The position numbers and the translations under genes were made by a program. A model generated the notes under the pieces. It was given only the letters and a program-made list of their open reading frames with translations, searched no databases and was not told the DNA's origin. From NCBI GenBank assembly GCA_944388865.1, contig CALXKM010000038.1, positions 1 through 44,554 on the forward strand: a DNA stretch of 44,554 bases. Reading direction: 5' to 3'. This document shows positions 1-44,554 of the stretch, piece by piece (the stretch's first letter is position 1; every line of letters starts with the position of its first letter). The DNA is from an uncultured Duodenibacillus sp. (GTDB lineage: Bacteria > Pseudomonadota > Gammaproteobacteria > Burkholderiales > Burkholderiaceae_F).

Positions 1-201
1 CTGGAGGCTTGCACCATTTTGAAACAGGGAGGAACTCAAAGCAAGGTCAAGATAGATGTCTTGCTGAAGCCATGAACCAACCGCATCTTGGTAAACCCCT
101 TGCAGTCCTTCAATCGAATTGCGCACACAGAGACACCCTGACCACGCATCTCCAGATGCGGCTGCTCCAATACCGTAAGCACCAATCCACCCTTTGCTGT
201 T
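1..201 (-). CDS. silent tail-fibre tip cassette G (runs off the window)
   Basis: On the minus strand an open frame starts at AAC (201-199), just after the stop of cassette F and the spacer GCCCG, and continues to base 1. It encodes 67 residues beginning N-S-K-G and reaching G-A-S-L-Q, the point where the other cassettes go on to their conserved xxACLxLxAIRY end. There is no start codon, ribosome binding site or promoter, so it can only be expressed after being joined to an upstream fibre gene. Family knowledge: receptor-binding tips of phage side-tail fibres carry an N-I-x-G start and an SSS(V/L)(Y/F)-like strand near the C-terminus; here that strand reads A-L-S-S-S-L-F. The array probably continues beyond the left edge. 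Confidence 0.75.
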
Positions 202-206
202 CGGGC

Positions 207-452
207 TCAGAACCTTATGGCGATCTGGCAGAGCAAGGAAGGGACTTGGAGACTCGAATTGTCAACAAAAAGCGAGGAAACGCGACTTGCTTCAAAGGTC
301 ACGTCAGTGCCACTTTCATCAACAAAGCTTGTCCCGAATCCGGCCTTGTAGGAACCGGTTTGACCTTGCTTCTGGCTGAAAGCGCCACTGCCAGTGACCC
401 AGCCGCCTTCAGACCAACGGTTGCGGTCGAGCCTGACTTCCCCAGCAATGTT
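207..452 (-). CDS. silent tail-fibre tip cassette F
   Basis: Minus-strand open frame of 81 residues from AAC (452-450) to TGA (209-207). It begins N-I-A-G, contains F-E-A-S-R-V-S-S-L-F (residues 53-62) and ends LLCQIAIRF. The sequence CCG directly before AAC lies after the stop of cassette E, so it is untranslated here and would become a Pro codon only when the cassette is joined to a fibre gene ending ...AP. There is no start codon or Shine-Dalgarno sequence. The last codons (LCQIAIRF) nearly match cassette B in DNA and protein, while the middle is unrelated, as expected for alternative tips on a shared trimer-forming end. Confidence 0.85.
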   Translation of the reverse strand, partial: NIAGEVRLDRNRWSEGGWVTGSGAFSQKQGQTGSYKAGFGTSFVDESGTDVTFEASRVSSLFVDNSSLQVPSLLCQIAIRF

Positions 453-455
453 CGG

Positions 456-601
456 TCAGTATCGGATAGCCACAAGGCTAAGACAAGCTGGAGGTTGAAC
501 AGTTGAGCCGGAGAAAATCGAGTTTCCTGTCTTCAACTCTAATTGCAAGTTCGAAAAACCTGTGGCTTCAGCATAGGTTCCGACCGCAACTGCTGGATCA
601 G
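456..601 (-). pseudogene. 3' two-thirds of split tip cassette E
   Basis: Minus-strand coding sequence for the last 46 residues of a tip cassette, from Pro (596-594) to TGA (458-456). It contains G-N-S-I-F-S and ends PPACLSLVAIRY. Upstream of about 597 the frame runs into the antisense strand of an integrase, so the cassette has lost its own start. The missing 27 codons lie at 6666-6746 on the plus strand. Joining through the shared CTGAT gives ...TEMPD-PAVAV... in frame and a 73-residue cassette of normal length. A minus-strand ATG at 905-903 is in frame, but what it encodes there is antisense to the recombinase and not real protein. Confidence 0.85.
597..601 (+). repeat. left inversion breakpoint, ATCAG
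   Basis: Five bases (ATCAG on plus) shared in inverted orientation with CTGAT at 6742-6746. The sequence switches here from cassette E antisense to Int1 coding. Exchange anywhere within these five bases with the partner site restores both genes in frame. No CCGAAC hexamer is near, so this is not a cassette boundary. Confidence 0.8.
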
Positions 602-1811
602 AAGCGATGCAGAAAAGACGTGGGTGCTGATCAAAATGCTTGGCGGCAAAAGACGCTCTTGGAAGGTTGGAAACTTTCCGAAGATGTCTCTTTCGGAAGC
701 CAGAAAGAAGGCCGCCGAAATGCTGAGCACCATTGAAGCCGGAGAAGATCCAGCTGAAAAAGAAAAACCGGCGCCAGTCACCAATCAGGTGACGGTGGAG
801 CAGTTGCTCCGCATGTTCATTCAGGCTGAAGATGCCCGCGGCCGATGGTCGACACGTGGCCGGCAAACACACGCCGAAAAGGCTGACGGGTGGATTCGCA
901 ATCACATGAGCTCAAAACTCAAGGCCACGAGAGTGAAAGATCTGACCCCGGCGGCGCTCGCCGATGAGTTTGGCGGGTTGATGCTCAGCATGCGATCAAC
1001 TCCAGAAAAGTGCATTGGAGAGATCAAACGGGCCATCGACTGGGGAATGGCCCTGGGGCACATTCCGCCCATGGCGAATCCTGCCGACGTCAAAGGCGCC
1101 CTTGGGCACCTGCTGCCTACGGCAAAGAATCGTCCCAAACGCACACACATGCCGTACCTGCCTCCTGAGACAATCCCCGACTTTGTGGCAATTCTTTCCA
1201 AAAAGTCCGGTTGCGCGGCCAGAACTCTTCTTTTTGCCATGCTGACAGCTTCTCGAATCTCCAACTGCCTCCAGTTGAGGTGGGAGCAGGTCGACCTCGA
1301 CAAAATGCTGATCCGGATCCCTCGAGACGAGATGAAAGTCAAAGGACTTTCCTTTGATCGCGTCACCCCGCTCTCTGCCCAGGCGGCAGCCATCCTCAAA
1401 GGCATGCCTCGCTTCTCGACCACTGGGGAAGGGCCGGATTGGGTTTTCCGTGACTTCGTCAGAGCAAAAGATCCTCTTTCCGAGGCCACTCTGAGAGCGT
1501 TGATCCGCAGAATCAATTCCGAGCAGAAAGAGCACGACTTTTTCGACCCCGTTGAGGTTGACTCGGCAGGGCGCCATCGTCTGCCGGTTCCCCACGGGCT
1601 AGCCAGAGCTTCTTTTGAAACCTGGGCGAAAAACCCAACGGCTTATGGCCACGAGCTTTTCGATCCAGATTTCATTGATGCCTGCTTGGATCACTTCTCG
1701 CCAAAATACGGCGGCGCTTACATGAGAGCCTATCCGCTGGAGGACATGAGAAAAATCCTGAACGCCTGGGCAGACTTCTGCTTTTCCAAAGTCATTGACT
1801 GTGAATCCTGA
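597..1811 (+). pseudogene. tyrosine recombinase Int1, C-terminal 403 codons (split by inversion)
   Basis: This is the body of a P4-type (DUF4102-containing) tyrosine recombinase, probably the prophage integrase. Visible parts are the end of the N-terminal arm domain (K-T-W-V-L-I then P-K-M-S-L-S-E-A-R), a core-binding region, and a catalytic domain with the first Arg in T-A-S-R-I-S-N, a Lys in D-E-M-K-V-K, an H-G-L-A-R motif, and the nucleophile Tyr in G-A-Y-M-R-A. H to R is spaced H-x-x-x-R rather than the usual H-x-x-R. The first 32 residues are absent here and lie at 6839-6742 on the other strand. The open frame does extend upstream to a TTG at 543, adding residues encoded antisense to cassette E, so a truncated protein is possible. 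The 3' end overlaps the Rz gene convergently by 20 bases. Confidence 0.85.
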
Positions 1812-2259
1812 TCACGGCGTCATGCTTGGCGCTGGCTCGCTGAGAAAGCTCTGCACCTTCTGAAGATAGATATGCACCCTCTTCGAGAAGTCTGACACAG
1901 CAGCTGAGTCGCTCCTCGAAATGCTTGCAGGGATTTTCACCGGAGGCGGGCAATCGGGCGCGATGATGCTCGGCGAGCTGGCGCACCCGCTCAAGCTCAA
2001 GACGCAGAGAGCCAGAATCGGCGCGGCTTTCAGCGAGTTCAGCCTTGCGCCTTTCGAGCTCATCCAACGCCTGCGAAAGTGCCTCATTTTGTTTGCGCTC
2101 ATTTGCAGAAATCTCCTTTTGTTTCTCCACCAAGGCCATTGCATGAGCGGCCTTCAGCTCATCAATGTCAGCCTGATACAGGGCCGCCGCGAAGCGGTAG
2201 CCGCCAAAAAAAATAGCGGCTGCCGCAAGGGCAACCGCTCCGATCTTCATCCAAGTCAT
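1792..2259 (-). CDS. Rz-like inner-membrane spanin subunit
   Basis: This 155-residue protein has an N-terminal membrane anchor (about residues 4-22, I-G-A-V-A-L-A-A-A-A) followed by a long charged region rich in Ala, Glu, Lys and Arg (about 30-95) that should form a coiled coil in the periplasm. That is the layout of Rz inner spanins, which fuse inner and outer membranes in the last step of host lysis. A lipoprotein frame (Rz1) is nested inside it in another reading frame, which is diagnostic. It follows the endolysin gene by 28 bases, with a short tandem repeat between them and only a weak ribosome binding site. The 3' end overlaps the Int1 end, giving converging transcripts. Confidence 0.8.
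   Translation of the reverse strand: MTWMKIGAVALAAAAIFFGGYRFAAALYQADIDELKAAHAMALVEKQKEISANERKQNEALSQALDELERRKAELAESRADSGSLRLELERVRQLAEHHRARLPASGENPCKHFEERLSCCVRLLEEGAYLSSEGAELSQRASAKHDAVIRIHSQ
1812..2063 (-). CDS. Rz1-like outer-membrane spanin lipoprotein (embedded in Rz)
   Basis: The 83-residue frame lies wholly within Rz in a different reading frame. From the chosen Met (2063) it has a basic N-terminus, a hydrophobic stretch A-P-I-L-A-L-C-V-L and a lipobox L-S-L-S-G-C with Cys27 as lipidation site, then a Pro-rich segment (PDCPPPVKIP) typical of Rz1. The frame is open further up to 2144, but the Met at 2063 gives a normal lipoprotein signal length. It should pair with Rz to span the periplasm. 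The nested architecture supports both calls. Confidence 0.8.
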   Translation of the reverse strand: MSSKGARLNSLKAAPILALCVLSLSGCASSPSIIAPDCPPPVKIPASISRSDSAAVSDFSKRVHIYLQKVQSFLSEPAPSMTP

Positions 2260-2265
2260 TACTGT

Positions 2266-2298
2266 CTACCTACTGGCTACCTACTGGCTACCTACTGT
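2266..2298. repeat. three tandem copies of an 11-bp unit
   Basis: The unit CTACCTACTGG occurs at 2266-2276, 2277-2287 and, lacking its last base, at 2288-2297. It spans the junction between endolysin and Rz and contains the endolysin stop codon (2290-2288 on minus). Loss or gain of a unit would move the spacing between the two lysis genes and could change the endolysin terminus. Confidence 0.85.
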
Positions 2299-2767
2299 CT
2301 TCATCAGACAGTTCGCCCATGCACCTCAAAAACTCAAGATCACGCCGATTGACAAGGCCAGCGATTTTTGTGCGTCCCTTGAACACCCAGCGCTTCAGCT
2401 CGTGACAAGCCCCATCGTAGTCTTTTGCATTAGCTTTTTTGACCAGTGTCGAACCGCAGAAATTTGCTGTCCCAACATTGAAAGCAAATGACACAAAAGC
2501 GTCGAATTCTTCTTGAGCGAGTGGAACCTCAATGCAGTTTTTTACCGCCTGTTCAGCATCCCGCACATCCTCCCGAAGAAGGCTCAGAGCTTCCGGAACG
2601 GTCACCGACTGCCCTAGTTTGACATCGGCAGTGTGCCCGAAGCCGATTGTCGGCACGTCCCCTTTTACGGGGATATATGCTTCCGGACGGAACCCCTCAA
2701 AGTCGGCAATAGCAAGGAGTCCGGCGGCGGACAAGCTCATGCCTGCCACGATGTAACGAGTTTTCAT
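2288..2767 (-). CDS. phage lysozyme-type SAR endolysin
   Basis: A 159-residue muramidase of the T4-lysozyme/P21 endolysin type (glycoside hydrolase 24). The catalytic Glu is in F-E-G-F-R near residue 24, followed by G-D-V-P-T-I-G-F-G-H-T, which supplies the Asp and Thr of the E-D-T triad. The N-terminus (K-T-R-Y then a weakly hydrophobic Ala/Gly/Leu stretch) looks like a signal-anchor-release segment, so the enzyme would be exported by the host Sec system and held inactive at the membrane until holin action. Its ATG overlaps the stop of the preceding 54-residue gene as ATGA, suggesting translational coupling. It cleaves peptidoglycan during lysis. Confidence 0.88.
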   Translation of the reverse strand: MKTRYIVAGMSLSAAGLLAIADFEGFRPEAYIPVKGDVPTIGFGHTADVKLGQSVTVPEALSLLREDVRDAEQAVKNCIEVPLAQEEFDAFVSFAFNVGTANFCGSTLVKKANAKDYDGACHELKRWVFKGRTKIAGLVNRRDLEFLRCMGELSDEDSR

Positions 2768-2928
2768 TTGGTGACCTCAAGAATGACGTCCGGATGTTTG
2801 ATAATTTCCAGACAAACTGCCCACAAAGCACCCAAGATAGGGGCTGCCGTCAAAACCACCATTGCCCATATCAGCCATTTCCTGATGTTCATCTTTCCGC
2901 TCACAAGGTCTCGTATAATTCTTTCCAT
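2764..2928 (-). CDS. 54-residue single-pass membrane protein in the lysis cassette
   Basis: A short gene missed by length filters: ATG at 2928-2926, preceded on the minus strand by a strong AGGAGG Shine-Dalgarno with proper spacing, ending TGA at 2766-2764 and overlapping the endolysin start by four bases. The protein begins M-E-R-I-I-R-D and has one hydrophobic segment (about residues 18-42, L-I-W-A-M-V-V-L-T-A). Its place between the holin-like gene and the endolysin suggests a second holin or antiholin, but I do not recognise the family. A terminator-like hairpin separates it from the upstream holin gene. Confidence 0.75.
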   Translation of the reverse strand: MERIIRDLVSGKMNIRKWLIWAMVVLTAAPILGALWAVCLEIIKHPDVILEVTK

Positions 2929-2959
2929 AGACCTCCTAGCTCTCGTTTGAGGTTAAAAC

Positions 2960-2991
2960 AAAGCCGCAAGCGCTCCAACGCCTGCGGCTTT
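2960..2991 (-). terminator. terminator-like hairpin inside the lysis cassette
   Basis: Perfect 9-bp stem (AAAGCCGCA with TGCGGCTTT) extended by three further pairs after one mismatch, followed on the minus strand by GTTTTAA. It lies between the holin-like gene (ends 2999) and the 54-residue gene (starts 2928), both read in the same direction, so it may set the holin-to-endolysin ratio. Confidence 0.6.
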
Positions 2992-2998
2992 CTCCTTT

Positions 2999-3238
2999 CT
3001 ATGCGTCATCTTCGACGCCTTCCTTTTTCCTGTTTGTGCGCCATTCCACCCACCACTTCCATGCCGTGTGCATGATCATCACGGCCAAGTAAACGCAGGT
3101 CAGAACCGGAACCAAATCCGGCACGGGCACTCCAAAAAATGTCAAACCGCTCACGGCTCCTCCAACTGCGACAGGAGCACTTTTCGCAAAACCGCTGCTC
3201 ATAACTGCCCCCTCAACTGCTTGTTCAACTTTTTCCAT
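2999..3238 (-). CDS. holin-like protein
   Basis: A 79-residue protein with a short charged N-terminus, two hydrophobic segments (about residues 20-37 and 40-60), a W-K-W-W-V-E-W aromatic stretch and a highly charged C-terminus ending E-D-D-A. This matches two-pass phage holins, which open the inner membrane to trigger lysis. It is the third gene of the minus-strand lysis run and almost touches the end of the upstream gene. An in-frame TTG six bases upstream (3244) is an alternative start. Assignment is by size, topology and context rather than a family motif. Confidence 0.6.
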   Translation of the reverse strand: MEKVEQAVEGAVMSSGFAKSAPVAVGGAVSGLTFFGVPVPDLVPVLTCVYLAVMIMHTAWKWWVEWRTNRKKEGVEDDA

Positions 3239-3240
3239 CG

Positions 3241-3795
3241 TCAACCTTCCTCAAGGCCAGAGCCTTTGAATGGATGGCAATAGACCCAATGCTGGCCGTA
3301 GATTCGCCCCGGCCCGGGCTCGCTCCAAATCTTCCATCCCGCCCCTGCCCGGACGCACTTCCAATGGCCGAAAATTTGATAGTGCTGGACAAAGTAAACC
3401 TGGAAACAGACCAGTTTTCCTTCTCGAAAAACCTTCCAGCGGCACGTGCCTGAAACGCCGGACTTGTCTCCGACAGTCGGGTCTCCGATGACTTCCTTGA
3501 CATCGCCGTCCTTGTGCTTGAATCCAATCACGTCAATGTTGAATCCGTAGGCACAATTTCTCAGAAGCCATGCCACTCGCCTGACGTAGGTCCAAAAGGC
3601 ACCGTCCTTGGGCCATCTCTCTCGGTGCCCCCTATCTCCGTCAAGGCTGTTGTCAGGGGTTTGAAACCATGACAAACAGGCCGGCAGCCACCCGGTCTCA
3701 TCCGCAAAAAGCGGGAGAACTGGAGCAAGTAAGCGCCCAATGATGTCCATGGCCAACGATGGCCAAATGAAAAGAAACCACTTCACGTAGACCAT
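3241..3795 (-). CDS. conserved phage protein of unknown function
   Basis: A 184-residue protein starting M-V-Y-V-K-W, chosen because GAGGAG lies just upstream of this ATG; the longer frame to 3879 lacks such a site. It has an N-terminal hydrophobic segment (W-F-L-F-I-W-P-S-L) and conserved-looking motifs WFQTPDNSLDGDRGHRERW and R-R-V-A-W-L-L-R-N. I associate this pattern with a conserved protein encoded near lysis genes in phages of Burkholderiales (the DUF7338 type, from memory) whose function is unknown. It sits between the tail chaperone and the holin-like gene with short gaps, so the set is probably one late operon. Confidence 0.6.
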   Translation of the reverse strand: MVYVKWFLFIWPSLAMDIIGRLLAPVLPLFADETGWLPACLSWFQTPDNSLDGDRGHRERWPKDGAFWTYVRRVAWLLRNCAYGFNIDVIGFKHKDGDVKEVIGDPTVGDKSGVSGTCRWKVFREGKLVCFQVYFVQHYQIFGHWKCVRAGAGWKIWSEPGPGRIYGQHWVYCHPFKGSGLEEG

Positions 3796-3811
3796 GGTTT
3801 TTTCTCCTCGA

Positions 3812-4426
3812 TCACTGAAGAATTTGGGGAACTTCCGGCCACTCCACAGCGTCTGGGAATCCCGGCTGTTGAGGAACATCGCGAAGCGCTTGCCGGTAGG
3901 TTTTCACGACTTCAAGATCCTCTGTTTTGATCGGATAATCTGCCGCCAACAGGAAGTCAGATTTGGCGAGCAGGTAGTCGCGCCGTGCCCTGACGGCCTC
4001 TTCCGCATCCAGCTTCAGCTCCTCTGGCGTCTTCTGTGGAATTTGCTCTGTCATCCACTCCATGTTGGGACCGCGCTTGATTTTGTGCGTCGTGACCGAC
4101 TGGTTAACGATCGTCTGAATGAGATTGCGCATTTCCTTGCAGTGAGGAGTCTGCTTGTAATGGTCAACAACAATCCCGTCAAAGTCCTCAGGATTAACGG
4201 GCTTTTTCTCGTATTCCCATTCTTTTTTTTCGACATTGAACTTGCAGAAGTAGTCCTGGTTCAATGCGGGCTTCACACGCGTGGCATTCTCAGGCATGAG
4301 CCAAACACCAGGCTCGAGAGGACTCTCCTGAACCATGATCGCGCCGGCGAGGTAACCCTCGTCGTCATAGAGAAATGCGCTCGAGGTCTGGGGAGTGCGT
4401 TTGACGTTTTCTTGAGATTCAGACAT
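3812..4426 (-). CDS. tail-fibre assembly chaperone-like protein
   Basis: The start at 4426 (M-S-E-S-Q-E) is preceded by AAAGGAG at good spacing, giving 204 residues; the longer frame to 4618 is antisense to Int2. The N-terminal part (F-L-Y-D-D-E-G-Y-L-A-G) and the C-terminal R-R-D-Y-L-L-A ... Y-R-Q-A-L-R-D-V-P ... Q-P-G-F-P pattern are typical of phage tail assembly chaperones encoded next to tail-fibre genes. It probably helps fold or attach the fibre whose tips are encoded in the cassette array. Its start codon overlaps that of the divergent recombinase Int2 (CATG at 4424-4427), so its ribosome binding site lies inside Int2 coding sequence. Confidence 0.8.
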   Translation of the reverse strand: MSESQENVKRTPQTSSAFLYDDEGYLAGAIMVQESPLEPGVWLMPENATRVKPALNQDYFCKFNVEKKEWEYEKKPVNPEDFDGIVVDHYKQTPHCKEMRNLIQTIVNQSVTTHKIKRGPNMEWMTEQIPQKTPEELKLDAEEAVRARRDYLLAKSDFLLAADYPIKTEDLEVVKTYRQALRDVPQQPGFPDAVEWPEVPQILQ

Positions 4427-5609
4427 GGAAAAATCTCCTTTAACTTCCAAAAAAATTGCGGGGCTCAAACCCCGCGAAAAACGTTTCACAATCTCGGACG
4501 GCCACGGCCTGACGCTGCGTGTCATGCCGTCCGGGATCAAAAGTTGGGTCTTCCGGCTGTCAGAGACCGGAAAGGTCACCGACATCACACTCGGAAGATG
4601 GCCGGAAATGAGCCTCAAGGCCGCTCGTCAAGAAGCGCGAAGACGCAGGAAAGCGGCTGGGCTCTCGCCGCAGCGCGGCTACGTCCTGAACGACGCCTTC
4701 CGGCTGTGGAAAAACTTAAAAAGAGGACGAATCGTTAGCTATCGAGACGAAAAGAAGCGCATTGAGCAGTACCTCATGAGCAAAATTGGCAGTCGTCAGC
4801 TCGATGAGATCACAGCGCCGCTCATCATTCACACCGTCATGCCGATCGAGAGATCCGGCAAGAGATCCACCCTAAAAAGAATCCTGATGCGCACGCGCGA
4901 GATTCTCGATCTGGCCGTTTGCGCAGGCTTCATTCCCCACAATCCGATCGAGCGAGTGAGCAAGGTTTTTGCACCTCCTCGCGTCAAGCCAATGCCAGCA
5001 GTCCACTGGAAAGAGTTGCCGGATGTCATGCGCGTCATGACCGAGGCGCCGCGCGACATGCAGCTTCTTTTTGCCTGGTCTCTGCTTTCCATGCTTCGTC
5101 CAGGCGAAAACGCCAAGCTCAAGTGGGAATGGGTCGATGGTGACGTACTAACCATCCCTGCCACAGAAATGAAAAAGAGACGTCCTCATCGCGTCCCGCT
5201 ATCTGAGCTGATGCTCAAACTTCTGTCGGTGATCCGCAAAGAATCGCCACACCCAAGGTCCGGGTTCGTCTTCCCCTCCAAGCGCTCCGGAAGCAAGCAC
5301 GTCTACCAACAGAACCTCACAAAATATCTTTTCAAAACTCCTCTCCGAGGTCGTCTAGTCGGGCACGGCCTTCGTTCCGTCGCTCGCGTCTGGCTCGCAG
5401 ATCACGAAAAGCCCTTCGAGGCTTCTGAGGCGTGCCTATCTCATGTGACCGGAAGCTCGGTTTCGCGCGCCTATCAACGCTCTGATTTTCTCGTGTCTCG
5501 AAGGTCAATAATGGACGACTGGAGCTCCTTCGTTTCCGACTGTGCCCGAAGTGCCGGCTTTTTGCCCGGAATCCTTTTTGTGGAGCCTGTTGGTGGAGGG
5601 GTGGACTGA
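4425..5609 (+). CDS. tyrosine recombinase Int2, candidate tip-cassette recombinase
   Basis: A complete 394-residue recombinase of the P4/DUF4102 type. The N-terminal arm-binding domain starts L-T-S-K-K-I-A-G-L-K-P and continues S-D-G-H-G-L-T-L-R-V and L-G-R-W-P-E-M-S-L. The catalytic domain has Arg in S-M-L-R-P-G-E, Lys in E-M-K-K-R-R, H-G-L-R (H-x-x-R), a His in C-L-S-H-V-T-G and the nucleophile Tyr in S-R-A-Y-Q-R-S, so all active-site residues are present. It lies between the tail chaperone and the cassette array, on the same strand as cassettes A-D and 108 bases before the first one. A second recombinase within a tail module and away from the attachment site suggests a dedicated fibre-switching enzyme. 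No good Shine-Dalgarno is seen before ATG 4425, implying weak expression. Confidence 0.88.
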   Translation: MEKSPLTSKKIAGLKPREKRFTISDGHGLTLRVMPSGIKSWVFRLSETGKVTDITLGRWPEMSLKAARQEARRRRKAAGLSPQRGYVLNDAFRLWKNLKRGRIVSYRDEKKRIEQYLMSKIGSRQLDEITAPLIIHTVMPIERSGKRSTLKRILMRTREILDLAVCAGFIPHNPIERVSKVFAPPRVKPMPAVHWKELPDVMRVMTEAPRDMQLLFAWSLLSMLRPGENAKLKWEWVDGDVLTIPATEMKKRRPHRVPLSELMLKLLSVIRKESPHPRSGFVFPSKRSGSKHVYQQNLTKYLFKTPLRGRLVGHGLRSVARVWLADHEKPFEASEACLSHVTGSSVSRAYQRSDFLVSRRSIMDDWSSFVSDCARSAGFLPGILFVEPVGGGVD

Positions 5610-5659
5610 CTCCGGCGCATGTGCAGGGCACCATCAAACGCAATCGAAATGAGATGGAA

Positions 5660-5687
5660 GTCGGCTGGCGAAATTTCATCAGCCGAC
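5660..5687 (+). promoter_or_regulatory. hairpin between Int2 and the first tip cassette
   Basis: Perfect 8-bp inverted repeat (GTCGGCTG at 5660-5667, CAGCCGAC at 5680-5687) around a 12-base loop that holds the smaller palindrome GAAATTTC. The following sequence GGAAATTCTTTTC is only mildly T-rich. It may be the Int2 terminator or a recombinase-binding element at the array entrance; the sequence does not decide. Confidence 0.5.
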
Positions 5688-5717
5688 GGAAATTCTTTTC
5701 AAAAGTTAGTCGCTCCG

Positions 5718-5954
5718 AACATCAAGGGCAACTTTTTGCCCAGAAGTGGTGTTGGCTTCGGAGGGCAGCCCGCAGACAGCGGGATCATCTACCCTGATTC
5801 AACAAAACTATCGAGAACAATTCAGTACATAAATGATGATACCAATCTGGGAACTTCCTTGCGAATCAGCGCTTCGAGATCGTCTTCAGTCTACGCGGAT
5901 GGTGCAGGGCTTCAAGTCCCTGCCTGTCTGACGCTCGTGGCAATCAGGTACTAG
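5718..5954 (+). CDS. tail-fibre tip cassette A (first in array, with open leader)
   Basis: From AAC at 5718 to TAG at 5952-5954, 78 residues begin N-I-K-G, contain I-S-A-S-R-S-S-S-V-Y and end VPACLTLVAIRY. Unlike the other cassettes, the frame is open upstream to an ATG at 5619, giving 111 residues in all, and the CCG before AAC is translated as ...L-V-A-P-N-I-K-G. This is the joint expected between a fibre shaft and its tip, so the 33-codon leader may be a remnant of the constant fibre region. No clear Shine-Dalgarno precedes the ATG. Family knowledge: a D-A-S-R-S-S-S-V-Y strand followed by a PxxxxLxxxIRY end marks trimeric side-fibre tips. Confidence 0.8.
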   Translation, partial: NIKGNFLPRSGVGFGGQPADSGIIYPDSTKLSRTIQYINDDTNLGTSLRISASRSSSVYADGAGLQVPACLTLVAIRY

Positions 5955-5960
5955 CGTCCG

Positions 5961-6194
5961 AACATTTGGGGTGAAATCTCCGCCGGTGCGGGTATTGGTT
6001 TCACAGCACGACCTGATGCTTCCTCTTCGGGAGCGCTGAATTTGATAGGAAATCTGACTTATGGCTTGCAAGCAGTTCAACAGACAGACTCAAAGATGAT
6101 CTCCATCAATGCCACGTCAACCAACTCTACCTATCAAAATGGCGCAAGTTTGCAACCTGCTGCTTGCCTCTGCCAGATCGCCATCAGATTTTGA
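5961..6194 (+). CDS. silent tail-fibre tip cassette B
   Basis: Open frame of 77 residues from AAC (5961) to TGA (6192-6194), beginning N-I-W-G, with N-A-T-S-T-N-S-T-Y near residue 53 and ending AACLCQIAIRF. It follows the stop of cassette A after CGTCCG. It has no start codon or ribosome binding site and so depends on recombination to be expressed. The end resembles cassette F (LCQIAIRF) and its Y-Q-N-G-A-S-L-Q resembles the end of cassette G, while the body is unique. Confidence 0.85.
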   Translation, partial: NIWGEISAGAGIGFTARPDASSSGALNLIGNLTYGLQAVQQTDSKMISINATSTNSTYQNGASLQPAACLCQIAIRF

Positions 6195-6200
6195 TGTCCG

Positions 6201-6410
6201 AACATTTCCGGTTCAGTAGACGGCTATCAGGCGTTGGTTACAGCCACGGGCGCATTCTCGATTGGCAATCCGGGCGGTGCGCCTTTCGCGATCGAACAGC
6301 AACAAAATCACACTTTCTTTTTAAATGCTGCCAGCCAAAACAGCATCTTCAAAGCAGGAGCTTCTTTGCAGGCTCCTGCATGTTTGGCCTTAGTTGCCAT
6401 CCGCTTCTAA
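6201..6410 (+). CDS. silent tail-fibre tip cassette C
   Basis: Open frame of 69 residues from AAC (6201) to TAA (6408-6410), beginning N-I-S-G, with L-N-A-A-S-Q-N-S-I-F and ending APACLALVAIRF. It is the shortest complete cassette. The spacer before it is TGTCCG after the stop of B. No start codon or Shine-Dalgarno is present. The conserved C-terminal segment next to a variable body is what would be needed to swap receptor-binding surfaces on a common trimer. Confidence 0.85.
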   Translation, partial: NISGSVDGYQALVTATGAFSIGNPGGAPFAIEQQQNHTFFLNAASQNSIFKAGASLQAPACLALVAIRF

Positions 6411-6413
6411 CCG

Positions 6414-6662
6414 AACATTAGCGGTCTGCTGTACGCGCAGGCTGTAGGGCAAAATCGTTCGAATATTTTTGTTCATGCTGCTTCTGCATTTTCCACAAAA
6501 AATGCAGGAGACACGGGTTCTGGATCGATCTCTTTTGACTATTCAACTGGAGGTAAAACGCTGTCCTACCTTGATTTTGATTCGTCGAGGGTCTCATCGC
6601 TTTATTCTGGGACGACCTTGCGAGTCCCGGCTTGTCAGTGCCTGGTTGCCATCCGCTATTAA
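6414..6662 (+). CDS. silent tail-fibre tip cassette D
   Basis: Open frame of 82 residues from AAC (6414) to TAA (6660-6662), beginning N-I-S-G, with F-D-S-S-R-V-S-S-L-Y and ending VPACQCLVAIRY. The boundary to C is the minimal form TAA-CCG-AAC. This is the longest complete cassette and the closest to the canonical F-D-A-S-R-S-S-S-V-Y motif of fibre tips. It has no translation start of its own. Confidence 0.85.
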   Translation, partial: NISGLLYAQAVGQNRSNIFVHAASAFSTKNAGDTGSGSISFDYSTGGKTLSYLDFDSSRVSSLYSGTTLRVPACQCLVAIRY

Positions 6663-6665
6663 CCG

Positions 6666-6746
6666 AACAGCACGGGGCACATCAATCTTCGAAGAGATGC
6701 GTGTTTGTCGGCTAGCGGGCTTGTTAGCAAGACGGAGATGCCTGAT
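6666..6746 (+). pseudogene. 5' third of split tip cassette E
   Basis: After TAA-CCG the frame AAC... encodes 27 residues from N-S-T-G-H-I-N to T-E-M-P-D and then, beyond CTGAT (6742-6746), becomes antisense to the start of Int1. The remaining 46 residues plus stop lie at 596-456 on the minus strand. The boundary with D keeps the conserved CCGAACA, so the cassette was intact at its 5' end before the rearrangement. Confidence 0.85.
6742..6746 (-). repeat. right inversion breakpoint, CTGAT
   Basis: Inverted partner of ATCAG at 597-601. To the left is cassette E coding sequence (plus), to the right the Int1 N-terminus (minus). The two copies bound about 6.15 kb. Confidence 0.8.
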
Positions 6747-6839
6747 TCTGAGCGTCAATCCGGACACTCCGCCCACTGCGGTGGTTTTGGTCAAGCATTG
6801 CACTTCTTTTGAGGTCAAAGTCCTAGCCACTTTTCCCAT
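6742..6839 (-). pseudogene. Int1 N-terminal fragment with its ribosome binding site
   Basis: On the minus strand an ATG at 6839-6837, preceded by AAGGAG six to seven bases upstream, opens a frame starting M-G-K-V-A-R-T-L-T-S-K-E-V, then A-V-G-G-V-S-G-L-T-L-R-I. This is the opening of a DUF4102 arm-binding domain of a P4-type integrase. After codon 32 it passes into antisense cassette E. Rejoined through ATCAG to 602 onwards it continues R-S-D-A-E-K-T-W-V-L-I and makes a 435-residue integrase. It starts about 250 bases from the 3' end of tRNA-His, the usual place for an integrase next to its attachment site. Confidence 0.85.
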
Positions 6840-7052
6840 GATGTTCTCCTTCTTTTGCTGGCCGAAATTGCTAGCCGTCGCACTCAAGGCCAATTTTTCC
6901 AAAACTTTTGAAAATCGGCCAGCAATCCGGACAGCAATGAGAAGGGAATTGAGGAGGATGCGGGATGATTCGGAAATGATTGTTTTGAATCAGATTGAAT
7001 CGTTGAGAAGCCTTGAAAACACAGGGCTGAAATGAATATCTCAGGCATGAAA
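6840..7052. other. gap between integrase start and tRNA operon
   Basis: There is no gene here. The stretch should hold the Int1 promoter and the prophage arm sites. An imperfect inverted repeat (GGCC-n-ATTTT types on either side of AAAACTTTT) lies at about 6889-6920. I could not identify a clear promoter or arm-site repeats. Confidence 0.4.
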
Positions 7053-7080
7053 AAACCCAGACTTGAATCAGTCTGGGTTT
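7053..7080 (-). terminator. terminator of the tRNA operon
   Basis: Eleven-bp perfect stem (AAACCCAGACT with AGTCTGGGTTT) and a six-base loop, followed on the minus strand by a run of T. It lies eight bases beyond the tRNA-His 3' end. Confidence 0.85.
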
Positions 7081-7087
7081 AGGTGAC

Positions 7088-7164
7088 TGGGGTGGGAGAT
7101 GGGACTCGAACCCACGACAACCGGAATCACAATCCGGGGCTCTACCAACTGAGCTACACCCACC
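7088..7164 (-). tRNA. tRNA-His (GTG), probable prophage attachment gene
   Basis: A 77-nt cloverleaf with the extra G at position -1, anticodon GTG in loop T-T-G-T-G-A-T, standard D-loop and T-loop (GGTTCGAGTCC) and an encoded CCA. The acceptor stem has a T6-T67 mismatch. Its 3' end faces the prophage, as expected if the element integrated here and rebuilt the 3' part from its own attachment sequence. The other attachment copy would be outside the window to the left. Confidence 0.93.
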
Positions 7165-7192
7165 GTCAAATTTTTATTCTCGTCAGCTGTAT

Positions 7193-7269
7193 TGGCCTGC
7201 CCGGCAGGATTCGAACCAGCGACCCTCGGCTTAGAAGGCCGATGCTCTATCCAACTGAGCTACGGGCAG
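7193..7269 (-). tRNA. tRNA-Arg (TCT)
   Basis: A 77-nt cloverleaf: acceptor CTGCCCG paired with CGGGCAG, anticodon TCT within CCTTCTAAG, T-loop GGTTCGAATCC and an encoded CCA. It is the middle gene of the Pro-Arg-His operon. Confidence 0.95.
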
Positions 7270-7284
7270 ACACTGCAGGAAGCT

Positions 7285-7361
7285 TGGTCGGGGTGAAGAG
7301 ATTCGAACTCCCGACATCCTGCTCCCAAAGCAGGCGCGCTACCGGGCTGCGCTACACCCCG
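7285..7361 (-). tRNA. tRNA-Pro (TGG)
   Basis: A 77-nt cloverleaf: acceptor CGGGGTG paired with CACCCCG, anticodon TGG in loop T-T-T-G-G-G-A, T-loop AGTTCGAATCT and an encoded CCA. First gene of the minus-strand tRNA operon, directly behind a strong promoter. Confidence 0.95.
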
Positions 7362-7373
7362 CGAGAGCAAGCG

Positions 7374-7401
7374 ATTATAAGGAAAAAATTCCAGCATGCA
7401 A
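7374..7401 (-). promoter_or_regulatory. sigma-70 promoter of the tRNA operon
   Basis: On the minus strand a TTGCAT -35 (7401-7396) and a perfect TATAAT -10 (7379-7374) are 16 bases apart, about 12 bases before the tRNA-Pro 5' end. Confidence 0.75.
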
Positions 7402-7487
7402 GTTTTTTGTGCCGATAAAAATCGCTCTCGCGTAGAATCTCTCGAAGTCGTCGCCGATTGAGCGAGCAAAAACAGAGGTGCCGGGGC

Positions 7488-8279
7488 ATGAGCGATATTC
7501 TCGATAGGATTCTTTCGGTCAAATTTAAAGAGGTGGCCGAGGCGCGTGCAGCGTGTTCATTGAATGACGTAAAGAAGGCCGCCCGCAGACAGCTTCCTTG
7601 CAGAGGATTTGCAAGGGCGATTCAAGACAAGATTTCCGCGGGACTGCCGGCAGTGATTGCCGAGGTGAAAAAGGCCAGTCCAAGCAAAGGCGTCATTTGC
7701 GAAAACTTTCAGCCTGCTTTGACGGCTGCCGACTACGAAGCCCACGGAGCGGCATGCTTGTCGGTTCTCACTGACCACCAATTCTTTCACGGCTCTCGTC
7801 TGGCTCTGCAGCAAGCTCGCAGCGCTTCAAGTCTTCCCATTTTGCGAAAGGACTTTTTGGTTGATCCCTATCAGGTCTACGAGGCGCGTGCCTGGGGCGC
7901 AGACGCGGTGCTCGTGATCATGAGAGCAGTCGACGATGCGCTTGCCATGGAACTTGCTCAGACAGCTTCGGATTTGGGGCTTGACGTGCTCGTTGAGACG
8001 CACGACGAAATTGAAATTGAGCGCGCGCTCAAGCTGCCGGCCAAGCTGATCGGCATCAACAACCGCAATTTGCGAACGTTTGAAACAAATATTGAGCAAA
8101 CGATGAGACTCAAAAACTTTGTTCCGCAGGATCGCGTGCTTGTAACTGAAAGCGGCATCCACACGGTCGACGACGTCAATCGATTGCGCCAAGCTCGGGT
8201 CAATGCATTTTTAGTTGGCGAAGCTTTTATGCGCGAGCCGGCTCCCGGGGAGGCTCTGGCTCGACTTTTCGGTCTTTGA
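7488..8279 (+). CDS. trpC: indole-3-glycerol phosphate synthase
   Basis: TrpC closes the indole ring in tryptophan synthesis, converting carboxyphenylamino-deoxyribulose phosphate to indole-3-glycerol phosphate in the cytoplasm. The 263-residue (beta/alpha)8 barrel shows A-E-V-K-K-A-S-P-S-K-G (residues 58-68), L-R-K-D-F (119-123), G-I-N-N-R-N-L (189-195) and V-T-E-S-G-I near the end. The start M-S-D-I-L-D-R-I-L follows GAGGTG/GGGG upstream; the frame extends 30 bases further without better support. Other trp genes are not in the window. The next gene, ung, begins 11 bases after the stop. Confidence 0.95.
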   Translation: MSDILDRILSVKFKEVAEARAACSLNDVKKAARRQLPCRGFARAIQDKISAGLPAVIAEVKKASPSKGVICENFQPALTAADYEAHGAACLSVLTDHQFFHGSRLALQQARSASSLPILRKDFLVDPYQVYEARAWGADAVLVIMRAVDDALAMELAQTASDLGLDVLVETHDEIEIERALKLPAKLIGINNRNLRTFETNIEQTMRLKNFVPQDRVLVTESGIHTVDDVNRLRQARVNAFLVGEAFMREPAPGEALARLFGL

Positions 8280-8290
8280 GGAGAGGCGCC

Positions 8291-9013
8291 GTGGATCGAT
8301 TTTCAACCGCGCAGCTTCCTGTGGGCTGGAAGACGGTTTTTGAAGAGTTTTTTGAAAATGCGCAAGGCAAGGCTCTTTTGCAGTTTTTGTCTGAAAGGGT
8401 GGCTGCCGGCGCTGTTGTATATCCGCCAGACCCCTATAGGGCATTTCGCTTGATCGAACCATCGGACGTGCGCGTGGTGATTCTGGGGCAAGATCCATAC
8501 CACGGTCCAGGTCAGGCGATGGGGTTGGCTTTTTCGGTGCCGCGAGAACTTAAAAAATTGCCGCCGAGTCTCAAAAATATCTTTAAGGAAATTGCACTTG
8601 AATTCAACGCTCCGGTTCAAACTGAAGGGGATTTGTCTGTCTGGGCGCGCCAAGGCGTACTTTTGATCAATAGTTCGCTTACCGTTGAGCAGGGCAAGCC
8701 TCTGGCGCATGCGGGACTGGGCTGGGAGGAGCTCACCGATCGCCTGATGCTGCGCGTGCTGGAAGAAAAAAATCCGACAGTTTTCATGCTATGGGGGGCG
8801 TGGGCGCAGAAGAAGGCTTGTTTGATTAAGGAGCACAAGGCTTCTGAGGTTTTGATTCTTCAGGCTAATCACCCGTCTCCTCTTTCGGCTCGCAGACCGC
8901 CCGTGCCGTTTATCGGGTGCGGTCATTTCAAAAAAGCCAATGACTGGCTCGAGAAACACGGTGAAAAGCCGGTGTCTTGGAGCCAAAGACCAGTGCAGCC
9001 GCAGCTCTTTTGA
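8291..9013 (+). CDS. ung: uracil-DNA glycosylase
   Basis: Removes uracil from DNA at the start of base-excision repair. The 240-residue protein (GTG start, preceded by GAGGAGAGG) carries the family-1 signature G-Q-D-P-Y-H-G (66-72, catalytic Asp68) and the H-P-S-P-L-S loop (194-199) with the second catalytic His. A TTG at 8276 overlapping the trpC stop is an alternative start but has no ribosome binding site. Tight spacing to trpC suggests co-transcription. Confidence 0.95.
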   Translation: MDRFSTAQLPVGWKTVFEEFFENAQGKALLQFLSERVAAGAVVYPPDPYRAFRLIEPSDVRVVILGQDPYHGPGQAMGLAFSVPRELKKLPPSLKNIFKEIALEFNAPVQTEGDLSVWARQGVLLINSSLTVEQGKPLAHAGLGWEELTDRLMLRVLEEKNPTVFMLWGAWAQKKACLIKEHKASEVLILQANHPSPLSARRPPVPFIGCGHFKKANDWLEKHGEKPVSWSQRPVQPQLF

Positions 9014-9178
9014 GTGAGAATCGCCTTAGGCCTTCGGCAGATTCTTATGGAAAATCTGAATAAGGGCAACCAAGGCGTGTCAGCTCAAAAAAAATCAGCG
9101 ATAATTAAGCGTTTGCAGGGTCAAAGCACCCTTTGATCCTATGCATTAGTGAGTTAAAAAATTTAAGGGAAAGAGCGA

Positions 9179-10453
9179 ATGTCTTTCAGCATGGTTCAGG
9201 AGCAGCCTGGCACTTTTAATGCCTGCATCAAGGTGATCGGCGTTGGCGGCGGCGGTGGAAATGCCGTTGAGCACATGATCGACAAGGAAGCCCAGGGCAT
9301 CACCTTCATTGCAGCCAACACGGATCAGCAGGCGCTCAATCGCTCGCGCGCCAATATTGTGATTCCGCTCGGCAAGACGGGCCTTGGCGCCGGCGCCAAG
9401 CCGGAAGTGGGCGCTATGGCGGCTCAGGAGGCCAGCGACAAGATTCGCGAGGCGCTCGAAGGCACCCATCTGCTCTTTATTACGGCTGGCATGGGCGGCG
9501 GCACCGGCACTGGCGCGGCACCTGTGATCGCCAACATTGCCAAGGAGCTGGGCATTTTGACTGTGGCGGTCGTAACCAAGCCTTTTGAGTTTGAAGGTTC
9601 TCGCCGCATGCGTCAGGCTCAGGCCGGCATTGAAAACTTAAAGGACAAGGTCGACAGCTTGATCGTGATTCTCAATGACAATCTCGAAGAGGAAGTCGGC
9701 GATGATGCGACGATGCTCGAGTGCTTTGCCGCAGCCGATGATGTGCTCTACAAGGCTTGCAACGGCATTGCCGAAATCATTCATACGCCAGGTCTCATCA
9801 ACGTCGACTTTGAAGACTTGCGTACGGTGATGAGCGAACGAGGTACTGCCATGATGGGCACGGCCACGGCCAGCGGACCGGATCGTGCTCGCGAGGCAGC
9901 CGAAAAGGCCATTGCCTGCCCGTTGCTTGAAGGAGCAAATCTTCAGGGAGCGCGCGGCTTGCTTGTGTACGTGACGGCTTCGGCTGAAACAATGAGTCAG
10001 GGTGAAGTGCGTCAGGTCATGTCGATCATGAAGAACTTCGTGAGCAAGGATGCTCAGCAGATCATCGGTACGGCATTTGACAACACGATGGGCGACGAGC
10101 TGCGCGTGACGGTGGTTGCCACCGGTCTTGATCAGCCGCTTGACGTGCAGACGGCTGATGTGAGCAAGCCCAATGTCTTTTCTCACCGCGATGCCGTTCA
10201 AAGCGACATTCCAAGCTTTGGCGCTCAGCGTCCGATGACGCATCCAGAGCCCGAGCCTGAACCCGCTCCTCGTCCGCAGCCTCAGCGCCAGCGTCCGCAG
10301 GTGCCGAGATTCACGCAGGGCTTTTCAACGGCGAGCGTTGTGCCGCCGCAGCCGGCTTCGGTTGCTCGTGAAGAAAATGATGAGGCCGCCCAAGGCGGCG
10401 ACGCGCCTCAGATCATCAATGTGCCGGCCTTCATCCGGCACGGCAACAAGTAA
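9179..10453 (+). CDS. ftsZ: cell division GTPase FtsZ
   Basis: Tubulin-like GTPase that polymerises into the Z-ring at mid-cell. Of 424 residues, G-V-G-G-G-G-G-N (21-28) and the tubulin signature G-G-G-T-G-T-G (106-112) bind GTP, and N-V-D-F-E-D is the T7 loop. A Pro/Gln/Arg-rich linker (about 340-405) leads to the C-terminal I-N-V-P-A-F-I-R that binds FtsA and other partners. AAGGGAAAGAG precedes the ATG. An imperfect hairpin (9118-9139) lies in the 165-base gap before it. ftsZ followed by lpxC is the normal end of the division/cell-wall cluster; the rest of that cluster is not upstream here, where ung and trpC lie instead. Confidence 0.98.
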   Translation: MSFSMVQEQPGTFNACIKVIGVGGGGGNAVEHMIDKEAQGITFIAANTDQQALNRSRANIVIPLGKTGLGAGAKPEVGAMAAQEASDKIREALEGTHLLFITAGMGGGTGTGAAPVIANIAKELGILTVAVVTKPFEFEGSRRMRQAQAGIENLKDKVDSLIVILNDNLEEEVGDDATMLECFAAADDVLYKACNGIAEIIHTPGLINVDFEDLRTVMSERGTAMMGTATASGPDRAREAAEKAIACPLLEGANLQGARGLLVYVTASAETMSQGEVRQVMSIMKNFVSKDAQQIIGTAFDNTMGDELRVTVVATGLDQPLDVQTADVSKPNVFSHRDAVQSDIPSFGAQRPMTHPEPEPEPAPRPQPQRQRPQVPRFTQGFSTASVVPPQPASVAREENDEAAQGGDAPQIINVPAFIRHGNK

Positions 10454-10598
10454 AGCAGTCTATTTTCCCCGCCGCAGGCTCTGGGCGGTCGACGCTTTGC
10501 AGTCTGCGGCCGTGGGCGCGACATTTTTTCTCGTCGCGCCTTCGGCTTTTGTTTTTCCATACAACGGCATTGCCTCGCTACATTTGCAGGTTTAGAAG

Positions 10599-11498
10599 TT
10601 GATTAGACAGTGCACTCTCAAGCAAACCATCTCGGCTGTGGGCATCGGCCTTCATTCCGGGCGCAAAGTCAAGCTCGTCATGCGTCCTGCGCCGCCCGAC
10701 ACGGGAATCATCTTTCGTCGAGTTGATCTCACGCCTGCCGTAGATCTTCCAGCTCGGGCGGAGTCCGTCAACGATACGCGTCTGGCGACCACGCTCAATG
10801 AAGGAAAAGTCATCGTCTCGACGATCGAGCATTTGATGAGCGCGCTCAACGGGCTGGGAATCGACAACCTCTACGTTGAGGTTGATGCGCCCGAGGTTCC
10901 GATCATGGATGGGTCAGGAGCGACTTTTGTGTATCTGATTCGTTCCTCGGGCATTCTCGAGCAAAATGCCCCCAAGCGCTTTGTGCGCGTCAAAAAGACG
11001 GTGGAGGTGCGCGACGGAGACAAGTGGGCAAAGCTTGAGCCGCACAACGGCTTTGTGCTTGACTTCGCCATTGCCTTCGGACACCCTGCCATTGACTCAA
11101 CCGTGCAGCATGCAGTTGTTGATTTGGGCCAGGAAACATACGAAGATTCCGTGAGCCGTGCCCGTACGTTTGGCTTTGTCTCGGACGCCGAGCTGCTGCG
11201 CTCAATGGGACTTGCCAAGGGCGGCACGCTTGAAAATGCCATCGTCATGGATGAGTTCAGGGTGCTCAATGTCGGCGGTCTGCGTTCTGACGATGAGTTC
11301 GTCAAGCATAAGATTCTTGATGCCATGGGCGATTTGTACGTGCTTGGCCGTCCGCTGCTGGCTCGTTACAGCGCCTACAAATCGGGGCATTCGCTCAACA
11401 ACAAGCTTTTGCGGGCGCTCATCGCAGATCCCGAGGCTTGGGAAGTGGCAACGGTGCCGGCTGGAGACAAGACATTTAAGGCTGCTGCCGAGCGCTGA
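10599..11498 (+). CDS. lpxC: UDP-3-O-acyl-N-acetylglucosamine deacetylase
   Basis: Zinc deacetylase for the committed step of lipid A synthesis. The 299-residue protein has the Zn ligands His78 (S-T-I-E-H-L), His237 and Asp241 (V-K-H-K-I-L-D) and the catalytic His264 (K-S-G-H-S). It starts at a TTG (10599) giving (M)-I-R-Q-C-T-L-K-Q-T, matching the family N-terminus; GCAGG lies upstream. A rare start codon may limit expression of this tightly balanced enzyme. It is downstream of ftsZ after a 145-base gap and converges on the DciA-like gene. Confidence 0.96.
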
Positions 11499-11535
11499 GG
11501 CGCTTGGGAGAAATCCCGGTCTGAGGCTAGAGCCG

Positions 11536-12096
11536 TTATGCGGCGGTTTTGGAGGTGCGCACAGTTTTGGCGAGCGCCGTCAGCGCTTCCTTCAGAGGAG
11601 AGTCCGGCAGAGTGCTTGCGGTTTGGGTGATGTTTTGTGCGCTCGTCTCCGAAAGAGCTCTGGGCGAGCCCTGGGCCAGGTTTTTTCTCAAAGCGATGTT
11701 TTGCGTGACGGGGCGAATCACGATTTCAATGCTCTGCAAGTAGCCGGCACGCTGCGCGAGATCGCTGATGCGGGGCAAGACCTGCCGCAACTTACTCTTT
11801 TGCAGCGCTGATTTGACAAAAAGAATGATTTTTCCATCGCGCAGACGGATATTGCCGAGGTTTGAAAAATCAACGCCCAGAGGCAATTCCTTGATTGCAG
11901 GAGCAATGGCGCGCGCAATGCGCCTGACATCTGCAAGATCTGAGGCAATTGACTCGTCTTCACTGCGATCGAGCGCAATTTGAGCAAACGAGCGCGGAGT
12001 GCGCCGCACGACGCGAAATTCCTGAGGCATGCTGAAAACAAAGATGAGTTCGGTGGGACCAAAGTGTAAGGCAAACGACTTTGCGTGTAACAGCAT
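11536..12096 (-). CDS. DciA-like (DUF721) protein
   Basis: A basic protein of up to 186 residues with D-L-A-D-V-R-R-I-A and the strand pattern D-G-K-I-I-L-F-V-K-S-A-L-Q-K-S-K-L-R-Q that I associate with DUF721/DciA proteins. Family knowledge: DciA helps load or recruit the replicative helicase DnaB in bacteria lacking DnaC, and in betaproteobacteria it is often next to secA, as here. The start is uncertain: the first Met gives 186 residues, an internal Met (12030, M-P-Q-E-F) gives 164, and neither has a clear Shine-Dalgarno. Confidence 0.6.
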   Translation of the reverse strand: MLLHAKSFALHFGPTELIFVFSMPQEFRVVRRTPRSFAQIALDRSEDESIASDLADVRRIARAIAPAIKELPLGVDFSNLGNIRLRDGKIILFVKSALQKSKLRQVLPRISDLAQRAGYLQSIEIVIRPVTQNIALRKNLAQGSPRALSETSAQNITQTASTLPDSPLKEALTALAKTVRTSKTAA

Positions 12097-12130
12097 TTTG
12101 CGCTGTCATCGGCCTGCGCCGCCCCTCGTT

Positions 12131-12136
12131 TATAAT
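12131..12136 (+). promoter_or_regulatory. -10 element of the probable secA promoter
   Basis: A perfect TATAAT 142 bases before the secA start, with no recognisable -35 at 16-18 bases. Transcripts from here would carry the structured leader described next. Confidence 0.5.
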
Positions 12137-12167
12137 GCCTAGCTCATTGTAGATGCAAGCCCGTGAA

Positions 12168-12265
12168 CGCAAAAGATTTTTGCGCCCCGCGTTCCTTCTT
12201 GTGCATGCCGCATGGCCGACTCTGACAAGACAAATCAAAGAGTCGGTTTTTTACGGGGCGTTTTT
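12168..12265 (+). promoter_or_regulatory. structured secA leader with terminator-like hairpins
   Basis: Between the -10 element and secA lie three hairpins. The first is CGCAAAA/TTTTGCG (12168-12184). The second is CCGACTCT (12216-12223) paired with AGAGTCGG (12239-12246) and followed by six T. The third pairs CGCCCCG (12183-12189) with CGGGGCG (12254-12260) and is followed by five T. The first and third share bases and cannot fully coexist. An ATG at 12212, in frame with secA, overlaps the second hairpin. This looks like an attenuator: the second and third structures could end transcription before secA. Confidence 0.55.
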
Positions 12266-12277
12266 CGTGAAAGACTT

Positions 12278-14956
12278 ATGTTTGATTCCTTTCTTACCAA
12301 GATTTTCGGCAGCCGCAATGACCGGCTCGTGAAGCAGTATCGCAAACGCTGCGCAGAAATCAACAAGCTTGAACCAGCCATGCAGAAGCTCAGCGATGAT
12401 GAGCTTCAAGCCAAAACTGCGGAATTTCGAGACAGACTTGCCAAGGGCGAGGATCTGCAGCATCTGCTGCCAGAGGCCTTTGCTGTTGTGCGCGAGGCAA
12501 GCCGCCGCGTGCTCGGCATGCGGCACTTTGATGTGCAGCTCATCGGCGGCATGGTGCTCAATGACGGCAAAATTGCTGAAATGCGAACCGGTGAAGGCAA
12601 GACGCTTACGGCAACGCTTGCTGTCTATCTCAATGCTCTGCCTGCGCAGGGCGTGCACGTTGTGACGGTCAACGACTATCTGGCAAGCCGCGATGCGGCC
12701 TGGATGGGACGCCTGTACAACTTCCTCGGCATGAGCGTCGGCACGATCCTTTCTCAACAGGACACCGAAAGCAAGAAGAAGGCTTATGCCGCTGACATCA
12801 CGTACGGCACCAACAACGAATTTGGCTTTGACTACCTGCGCGACAACATGGAGTACGAGCCGGGCAACCGCCGCCAGCGCGGCCTTGCCTATGCTATTGT
12901 CGACGAGGTCGACTCGATTCTGATCGACGAGGCCCGCACGCCGCTCATCATTTCCGGCGCGGCCGACGACAATACCGAACTTTATAAGAGCATCAATCAG
13001 ATTCCGCCGCTGCTGCAGCGCCAGGCCGATGAAAAGGGCGACGGCGACTACTGGGTAGATGAAAAGGCCCACCAGGTCTACATCTCTGAAAAGGGCCACG
13101 AGCACCTTGAAAAGATCCTCGTTGACCGTGGTCTGATCAAGGACGGCACGAGCCTGTATTCGCCGCAGAACATCATTTTGATGCATCACCTCAACGCTTC
13201 GCTCAGAGCGCATACGCTGTTTCACCGTGATCAGCAGTATGTGGTGCAAAACGGCGAAGTCATCATCGTCGACGAGTTTACGGGGCGCCTGATGCCCGGC
13301 CGCCGTTGGTCCGAAGGCCTGCATCAGGCTGTTGAGGCCAAGGAAGGCGTCGAGATCCATCAGGAAAATCAGACGATGGCCTCGATTACGTTCCAGAACT
13401 ACTTCCGCATGTATAAAAAGCTTGCCGGCATGACCGGTACGGCCGACACGGAAGCTTATGAGTTCCAGGACATCTACGGGCTCGAGACAGTCGTCATCCC
13501 GACCAATCGCCAGATGATCCGCGTTGACGCTCAGGACAAGGTCTTCAGAACCGAGGCTGAAAAATTCCACGCCATCGTCGAAGACATCAAAGACTGCCAG
13601 AAGCGCGGACAACCCGTGCTTGTGGGCACGACTTCAATTGAAAACTCCGAGCGCATCGCCAAGCTTCTCGACAAAGAGGGCATTGCGCACAACGTGCTCA
13701 ACGCCAAGCAGCACGAGCGCGAAGCGCAGATCATTTTGGAAGCCGGCCGTCCGGGCATGGTGACCATTGCCACCAATATGGCCGGCCGCGGCACCGACAT
13801 TGTTCTCGGCGGCGGCATCAACAGCCATATTGACGCCATCTATGCCGACGACAATCTTTCTGCCGAGCAGAAGGAAGCGCGCATTGCCGAGCTCAAGCAG
13901 CAGTGGCAGGCGCTGCACGATCAAGTGGTCAAGGCCGGGGGCTTGCGCATCATCGGCAGCGAGCGCCATGAATCTCGCCGCATCGACAATCAGCTGCGCG
14001 GCCGTTCCGGCCGTCAGGGCGATCCGGGCAGCTCCGTGTTCTATTTGTCGATGGAAGATCCGCTGCTGCGCATTTTCGGCGGCGACAGAATGCGCGCCAT
14101 CGCAGATCGCCTCAAGCTCGAAGAGGGCGTGGCCATCGAGTCCAAGATGCTCACCCGCATGATTGAAAGCGCGCAGCGCAAGGTCGAAGGCCGCAACTAC
14201 GACATTCGCAAGCAGTTGCTTGAATTTGACGACGTGCAAAACGATCAACGCAGAGAAATTTATCGTCTGCGCAATGAAATTCTCGAGAGCAAGGACGTGG
14301 GCGAGATGCTCAACAACCTGCGTCAGGGGTATTTCAATGATCTCTTCCGCAGCTATGTTCCCGCCGATACCGTTGAGGAGCAGTGGGATCTCGACGGTCT
14401 GCTTGCCAAGCTTAGAAATGAGTGGAACATCAACATCGATATGAAGGCGATGCTTGAGGCGAGCAACGAGACCACCGATGAGGATTTGCTCAAGAAGCTC
14501 ATTGAGACGGCCGATGGCATTGAGCACGCCAAGGAAGAGCAGGTGGGACATGAGGCCTGGGTGGGCTTTGGCCGGCACGTTCTTTTGCAGGTGCTTGATA
14601 CGACCTGGCGTCAGCACATTGCGGCGCTCGATGCTCTGCGTCAGGGCATTTACCTGCGCGGCTATGCTCAAAAGCAGCCCAAGCAGGAATATAAGCGCGA
14701 AGCCTTCGCGATGTTTGAGACGCTGCTCGATACGGTGCGCGAAGGCGTCTGCCGCGTGATGATGAACGTGCAGATTCAGATGCCCGAAGAAGCCCAGCAG
14801 GCTGCTGAAGCAAGTCTTGCAGCAGGCAATCAGCGCGTGGAGAGCGCCCGCCAGCAGCCGCAGGAAGCGATTGATTTCTCCCATGTGGGGCGCAATGATC
14901 CCTGTCCCTGCGGTTCGGGCAAGAAGTACAAAGACTGCCACGGCAAACTCAAATAG
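12278..14956 (+). CDS. secA: preprotein translocase ATPase SecA
   Basis: The motor of the Sec pathway, pushing unfolded precursors through SecYEG. The 892-residue protein starts [15 protein letters not shown], the standard SecA N-terminus, although the frame is open to an ATG at 12212. It shows Walker A (R-T-G-E-G-K-T), the DEAD-like box V-D-E-V-D-S, the second nucleotide-binding region with G-R-G-T-D-I, and the C-terminal zinc motif [13 protein letters not shown] that binds SecB. The leader suggests regulation by attenuation. Confidence 0.98.
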
Positions 14957-15021
14957 CCGAGTCTGATTCGGACGGGCGCAAACAGCTCCGTCCATGTCCA
15001 GAGAGCCTCGTTTTCTTTGCT

Positions 15022-15046
15022 GAAAGCGGGGCTTTCTTCATTTTTT
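15022..15046 (+). terminator. probable secA terminator
   Basis: GAAAGC-GGG-GCTTTC hairpin followed by TTCATTTTTT, 66 bases after the secA stop. Confidence 0.6.
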
Positions 15047-15071
15047 GAGTGTACTGGTACCGCTCTATAAT
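15045..15071 (+). promoter_or_regulatory. probable argJ promoter
   Basis: TTGAGT (15045-15050) and a perfect TATAAT (15066-15071) 15 bases apart, 73 bases before the argJ start. The spacing is short for sigma-70. Confidence 0.45.
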
Positions 15072-15143
15072 CAAAAATTGCCCTCGAGATCATCGGCCAA
15101 GCAGAGCAGTCTCTGCCTGCATCTAACAGGAGAAAACAAACAA

Positions 15144-16373
15144 ATGTCAGTCAATTTGAGCGCTCCCGATCCTAAGACGATTTTTCCGGTGCAGGGCGTT
15201 GAGCTCGGCACCGCCTGCGCGGGCATCCGAAAGGCGGGCAGGCGCGACGTGATGGTCATGCGCTTTTGCCGGGGAGCCAAGGCTGCGGGCGTGTTTACGC
15301 AAAACCGCTTTGCTGCTGCGCCGGTGAGGATATGCCGCGAGCATCAGACGATGACCCGAGAGATTCGCGCGCTTGTCGTCAATACGGGGGTAGCCAATGC
15401 GGGAACGGGGGAAGCAGGATTAAACGACGCACGGTTGACAACGCAGAAGCTTGCCGCTTTGGCAGGCTGCCCCGTGGAAGAGACGCTGGTCTTTTCAACC
15501 GGCGTCATTATGGAGCCTTTGCCTATGCAAAGGCTTTTGCCGGGGCTCGATGCCGCCTGGGGAGATTTGTCCGGACAGCACTGGCTTGAAGCTGCGCAGG
15601 CGATCATGACGACCGATACGGTGCACAAGGCCGCATCGACTAAAGCCTTCATCGGCGGCAAGGTGGTGACGGTGACAGGCATCAGCAAGGGCTCAGGCAT
15701 GATTGAGCCGCGCATGGCCACGATGCTTGGGTTCATTGCAACCGATGCGGCGGTCTCGGGCGATGTGCTGCGCGCCATCGTCAAGCGCGCAGCCGATGCG
15801 AGCTTCAACCGCATTACGGTCGATGGCGACACAAGCACCAACGACAGCTTCGTGCTCATTGCCACCGGAGCGAGCGGGATGGATTGCATCGACAGCGTTG
15901 AGGATGCCCGCTGTGAAGCGCTCTATGAGGCGGTGGCAACAGTGGCTGGAAAGCTTGCCCGCAGCATGATCCGCGACGGCGAAGGCGCAACCAAATTCAT
16001 CACGATTCGCGTTGATGGCGCGCTCACCCAATCCGAGGCGCTTAAGGTTTGCTACGCAGTGGCGCATTCGCCTTTGGTAAAAACAGCTTTTTTTGCCTCA
16101 GATCCCAACTTGGGCCGCATTCTTGCTGCCGTCGGCAATAGCCGCATTGAGGATCTTGACAGCAGCCGCGTGAGCCTGTGGCTCGATGACGTGCAAGTTG
16201 CCGTCAACGGAGGCAGACACCCCGACTACAAGGAAGAAGATGGCGTGGCGGTCATGTCCAAGCCGGAAATTCTTGTGCGCATTGATCTTGGCCGCGGCAC
16301 GCACAGCGAAACGGTTTGGACGACGGACCTTTCGCACGAGTACGTCAAAATCAACGCTGAGTATCGCAGCTGA
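15144..16373 (+). CDS. argJ: glutamate N-acetyltransferase / amino-acid N-acetyltransferase
   Basis: ArgJ recycles the acetyl group from N-acetylornithine to glutamate in arginine synthesis and may also make N-acetylglutamate from acetyl-CoA. The 409-residue precursor cleaves itself before the nucleophile Thr193 in [15 protein letters not shown] just upstream belongs to the same site. AGGAG lies ten bases before the ATG. It begins a head-to-tail run argJ - DUF815 ATPase - mutT-like - yacG, an order familiar in betaproteobacteria. Confidence 0.95.
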
Positions 16374-16413
16374 GAAAAAAAACAAAAGATGAGTTGAGGT
16401 AAGGGTAAGGGAG

Positions 16414-17313
16414 ATGAATACGAAGACGGAAAAACTTTTTGCTGATGTGCTCGAGAGGCTCTTGGCGATGATGCCTGAGCCTGCTGAGCGTTTTGATTGG
16501 TCTAAGCCGGCTTATCGCTGGGTGCGGCGCCGCGTGCTGGGCACAGATGCTGGGAGGCTTGAGCCGGTTGAGCATTTTGCTTCGGTTGATCTCGACAAGC
16601 TGCTTCATATTGAGCGGCAAAAAAAGCTCATTGTTCAGAATACTGAGGCCTTCGTGCGGCACTTGCCGGCAAACAACGTGCTTTTGACCGGCGCTCGCGG
16701 CACTGGCAAAAGCTCTCTCATTCGCGGCTGTTTGACGCGCTACTACAACGAAGGACTGCGGCTCATTGAGGTTGCCAAGGAAGATTTGTGCGACTTGTTT
16801 GAAATTGTGCGTGCGGTTCGAGGGCGCTCTGAAAGGTTCATCGTGTTTTGCGATGATCTGTCCTTTGAGCTTGCCGAGGGTGGGTACAAGGCTCTTAAGG
16901 CTGCGCTTGACGGATCGGTGGCTGCCGGCGGCGACAATATTATTGTGTATGCCACAAGCAACCGCAGACATTTGATGCCGGAGCCTGCAACGGACAATTT
17001 GGGGGCGCGTCTAGATGAGGACGGTGAACTGCACCCGGGAGAAGTGCTCGAAGAAAAGCTTTCCCTTGCTGAGCGCTTCGGGCTGTGGCTTTCGTTTTAT
17101 CCGTTCTCTCAGGATCAGTATCTGGCAGTGATCGACGAGAGCCTGATGCTGCTTGGCGTTGGAGAGAATCTGCGAAAAGATACGGATCTGCGTCTTGAGG
17201 CGCTGCAGTTTGCTATTGAGCGAGGCGGCCGCAGCGGACGCGTGGCCGCACAGTTTGCCCGCATGATTGCCGCGCGCGAAGAGCTAGAGCGCATCTCTAG
17301 TCAAAATCAATAG
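16414..17313 (+). CDS. DUF815 family AAA ATPase
   Basis: A 299-residue P-loop ATPase with Walker A G-A-R-G-T-G-K-S-S (93-101) and Walker B I-V-F-C-D-D-L-S-F (143-151), followed by a sensor-like A-T-S-N-R-R-H-L. The motif set and length match the DUF815 family, whose biological role is not established. GGTAAGGGAG precedes the ATG. It lies 40 bases after argJ and directly before the Nudix gene, so co-transcription is likely. Confidence 0.85.
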   Translation: MNTKTEKLFADVLERLLAMMPEPAERFDWSKPAYRWVRRRVLGTDAGRLEPVEHFASVDLDKLLHIERQKKLIVQNTEAFVRHLPANNVLLTGARGTGKSSLIRGCLTRYYNEGLRLIEVAKEDLCDLFEIVRAVRGRSERFIVFCDDLSFELAEGGYKALKAALDGSVAAGGDNIIVYATSNRRHLMPEPATDNLGARLDEDGELHPGEVLEEKLSLAERFGLWLSFYPFSQDQYLAVIDESLMLLGVGENLRKDTDLRLEALQFAIERGGRSGRVAAQFARMIAAREELERISSQNQ

Positions 17314-17324
17314 AGAGATTGGGC

Positions 17325-18053
17325 GTGCGAAAGATTGTCGAAGTTGCCGTCGGCGTGCTTTATGGCCCTCAAAAGAAGAGCGTGCTGATCTCAAGTCGTC
17401 CGCAAGGCAAGGTCTGCGCGGGCATGTGGGAGTTTCCCGGCGGCAAGATCGAGTCTGAAGAAACCCCTGCGCAGGCGTTGATTCGAGAGCTTGCCGAAGA
17501 GCTCGATGTGACATGCCGCAGCCCCGTGCCCTGGTTTGTGATGGAGCACGAGTATCCGCATGCTCATGTGCGGCTTCATTTTCTGCGCGTTTTTGATTTC
17601 TCAGGCGAGCCAAGGTGCCTTGAGCAGCAAAGTTTTGCATGGGTCAATGAAAAGACTCTTCCGCAGCCGCAGCTGCTTTTGCCCATGGTGGAGCTTGTCG
17701 TCAAGAGAGCTTTTCTGCCGGACGTTCTTGTGACGGTGGAAAATGCGGACTCCGACTGGATGCCGCCAGCAGGAGTTTGCGTCGGCGTTGTCGATGACTC
17801 GGCTCAGGCGCGGGACTGGGCTCAAAGCCGAGGTTTTGAGCTCGTCGATATTCAGATGATGGTGCAGGATGGTCTTTGTGCAATGTTGCCGGCTGCCCAG
17901 CAGAAGCTTTGCGCGGTAATCGATTATGGTCAGAAAGAGGTGCTTGCTCAGACTCGCGTGCCTTGTTATGTTAGGACTGACCGAGCAAAGGTTGCCCAAG
18001 AGCTGCAGAAATTTTTGGACGAAGGCGCCCAGGGCGCAGCCATCCAAATTTAA
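17325..18053 (+). CDS. MutT-like Nudix hydrolase with C-terminal extension
   Basis: The N-terminal about 130 residues form a Nudix domain with the full box G-G-K-I-E-S-E-E-T ... R-E-L-A-E-E-L (G-x5-E-x7-R-E-x-x-E-E pattern). It is close to MutT, which removes 8-oxo-dGTP from the nucleotide pool. A further 110 residues follow. In betaproteobacterial relatives the extra part is often a thiamine-phosphate-synthase-like barrel; here it is short and I cannot confirm that fold. A GTG at 17325 is chosen with AGAGA upstream; TTG at 17319 is an alternative. Confidence 0.8.
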   Translation: MRKIVEVAVGVLYGPQKKSVLISSRPQGKVCAGMWEFPGGKIESEETPAQALIRELAEELDVTCRSPVPWFVMEHEYPHAHVRLHFLRVFDFSGEPRCLEQQSFAWVNEKTLPQPQLLLPMVELVVKRAFLPDVLVTVENADSDWMPPAGVCVGVVDDSAQARDWAQSRGFELVDIQMMVQDGLCAMLPAAQQKLCAVIDYGQKEVLAQTRVPCYVRTDRAKVAQELQKFLDEGAQGAAIQI

Positions 18054-18066
18054 AGGAGTATGAGCA

Positions 18067-18309
18067 ATGATGGTGAAGTGTCCGACGTGCCGCAAGCTGC
18101 ACGAATACGATGTCAATAGTCCCTTCAGACCGTTTTGCAGCGAGCGCTGCAAACTGATTGATTTGGGACAATGGGCAAGCGATGCGTATGTGATTCACGG
18201 CGTGCCGGGATCGGCTGACCCGGACTTGATTGTTGAGCAGCTCGAAAAGATGCAGGAAGAAAAAAGCGAGGCCGAGGAGGCCGCAGCTGCGCGCAAAAGG
18301 AAAAAATAA
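18067..18309 (+). CDS. yacG: DNA gyrase inhibitor / zinc-binding protein YacG
   Basis: An 80-residue zinc protein with C-P-T-C (Cys5, Cys8) and F-C-S-E-R-C (Cys24, Cys28), then the family motif C-K-L-I-D-L-G-Q-W. YacG family members bind and inhibit DNA gyrase. AAGGAG lies upstream of the ATG, and the gene follows the Nudix gene by 13 bases. The C-terminus is a charged Glu/Ala/Lys tail. Confidence 0.93.
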
Positions 18310-18322
18310 ATCGATCAATCGC

Positions 18323-18349
18323 AGAAAGCCCGCTTCAAGCGGGCTTTCT
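18323..18349. terminator. bidirectional terminator between yacG and coaE
   Basis: Near-perfect palindrome with 12-13-bp arms (AGAAAGCCCGCTT and its complement) placed between two converging genes. Confidence 0.8.
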
Positions 18350-18370
18350 GACGAAACGGCTAAAGCACGA

Positions 18371-18973
18371 TCAGTGCATTTGGGACATGCGCAGATAGAA
18401 CTCGTGCAGGCCGCGCACCTTATCTTCGAGCTCTTCGAGCGTGCCGCTGTTGTCGATCAGGTCATCGGCAGCCGCCATGCGCTTGTCGCGCGAGATTTGA
18501 GTGTCGATGATGGCGCGGGCCTGCTCTTCGCCGAGGTGGCGATCATAGACCAGACGATTGATCTGCTCATCTTCAGAGACGTCAATGACCAGTACGCGCT
18601 TGACGGCGCTTGCCCAGCGCGAGTGCTCCAGCAGCAGAGGCACCGAGAGAATGGCGTAGGGAGCCTTGATGGTCTTGAGCTCTTCGAACATCTCGCGCTT
18701 GATCATCGGGTGAAGAATTTCTTCGAGCTTTTCGCGCTTTTTGGGATCAGAAAAGACGATCTCGCGCATTAGATCGCGCTTCATGCCGTGGGTGTCGATC
18801 ATGTCGGCGCCGAAGTTGAGCGCGATGTCAGGCAAAGCAGCGCCGCCAGGCCCTGTGAGCTTGCGGCTGATCTCATCGGCGTCAATGACTGGAACGCCCA
18901 GCTTGCGGAAGATGTCGGTAACTGTTGTTTTGCCGCAGGCAATGCCGCCTGTCAAACCGATAAGCATGGTCAT
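18371..18973 (-). CDS. coaE: dephospho-CoA kinase
   Basis: Last step of coenzyme A synthesis: phosphorylates the 3'-OH of dephospho-CoA using ATP. The 200-residue protein has the P-loop G-L-T-G-G-I-A-C-G-K-T-T at residues 6-17, then D-A-D-E-I-S-R (substrate) and the lid region H-P-M-I-K-R-E. GGGGAAAG precedes the ATG at 18973. It converges on yacG, with which it is grouped in related genomes. Confidence 0.96.
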   Translation of the reverse strand: MTMLIGLTGGIACGKTTVTDIFRKLGVPVIDADEISRKLTGPGGAALPDIALNFGADMIDTHGMKRDLMREIVFSDPKKREKLEEILHPMIKREMFEELKTIKAPYAILSVPLLLEHSRWASAVKRVLVIDVSEDEQINRLVYDRHLGEEQARAIIDTQISRDKRMAAADDLIDNSGTLEELEDKVRGLHEFYLRMSQMH

Positions 18974-19144
18974 AATTCTTTCCCCTTTATTCTTGTTGCA
19001 GCGTAGCTATATCCGAAAGTTGGATCGCACCGGCTTGAGTCTATTGTAGCGAGCTGAAGCGATCGCGTGTCTATATACCCTGTGCGAGGAAGGAAAGTTT
19101 GCTTGAGCCAAAGCGGCGGCAACTTTTGACCGAAGACGAAATGA

Positions 19145-19351
19145 TCAGCCGAAGATGAGGACGATTGCGGGAAAAAAGAGAAAGAGCGCGATGATTCCGA
19201 GAAGCGTGAAAAGATTCTTGAATAGTGCCCAGAAAAAGCCAAATTTGGTCGTGGGAATGGGTTCAATGACATCCAGCCAGCAATAGCCGCCGCCATACCA
19301 ATTACGGGGCTCCCAATGGGGGCAATTTTCGCAGCATTTTTCTCGGCACAT
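19145..19351 (-). CDS. small Cys-rich membrane protein, unknown
   Basis: A 68-residue protein with a well placed AAGGAG eight bases before ATG 19351. The N-terminal half has M-C-R-E-K-C-C-E-N-C-P-H-W-E-P-R-N-W and a further Cys in Y-C-W-L-D, together a likely metal site of four or five Cys. The C-terminal half is a long hydrophobic stretch (about 38-67) that would make one or two membrane passes. I do not recognise the family. It stands alone between coaE and a tRNA. Confidence 0.6.
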   Translation of the reverse strand: MCREKCCENCPHWEPRNWYGGGYCWLDVIEPIPTTKFGFFWALFKNLFTLLGIIALFLFFPAIVLIFG

Positions 19352-19457
19352 TTATGCAACTCCTTGAGCTTGATTGTATAAAAAAGCAAATTGATACGGA
19401 GTCGTGTGCTGGATTTTTTGCGGAAATCGCCCCTGCAAGCAAAGTGAAGGGCAACAA

Positions 19458-19486
19458 AAAAGCGACCTCGCTAGAAGGTCGCTTTT
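19458..19486 (-). terminator. terminator after tRNA-Pro
   Basis: Ten-bp stem AAAAGCGACC/GGTCGCTTTT; on the minus strand it ends in six T. It lies immediately beyond the tRNA 3' end. Confidence 0.85.
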
Positions 19487-19493
19487 GGAATTC

Positions 19494-19570
<77 letters not shown>

Positions 19571-19592
19571 AAAATTGTCTTTCGAACAGATC

Positions 19593-20585
19593 TTAACGGT
19601 CTCTTCTAACTGACAAGGCTAAGAATTGTACCAGTGAATTCGTAAATTGTCCAGCTCCAAGAGCCGCGATGGCTTTTTCACCGAGGGCTGCCTCTTCAAA
19701 AGCTTTTTGACGGCATTTCTCAAGCGCGCCTGAATTGATGACGATGCGGCTGATGCGCTCAAAATCGCCTTCACCCTTGCGGATGGCTTCGCGGATGAGT
19801 TCGCGGTCAGCCTGCGGGGCAAGCTCCATGGCGTAGAGAAGCGGCAGGGTCACCTTTCCTTCCCGCAGGTCGGCACCAAGGTTTTTGCCGATCGCTTCAG
19901 CCTCGCCGGCATAGTCAAGGATGTCGTCGGCAATCTGAAAAGCGTTGCCTAAATGCAGGCAATACCGCGTGCAGGCATCTTCAAGTTCGGCAGGAGCATC
20001 AGCGATGGCCGCAGCCATATGAGCGGCAGCTTCAAAAAGGCAGGCGGTTTTGCGCTCAATTACGGCAAAATACTTTTCTTCCGTGGTGTCCGGGTTGTGC
20101 GCGTTGTTCATCTGCAGCACTTCGCCTTCGCTCAAGCGGTTGGCGGCATCGGAGAGCGCCTGCATGACTTTGAGGTTGCCTGCGCGCACCATCATTTGAA
20201 AGCTGCGCGTATAAAGAAAATCGCCCACGAGCACGGCTTGGGCATTTCCCCACTGAGCGTTGGCCGTTGGGCGGCCGCGGCGCATCATGCCTTCGTCAAC
20301 GACATCGTCGTGCATGAGAGTGGCTGTGTGAAGAATCTCGATGACCGCCCCGAGATATGCTGCTTTTTCCCGGTCGGCTCCCATGGCGCGGGCCATCAGA
20401 ATCAACAGCGCCGGCCGCATGCGCTTGCCGCCGGCCGAGGTGATGTAGCGGGCAATTTCTTCGACATGACCAACGGCGCTTTGCATCTCTTCGGAGATGA
20501 TGCGCTCGACGGCGAGCATGTCTTCGGCAATGGGGGCAAGCGCCTGACGCGCCGCCTCTTTAAGAGAAAGATTGGATTGAGTCAT
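19593..20585 (-). CDS. ispB: octaprenyl (polyprenyl) diphosphate synthase
   Basis: Trans-prenyltransferase that makes the ubiquinone or menaquinone side chain by adding isopentenyl units. The first Asp-rich motif is H-D-D-V-V-D-E with M-R-R-G-R-P-T, the second F-Q-I-A-D-D-I-L-D-Y. Starting at M-T-Q-S-N-L the protein has 330 residues; the frame opens six codons further up (20603). Neither start has a clear Shine-Dalgarno. The chain length made is not visible from the sequence; IspB is chosen by overall similarity. Confidence 0.9.
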   Translation of the reverse strand: MTQSNLSLKEAARQALAPIAEDMLAVERIISEEMQSAVGHVEEIARYITSAGGKRMRPALLILMARAMGADREKAAYLGAVIEILHTATLMHDDVVDEGMMRRGRPTANAQWGNAQAVLVGDFLYTRSFQMMVRAGNLKVMQALSDAANRLSEGEVLQMNNAHNPDTTEEKYFAVIERKTACLFEAAAHMAAAIADAPAELEDACTRYCLHLGNAFQIADDILDYAGEAEAIGKNLGADLREGKVTLPLLYAMELAPQADRELIREAIRKGEGDFERISRIVINSGALEKCRQKAFEEAALGEKAIAALGAGQFTNSLVQFLALSVRRDR

Positions 20586-20652
20586 AGCCGCTAATTTTGG
20601 CATTGCCCGGATGCTTCGTCAAAGTTTTGCGGGCAAGTATTTCCGTGGAGAG

Positions 20653-21324
20653 TTAATCAACGAAGCCTCTTTTTCTGCATTCGAAAACAGCTTCGTCGCG
20701 AGAATGCACTTCTAGTTTGCGATAAATCTTCTTGACGTGCGTTGTGACGGTATGTTCGGAAATGGTGAGCAGATGCGCAATTTGCGCAAAGCCGATGCCT
20801 TGCGCGGCAAGCCGCATGACGTCAAGTTCTCTCGGAGAAAGCGGACAGTCTGCCGGCATCAGGCGTCTTTTCTCAGAGCGCGTATGCAAGCTTCTGAGCA
20901 CGCAGCGGGCGATTGTTGGGCTTACAGGCGAGCCGCCTGCGACCATGAGCTTGAAGCATTCGCCAAGGTCTTCAGTCATTTCTGAGATGAGCATGTAGCC
21001 GTTGGCCCCGGCCGAGATGACTTGCATGACTGTGTTTTCATCTGCGGTATCGGCAGCAACCAAGACGAGCGCGTTGGGATTGCGTTTGACGATGAGCGCA
21101 ACAACATCTGCAGCGCTGCCGTCGGCAAGCGTTGTGGAGACCAGCGCAAAATCCACGCTTTTGCGTCTGAGCAAAGCGGCAGTCTGACGCTTGCCTCGGG
21201 TAATGCCCGCAAGCAGATAGTTTGTCTGCTTGCGGATTTTTCTAGCGTAGCGATCGCTTCGGATCTCGTCAGGCTCAACGATGAGAATCGAGCTTGCCGG
21301 TGTGCTTTCAATGGAGTTCATCAA
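20653..21324 (-). CDS. NarL-type regulator with degenerate receiver
   Basis: A 223-residue protein with an N-terminal receiver-like domain (13-125) and a C-terminal LuxR helix-turn-helix (about 160-220: L-S-P-R-E-L-D-V-M-R-L-A-A-Q-G and S-E-H-T-V-T-T-H-V-K-K-I-Y-R-K-L). The receiver lacks the phosphorylation residues: the Asp position reads A-L-V-S-T-T, the Thr position V-A-A-D, and the Lys of G-Y-x-L-K reads G-Y-M-L-I. It is thus probably not controlled by phosphotransfer. Its ATG overlaps the transaldolase stop (TGATGA), so the two are translationally linked. Confidence 0.85.
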   Translation of the reverse strand: MMNSIESTPASSILIVEPDEIRSDRYARKIRKQTNYLLAGITRGKRQTAALLRRKSVDFALVSTTLADGSAADVVALIVKRNPNALVLVAADTADENTVMQVISAGANGYMLISEMTEDLGECFKLMVAGGSPVSPTIARCVLRSLHTRSEKRRLMPADCPLSPRELDVMRLAAQGIGFAQIAHLLTISEHTVTTHVKKIYRKLEVHSRDEAVFECRKRGFVD

Positions 21325-22271
21325 TAGAGCAGGGCCTGCAGTTTTTCCGTATCAGCAACAAAGTTGCGAATGCCGGAAGACAGTTTGTCGGTGGCAACGG
21401 CCGAACTGTTGAGTGCAAAGTAAAAGTCAGACTCGCTGATGCAGAGTTTCTCTTCAGTACAAGCCGGCGCCGTTAAGGCCTGAGCCACGGGGCTTGTGCT
21501 CGCATTTAGTTCGGCGATGAGCGCGGGCGAAATTGTGAGCAGATCGCAGCCTGCAAGAGCCAGAATCTCTCCTTTGTTTCTAAACGAGGCGCCCATGATT
21601 TGGGTGCGGCTGCCGGCAGACTTGAGTCTTTTGTAGATGGCCCGCACGGACTGTACGCCTGGGTCGTTGGCGCCAGCCATGGCGGCCTCATCCCAGCTTG
21701 CGCCCTCGGCGGCCTTGAACCAGTCGTAGATGCGTCCGACAAAGGGGCTGATGAGGGTGGCCTGAGCTTGAGCGCTTGCTTCGGCTTGAGCCGTGCAGAA
21801 GATAAGCGTCATGTTGCAGTGAATGCCTTCGGCTTCGAGTACGCGCGCGGCCTGGCATCCCTGCCAGGTAGCGGCAATCTTGATGAGCACGCGGCTGCGG
21901 TCAATGCCCTGAGCTTCGTAGAGCGCAATAATGCGGCGGGCTTTTTCAACCGTGGCGCGCCAGTCAAAAGACAGTCTTGCATCGACTTCAGTCGATACGC
22001 GGCCGGCAATATGCTCGAGGATGGCGCAGCCAAAGCCGACGAGCACGCGATCAACGCGAAGCTCAGGTGCTTCATCGTGCGTTTTGGCGGCATTTAAAAG
22101 CCGATCGTAGCGGCCGCTTGCGACCGCTTTGAGAATCAGCGAGGGATTGGTGGTGGCCTCGGTCGGCTTGAGTTGGGCAATCGTATCGATGTCCCCCGTG
22201 TCGGCGACGACGGTCGTCATGGTTTTGAGTTGGGCTAACTCACTCGGAAGATTTTGTTGCATCTGGGTCAT
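21321..22271 (-). CDS. tal: transaldolase
   Basis: Pentose-phosphate enzyme moving a dihydroxyacetone unit between sugar phosphates through a Schiff base. The 316-residue protein shows A-T-T-N-P-S (39-44) and the Schiff-base Lys131 in L-I-K-I-A-A-T-W-Q-G, followed by N-M-T-L-I-F. Length and motifs fit the TalB type. Its stop overlaps the start of the NarL-type regulator gene, a pairing I do not know from elsewhere. Confidence 0.94.
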   Translation of the reverse strand: MTQMQQNLPSELAQLKTMTTVVADTGDIDTIAQLKPTEATTNPSLILKAVASGRYDRLLNAAKTHDEAPELRVDRVLVGFGCAILEHIAGRVSTEVDARLSFDWRATVEKARRIIALYEAQGIDRSRVLIKIAATWQGCQAARVLEAEGIHCNMTLIFCTAQAEASAQAQATLISPFVGRIYDWFKAAEGASWDEAAMAGANDPGVQSVRAIYKRLKSAGSRTQIMGASFRNKGEILALAGCDLLTISPALIAELNASTSPVAQALTAPACTEEKLCISESDFYFALNSSAVATDKLSSGIRNFVADTEKLQALLY

Positions 22272-22410
22272 GGTGCCAAGAAAAAATTAAGGCAGAAGCG
22301 GACTTGCGGCCTATGAATCAAGCAAAAGCGCCTCGTGCGTCTAGTCTGAAAGCCATTTTTAACGGATTGATGACGCATCGGGCGCAGAGATTGTCTTTTG
22401 AGGGTAGTTT

Positions 22411-22917
22411 TTATTGCTGGGCGGTTTCGGCAGATGAGGCAGCCGCGGCCTGAGGATTGGTTTTGACCTTGATGTAGTGATTCATCAGGGTTCTAGTGTA
22501 TTCGGCTACGGTCTGCAGCTGCAGCTGCCCGTCTTTGGCCGGGCCGTTCGCAGAAATGAATGGCTTGCCGTTTTCGTAGATTTGATATTGAATGCCTTCG
22601 AGCTTTTTGTCTTTGACGACAATGGCGTAGCCAAGGCAGATCGGGCAGCTCTGAACGGTGCCTTCGGCGTCAAGCGCCTCGGCATTGAGCCCGGTGGCCT
22701 TGATGCCGGCGGCTACGGCATTGACCATCTGGGCGCGCTGCTCGCCCTTGAGCTGCGCGTTGGGCAATACGCAGATGGTGGTGGCTTGAGCAACTTCCGG
22801 GGCTTTTGCTTCGTCGTTGGATTTGCCAAATTGTGCGCAGCCGCTCAGAACGACAGCCGCAAGCCCCGCGGCAATGAGTTTGGCGTGCGTTGCGAAAGAG
22901 GAAGTCTTCACCACTTG
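22411..22917 (-). CDS. predicted lipoprotein
   Basis: With the GTG start at 22917 (GGAG eight bases upstream) the protein has about 168 residues: a basic start, a hydrophobic segment A-A-G-L-A-A-V-V-L-S-G-C with lipobox Cys, then an exported domain with A-T-T-I-C-V-L-P-N-A and Q-S-C-P-I-C-L-G-Y. The Cys-x-x-Cys pair could form a disulfide. The layout resembles the Sbal_3080-type lipoproteins, a weak match from memory. The frame extends to 22974 but that start would give an atypical signal peptide. It is divergent from the two-component genes. Confidence 0.7.
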   Translation of the reverse strand, partial: QVVKTSSFATHAKLIAAGLAAVVLSGCAQFGKSNDEAKAPEVAQATTICVLPNAQLKGEQRAQMVNAVAAGIKATGLNAEALDAEGTVQSCPICLGYAIVVKDKKLEGIQYQIYENGKPFISANGPAKDGQLQLQTVAEYTRTLMNHYIKVKTNPQAAAASSAETAQQ

Positions 22918-23056
22918 ATAATCTCCGAAAACAAACAGGTAGATCGGCGTGTTTGAACGTGCCGACAAGAGCATCGCTCTGTCAAAACCGACTCATCACG
23001 TTATGATACGGCGTAAAGCAAGTCACCGTCCATCGAATTTTGATACGTTTTCCCGT

Positions 23057-23683
23057 ATGCCGCTCACGTTTGAAGATGTTCAAAGCCGTTGCCTTGTCCG
23101 CATTGTCGATGATGATCCGGCATTGAGACGGGCGCTTGGCTTTTTTCTGAAGGTCGAAGGGTGGAAAAGCACCGCCTACGAAGGCCCCGGTGAATTTGTT
23201 CGCACTGATGACCGAAATGTGCCGGGGTGTTTGATTCTCGATCTTCAGATGCCGGGCATGACCGGAACAGATCTGCAAAAGCTCATGAAGACCGAGCACA
23301 ATCAGCTTCCCATTGTTTTTATCTCCGCACATGGAGATATTGATACGGCTGTTCTTGCTGTGCTCGACGGAGCGGTGGATTTTTTGCAAAAGCCTGTTGA
23401 TGAAGACAGGCTTTTGCGTGCGGTGGAAAAAGGCTGTCGCCTGCACATGGCGCTTTTAAATCACGGCGTGGGAGAGGAGACCGCTAGACAGCGCTGCTCG
23501 CAGCTTACCGAACGCGAGCAAAGCGTTGCTCGTTTGGTGGCCGATGGGCTCACTACGCGCACGATTGCCGAACGTTTGGGCGTTTCGCCCAGAACGGTTG
23601 AAGTCTATCGAGCGGGCGTCTACCGAAAGCTCGGCGTGCGTACAGCCTCAGAGATCGCCCGCATGCTGGAGCTGGCGCGATGA
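23057..23683 (+). CDS. FixJ/TtrR-like response regulator
   Basis: From the Met at 23057 the protein has 208 residues: a receiver domain with D-D-D at 18-20, phosphoacceptor Asp62 (L-I-L-D-L-Q-M-P-G), F-I-S-A-H-G and Lys112 (F-L-Q-K-P-V), then a LuxR-type helix-turn-helix (about 145-205; L-T-E-R-E and S-P-R-T-V-E-V-Y-R). All phosphorylation residues are present. Starts further upstream (22949, 23003) are open but reach towards the divergent lipoprotein. Its stop overlaps the kinase start (GATGA), so they form one operon. It probably controls the respiratory genes 2 kb downstream. Confidence 0.9.
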   Translation: MPLTFEDVQSRCLVRIVDDDPALRRALGFFLKVEGWKSTAYEGPGEFVRTDDRNVPGCLILDLQMPGMTGTDLQKLMKTEHNQLPIVFISAHGDIDTAVLAVLDGAVDFLQKPVDEDRLLRAVEKGCRLHMALLNHGVGEETARQRCSQLTEREQSVARLVADGLTTRTIAERLGVSPRTVEVYRAGVYRKLGVRTASEIARMLELAR

Positions 23684-25458
23684 TTTTCAAAAGCGCATTG
23701 ATGTGCGTCTGCCGGGTGCTTTTTTTATGCATAGCCTGCGTGTGTGGTCCGGTGCAGGCCTTGGCGTCCGAATCGCCTCGGCTTGTGATTGGCGTCACGG
23801 AGTTTGCCCTCTCGGACGAGCGCGAGGAAATCATGAAGGCGCTCAACGAGGCTCTGGTTCCTCTCAAGGACAAGTACGAAGTCAAGCTCGAGGTCTACAG
23901 CGTTCCGGTGCTCGAAGAGCGTGCGCGTCAAGGGAAAATTGATCTGGTGCTCGGCAGTGCCGGACTTGTGCGCCGACTGACCGATGTCGGCATTAAGACG
24001 ATTGTTTCTTCCGTGGGCCCAGGGGCGGTCGACGCCAATCAAAACGAGGGCTCGGCATTTATCGTCAGCCGCAGCCGCAGCGATTTGCATGCGCTCAAGG
24101 ACTTGCAGGGAAGCGTGATGGCGGCCAACCGTCCCAGCGGATTTTCCGGGTACTTGATTGCGCTCGGAGAAATTGCCATGGCGGGCTACGACCCTGAGCG
24201 TTTTTTCGCTAATCGCATTTTCTTCGGCGAGCAGAGCGCCTCTAGGCGCATTGCACGCGCTGTCCTCAACGGTGCGGCCGATGTCGGCATTCTCAAGCTG
24301 TGCGCTTGGGAGGGGCTGGTTGCGCAGATGCCGGAACTCGAGCAGTCCCTGCGCGTGCTTGCCCCTGTTCAAAGCACAAGCGCCTGCCTGCATTCAACCA
24401 AACTGTATCCCGCGCACACGCTTGCCGCTTTGCCGCATGTGCCCCCTCAGGCTGTGACTGATCTCACGCTGGCGTTTTTGGAAATGCCCAGAACCAAAGA
24501 GGGAAGAAGCTGGGCCGTGGCAACGGATTTTCTCTCTGTCGACAGGCTATACAAGGCGCTCAAAATGGGGCCGTACGCGTATCTGCGAGAAAGCGTGCTC
24601 ACGCGCTTTTTCTATGAATACAAAGCGCTTATTCTCACGCTTTTATGCGCTGCAGGCGTTGTCGTGCTGCAGCTTGTGCATACTCAAAAGCTGCTTGAAA
24701 AACGCACTCGTCAGGTCAAAAATCTCGCGCAAAAGGAGTCCGAGCAGGAAAAAAGGCTCCTCTTTTTGGAGCGCAATACGACCGTCAGCCAACTTTCAAG
24801 CATGATCGCCCACGAGCTGCATCAGCCTTTGGCGGCAATTCGTCTATATGCCAGAGGATTGGCCAGGCTGGCTGTGCGCAGATCGGCCGAGGCCGACGAA
24901 AAAGAAGTCATTGAGTCCATTGCGCAAGAGGCTTCGCGCGCCAAGGAAATTGTCGAGCGCGTGCGGCTTTACGCAAAAAACAGACGCCCGCCTCGGGAAG
25001 AGGTCTCGCTTTCGGCTCTCATTCAAAGTGCGGTGTCGCATTTTGAGGCAAGCACTCTGACCAATAATGCCGGACGCATGACGGTTCTTGTGCCGGACTT
25101 TAAAGACTGCCGCCTGCGCGTGGCGGCGCTTGAAATGGAGCTCGTCTTTCTAAATATCCTTAAAAACGCTCGCGATGCGGCTGCCAAGTCGGTTCGCGTC
25201 TGCGTCGGATACCCGGCCGATGATGCCGCGATGGTGACCGTGAGATTTGTTGACGACGGACCTCTGGCAGACGACAAGACCCTTGAGCGGTTGTCTGCTT
25301 CGGCGAGCAGCCAGAAGCCCGAAGGCCTAGGGCTGGGGCTTGGCATTGCCCGCAGCATCGTTGAGCAGCATGCCGGAAAGCTTCTTTTTAAAACCAATGC
25401 TCCGGAGACCGGCTTAACTGTTGTCGTGCGCCTGCCGCTGCCTCGTGACGCGCTCTGA
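23680..25458 (+). CDS. TtrS-like sensor histidine kinase with PhnD-type sensing domain
   Basis: A 592-residue membrane kinase: signal peptide (1-30), a periplasmic PhnD/SsuA-like binding domain (about 32-295, L-V-I-G-V-T-E-F, D-L-V-L-G-S-A, M-A-A-N-R-P-S-G-F-S-G-Y), one membrane segment (316-334), a charged coiled coil, then the phospho-accepting His378 in M-I-A-H-E-L-H-Q-P-L and the ATPase boxes (N-I-L-K-N-A-R-D-A, V-D-D-G-P, G-L-G-L-G-L-G-I-A). This layout is that of TtrS, which senses tetrathionate, and relatives that sense other electron acceptors. The ligand cannot be read from the sequence, but its neighbours suggest the substrate of the flavoprotein reductase. Confidence 0.9.
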   Translation: MIFKSALMCVCRVLFLCIACVCGPVQALASESPRLVIGVTEFALSDEREEIMKALNEALVPLKDKYEVKLEVYSVPVLEERARQGKIDLVLGSAGLVRRLTDVGIKTIVSSVGPGAVDANQNEGSAFIVSRSRSDLHALKDLQGSVMAANRPSGFSGYLIALGEIAMAGYDPERFFANRIFFGEQSASRRIARAVLNGAADVGILKLCAWEGLVAQMPELEQSLRVLAPVQSTSACLHSTKLYPAHTLAALPHVPPQAVTDLTLAFLEMPRTKEGRSWAVATDFLSVDRLYKALKMGPYAYLRESVLTRFFYEYKALILTLLCAAGVVVLQLVHTQKLLEKRTRQVKNLAQKESEQEKRLLFLERNTTVSQLSSMIAHELHQPLAAIRLYARGLARLAVRRSAEADEKEVIESIAQEASRAKEIVERVRLYAKNRRPPREEVSLSALIQSAVSHFEASTLTNNAGRMTVLVPDFKDCRLRVAALEMELVFLNILKNARDAAAKSVRVCVGYPADDAAMVTVRFVDDGPLADDKTLERLSASASSQKPEGLGLGLGIARSIVEQHAGKLLFKTNAPETGLTVVVRLPLPRDAL

Positions 25459-25534
25459 GGCTGCGTGCAGGAGGTTTCCTGACGGCAATCGAGAAGCCGC
25501 AAGTGGACGATTCTTGATTTTTCTCAAGACTACT

Positions 25535-25562
25535 TAAGGGGTGTTCTGCGGATACTCCCTTA
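25535..25562 (+). promoter_or_regulatory. candidate operator upstream of the reductase
   Basis: Inverted repeat TAAGGG (25535-25540) / CCCTTA (25557-25562), with a partly symmetrical GTGT/ATAC inside, 110 bases before the reductase start. A plausible binding site for the upstream response regulator. A hairpin GCCGCAGC/GCTGCGGC (25608-25632) follows in the leader just before the GAGGAG ribosome binding site. Confidence 0.45.
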
Positions 25563-25638
25563 TCCGAAACTGAAATGAACGTCGAAGAAAGCGTTCATTG
25601 CAATCGAGCCGCAGCGACTTTACTGCTGCGGCACCCCT

Positions 25639-27144
25639 TTGAAAGAGGAGAATCAACTCATGTCCAAGCAAGCCATTTCCCGCCGTGGTCTTCTCAAGAC
25701 CAGCCTTCTGGGTGCGGCTGCCGGCATTGCCGGCACGGGCGTGGCAGCCAATGCTGTCGCCGCTCCGAAGAAAGCGGAATCTTCCTACGACGTCATCGTT
25801 CTGGGTGCAGGTCCTGCCGGTCTGATCACGGCTATTACCGCTCATGATCTGGGCGCCAAGGTTGCCGTTTTTGAAAAGATGGATCGTCCCGCCGGCAACG
25901 CTATCTTTGCTCTGGGTTCCGTCTGCGGCTGGGGTTCCCGCCATCAGAAGGAACAGGGCATTGAGGATACTGCCGAAGCCTTCTACGCCATGATGATGGA
26001 CGTCTCCAAGCAGATGGGCGGCAAGATCCTCAACAAGGTTTATACGGACAACATTTCGGCCGGCATCGACTGGCTGGAGTCCGACATCGGCGTGAAGTTC
26101 GGCAAGATTCGTCCGATGCCGTATCCGCGTTTGGGCCGTACCTGCCGCGTGGTCGGCGATGGCCTCACGGGCGGCGCGCGTCTGGTTCAGAAGCTTCTTG
26201 AAGCGGCCAAAAAGCGCGGCATTGATCTGTGCTTCCAGCACAAGGCCATTGAGCTTTTGCACGACGAGCATTTTGCTGTGACCGGCGTCAAGGTTCTCAC
26301 TCCGGACGGCCAGAAGGAAGTCAAGGCCAAGGGCGGCGTGTGCATCTGCACGGGCGGCTTCTCTGCCAACCCGGAAATGGTTGACCGCTACATCGGCGGC
26401 TGGGCCACGCGCATGGTGCTGCGCGGCTCGACCTACACGACCGGCGAAAACGTCTCGCTCACGATGCCGCTTTACACGAAGTTCGTGAACATGGATCAGT
26501 TCCACAGCGGCCCGATTCTCGGCGAAACCCACGTCAACCCGGCCGACGTGCTCAACTCCGGCTACGGCGTGCAGGTCAACACCTCCGGCGTGCGCTACAT
26601 GGACGAAAACAACACCTACGTCATCAAGGCTCGCACGACGGCGCAGAAGACGCTCGACAACTACGCCTGGGTGATCGTCGACAGCCAGTGCTCGGTGCTC
26701 GACAAGGTGATTCCGAAGTTTGATCGCCTCAACAACCCCTACGGCAAGGCCAACACTCTCGACGAGCTCTGCAAGCAGGTCAATCTGCCGGCCGATCGCA
26801 TCAAGGCCATCGTCAAGGAGTACAACGCAGCTGTGGACAAGGGCACGCTCGGCAAGATGAATCCGCCGTGCACCTACAAGAAGCCGCACAAGATCACCAA
26901 GGCTCCGTTCTATGCCATTCCGTTCCAGGGCGGCATGACGGCCACCTTCGGCGGCCCGCTCATCAATGCCAAGGCTGAGATCCAGAACATGGAAGGCCAG
27001 AGCATTCCTGGGCTTTACGCTGCAGGCAACTCCGCCGGCGGCATCTTCTTCCACAACTACGCCGGCGGCGCGCAGCTCGGTGCTGCTCTCGTCTACGGCC
27101 GCATCGCAGGTGCTGAACTCGCTGCACGCGCCAAGAAGAACTGA
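25639..27144 (+). CDS. Tat-exported FAD-dependent reductase (flavocytochrome c flavoprotein subunit family)
   Basis: From the ATG at 25660, after GAGGAG, the protein has 494 residues (the frame is open to 25639). The N-terminus S-R-R-G-L-L-K plus a hydrophobic Ala-rich stretch ending A-V-A-A-P-K is a twin-arginine signal, so it is exported folded with FAD. G-A-G-P-A-G-L binds FAD. The family includes fumarate, urocanate and methacrylate reductases. The H-H-T-M-G-G-like substrate motif reads T-A-T-F-G-G here and the C-terminal N-R-L-G-G region reads H-N-Y-A-G-G, so fumarate is unlikely and the acceptor is unknown. It should receive electrons from the cytochrome encoded next. Confidence 0.9.
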   Translation: MKEENQLMSKQAISRRGLLKTSLLGAAAGIAGTGVAANAVAAPKKAESSYDVIVLGAGPAGLITAITAHDLGAKVAVFEKMDRPAGNAIFALGSVCGWGSRHQKEQGIEDTAEAFYAMMMDVSKQMGGKILNKVYTDNISAGIDWLESDIGVKFGKIRPMPYPRLGRTCRVVGDGLTGGARLVQKLLEAAKKRGIDLCFQHKAIELLHDEHFAVTGVKVLTPDGQKEVKAKGGVCICTGGFSANPEMVDRYIGGWATRMVLRGSTYTTGENVSLTMPLYTKFVNMDQFHSGPILGETHVNPADVLNSGYGVQVNTSGVRYMDENNTYVIKARTTAQKTLDNYAWVIVDSQCSVLDKVIPKFDRLNNPYGKANTLDELCKQVNLPADRIKAIVKEYNAAVDKGTLGKMNPPCTYKKPHKITKAPFYAIPFQGGMTATFGGPLINAKAEIQNMEGQSIPGLYAAGNSAGGIFFHNYAGGAQLGAALVYGRIAGAELAARAKKN

Positions 27145-27158
27145 TCGGAGAACAAATC

Positions 27159-27497
27159 ATGAAAAAATTCATTCTCGCCGCCGCTGCGGTTGCATTTGGT
27201 CTGACGATGAGCGTTGCCGGCGCTGCTGAAGCGACGGGCGCCAAGACCCTGGCTGAAATCCACGGCAAGAACTGGCCGGACGCTTCCGGCTGGGTGAAGA
27301 AGGACACCTGCATGGGCTGCCACGGCTCTTATGCTGATCTTGCCAAGACGACGGCCAAGCTCGAGCCCAATCCGCACTTCTCGCACCTGGGCGAAGTGAA
27401 CTGTCAGGAATGCCATATCGGCGCCAAGGCCAAGCCTGAGCTGATGTGCAACACCTGCCACAACTTCACGCTGCGCGAAAAGGCTGCTAAGAAGTAA
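27159..27497 (+). CDS. periplasmic triheme cytochrome c
   Basis: A 112-residue protein with signal peptide (1-23) and three C-x-x-C-H haem motifs (51-55, 82-86, 97-101); His35, His73 and His76 can serve as distal ligands. Its motif order resembles the cytochrome domain of Shewanella-type flavocytochrome c, which usually has four haems; the first is missing here. It lies 14 bases after the flavoprotein gene with a GGAG before its ATG, so the two form one operon. It probably carries electrons from a membrane quinol dehydrogenase to the reductase. Confidence 0.92.
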   Translation: MKKFILAAAAVAFGLTMSVAGAAEATGAKTLAEIHGKNWPDASGWVKKDTCMGCHGSYADLAKTTAKLEPNPHFSHLGEVNCQECHIGAKAKPELMCNTCHNFTLREKAAKK

Positions 27498-27523
27498 TTT
27501 TTGGGAAAATCAATTTCCTAGTC

Positions 27524-27602
27524 ATGCGCCTGCGCCCAGATGCAGGCGCATGGAAAGCTCCCGAAGTCCGGTTTGCTGGCCGGTCTGATCGGGAGCTTTT
27601 TT
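27524..27602 (+). terminator. double terminator of the reductase operon
   Basis: A first hairpin (ATGCGCCTG/CAGGCGCAT, 27524-27551) is followed by a second (AAAGCTCCCGA 27554-27564 with TCGGGAGCTTT 27589-27599) ending in seven T. Confidence 0.85.
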
Positions 27603-27713
27603 TCGTGCTGCGGTCGTGCTCGGCTTGAGAGATCAAAAATTTTTGACAAACGCATCAGCGCAGCTTTTTTTGATAAATATGATTCATGCAGACTCCGTAA
27701 AAACAACGAAAAT

Positions 27714-27742
27714 GTTAAACTACTGTTAAATAAATGTTTAAC
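27714..27742 (+). promoter_or_regulatory. operator repeats upstream of the toxin-antitoxin pair
   Basis: GTTAAA at 27714 and 27725 and its inverted form GTTTAAC at 27736-27742 recur with an 11-bp period, ending 18 bases before the antitoxin start. One helical turn between units fits repression by the antitoxin dimer and complex. Confidence 0.55.
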
Positions 27743-27759
27743 TTATCGTGAGGTTCTCC

Positions 27760-28029
27760 ATGGCTAACACAGCGACTTTGCGCAAGCTTGGCGGATCGAC
27801 AGTGATCGCCATTCCGCCGGCTTTCCTCGAAAGCCTACGTTGCGCTGCCGGTGATGAGGTTGAGCTTCGGTTGAAGCAAAATATGGTTGAAATGAGGCCC
27901 AGAAAAAAGAAGCTTTCTCTGAGCGAGCGTTTGACAATGTTCCAAAATGCTCTTGCGTATAGAACGCAGGAAGAAGCTGCTGAAGACAAAAGATGGGACT
28001 CAGCTCCCGCAGTAGGCCGTGAGTTATGA
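27760..28029 (+). CDS. MazE-like (AbrB-fold) antitoxin
   Basis: An 89-residue protein whose first about 45 residues are an AbrB/MazE swapped-hairpin DNA-binding domain (T-L-R-K-L-G-G-S-T-V-I-A-I-P-P-A-F-L). The rest is a flexible charged tail that would bind and block the toxin. GTGAGG lies before the ATG; the stop overlaps the toxin start as ATGA, the normal arrangement for such pairs. It probably represses its own promoter through the 11-bp repeats upstream. Confidence 0.85.
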   Translation: MANTATLRKLGGSTVIAIPPAFLESLRCAAGDEVELRLKQNMVEMRPRKKKLSLSERLTMFQNALAYRTQEEAAEDKRWDSAPAVGREL

Positions 28030-28379
28030 GCAGGAAAGCATTCGGCAAAGGCGACATCGTAAAGGTCGCTCTTGATCCCGCGCTCGGACGTGAACAGCAA
28101 GGGCTTCGCCCAGTGCTGGTCTTGACCAATCGCCAGTACAACACGATCACAGGCGTTCCCATGGTTGCGCCGATCTCAAACGGCGGCGTTTTTGCTCGCG
28201 ACAATGGTTTTTCCGCCAATTTGATAGGAGCTGGACTGCAAACAACAGGTGTGGTTCGTTGCGACCAAATCCGTTGCTTGGACTTGAGCGAACGTGAGGC
28301 AAAATACGTTGAAACCGTTCCGGATTTCGTCATGGATGATGTTCTTGACATCATCGCAACGATTCTGGAAATCGAGTGA
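28026..28379 (+). CDS. MazF/PemK-type mRNA endoribonuclease toxin
   Basis: A 117-residue toxin with G-D-I-V-K-V near the start, R-P-V-L-V-L-T, P-M-V-A-P-I-S and G-V-V-R-C-D-Q-I-R, the pattern of MazF/ChpB enzymes that cut RNA at short sequences. It is translated in overlap with its antitoxin. The cleavage specificity cannot be inferred. Confidence 0.88.
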   Translation: MSRKAFGKGDIVKVALDPALGREQQGLRPVLVLTNRQYNTITGVPMVAPISNGGVFARDNGFSANLIGAGLQTTGVVRCDQIRCLDLSEREAKYVETVPDFVMDDVLDIIATILEIE

Positions 28380-28810
28380 ACTAATTGCAAAATTCATTTG
28401 ACGCATAGTGTGTACTCGTTCTTAAGCTGCTTTTCTCAGCACGGCCTTATCGGCAGCGCTCAGAGAAGCAGTTTTGTTGTGGGCATCAGGAGAAAAAAAA
28501 GCTTCTCTTTGAGAACGTTTCAGGCAGGACTAGGCTTAGACAGTGCAAATCGAAAAAAGAGTCAGCGGAAAAATGACGAAAAAAGGTGTGGTTAGATGAG
28601 TATCGGGTTAACCATGAGGTTTCCCCATTTTTCCTGATGAACCTTTTGTGCATGGAAAAAGCCTTGAAAATCAAGGCTTCTAAGGCATTTTGCGTAGAAA
28701 ATCGCCGTGAGAAAACGGGTCTTAGCCAGTATAATTGACCGGTTTTAAGCTCGTGATTTGTACGGGCTTTCCATGCTCAATTTTCGTACTGTTTGAACGA
28801 GGGGGATGTC
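28380..28810. other. gene-free interval between toxin-antitoxin pair and carA
   Basis: It holds a terminator after the toxin (stem CTGCTTTTCTCAGC 28427-28440 with 28458-28471, two mismatches, then TTTTG), an AT-rich stretch, a second hairpin (AAGCCTTGA/TCAAGGCTT, about 28655-28675) and a TATAAT at 28730-28735 likely to be the carA -10. The short open frames here have no convincing ribosome binding site. Confidence 0.5.
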
Positions 28811-29995
28811 TTGAGTCACATCATTAACGACGCGCGTGCACAGGCCGCGCTCGTGCTCGCAGACGGAGAGGTTTTTCTGGGCCGCAGCTTTGGAGCTGAA
28901 GGCATGGTAACCGCTGAGGTTGTGTTCAATACCTCCATGACGGGATATCAAGAAATCCTGACCGATCCGAGCTACACGGGGCAGATCGTCACGCTTACCT
29001 ATCCGCATATCGGCAACACTGGCGTCAACAATGAAGATGTCGAAAGCGATGCGGTTTGCGCCGCTGGCCTCATCATCCGAAGTGCCAGCCCCGTTGTCAG
29101 CAGTTTTCGAGCAAGAGGGGATTTGTCGGAATATTTGAAAAACGCCGGCGTTGTAGGACTGTGCGACATCGACACGCGCAAGCTTGTGCGTATTCTGCGC
29201 ACCAAGGGGGCGCAGCCCGGCACAATCGTGACGGCCAAAGACGGCACGCTCTCGCAGCAAGAAATTGAAGCTGCCCGCGAAGCGGCCTGCAGCTGGGGTT
29301 CTATGGTAGGCCGCGACCTTGCCCGCGAAGTCACCTGCAGCAAGCCCTATCACTGGAGCGGCGGCACATGGACTCTGAAGGGCGAAGACGGCGAGCCGGG
29401 CTTTAGGCCTTCTGCCGAGCCGAAATTTAAAGTCGTTGCATACGACTTCGGCATAAAGCGCAACATTTTGCGTCTGATGGCCGATCGCGGCATTGACGTG
29501 ACGGTGGTGCCGGCGCAAACGCCCATTGCCGATGTTCTTGCCATGAATCCCGACGGCGTGTTTCTTTCCAACGGCCCCGGGGATCCGGAGCCTTGCACTT
29601 ACGCCATTGAAGCTGCCCGCACCTGCATCGAAAAAAGAATTCCTTTGTTTGGCATCTGTTTGGGGCACCAGATCATGGGCCTTGCCTCGGGAGCCAAGAC
29701 CGTCAAGATGAAGTTCGGTCATCACGGCGGCAACCATCCTGTGCTCGACAAAAAGACAGGGCGTGTGTTCATCACCAGCCAAAATCACGGCTTTGCCGTG
29801 GATGCCGAGACGCTCAGCGACGAGGTCCAAGCCACGCATGTGAGCCTTTTTGACGGTTCGCTGCAGGGGCTGCGCTTTATCAATGCTCCTGCGATGAGCT
29901 TTCAGGGGCACCCTGAAGCAAGTCCCGGGCCGCATGACATTGACTGTTTGTTCGATAGTTTCGTTGAGCTCATGCAGAAGGCTCGCGGCGCTTAA
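28811..29995 (+). CDS. carA: carbamoyl-phosphate synthase small subunit
   Basis: Glutamine amidotransferase subunit that feeds ammonia to CarB for arginine and pyrimidine synthesis. The 394-residue protein (TTG start, GAGGGGG upstream; TTG 28793 is an alternative) has the N-terminal CarA domain ([10 protein letters not shown]) and a class I amidotransferase domain with the catalytic Cys283 (G-I-C-L-G-H-Q), His367 and Glu369 (G-H-P-E-A). It is separated from carB by a sugar-isomerase gene. Confidence 0.97.
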
Positions 29996-30061
29996 GGCGT
30001 CGTCAGCCGGCAGACAAAGACCAACGAAAGCAGATTCTTATAAAAGCGAAAAGTTTTAGAA

Positions 30062-30664
30062 ATGAGCCAGCAAAAAGAAGTGGTTCGCGCCGCGCTCGCA
30101 GAGGCAAAAAATGCTCTTGAAGCGCTCATTGCCGACGAGGATATGCTCGAGACGATTGCGCGGGCCGGACATCTGATTGCCCAGAGCCAGAAGGCTGGAG
30201 GCGCTGTTTACTCCTGCGGCAATGGCGGCAGCTTGTGCGATGCCATGCACTTTGCCGAAGAGATGACGGGGCGCTACCGGCAAAATCGCAAACCCTATCG
30301 TGCGGCAGCCATATCCGACGTCTCGCACATGGCCTGCGTGGGCAACGACTACGGCTATGAGCACGTGTTCTCCCGCTGGGTGGCGGGCATGGGACGCGCA
30401 GGCGACGTGCTGCTTGCGATTACGACATCGGGCACAAGCGCCAACATCGTGGCCGCCGCCCGAGAGGCCAAGCAGCGCGGCATGCACGTTGTTGCCCTCA
30501 CCGGCAAGGGCGCATCTCCCATTGCCGAGATTGCCGACGTTGCCGTGGTGACGCCCGCTGGCCGTTGGGCCGACCGCGTTCAAGAACTGCACATCAAGGT
30601 GATTCATATTCTGATTGAGCTCGTCGAGCGCGAGCTTGATCCGCAAAACTACGAGGCACAGTAA
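30062..30664 (+). CDS. gmhA: phosphoheptose isomerase (SIS domain)
   Basis: A 200-residue SIS-domain protein: C-G-N-G-G-S near residue 52, A-E-E-M-T-G-R-Y, and I-T-T-S-G-T-S-A-N binding the sugar phosphate. GmhA converts sedoheptulose 7-phosphate to heptose phosphate for the LPS core; the related DiaA regulates DnaA and has the same fold, so the call is not certain. It lies between carA and carB, 66 and 5 bases away, and must be co-transcribed with carB. The ribosome binding site is weak. Confidence 0.82.
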
Positions 30665-30669
30665 ACAAA

Positions 30670-33891
<3,222 letters not shown>

Positions 33892-33926
33892 TTTAAAAAG
33901 CGTCGGCTGGCGCATTGTGCACGAAG

Positions 33927-33975
33927 GCGGTCCGTTGTTTGGAGGCGGACCGCTTTCACAATTTTTTCTCTCGCT
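33927..33975 (+). terminator. carB terminator
   Basis: GCGGTCCG (33927-33934) pairs with CGGACCGC (33946-33953), followed by TTTCACAATTTTTTC. Confidence 0.7.
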
Positions 33976-34077
33976 TTGCGCTGAGGCCTTCGCTAAAATT
34001 CGCGCCAACTCAAGAAAGCCTCAGAGCGCTTTTGCGCGTGAACAACACAATTCAAAAAAGAGAAGCATTGACTAACC

Positions 34078-34554
34078 ATGGAAAAGCGAATTCCCATTAC
34101 CAACGTCGGCGCCGAAAAGCTTCGCGCTGAACTCGATGAACTCAAGCGCGTCAAGCGCCCGGCCGTTGTGCAGGCCATTGCCGAGGCGCGCGAGAAGGGC
34201 GACTTGTCGGAAAACGCCGAATACGACGCGGCAAAGGAAATGCAGGGACACATTGAAGGGCGCATTGCCGAGCTCGAAGGCAAAATTCCCCTTTTGCAGA
34301 TCATTGATCCCAAGACGCTGCAGGCGGGCGATCGCATTGTGTTCGGAGCAACCGTGGAGCTCGAAGACGATGACGGTCAGTCGCGCATTTTCCAGATTGT
34401 GGGCGATGATGAGGCTGACATCAAGGAAGGCCGCATCTCCATTTCTAGTCCCCTTGCCCGCAGTCTGATCGGCAAGTACGAGGGCGACGAGGTTACCTGT
34501 CCTGCCCCCAAGGGACTGATTCACTACGCGATCGTGACGGTCAAATATATTTAG
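34078..34554 (+). CDS. greA: transcription elongation factor GreA
   Basis: GreA rescues backtracked RNA polymerase by stimulating transcript cleavage. The 158-residue protein has an N-terminal coiled coil with the tip acidic pair ([12 protein letters not shown]) and a C-terminal FKBP-like domain ([11 protein letters not shown]). Length and motifs are standard, and carB-greA is a common order in proteobacteria. Confidence 0.96.
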
Positions 34555-34602
34555 TCGAGAAAGATTTCAGACTGTTTTGCTGCGCAATTGCAGCCAAAAG
34601 AG

Positions 34603-34656
34603 AAAAAGGCGCCAAGAAGACTTCCGCGGGTCGGAGTTTTTCTCGGCGCCTTTTTT
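34603..34656. terminator. bidirectional terminator between greA and phoR
   Basis: AAAAAGGCGCC (34603-34613) pairs with GGCGCCTTTTT (34645 on); T-runs occur on both strands. Confidence 0.75.
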
Positions 34657-34670
34657 GTGGGCATCGTGCA

Positions 34671-36014
34671 CTAGCCGGCGTGTTGCTGTTGGTCCTCTTC
34701 GTCTTTGACGCGAATAACGGCTGGAAGCGTGATCGTGAAGGTCGAGCCTTTTCCGAGCGTGCTTTCAATCTTTAGGCGTGCATTGTGGTGCAGCAGCGCG
34801 TGCTTGACGATGGCCAGTCCCAGGCCGGTGCCCCCGGTGTCTCGCGAACGGGATTTGTCGACGCGATAGAAGCGCTCCGTGAGCCGCGGGATGTCTTTGG
34901 GGGCGATGCCGATGCCGTTGTCAACGACGCTGATGACGATCATGCCGTCGTCGCGAACGGCAAGGTGTGCATGAATTTGCCCTCCGGCGGGCGTATAACG
35001 CACGGCATTTGTCATGAGGTTGACGATGGCGCTGCGGATTTCGTCAGGATGGCCGGTTATCCAGATGTCGGGCGCCACGGCTGAAGTGACTTGATGCGTA
35101 TTGATGGCCATGACGCGAATTTCTTCCGTGATCGTTGACACGAGAGCCGACAACGAGAAAACCTCGGGCTTTTTGTCGCTGCTGCCGGTTTCCAGACGTG
35201 AGAGCGTCAGCAAATCGTTGATGAGGCGCTGCATGCGCCCTGCTTGTTCACGCATCAACGACAAGTGAGAGGTCTGCAGCTCGACTTTTTTGTTGTTGTC
35301 ATCGGTCAGTCCGTGCAGGGCCATGTCGAGAAAGCCCATCAAAACGGTGAGCGGCGTACGCAGCTCGTGCGAAACGTTGGCGACGAAGTCTCGTCGCATC
35401 GCATCGAGCCGTTCTTGTTCCGAAATGTCGCGCGCAACGACGATGGCGTTTTTGCGGTCGACGGTCACAACGCGCAGTTCAAAGGCTTTTTCCGGGCTCA
35501 ATCGCCAGGTGTAGGCCTCATCGAAACGTCCAGCCTTGAGATAGGCAAGCACGCCGGCGTTGTCGACAAAGGCAAAGAGGTGGCGCCCAAAGTCATCTTC
35601 GCCGTGGATGCCGAAGATGCGCTCAGCAGTTTCATTGCACCAGGACACGGCCCAGTCGGATTTGACCACCACAATGCCTTCGGGCAGCGCCGCAAGCGTT
35701 TTGCGATAGCGCGCTTCTCTGTCCTGAAGACGGCGGGTGTTGGTCTGCAGTGCCTTGCGGCTGCGCGAGACGCGATAAAAGATTTCACTCCACAGTCCAG
35801 AACTCACTGAAGGCGACTGCGCTTCGGGGTCTTCGAGCCATTGCGCAAGCAGCACAATGTAGTTGAGGTCCATCAGGATCTCAAGAAAAAGTCCGGCTAT
35901 AAGAACAATGATGCCCCAGAAAGGAGAGACGAGTCCGGCAATGGCCAGACTGGTGCAGCACAAGAGGACGAGGCGAAAAAGAACAGGCCCCATCAGTCGG
36001 AGGCGTTTGAGCAT
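34671..36014 (-). CDS. phoR: phosphate regulon sensor kinase PhoR
   Basis: A 447-residue inner-membrane kinase: two N-terminal membrane segments (about 11-29 and 32-50), a linker, a PAS domain (about 103-200, L-P-E-G-I-V-V-V), the phospho-accepting His216 (N-V-S-H-E-L-R-T-P-L) and an ATPase domain with N-L-M-T-N-A-V-R-Y, D-N-G-I-G-I and G-T-G-L-G-L-A. This order with a membrane-anchored PAS is PhoR. It is downstream of phoB on the same strand, after 95 bases. Confidence 0.94.
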   Translation of the reverse strand: MLKRLRLMGPVLFRLVLLCCTSLAIAGLVSPFWGIIVLIAGLFLEILMDLNYIVLLAQWLEDPEAQSPSVSSGLWSEIFYRVSRSRKALQTNTRRLQDREARYRKTLAALPEGIVVVKSDWAVSWCNETAERIFGIHGEDDFGRHLFAFVDNAGVLAYLKAGRFDEAYTWRLSPEKAFELRVVTVDRKNAIVVARDISEQERLDAMRRDFVANVSHELRTPLTVLMGFLDMALHGLTDDNNKKVELQTSHLSLMREQAGRMQRLINDLLTLSRLETGSSDKKPEVFSLSALVSTITEEIRVMAINTHQVTSAVAPDIWITGHPDEIRSAIVNLMTNAVRYTPAGGQIHAHLAVRDDGMIVISVVDNGIGIAPKDIPRLTERFYRVDKSRSRDTGGTGLGLAIVKHALLHHNARLKIESTLGKGSTFTITLPAVIRVKDEEDQQQHAG

Positions 36015-36109
36015 GGTTGCAATAAACTTTCAGCCGGCAAGACGGCACTGCGTCTTGTCTGGGATTTGTCATTTTTAAAAGGACATTGCCGTCAAAGACA
36101 TGGGAAATC

Positions 36110-36805
36110 TCAGGCGGCAGAACTCATATCTGCTGCACGATAGCCGATGCCGCGCACTGTCTGCACGATGCCGCTTGCGGAGGTGCCGGCAAGCTGCTTT
36201 CTGAGTCGCAGAATGTGTACGTCGACCGTGCGCTCGTCAAAGCCTGCGGCATCGTCCCAGACGCGCTCAAGCAGCTGCACGCGCGAATACACGCGCCCCG
36301 GGTTGGAGGCAAGTACCAAAAGCATCTTGAATTCGATGACGCCGAGCTTGACGTCCTTGCCATCGACCTTGGCCGAAAAGCGCGCTTCGTTCATGACGAG
36401 AGGGCCGCAAACAACGTTTTTTTCCGATTCGGAGGCGCCTCGACGCAGCACGGCCCGCATGCGGGCAATGAGTTCGCGAGGCGAAAACGGCTTGACGACG
36501 TAGTCATCGGCTCCCGTGTCGAGCCCTGCGACTTTGTCGCTTTCCGTGCCGCGGGCCGTGAGCATGATGACGGGAACGGACTGATAGCGTTCGTCGTGCT
36601 TGAGTCGATCGAGCCATTGCAAACCTGAGAGATCTGGCAGCATCCAGTCCAAAAGAATAAGGCTGATGCGCTCGCGCTCGAGGATTTCCTGGGCTTCGCG
36701 CACGCTACCAGCGCGCAGCGTCGCATAGCCTGAAGATTCGCAGGCAAAGCCGATAAGTTCACGAATGGCGGGTTCGTCCTCAACAACAAGAATGGTGTCG
36801 GCCAT
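36110..36805 (-). CDS. phoB: phosphate regulon response regulator PhoB
   Basis: A 231-residue OmpR-family activator: receiver with E9/D10/E11, phosphoacceptor Asp53 (L-L-D-W-M-L-P-D) and Lys in Y-V-V-K-P-F-S-P, then a winged-helix domain ending R-T-V-D-V-H-I-L-R-L-R-K-Q-L. Strong match to PhoB, which turns on phosphate-uptake genes when phosphate is low. The start M-A-D-T-I-L is chosen over an upstream in-frame TTG because it matches the family N-terminus. A three-unit Pho box lies upstream, so it is autoregulated. Confidence 0.95.
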   Translation of the reverse strand: MADTILVVEDEPAIRELIGFACESSGYATLRAGSVREAQEILERERISLILLDWMLPDLSGLQWLDRLKHDERYQSVPVIMLTARGTESDKVAGLDTGADDYVVKPFSPRELIARMRAVLRRGASESEKNVVCGPLVMNEARFSAKVDGKDVKLGVIEFKMLLVLASNPGRVYSRVQLLERVWDDAAGFDERTVDVHILRLRKQLAGTSASGIVQTVRGIGYRAADMSSAA

Positions 36806-36872
36806 GGTGTGTGCAAAGAGAGTATCAAAGGATCTAAACAACGCAATGTTGATGCACTGCAATGGCTAAATT

Positions 36873-36901
36873 ATGACGATTTGATGACAAAACGATGACA
36901 G
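36873..36901 (-). promoter_or_regulatory. Pho box of phoBR
   Basis: On the minus strand the heptamers CTGTCAT, TTGTCAT and TCGTCAT begin exactly 11 bases apart (36901, 36890, 36879), separated by four AT-rich bases. This is the direct-repeat pattern bound by PhoB, with one unit more than the minimal box, about 70 bases before the phoB start. Confidence 0.88.
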
Positions 36902-37471
36902 CCCGTGTCCGAGCAAAGATTTTTTCTGTCAGCCTCCGGCAGCGACAAATTTGCTCGATGAAAGTTCAGCCTTGTTATGGACGAGCCGCATCTGAATCTA
37001 AGCAAGACGGCTTAATCGTTATTCCGTAGAAAAATAAAGACGATTTTAGAATGCGCAATCGTTAGGTTTTGCCTGTCTGTCAAGGGACTGTTGCAAATTT
37101 GGCTAGCCGTCCGGATAAACCCAGTTTTTGGGTGGGAATAAGTGAGAATTCTTTGCTCTAAAGCAAAAGTTTGAATAATTGTTACGGAGCTGAATTGATG
37201 TCAATCGGCTGGCGGAGAACCGAAGAAAATCCAATAAAAACAAAGGGTTATGCCGGTCTTTACAAAAGAAATTCTCTTGATGTGGCTCAAAAACCTAGGG
37301 GTTTGTACCGACTTCTGGGCAGACTTTAACGGTCTAAATTAAGGGCGTGATAGCAACAACTTGTTGCATTACTAGCAGGCCGAGTTGATGAGGCTTTCAA
37401 GGCACGCACTTCGTGTGGGGAGCCCTGGCCCAGCACTCGAGACAATACACAGTAAAAAAAGGAGAAGTGCA
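36902..37471. other. 570-base gene-free interval upstream of the dicarboxylate symporter
   Basis: AT-rich region with no convincing gene. A palindrome GCAACAA-C-TTGTTGC lies at 37353-37367, about 105 bases before the symporter start, and looks like a repressor or activator site. The open frame extending the symporter upstream to 37385 has no ribosome binding site. I see no RNA gene that I can name. Confidence 0.5.
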
Positions 37472-38710
37472 ATGGCAGAAAAGAAATCCTCCGTATGGGG
37501 CTTGCCGATGCAGATACTTGCCGGTTTGATACTCGGTATCGTCGTTGGCATGTTTGTGAGCGCTGACATCGCGCAGACGTGGTTTAGGCCCTTGGGTGAT
37601 TTGTTCATCCGCTTGATCCGCATGGTCGTGGTGCCCTTGGTTTTCGCAACACTCGTTGCGGGTGCGGCAGGCATCTCAGACGTGAGCAAGCTCGGTCGCG
37701 TCGCCGTCAAGACGTTGCTGCTGTTCATGGTGACTTCGGCTATTTCCGTGATTTTTGGTCTGGTCATCGCCAACATGATCGATCCGGGCGTGGGCGTGAC
37801 GCTCTCGACCGAAGGTCTGAAGGCTGCGCAGGTCAATGCCCCGAGCTTTGTCAAGACGCTGCTTGACATTGTCCCGATCAACCCGATGGAAGCCTTTGCC
37901 AAGGGCTCGATTCTGCAGATCATCTTCTTTGCCATTATGTTTGGCTTCTGCCTGAACATGATGGGCGAGAAGGGCAAGTACATCTACGAATTCTTTGACG
38001 TCACGGGTCAGATCATGATCCGCATGACCGGCATCGTGATGCGCTACGCTCCGATCGGCGTGTTCGGCTTGATGGCTGCCGTGGTTTCCCAGCACGGTCT
38101 CGCAGTGCTGCTGCCGTTGGGCAAGCTCATCCTGTCGTCGTTCATCGCAACGTCGCTGCTGATCATCATCATCTACATCCCGTGGGTTAAGTTCTGGATT
38201 CGCATTCCGCTCGGAACCTACTTCAAGAACATCTTTGAACCCTGGGTCATCGCCTTTACGACCTGCTCGTCGGCTGCCGCCATGGCTGCCAATCTGGTTG
38301 CCGCTCGCAAGCTCGGTGCTTCGAACGCCATCGCCAGCTTCGCAGTTCCGCTGGGCAACACCATCAACATGAACGGTACTGCTGTGTACATGGGCGTGTG
38401 CGCGGTGTTTGCTGCTCAGATCTACGGCATTGATCTGACCATGACCGATCAGATTATTGTGGTTGTGACCGGCGTGCTGGCCGCTGTCGGTACGGCAGGC
38501 GTTCCTGGCGCAGGTCTCATCATGTCGACTCTGGTCTTCACGCAGATCGGCATCCCGCTCGAAGTGATCGCACTGATTGCCGGCGTTGACCGTATCCTTG
38601 ACATGATCCGTACGTCCATCAACGTGGTCGGCGACTCGACGACCGCTCTGGCAGTCTCCCGCATGGAAGGCGAACTGGGTACGGAACCCTTTAATGAAGA
38701 AGAAGCCTAA
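37472..38710 (+). CDS. dicarboxylate/amino-acid:cation symporter (DAACS family)
   Basis: A 412-residue inner-membrane transporter of the GltP/DctA family. The ATG at 37472 has AAAGGAG upstream. Family signatures are the Ser-rich hairpin (C-S-S-A-A-A-M-A), N-M-N-G-T-A-V-Y in helix 7, G-T-A-G-V-P-G-A-G in hairpin 2 and the binding helix D-R-I-L-D-M-I-R-T-S-I-N-V-V-G-D. The helix-8 Arg and Asp fit acidic substrates such as glutamate, aspartate or C4-dicarboxylates. It stands alone, with its own terminator. Confidence 0.92.
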   Translation: MAEKKSSVWGLPMQILAGLILGIVVGMFVSADIAQTWFRPLGDLFIRLIRMVVVPLVFATLVAGAAGISDVSKLGRVAVKTLLLFMVTSAISVIFGLVIANMIDPGVGVTLSTEGLKAAQVNAPSFVKTLLDIVPINPMEAFAKGSILQIIFFAIMFGFCLNMMGEKGKYIYEFFDVTGQIMIRMTGIVMRYAPIGVFGLMAAVVSQHGLAVLLPLGKLILSSFIATSLLIIIIYIPWVKFWIRIPLGTYFKNIFEPWVIAFTTCSSAAAMAANLVAARKLGASNAIASFAVPLGNTINMNGTAVYMGVCAVFAAQIYGIDLTMTDQIIVVVTGVLAAVGTAGVPGAGLIMSTLVFTQIGIPLEVIALIAGVDRILDMIRTSINVVGDSTTALAVSRMEGELGTEPFNEEEA

Positions 38711-38756
38711 TTTCTCTTAGGCGCGTGAAGCTGCCTTCATAAGGCGCTTCCGACGC

Positions 38757-38799
38757 AAAAAACAACCCGCAGGCAGCAATGTTCTGCGGGTTGTTTTTT
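38757..38799 (+). terminator. terminator of the symporter gene
   Basis: A 16-bp perfect stem (AAAAAACAACCCGCAG and complement) with an 11-base loop and terminal T6. Confidence 0.9.
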
Positions 38800-38978
38800 C
38801 TGAATACCGACTTGTAACTAAATGATTCCTGCGTAAGGAGAGCATGTAATTTCCAAGCGCAGCGTTAGCTTGTGCAAAGATCGGTCGAGATGTTTTTCCA
38901 AACCGTCCTTGCTCAGACATCGACCCATATACTGTCCGAAACCGACAACTTTTTGATAAAAAACACAGGAGAAGACAG

Positions 38979-40274
38979 ATGCGGAAAATCGTATGGGCTT
39001 TCTGTGCGCTGGCGCTTTCGACGTGGGCCTTGAATCTGGCAGTCAATCCTCCGGCAATGAACGGCCGCGGCATCGTGCACGAGTTTTTTTATCTCAACGG
39101 TGTTCTAGCCTGGGGCTTCATGGCAATGACAATCGTCATTGCCGCGCGCCCGGCATGGCTAGAGAAGGCAACGAAAACGCCGCTCGACGAACTCTATCGC
39201 TGGCATCGGACGTTGGGCATTTGGGCAGTGGTGCTTACCGTTGTGCACTTCTTTACGAAGGCGTTGATGCAGCCTGTGCTTGTCTTCATGACGCTTGAGC
39301 CGACGCCTAAGATTTCTCCAGATCCGAACATTGCGGGCTTTGATGCTTTCTGGCAGTGGCTCAGAGGCTTTGCAGTGACCTCTTCGGAATGGGCGACGGC
39401 CGCTGCGGTGATTTTGTTTGCGATTTCTTTTGTTGGCATGGTGCGCTATCACAAGTGGCTCTCAACCCATAAGCTCTTCTCAATGTTGTTTCTTATCCTT
39501 TCGGTGCACTGCATCCGGCTGATGGATGCTGCCGATATCCTGACGCCTTTCGGCATCCTCAACATCGCCATTACCGCCGTCGGCAGCTGGTACTCGATCG
39601 TGCTGCTTGTCCACGGTGCTGGTAAGGAAAAGTCCACGACAGGACGCATTGTGCGCGTCACGCAGGAAGACGGCATGACGCTTGTTTGCATCAAGCCTGA
39701 TCGCCGATTGCCGGTGCAGCCTGGACAGTTTGCTTTTCTGCGCACCCCTGGGCACGAAAAGCATCCGTTTTCAGTTGCCGGCGTTGAAAATGACGGCTCC
39801 TTGGTCTTTGTCGTCAAAGCACTGGGCGACTATACGGCGCAGCAGGTACCAAATCTGCAGCCGGGAGAGGCGGTGATCGTGGAAGGTCCTTGGGGCGCAT
39901 TTACGCCCAACTACGCACTCGAGCAGCAGCTTTGGCTTGCAGGCGGCGCCGGCATTGCACCGTTTTGCGCCTGGCTCGAAGACGCTTCAAAGAAAGTGCA
40001 CGGCGCCATTCGTCTGGTGTGGTGCATCAAATCCAAAGAAGATGAGCCGCTTCACGAAAAAGTTGCGCAGCTTGCAAAAGCCGCAGGCGTTGCGCTCGAG
40101 ATATATGAGTCGAAGAAAAAGCGCCTCAACGCAGCCGAGCTCTTTGATTCAGCGCTTCCTCAAACCGTGGCGCTGTGTGCTGGTTCAAGTTTGGCGCAGG
40201 CTGTGAGTGCTGCGTACATCAATGCCGGCGGCAGACCCGAGAGCATTCGTCGCGAGCATTTTGTTTGGAGATGA
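38979..40274 (+). CDS. ferric-reductase-like flavohaem membrane oxidoreductase
   Basis: A 431-residue protein. The first about 215 residues hold some six membrane helices with paired His (W-H-R-T-L-G ... V-V-H-F-F and S-T-H-K-L-F ... S-V-H-C-I-R) for two b-type haems. The C-terminal part is a ferredoxin-NADP-reductase-like module: FAD-binding H-P-F-S-V-A, and NAD-binding G-G-A-G-I-A-P-F and C-A-G-S-S. This is the ferric reductase/NADPH-oxidase type; the physiological acceptor is not evident. ACAGGAG precedes the ATG. It stands alone between two terminators. Confidence 0.88.
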   Translation: MRKIVWAFCALALSTWALNLAVNPPAMNGRGIVHEFFYLNGVLAWGFMAMTIVIAARPAWLEKATKTPLDELYRWHRTLGIWAVVLTVVHFFTKALMQPVLVFMTLEPTPKISPDPNIAGFDAFWQWLRGFAVTSSEWATAAAVILFAISFVGMVRYHKWLSTHKLFSMLFLILSVHCIRLMDAADILTPFGILNIAITAVGSWYSIVLLVHGAGKEKSTTGRIVRVTQEDGMTLVCIKPDRRLPVQPGQFAFLRTPGHEKHPFSVAGVENDGSLVFVVKALGDYTAQQVPNLQPGEAVIVEGPWGAFTPNYALEQQLWLAGGAGIAPFCAWLEDASKKVHGAIRLVWCIKSKEDEPLHEKVAQLAKAAGVALEIYESKKKRLNAAELFDSALPQTVALCAGSSLAQAVSAAYINAGGRPESIRREHFVWR

Positions 40275-40291
40275 AATAGATTGTGCGAAAA

Positions 40292-40313
40292 AAGGCCGCC
40301 CACCGGGCGGCCC
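40292..40313 (-). terminator. terminator downstream of the universal stress gene
   Basis: GGCCGCCC-AC-CGGGCGGCC hairpin; the T-run is on the minus strand, so it best serves the gene ending at 40423, though it also lies after the plus-strand reductase. Confidence 0.65.
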
Positions 40314-40422
40314 GTTAAATGCGCGTCAATCAAAACCATCGTAAACCGAGAATTGAATCCTCTGGTTGGAAAGCTTTGTTGCTATGTACGCGCTCGTGCT
40401 TTGGCAGAAAGCATCGAAAAAC

Positions 40423-41319
40423 TTATCTGCGGATAAGCAGGATCGGCACGTCGCCCTGCGCGGCAATGCGCATGGCGGTTGAGCCCATCACGGCCGACTT
40501 GAAGCGTCCGTAGCCGTGGCTGCCCATCACGATGAGGTCAAGCTTCTTTTTCTTGGCAAAGGCTGCAATCTCATCGCCCGGGTTGCCTACCAAGCACACT
40601 TCCTTGGGAGCGATGCCGCCCTTGGCCAGAAGCGGACGAATCGGATCGACGGCTTCGGCAAATTCCTTCTTCTGCAGTTCGATCACTTCAGACTCAGAAA
40701 GCGCGGGAAGTGCCATGCCGGCCATATCGGGCATCACGGTGCCGGCGTAGTCGCTCGTCACGTTGATCAGATAAAACTGCGCGCCGTTACCGAACAAATC
40801 GCCGTTGCGGATGGCGTACTTGACGGCTGCTGAACCGAACTTCGAGCCGTCAACGCACACGCCCACGCGCATGCCGTCGCGATCAGGAGCGTTCTTGTTG
40901 CGCACAATGAGAATCGGGTTTTTCGTGCGGGCAAGCACGCCGTTGGTCACGGAGCCAAGGAAGAGCCCGGCCAAAGCCGTGCGACCGCGCGAGCCCATGA
41001 TGATCAGATCAACATTAAGGCGCGTTGCCTCTTCGGCAATCTTCTCGGCCGGGTCGCCCACGATGAAGGCTTCGTTCACATGAATGTTGTGGCCGACGAG
41101 GAACTTGCGCGCAGGAGCAAATACCTTTTCAGCTTCTTCTTCGTAGTAGCGCATCAGCGAATCTTTGCCGACAAGACGCGCGGCGCGCGCCGGCAACGGA
41201 TCGAGCACCACGAGAAGCTCAATCTCGGGCGAGTGCCCCAGAAGCGAGGTGCGGGAAGCCACGAATGCGAGAGAGTTTTCGCTGTAGCTGCTGCCGTCAA
41301 TGGGAACGAGAATCTTCAT
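40423..41319 (-). CDS. tandem universal stress protein (two UspA domains)
   Basis: A 298-residue cytoplasmic protein of two fused Usp domains (about 1-143 and 152-298). Each ends in the ATP-binding motif G-x2-G-x9-G-S: G-S-R-G-R-T-A-L-A-G-L-F-L-G-S and G-S-H-G-Y-G-R-F-K-S-A-V-M-G-S. The first domain begins M-K-I-L-V-P-I-D-G-S. Proteins of this type bind ATP and help survival under stress; no specific reaction is known. GGGGAG lies upstream of the ATG. Confidence 0.93.
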   Translation of the reverse strand: MKILVPIDGSSYSENSLAFVASRTSLLGHSPEIELLVVLDPLPARAARLVGKDSLMRYYEEEAEKVFAPARKFLVGHNIHVNEAFIVGDPAEKIAEEATRLNVDLIIMGSRGRTALAGLFLGSVTNGVLARTKNPILIVRNKNAPDRDGMRVGVCVDGSKFGSAAVKYAIRNGDLFGNGAQFYLINVTSDYAGTVMPDMAGMALPALSESEVIELQKKEFAEAVDPIRPLLAKGGIAPKEVCLVGNPGDEIAAFAKKKKLDLIVMGSHGYGRFKSAVMGSTAMRIAAQGDVPILLIRR

Positions 41320-41537
41320 ATGTTTTTTCTCCCCGTAAAAAATTTTCTCTTGAGCAGATGCCGGAAAGCCGACAGGAGCATCGAATGCAGCAAGCAGCTT
41401 CTCTGAAGAATAAAGCGCATCTGCAAAACCGTTTCAAAATGATTGTCAGGCACGGTTTGCTGCCTCAAGACCATGTTAGCGCACTTGCACTCGCTTCGCA
41501 TGCGCTTGACATGATGCTCGGACAATGAAGGCAAAAA

Positions 41538-41580
41538 AATCGGCGCAAAAACACAAAATTGTGTTATAGCTGCGCCGATT
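41538..41580 (-). terminator. terminator of the UPF0210 gene
   Basis: Outer stem AATCGGCGCA (41538-41547)/TGCGCCGATT (41571-41580) with an inner AACACAA/TTGTGTT stem; T7 follows on the minus strand. Confidence 0.8.
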
Positions 41581-41596
41581 GGGATAAGACGAGGTC

Positions 41597-42970
41597 TTAA
41601 TTTCTCAAGCTATGAATGGGAGCAGGGATCCTGCCGCCGAAGTCAATGAAGCGGCTCGAGTCGCCCACCGGCACGCGAATGATCGAGGCTTCGCCAAGAA
41701 GTCCGCCGAAGACGGCGACGTCGCCCACCTTTTTTCCGGGTACGGGAATGACGCGCACGGCGGTCGTCTTGCCGTTGATCATGCCGATGGCGCTCTCATC
41801 GGCAATCATGGCGGCAATTGTTTCGGCCGGCGTGTCGCCCGGAATAGCGATCATGTCAAGCCCCACGGAGCACACGCAGGTCATGGCCTCGAGCTTTTCA
41901 AGGGTAAGGCGCCCCGTGCGGGCAGCTGCCTCAATGGAGCTGTCTTCGCTGACCGGAATGAAGGCGCCGGATAAGCCGCCGACGTTGCCCGAAGCAAAAA
42001 TGCCGCCCTTTTTGACCGCATCGTTGAGCATGGCAAGCACTGCCGTTGAGCCGGGGGCGCCGATGGAGCTCAGCCCCAGCGTTTGGAAGATTTCGCCTAC
42101 GCTGTCGCCCACGGCAGGGGTCGGTGCAAGCGAAAGGTCGGCTACGCCAAAGGGGATGTTCATGCGGCTGGCGACGCCGCGGCCGATGATTTCGCCCACG
42201 CGCGTGACCTTGTAGGCTGTGTGCTTGATGACTTCGGCAATCTCGCCGAGCGTGAGCTTGCGGCCGGCTTCATTGATGGCGCGCTGCAGGGCTTTGTTGA
42301 CGACGCCAGGGCCCGAGACGCCGACATCGATGACGACGTCGGGTTCGCCTACGCCGAGGTAGGCGCCGGCCATGAAGGGGACGTCCTGCGGGATGTTGCA
42401 GAACACGACGAGCTTGGCGCAGCCTAGACCGTCGCGGTCAGCGGTGGCCTGCGCCACATCAACGATTGTGCGGCCCATGAGGCTTACTGCGTCCATGTTG
42501 ATGCCGCTTTTGGTGGAGCCGACATTGATCGACGAGCAGATGCGGTCCGTGCACGAAAGGGATTCGGGAAGCGATTCAATGAGGTTTCTCTCGCCCGGCG
42601 TGATGCCCTTTTCGACGAGCGCGCCGAAGCCTCCGATGAAGTCCACGCCGACTTCTTTGGCGCAGTCGTCGAGAATGCAGCAGGCGCGAACCATCTGTTC
42701 GCGCGTAAATCCTGCGCCAACGGTACCGATTGGGCTTACGGCAATGCGCTTGTTGACCACGGGAATGCCGTAACGGTCGCCGACGGCGTCGCACGTTTCT
42801 ACCAAGCGTTTGGCATAGCGGTTGATCTTGCTTCTGACTTTGACTTCAAAGACGTCAAAGTCATGGCTTGCACAGTCAAAAAGATTAATGCCCAACGTGA
42901 CGGTGCGAACGTCGAGATGCTCGCTGCGGAGCATGTTGATGGTCGAGAGAACTTCGCGTTCGGTAAGCAT
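41597..42970 (-). CDS. UPF0210 (PFL-like, DUF711) family protein
   Basis: A 457-residue cytoplasmic protein with R-T-V-T-L-G-I-N near the start and many Gly-rich segments (D-V-G-V-S-G-P-G-V-V, G-A-P-G-S-T-A-V, G-G-L-S-G-A-F-I-P-V-S-E-D) that mark the UPF0210/DUF711 family. Its fold is related to pyruvate-formate-lyase-like proteins but the activity is unknown. It is paired with the ACT-domain gene just upstream, as in many bacteria, suggesting a metabolic enzyme with a separate amino-acid-sensing regulator. Confidence 0.9.
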   Translation of the reverse strand: MLTEREVLSTINMLRSEHLDVRTVTLGINLFDCASHDFDVFEVKVRSKINRYAKRLVETCDAVGDRYGIPVVNKRIAVSPIGTVGAGFTREQMVRACCILDDCAKEVGVDFIGGFGALVEKGITPGERNLIESLPESLSCTDRICSSINVGSTKSGINMDAVSLMGRTIVDVAQATADRDGLGCAKLVVFCNIPQDVPFMAGAYLGVGEPDVVIDVGVSGPGVVNKALQRAINEAGRKLTLGEIAEVIKHTAYKVTRVGEIIGRGVASRMNIPFGVADLSLAPTPAVGDSVGEIFQTLGLSSIGAPGSTAVLAMLNDAVKKGGIFASGNVGGLSGAFIPVSEDSSIEAAARTGRLTLEKLEAMTCVCSVGLDMIAIPGDTPAETIAAMIADESAIGMINGKTTAVRVIPVPGKKVGDVAVFGGLLGEASIIRVPVGDSSRFIDFGGRIPAPIHSLRN

Positions 42971-43021
42971 GAAAATTTTCTCCGGTACTTTTCAAAAATG
43001 CGCGTTCGTATGAGTTCGTTT

Positions 43022-43582
43022 TTAGACAATCGCCACGCGGTGAATGGCTTCAAAAATATCGCGATGCTGCATCGTCAGGCTCAGCCCCATGGTTTTGGCT
43101 CGTTCGAGCATCACTCGATGCAGGCTGCGGGTGTCCAATTCAGAAGGAATGGATACTTCAAAGACCTGCATGGACGTGCCGTCGCCGATCGGAAAGGCCC
43201 TGAGGCCTTCGATATTGATGCGGTGTTCGCCAAAGATATGCGCAAAGGTGCCTACGATGTCGTTGCGGTCGGGGCCGTAGACGCTGATCACGAAGGGCTC
43301 TACCTCTGTTTGGCCTTCAACGGGTTCTTCAAAGTCGCGCGTGACGACAGTGAGCTTCATGCGCTTGGCGCTCACGGCTTTTTGAATTTCTTCGTTGAGT
43401 TCTTCATTGGTGAGCTCTGAGGGTTTTTGCACGAGATAGATGCCCGCAAACTGCTGGTGCAGCGTCGATTGGGTCATTTCTTCAATGTTGCACCCAAGCC
43501 GCGTCATGACGGCAGAGACGCAGGCAATGACGCCGGGCTGGTCCATGCCGATGACGGCGACAACCACATTGTTGGTCTGCAT
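43022..43582 (-). CDS. ACT-domain protein (UPF0237-like)
   Basis: The Met at 43582 (M-Q-T-N-N-V-V-V-A-V-I-G) has TTGGAG upstream and gives 186 residues with two ACT-like domains (about 5-85 and 98-175: G-M-D-Q-P-G-V-I-A and G-P-D-R-N-D-I-V-G). The frame is open to 43663 without better support. ACT domains bind amino acids; a stand-alone pair beside a UPF0210 gene is a recurrent arrangement and suggests regulation of its partner. The two genes are 51 bases apart and read in the same direction. Confidence 0.88.
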   Translation of the reverse strand: MQTNNVVVAVIGMDQPGVIACVSAVMTRLGCNIEEMTQSTLHQQFAGIYLVQKPSELTNEELNEEIQKAVSAKRMKLTVVTRDFEEPVEGQTEVEPFVISVYGPDRNDIVGTFAHIFGEHRINIEGLRAFPIGDGTSMQVFEVSIPSELDTRSLHRVMLERAKTMGLSLTMQHRDIFEAIHRVAIV

Positions 43583-43762
43583 GAATTTTTCTCCAAAAAA
43601 AGGGCCTTTCCGGAAATGCTTGCCGGAGGCAGAAACGGGCTCAAACGAAAATGTTAACCGCAAATAGCGCTCAATGCAGACTTCCGATGCCGCAAAAGCG
43701 CTTTGAAGGTTGTGCCAAGCAGTGCGCTAAGCATGGTTGACTCGGACTGCGAGCGTTTGGTT

Positions 43763-44350
43763 TCAGCACTCCTGCTGGGCGATGCGGCGAATGACTTTGG
43801 CCGGCACTCCGCCGACGACGGTGTCGGCTTCAACATTTTTCGTGACCACGGCGCCGGCAGCGATCACGGCGCCGTCGCCGATCGTCACGCCCGGCAGTAC
43901 GACGGCATTGGCGCCGATCCAGACATTTTTGCCGATGCGAATCGGGGCCGGAATCAAGTTGGCGCGCTTGCTTGCAAGCAAAGAATGATTGAGCGTGACA
44001 AGCACGACATTGTGGCCGATGAGCGAGCCATCGCCAATGGTGATGCCGCCTTGATCTTGAAATTTGCAGCCTGCGTTGATGAAGACGTTTTTCCCGATGG
44101 TGATGTTTTTTCCGCAGTCGGTATAAAAAGGCGGGAAACACGCAAAGGTCTCATCGACGGGCTTTCCAAAGAGTTCCGAAAACAAAGCGCGAAGTTCTTC
44201 GGGCGTGTGGTAGGCGCTGTTGATCTGCATCGTGATGCGCAGCGTCTCCTGGCTTAATTCATGCATGCAAAGATGCGCGGGCGAGCCGCCGACGACTTCT
44301 TCGCCTTTGTCCATCAGAGAAAGAAAATGTTGCAAACGTTCTGGCTGCAT
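43763..44350 (-). CDS. hexapeptide-repeat O-acetyltransferase (maltose/galactoside type)
   Basis: A 195-residue left-handed beta-helix enzyme: an N-terminal helical region ([11 protein letters not shown]) followed by repeats with I-x-x-x-x hexads ([40 protein letters not shown]). His120 in T-L-N-H-S is the likely catalytic base. Such enzymes transfer acetyl from acetyl-CoA to sugars. The substrate is not evident. A hairpin-free, AT-rich leader lies upstream. Confidence 0.9.
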
Positions 44351-44443
44351 TGTTTCGAAAATTCCAAAAAAGTTTCGAGGCGAGTATAACGACGTTCATA
44401 ACCGCACAGAGGAAAACTCGCCAAATTCTAGGGTGTACGCACA

Positions 44444-44554
44444 CTATCCTATCTCGGCCAAAAGCCAAGCTTTAATGGCTTCCTGGGGATTTGCCAGTGC
44501 CTTGAGTAGCCGCGCCTTCGATGGAAGGGGCTTGTCATTTCGTTCGAGCCATTG
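44444..44554 (-). CDS. 3' end of an unrecognised gene
   Basis: An open frame enters from the right edge on the minus strand and ends at TAG (44446-44444), giving 36 residues that begin Q-W-L-E-R-N-D-K and end W-L-L-A-E-I-G. The end is rich in Ala, Lys and Leu. I do not recognise it; the frame could also be chance, though it fills the space up to the acetyltransferase. Confidence 0.4.
   Translation of the reverse strand, partial: QWLERNDKPLPSKARLLKALANPQEAIKAWLLAEIG

Follow-up and report, generated by a model that had tools for sequence, protein, structure and literature searches.

A putative tail-fibre shufflon with an arm-bearing tyrosine recombinase in Sutterella, Parasutterella, Duodenibacillus and their kin

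The closest described systems are the Rin loci of Bifidobacterium prophages (PMC6109161) and of Eggerthella lenta clade 1 prophages (PMC8778435). According to the available parts of these reports, a tyrosine recombinase is placed at one end and a constant receptor-binding-protein gene at the opposite end, C-terminal variants lie in between with one of them fused to the constant part, and a short crossover site (11 bp and 8 bp) precedes each variant. The same parts describe the Rin enzyme without an N-terminal arm domain and report five possible full-length forms. The R64 shufflon (Rci, pilV), compared here by description, has a constant shaft gene, opposed tips in site-flanked segments, an invertase gene alongside and multiple inversions, although in the accessible text (PMC11852207) it serves a plasmid-borne pilus adhesin and no phage fibre, and its sfx site is longer (a 7 bp core plus two 12 bp arms). 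In Min, Gin and Cin (PMC6109161) and in the FRphi tail-fibre shufflon (PMC13418256), as far as the available portions of these sources go, the C-terminus of a phage tail fibre is altered by DNA inversion with a serine recombinase; for FRphi, only one of three tips infected the tested host.

The locus studied here lies in a 44,554-nucleotide stretch from an uncultured gut Duodenibacillus sp., called the window below. Judging from sequence comparison, we read it and its relatives as a tail-fibre shufflon shared by Sutterella, Parasutterella, Duodenibacillus and related bacteria, Rin-like but with an arm-bearing enzyme. The end-placed recombinase, the intervening variants and the constant gene are shared with Rin, whereas the enzyme has a PF13356 arm domain, the site lies within a conserved Pro-Asn/Asp joint and is spelled differently from locus to locus, the fibres are of the tail-collar type and occur in Burkholderiales, and the arrays hold up to 19 tips. 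The array recombinase is of the tyrosine type, unlike that of Min, Gin, Cin and FRphi; serine inversion as in Gin or Min was rejected, as the enzyme is a PF00589 tyrosine recombinase.

The window contains the recombinase end of one tip array, and the features of its first part are the following.

1-204, minus strand: silent tip X, truncated on the left where the contig ends, with its site at 204 (site pattern; tip profile E 1.3e-4)
207-455, minus strand: silent tip B, complete (frame and tip profile)
456-602, minus strand: 3′ half of split tip G (90% identity to C41:18310-18456)
603-1811, plus strand: C-terminal part of phage integrase int1, cut by an inversion (PF00589; matches residues 66-454 of an intact integrase of the same genome, 29%)
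1792-2265, minus strand: spanin-like gene and overlapping small lipoprotein-like frame (frames; named by eye)
2288-2776, minus strand: endolysin, phage lysozyme (PF00959, PHROG 7)
3241-3903, minus strand: DUF7338 phage protein (domain match)
3812-4426, minus strand: tail-fibre assembly chaperone (PF16778, PHROG 4912)
4425-5609, plus strand: array-associated tyrosine recombinase with arm domain, the proposed tip invertase (PF13356, PF22022, PF00589; clade; catalytic motifs)
5610-5714, plus strand: in-frame leader before tip A (translation), which may be left over from the end of a fibre shaft
5715-5954, plus strand: silent tip A (site pattern and tip profile)
5958-6194, plus strand: silent tip E (site pattern and tip profile)
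6198-6410, plus strand: silent tip F
6411-6662, plus strand: silent tip D (site pattern and tip profile)
6663-6746, plus strand: 5′ half of split tip G (88% identity to the first 84 bases of C41:18232-18456)
6747-6839, minus strand: N-terminal 31 codons of int1, on the other side of the inversion (56% identity to residues 15-46 of the intact integrase of the same genome)
7088-7361, minus strand: tRNA-His, -Arg and -Pro cluster, likely the chromosomal border of the element

The original prediction described seven consecutive silent cassettes. The tip frames are real, five being complete and three cut or split, but they are not consecutive: they form two blocks on two strands (1-602 minus, 5715-6746 plus), with lysis genes and the recombinase in between, and the supposed unbroken run is interrupted at 603-5609 by the rest of int1, the spanin-like gene, the endolysin, the DUF7338 protein, the chaperone and the recombinase. 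The last cassette, then taken for a whole unit, is only a half, and its counterpart lies on the minus strand at 602-456. Besides this split, the prediction had overlooked the neighbouring recombinase, the use of both strands and the mechanism of inversion. Going by its sequence, the window array is disarranged by a 6.1-kb inversion (603-6746) that appears to have split both tip G and the second integrase, int1.

A six-frame translation of the window was searched with a profile of 39 tips, all from other genomes, and eight tip pieces were found with E-values from 3.9e-14 to 0.037. The weakest, the 5′ half of tip G, was not significant against 20 shuffled windows (lowest E 0.033) and was accepted because its DNA is 88% identical to that of an intact counterpart on contig C41 of the same genome. 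Two features proposed earlier held up. The tips diverge in the middle, where pairwise identity among nine tips of this genome is 6-36% (27-50% overall), and the cassettes lack a start codon: ATG, GTG and TTG are absent from the first seven codons of six of six cassettes and one half cassette, in which the earliest codon that could serve as a start has index 7 to 69. In-frame ATGs upstream of the site were seen for tip A only, within its leader. The array does continue past the left edge, as had been proposed, since this edge is the end of the contig. The idea of one gene broken by sequencing errors was rejected, as the tips differ from each other and every one of them comes with a site. Pfam gave nothing meaningful for five single tips, the tip profile matched no solved structure up to an E-value of 5, and the predicted structures of window tip D (pLDDT 45, from a nine-row alignment with one sequence entered twice) and of the isolated L049 fibre end (pLDDT 35.5) were too poor to use. 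From their position and their similarity to fibre C-termini, the tips may bind receptors and widen the host range.

Each complete window tip starts at CCGAACA, which reads Pro-Asn in phase. The joint CCGAACANNNNNGG occurs eight times in the window against 0.32 expected, and seven of the eight are cassette starts. Each locus has one site spelling, which varies from locus to locus: CCGAACA in 12 of 13 cases in the window's genome (with both contig copies of tip X included), CCGGACA in 10 of 10 in Duodenibacillus massiliensis, CCAAACA in 19 of 19 in Ca. Aphodousia and CCGAATA in 5 of 5 in Sutterella wadsworthensis. Given background codon use, such a uniform Pro codon is unlikely to arise by chance (6.5e-6, 4.5e-5, 3.2e-10 and 1.2e-3, respectively). 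A TTA codon precedes the site in all seven fibre copies seen. As in Rin-type systems, the short site lies before the variants and inside the constant gene, except for 3 of 18 tips that are off-pattern (2 of 12 in locus L041 of genome G007, and 1 of 6 in L067); a second CCGAATA match of L070, inside the collar domain, was left out of the joint counts.

The tips had been proposed to be interchangeable, promoterless ends of one fibre, and one fibre gene with the same joint was indeed found in the window's genome, at C9:1177-668 on a contig other than the window's, where it resembles tail-fibre and tail-collar families (PHROG). Two arrays are present in this genome, on C38 (the window) and on C41, and the fibre gene on C9 may belong to either. 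Among solved structures, the D. massiliensis fibre is closest to 8kec, a 'long tail fiber' (E 9.5e-7), and the match to T4 gp12 is weak (0.0055 at best). A scan of viral contigs with the C9 fibre end confirmed nothing. In relatives, a recombinase, a set of 2 to 19 tips, mostly in alternation, and a fibre gene of the tail-collar type make up a shufflon layout, in the order recombinase, tips, fibre gene in L041, L065/L070, L067, L068 and L049. Tip orientation alternates in L041 (12 tips) and L065 (18 tips), and the largest array has 19 tips in one locus. The pattern is three minus and four plus in the window and minus-plus-plus-minus on C9; all five plus-strand window pieces face the same way, so that inversion among them is impossible and deletion would be expected. 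Relatives are present in viral contigs too, and MT835830 was rejected as an extra array since the frames listed for 6 kb of it include a collar fibre of the ordinary kind but no array.

The window recombinase carries an N-terminal arm domain (PF13356, Arm-DNA-bind_3, E 1.8e-17; arm-domain structures 3jtz and 3ju0) and is of the tyrosine type by PF00589 and its R, HxxR, H and Y motifs, with the catalytic residues kept in five of five aligned array recombinases. In a tree of 37 rows of at least 300 residues each, it forms one clade with ten relatives, apart from 26 other integrases (support 100/100). Of the latter, 22 come from loci that gave no tip hit, where the flanks are mostly about 1.5 kb; three come from array loci (L041, L044, L066) at a distance from the tips; and the remaining one is the truncated int1 of the window. 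The tree excludes L035, L039 and L040, which were not chosen and had no tip hits; the truncated integrase of L009; two recombinase fragments of G022, located where contigs begin; an interrupted gene of G082, where tips were not seen; and a partial copy on G007:C2, where tips are present. Tips lie directly beside the recombinase in 9 of the 11 clade members; in L071, which is from the same genome as L041 and has a recombinase frame crossing an N, they lie about 1.5 kb away across single-N scaffold joins, and in L066 a site and a tip start stand beside the recombinase before the contig ends. Thus, the array recombinase is distinct from the prophage integrase and adjoins variant tips. Eleven genomes passed the search threshold and G012 was removed as an ordinary integrase by the tree, which leaves 10 of 67 genomes with the array-type enzyme, two of them (G022, G082) as partial genes. 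A separate scoring covered at most four candidates per genome. Single-sequence recombinase scans of viral and genome contigs confirmed nothing; a scan with an alignment query found two loci in viral contigs and six in genome contigs.

Evidence for exchange comes entirely from draft assemblies, as contigs that differ from each other. Contigs with different joints diverge at the 7-8 bp site, beyond which the sequence is unrelated, and this switch at the joint bears out the proposed interchangeability. A single fibre gene of D. massiliensis is joined to one tip on C17/C2 and to another on C20, and these contigs split directly after CCGGACAT; the first 9 kb of C20 contain eight single Ns, and the stretch used (2991-7061) is free of them. 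Tip X of the window, which matches C9:1-204 at 203 of 204 bases, has two different site-side neighbours, and tip F has two different neighbours at its end, both diverging at CCGAACA; positions 6380-6417 (the last 31 bases of tip F and the next site) are repeated on C9 beside tip X. The presence of tip X on two contigs could be an assembly or population effect.

Taken as a tail-fibre shufflon, the locus would very probably swap its tips into a prophage fibre gene by site inversion through the adjacent recombinase. The fibre gene would supply a constant shaft of the tail-collar type whose end reads Leu-Pro-(Asn/Asp)-Ile-x-Gly, with spare C-terminal tips without start codons stored beside it and the same short DNA site (CCGAACA here) opening each tip and doubling as the Pro-Asn code at the joint. 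The recombinase would invert the DNA between the fibre-gene site and an opposed array site, moving the current tip out of the gene and another one in with the frame kept, so that one tip is expressed at a time while the receptor-binding end of the fibre changes. Most likely, the phage thus keeps changing the bacterium-recognising part of its tail. We infer that the adjacent recombinase performs the exchange and that this continues in culture.

An improbable alternative is that the tips are old fragments left by homologous recombination between phages and never reused, the recombinase being a mere second integrase. The cut tips and the integrase-breaking inversion of the window, as well as the out-of-frame joint of the L041 tip at 10740-10960, would fit such a graveyard, but the window's five complete open frames would not, nor would the 19 tips of a single locus, one site spelling per locus against codon choice, a sharp switch at 7-8 bp to unrelated sequence, or a recombinase clade found at arrays. 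We give very little credence to the view that the tips are truly variable but owe their exchange to a different activity, with host XerCD, the phage integrase and general recombination as candidates. The site is indeed only 7-8 bp long, and its pairing with the adjacent enzyme is presumed; against this, the recombinase is at an array in 11 of 11 rows examined (9 directly), its catalytic residues are kept in the five aligned recombinases, and the array sits between recombinase and fibre gene, as in Rin.

The original prediction had left the choice between a phage and a tailocin-like particle of the host. The latter, for which it could be said that the first 7 kb of the window hold only integrase, lysis, chaperone, recombinase and tip genes, was rejected as hardly credible: terminase, head-tail adaptor, tail and virion proteins lie beside the C9 fibre, and relatives are found in viral contigs. 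Because of these neighbours the evidence points to a prophage, provided that the array belongs with C9.

The prophage shufflon reading allows a broader scenario, offered tentatively and with less than even confidence. An arm-domain integrase lineage may have become a dedicated tail-fibre invertase once, within the Sutterella-and-kin family, using a 7-8 bp site in a conserved protein motif whose spelling changes with the enzyme, and may have spread between podovirus-like and myovirus-like prophages; tips might pass between two arrays of the same cell (tip X on two contigs), so that co-resident prophages would share one tip library.

The family adds a proposed arm-bearing shufflon enzyme, arrays of 2 to 19 tips and several site spellings paired with several enzymes. 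Our literature search, with subscription journals mostly outside its coverage, found no paper on a Sutterella prophage shufflon, and a wider search of similar coverage gave no title naming these hosts among the matches listed. Sutterella wadsworthensis DSM 14016 and Duodenibacillus massiliensis Marseille-P2968T are named carrier strains, and directionality and enzyme-site matching become directly testable in these arrays. With regard to a diversity-generating retroelement, no reverse transcriptase was found among ten window proteins examined. For the N-terminal piece of int1, the D. massiliensis integrase gave no significant hit (E 6.7); the piece matches an integrase on C47 of the window's genome. 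Several carrier contigs end inside the array, which shuffling may explain.

The window comprises the entire 44,554-base contig C38 and belongs to a draft genome of 2.49 Mb that shares its genus with Duodenibacillus massiliensis. Tip-like frames are found at both ends of positions 1-6746. Between the two tip blocks lie an integrase part, lysis genes, a tail-fibre chaperone and a tyrosine recombinase.

1-602, minus strand: three tip-like frames, the leftmost cut by the contig edge
456-602, minus strand: one half of the split tip G
4425-5606: recombinase with integrase arm, core and catalytic domains and intact catalytic motifs
5715-6746, plus strand: five tip-like frames
6663-6746, plus strand: the other half of tip G

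A search with a tip profile built from 39 tips of other genomes only recovered all eight tip pieces of the window, the five complete ones with E-values of at most 5.7 × 10−10. The half tip at 6663-6746 reached an E-value of only 0.037, which does not surpass the best hit among 20 shuffled windows (0.033).

All complete window tips start with CCGAACA, which encodes an in-phase Pro-Asn. The wider site pattern occurs eight times in the window against 0.32 expected, and seven of the eight are tip starts; the eighth match, at 39324-39337, is far from the array and perhaps due to chance. Across loci the protein motif at the joint is kept, and its DNA spelling is constant inside a locus and varies between loci: CCGAACA in 12 of 13 joints of the window genome, CCGGACA in all ten of D. 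massiliensis, CCAAACA in 19 of 19 of Ca. Aphodousia (18 silent tips and the fibre's own) and CCGAATA in 5/5 of S. wadsworthensis. Given the background codon use of the same genes, such uniformity is improbable by chance. A spelling fixed per locus is how a DNA recognition site within a conserved protein motif should be expected to look. The same protein motif is carried by MT835830, an ordinary collar fibre with no visible array, and thus the motif need not derive from an array.

The window recombinase is 54-59% identical to four aligned relatives, as opposed to 23-36% for most other integrases found. In the tree, 11 array recombinases cluster with a support of 100/100, separate from 26 other integrases, and tip hits directly adjoin nine of them. 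For the recombinase on D. massiliensis contig C20 the tips lie about 1.5 kb further, beyond single-N scaffold joins, and at L066 a site and a tip start are visible before the contig ends. The clade is present in 10 of 67 genomes of the family (G012 left out; partial genes in two of the ten) and in 3 of 399 genomes sampled from the order, all three belonging to this family. A clade recombinase is present on two viral contigs, of which one is the very record of D. massiliensis. The recombinase has matches in 243 of 50,697 phage records, all below 60% identity, the best of those listed reaching 33%. At L069 (3458-4039) of genome G082, the clade recombinase matches over the first ~124 residues only, followed by other sequence, and the 4 kb examined yielded no tips.

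At L041 of D. massiliensis, 12 strictly alternating tips come after the recombinase, and the last of them is fused to a tail-collar fibre gene. The silent tip at 10740-10966 of this locus has an altered, out-of-frame joint and may therefore be dead. In Ca. Aphodousia, where L065 and L070 are overlapping stretches of a single contig, 19 tips separate the recombinase from the fibre gene, 18 of them silent and one fused; S. wadsworthensis (L067) has six, one of which is fused. Two tips each make a simple switch at L049 and L068, and two each are seen before the contig ends at L044 and L045. The fibres have matches in tail-collar and tail-fibre families; that of D. massiliensis matched a solved long tail fibre with an E-value of 9.5 × 10−7 and T4 gp12 weakly. 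Baseplate genes are present in S. wadsworthensis and Ca. Aphodousia.

In the window genome the invariant portion of the fibre end was located once, on contig C9, with the joint TTA-CCGAACATC. Genes close by gave matches to terminase, head-tail adaptor and tail proteins, from which we read the C9 prophage as podovirus-like. Contig C41 has a second recombinase, 54% identical, together with a complete tip and the beginning of a further one. This second prophage end (14716-18586), which includes the recombinase and tips, is near ribosomal-protein-like genes and runs off the contig end. We think that C41 and C9 represent one prophage and the window contig, C38, the end of another; they are separate contigs with none linking them.

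Tip joints differ between contigs. In D. massiliensis the array order is identical on C17 and C2, while C20 has the same fibre gene with a different tip, which is silent on C17. C20 agrees with C17 and C2 up to and including CCGGACAT and departs from them directly beyond it, both towards the fibre and towards the recombinase. The scaffold C20 contains eight single Ns in its first 9 kb, none of which falls within 2991-7061, the span of the joints. Repeated blocks surround a shrunken two-tip array in 1-7600, where a recombining mix may have confused the assembly. In the window genome, the end of tip F is common to C38 and C9 through CCGAACA, beyond which C38 continues into tip D and C9 into tip X. 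Tip X itself is the same on both at 203 of 204 bases, the sole difference being at base 128, with an abrupt difference past the site. Identity over the first 127 bases may reflect the assembler overlap length, so two real copies and a mixed population are both possible. A further joint on C9 (198-235) links the end of tip F in inverted orientation to a different tip. It uses CCAAACAT, which lies within that end of tip F and deviates from the usual site by one base, and is probably an enzyme slip, possibly a secondary-site event.

The array layout, sites and differing joints are directly observed, and we infer the acting enzyme, for which the array recombinase is the candidate, as well as the timing and effect of its action. 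Inversion between the site in the fibre gene and an opposed array site would exchange the tips in frame. The Rin shufflon (PMC6109161; PMC8778435) is alike in its mode of working and the R64 shufflon (PMC11852207) in layout. The Rin enzyme is stated there to be armless, whereas that of the window bears an arm. Because it would work like Rin yet differs in this feature, we class the array as a variant form of phage shufflon. FRphi shows that such a tip choice can decide infection, there with a serine-type enzyme (PMC13418256). For prophage 03 of Pseudomonas fluorescens Pf-5, an integrase resembling shufflon recombinases of the Rci type is reported (PMC2647930).

Tip G is in two pieces, 6663-6746 and 602-456, which correspond to successive segments of an unbroken homologue on C41 (88% and 90%). 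An integrase gene is in pieces as well: 6839-6747 matches residues 15-46, and 603-1808 residues 66-454, of an intact integrase of the same genome; the N-terminal piece gave no significant match to the D. massiliensis integrase. Since both breaks coincide with the two ends of the stretch 603-6746, a single 6.1-kb inversion would explain both splits. These ends have few bases in common and lie away from the usual crossover site, and the event may be an illegitimate recombination or an assembly join. In the present arrangement the second integrase gene is broken. Inside the same stretch, at 1792-2265, a spanin-like gene is overlapped by a small lipoprotein-like frame, an overlap that resembles nested phage spanin pairs.
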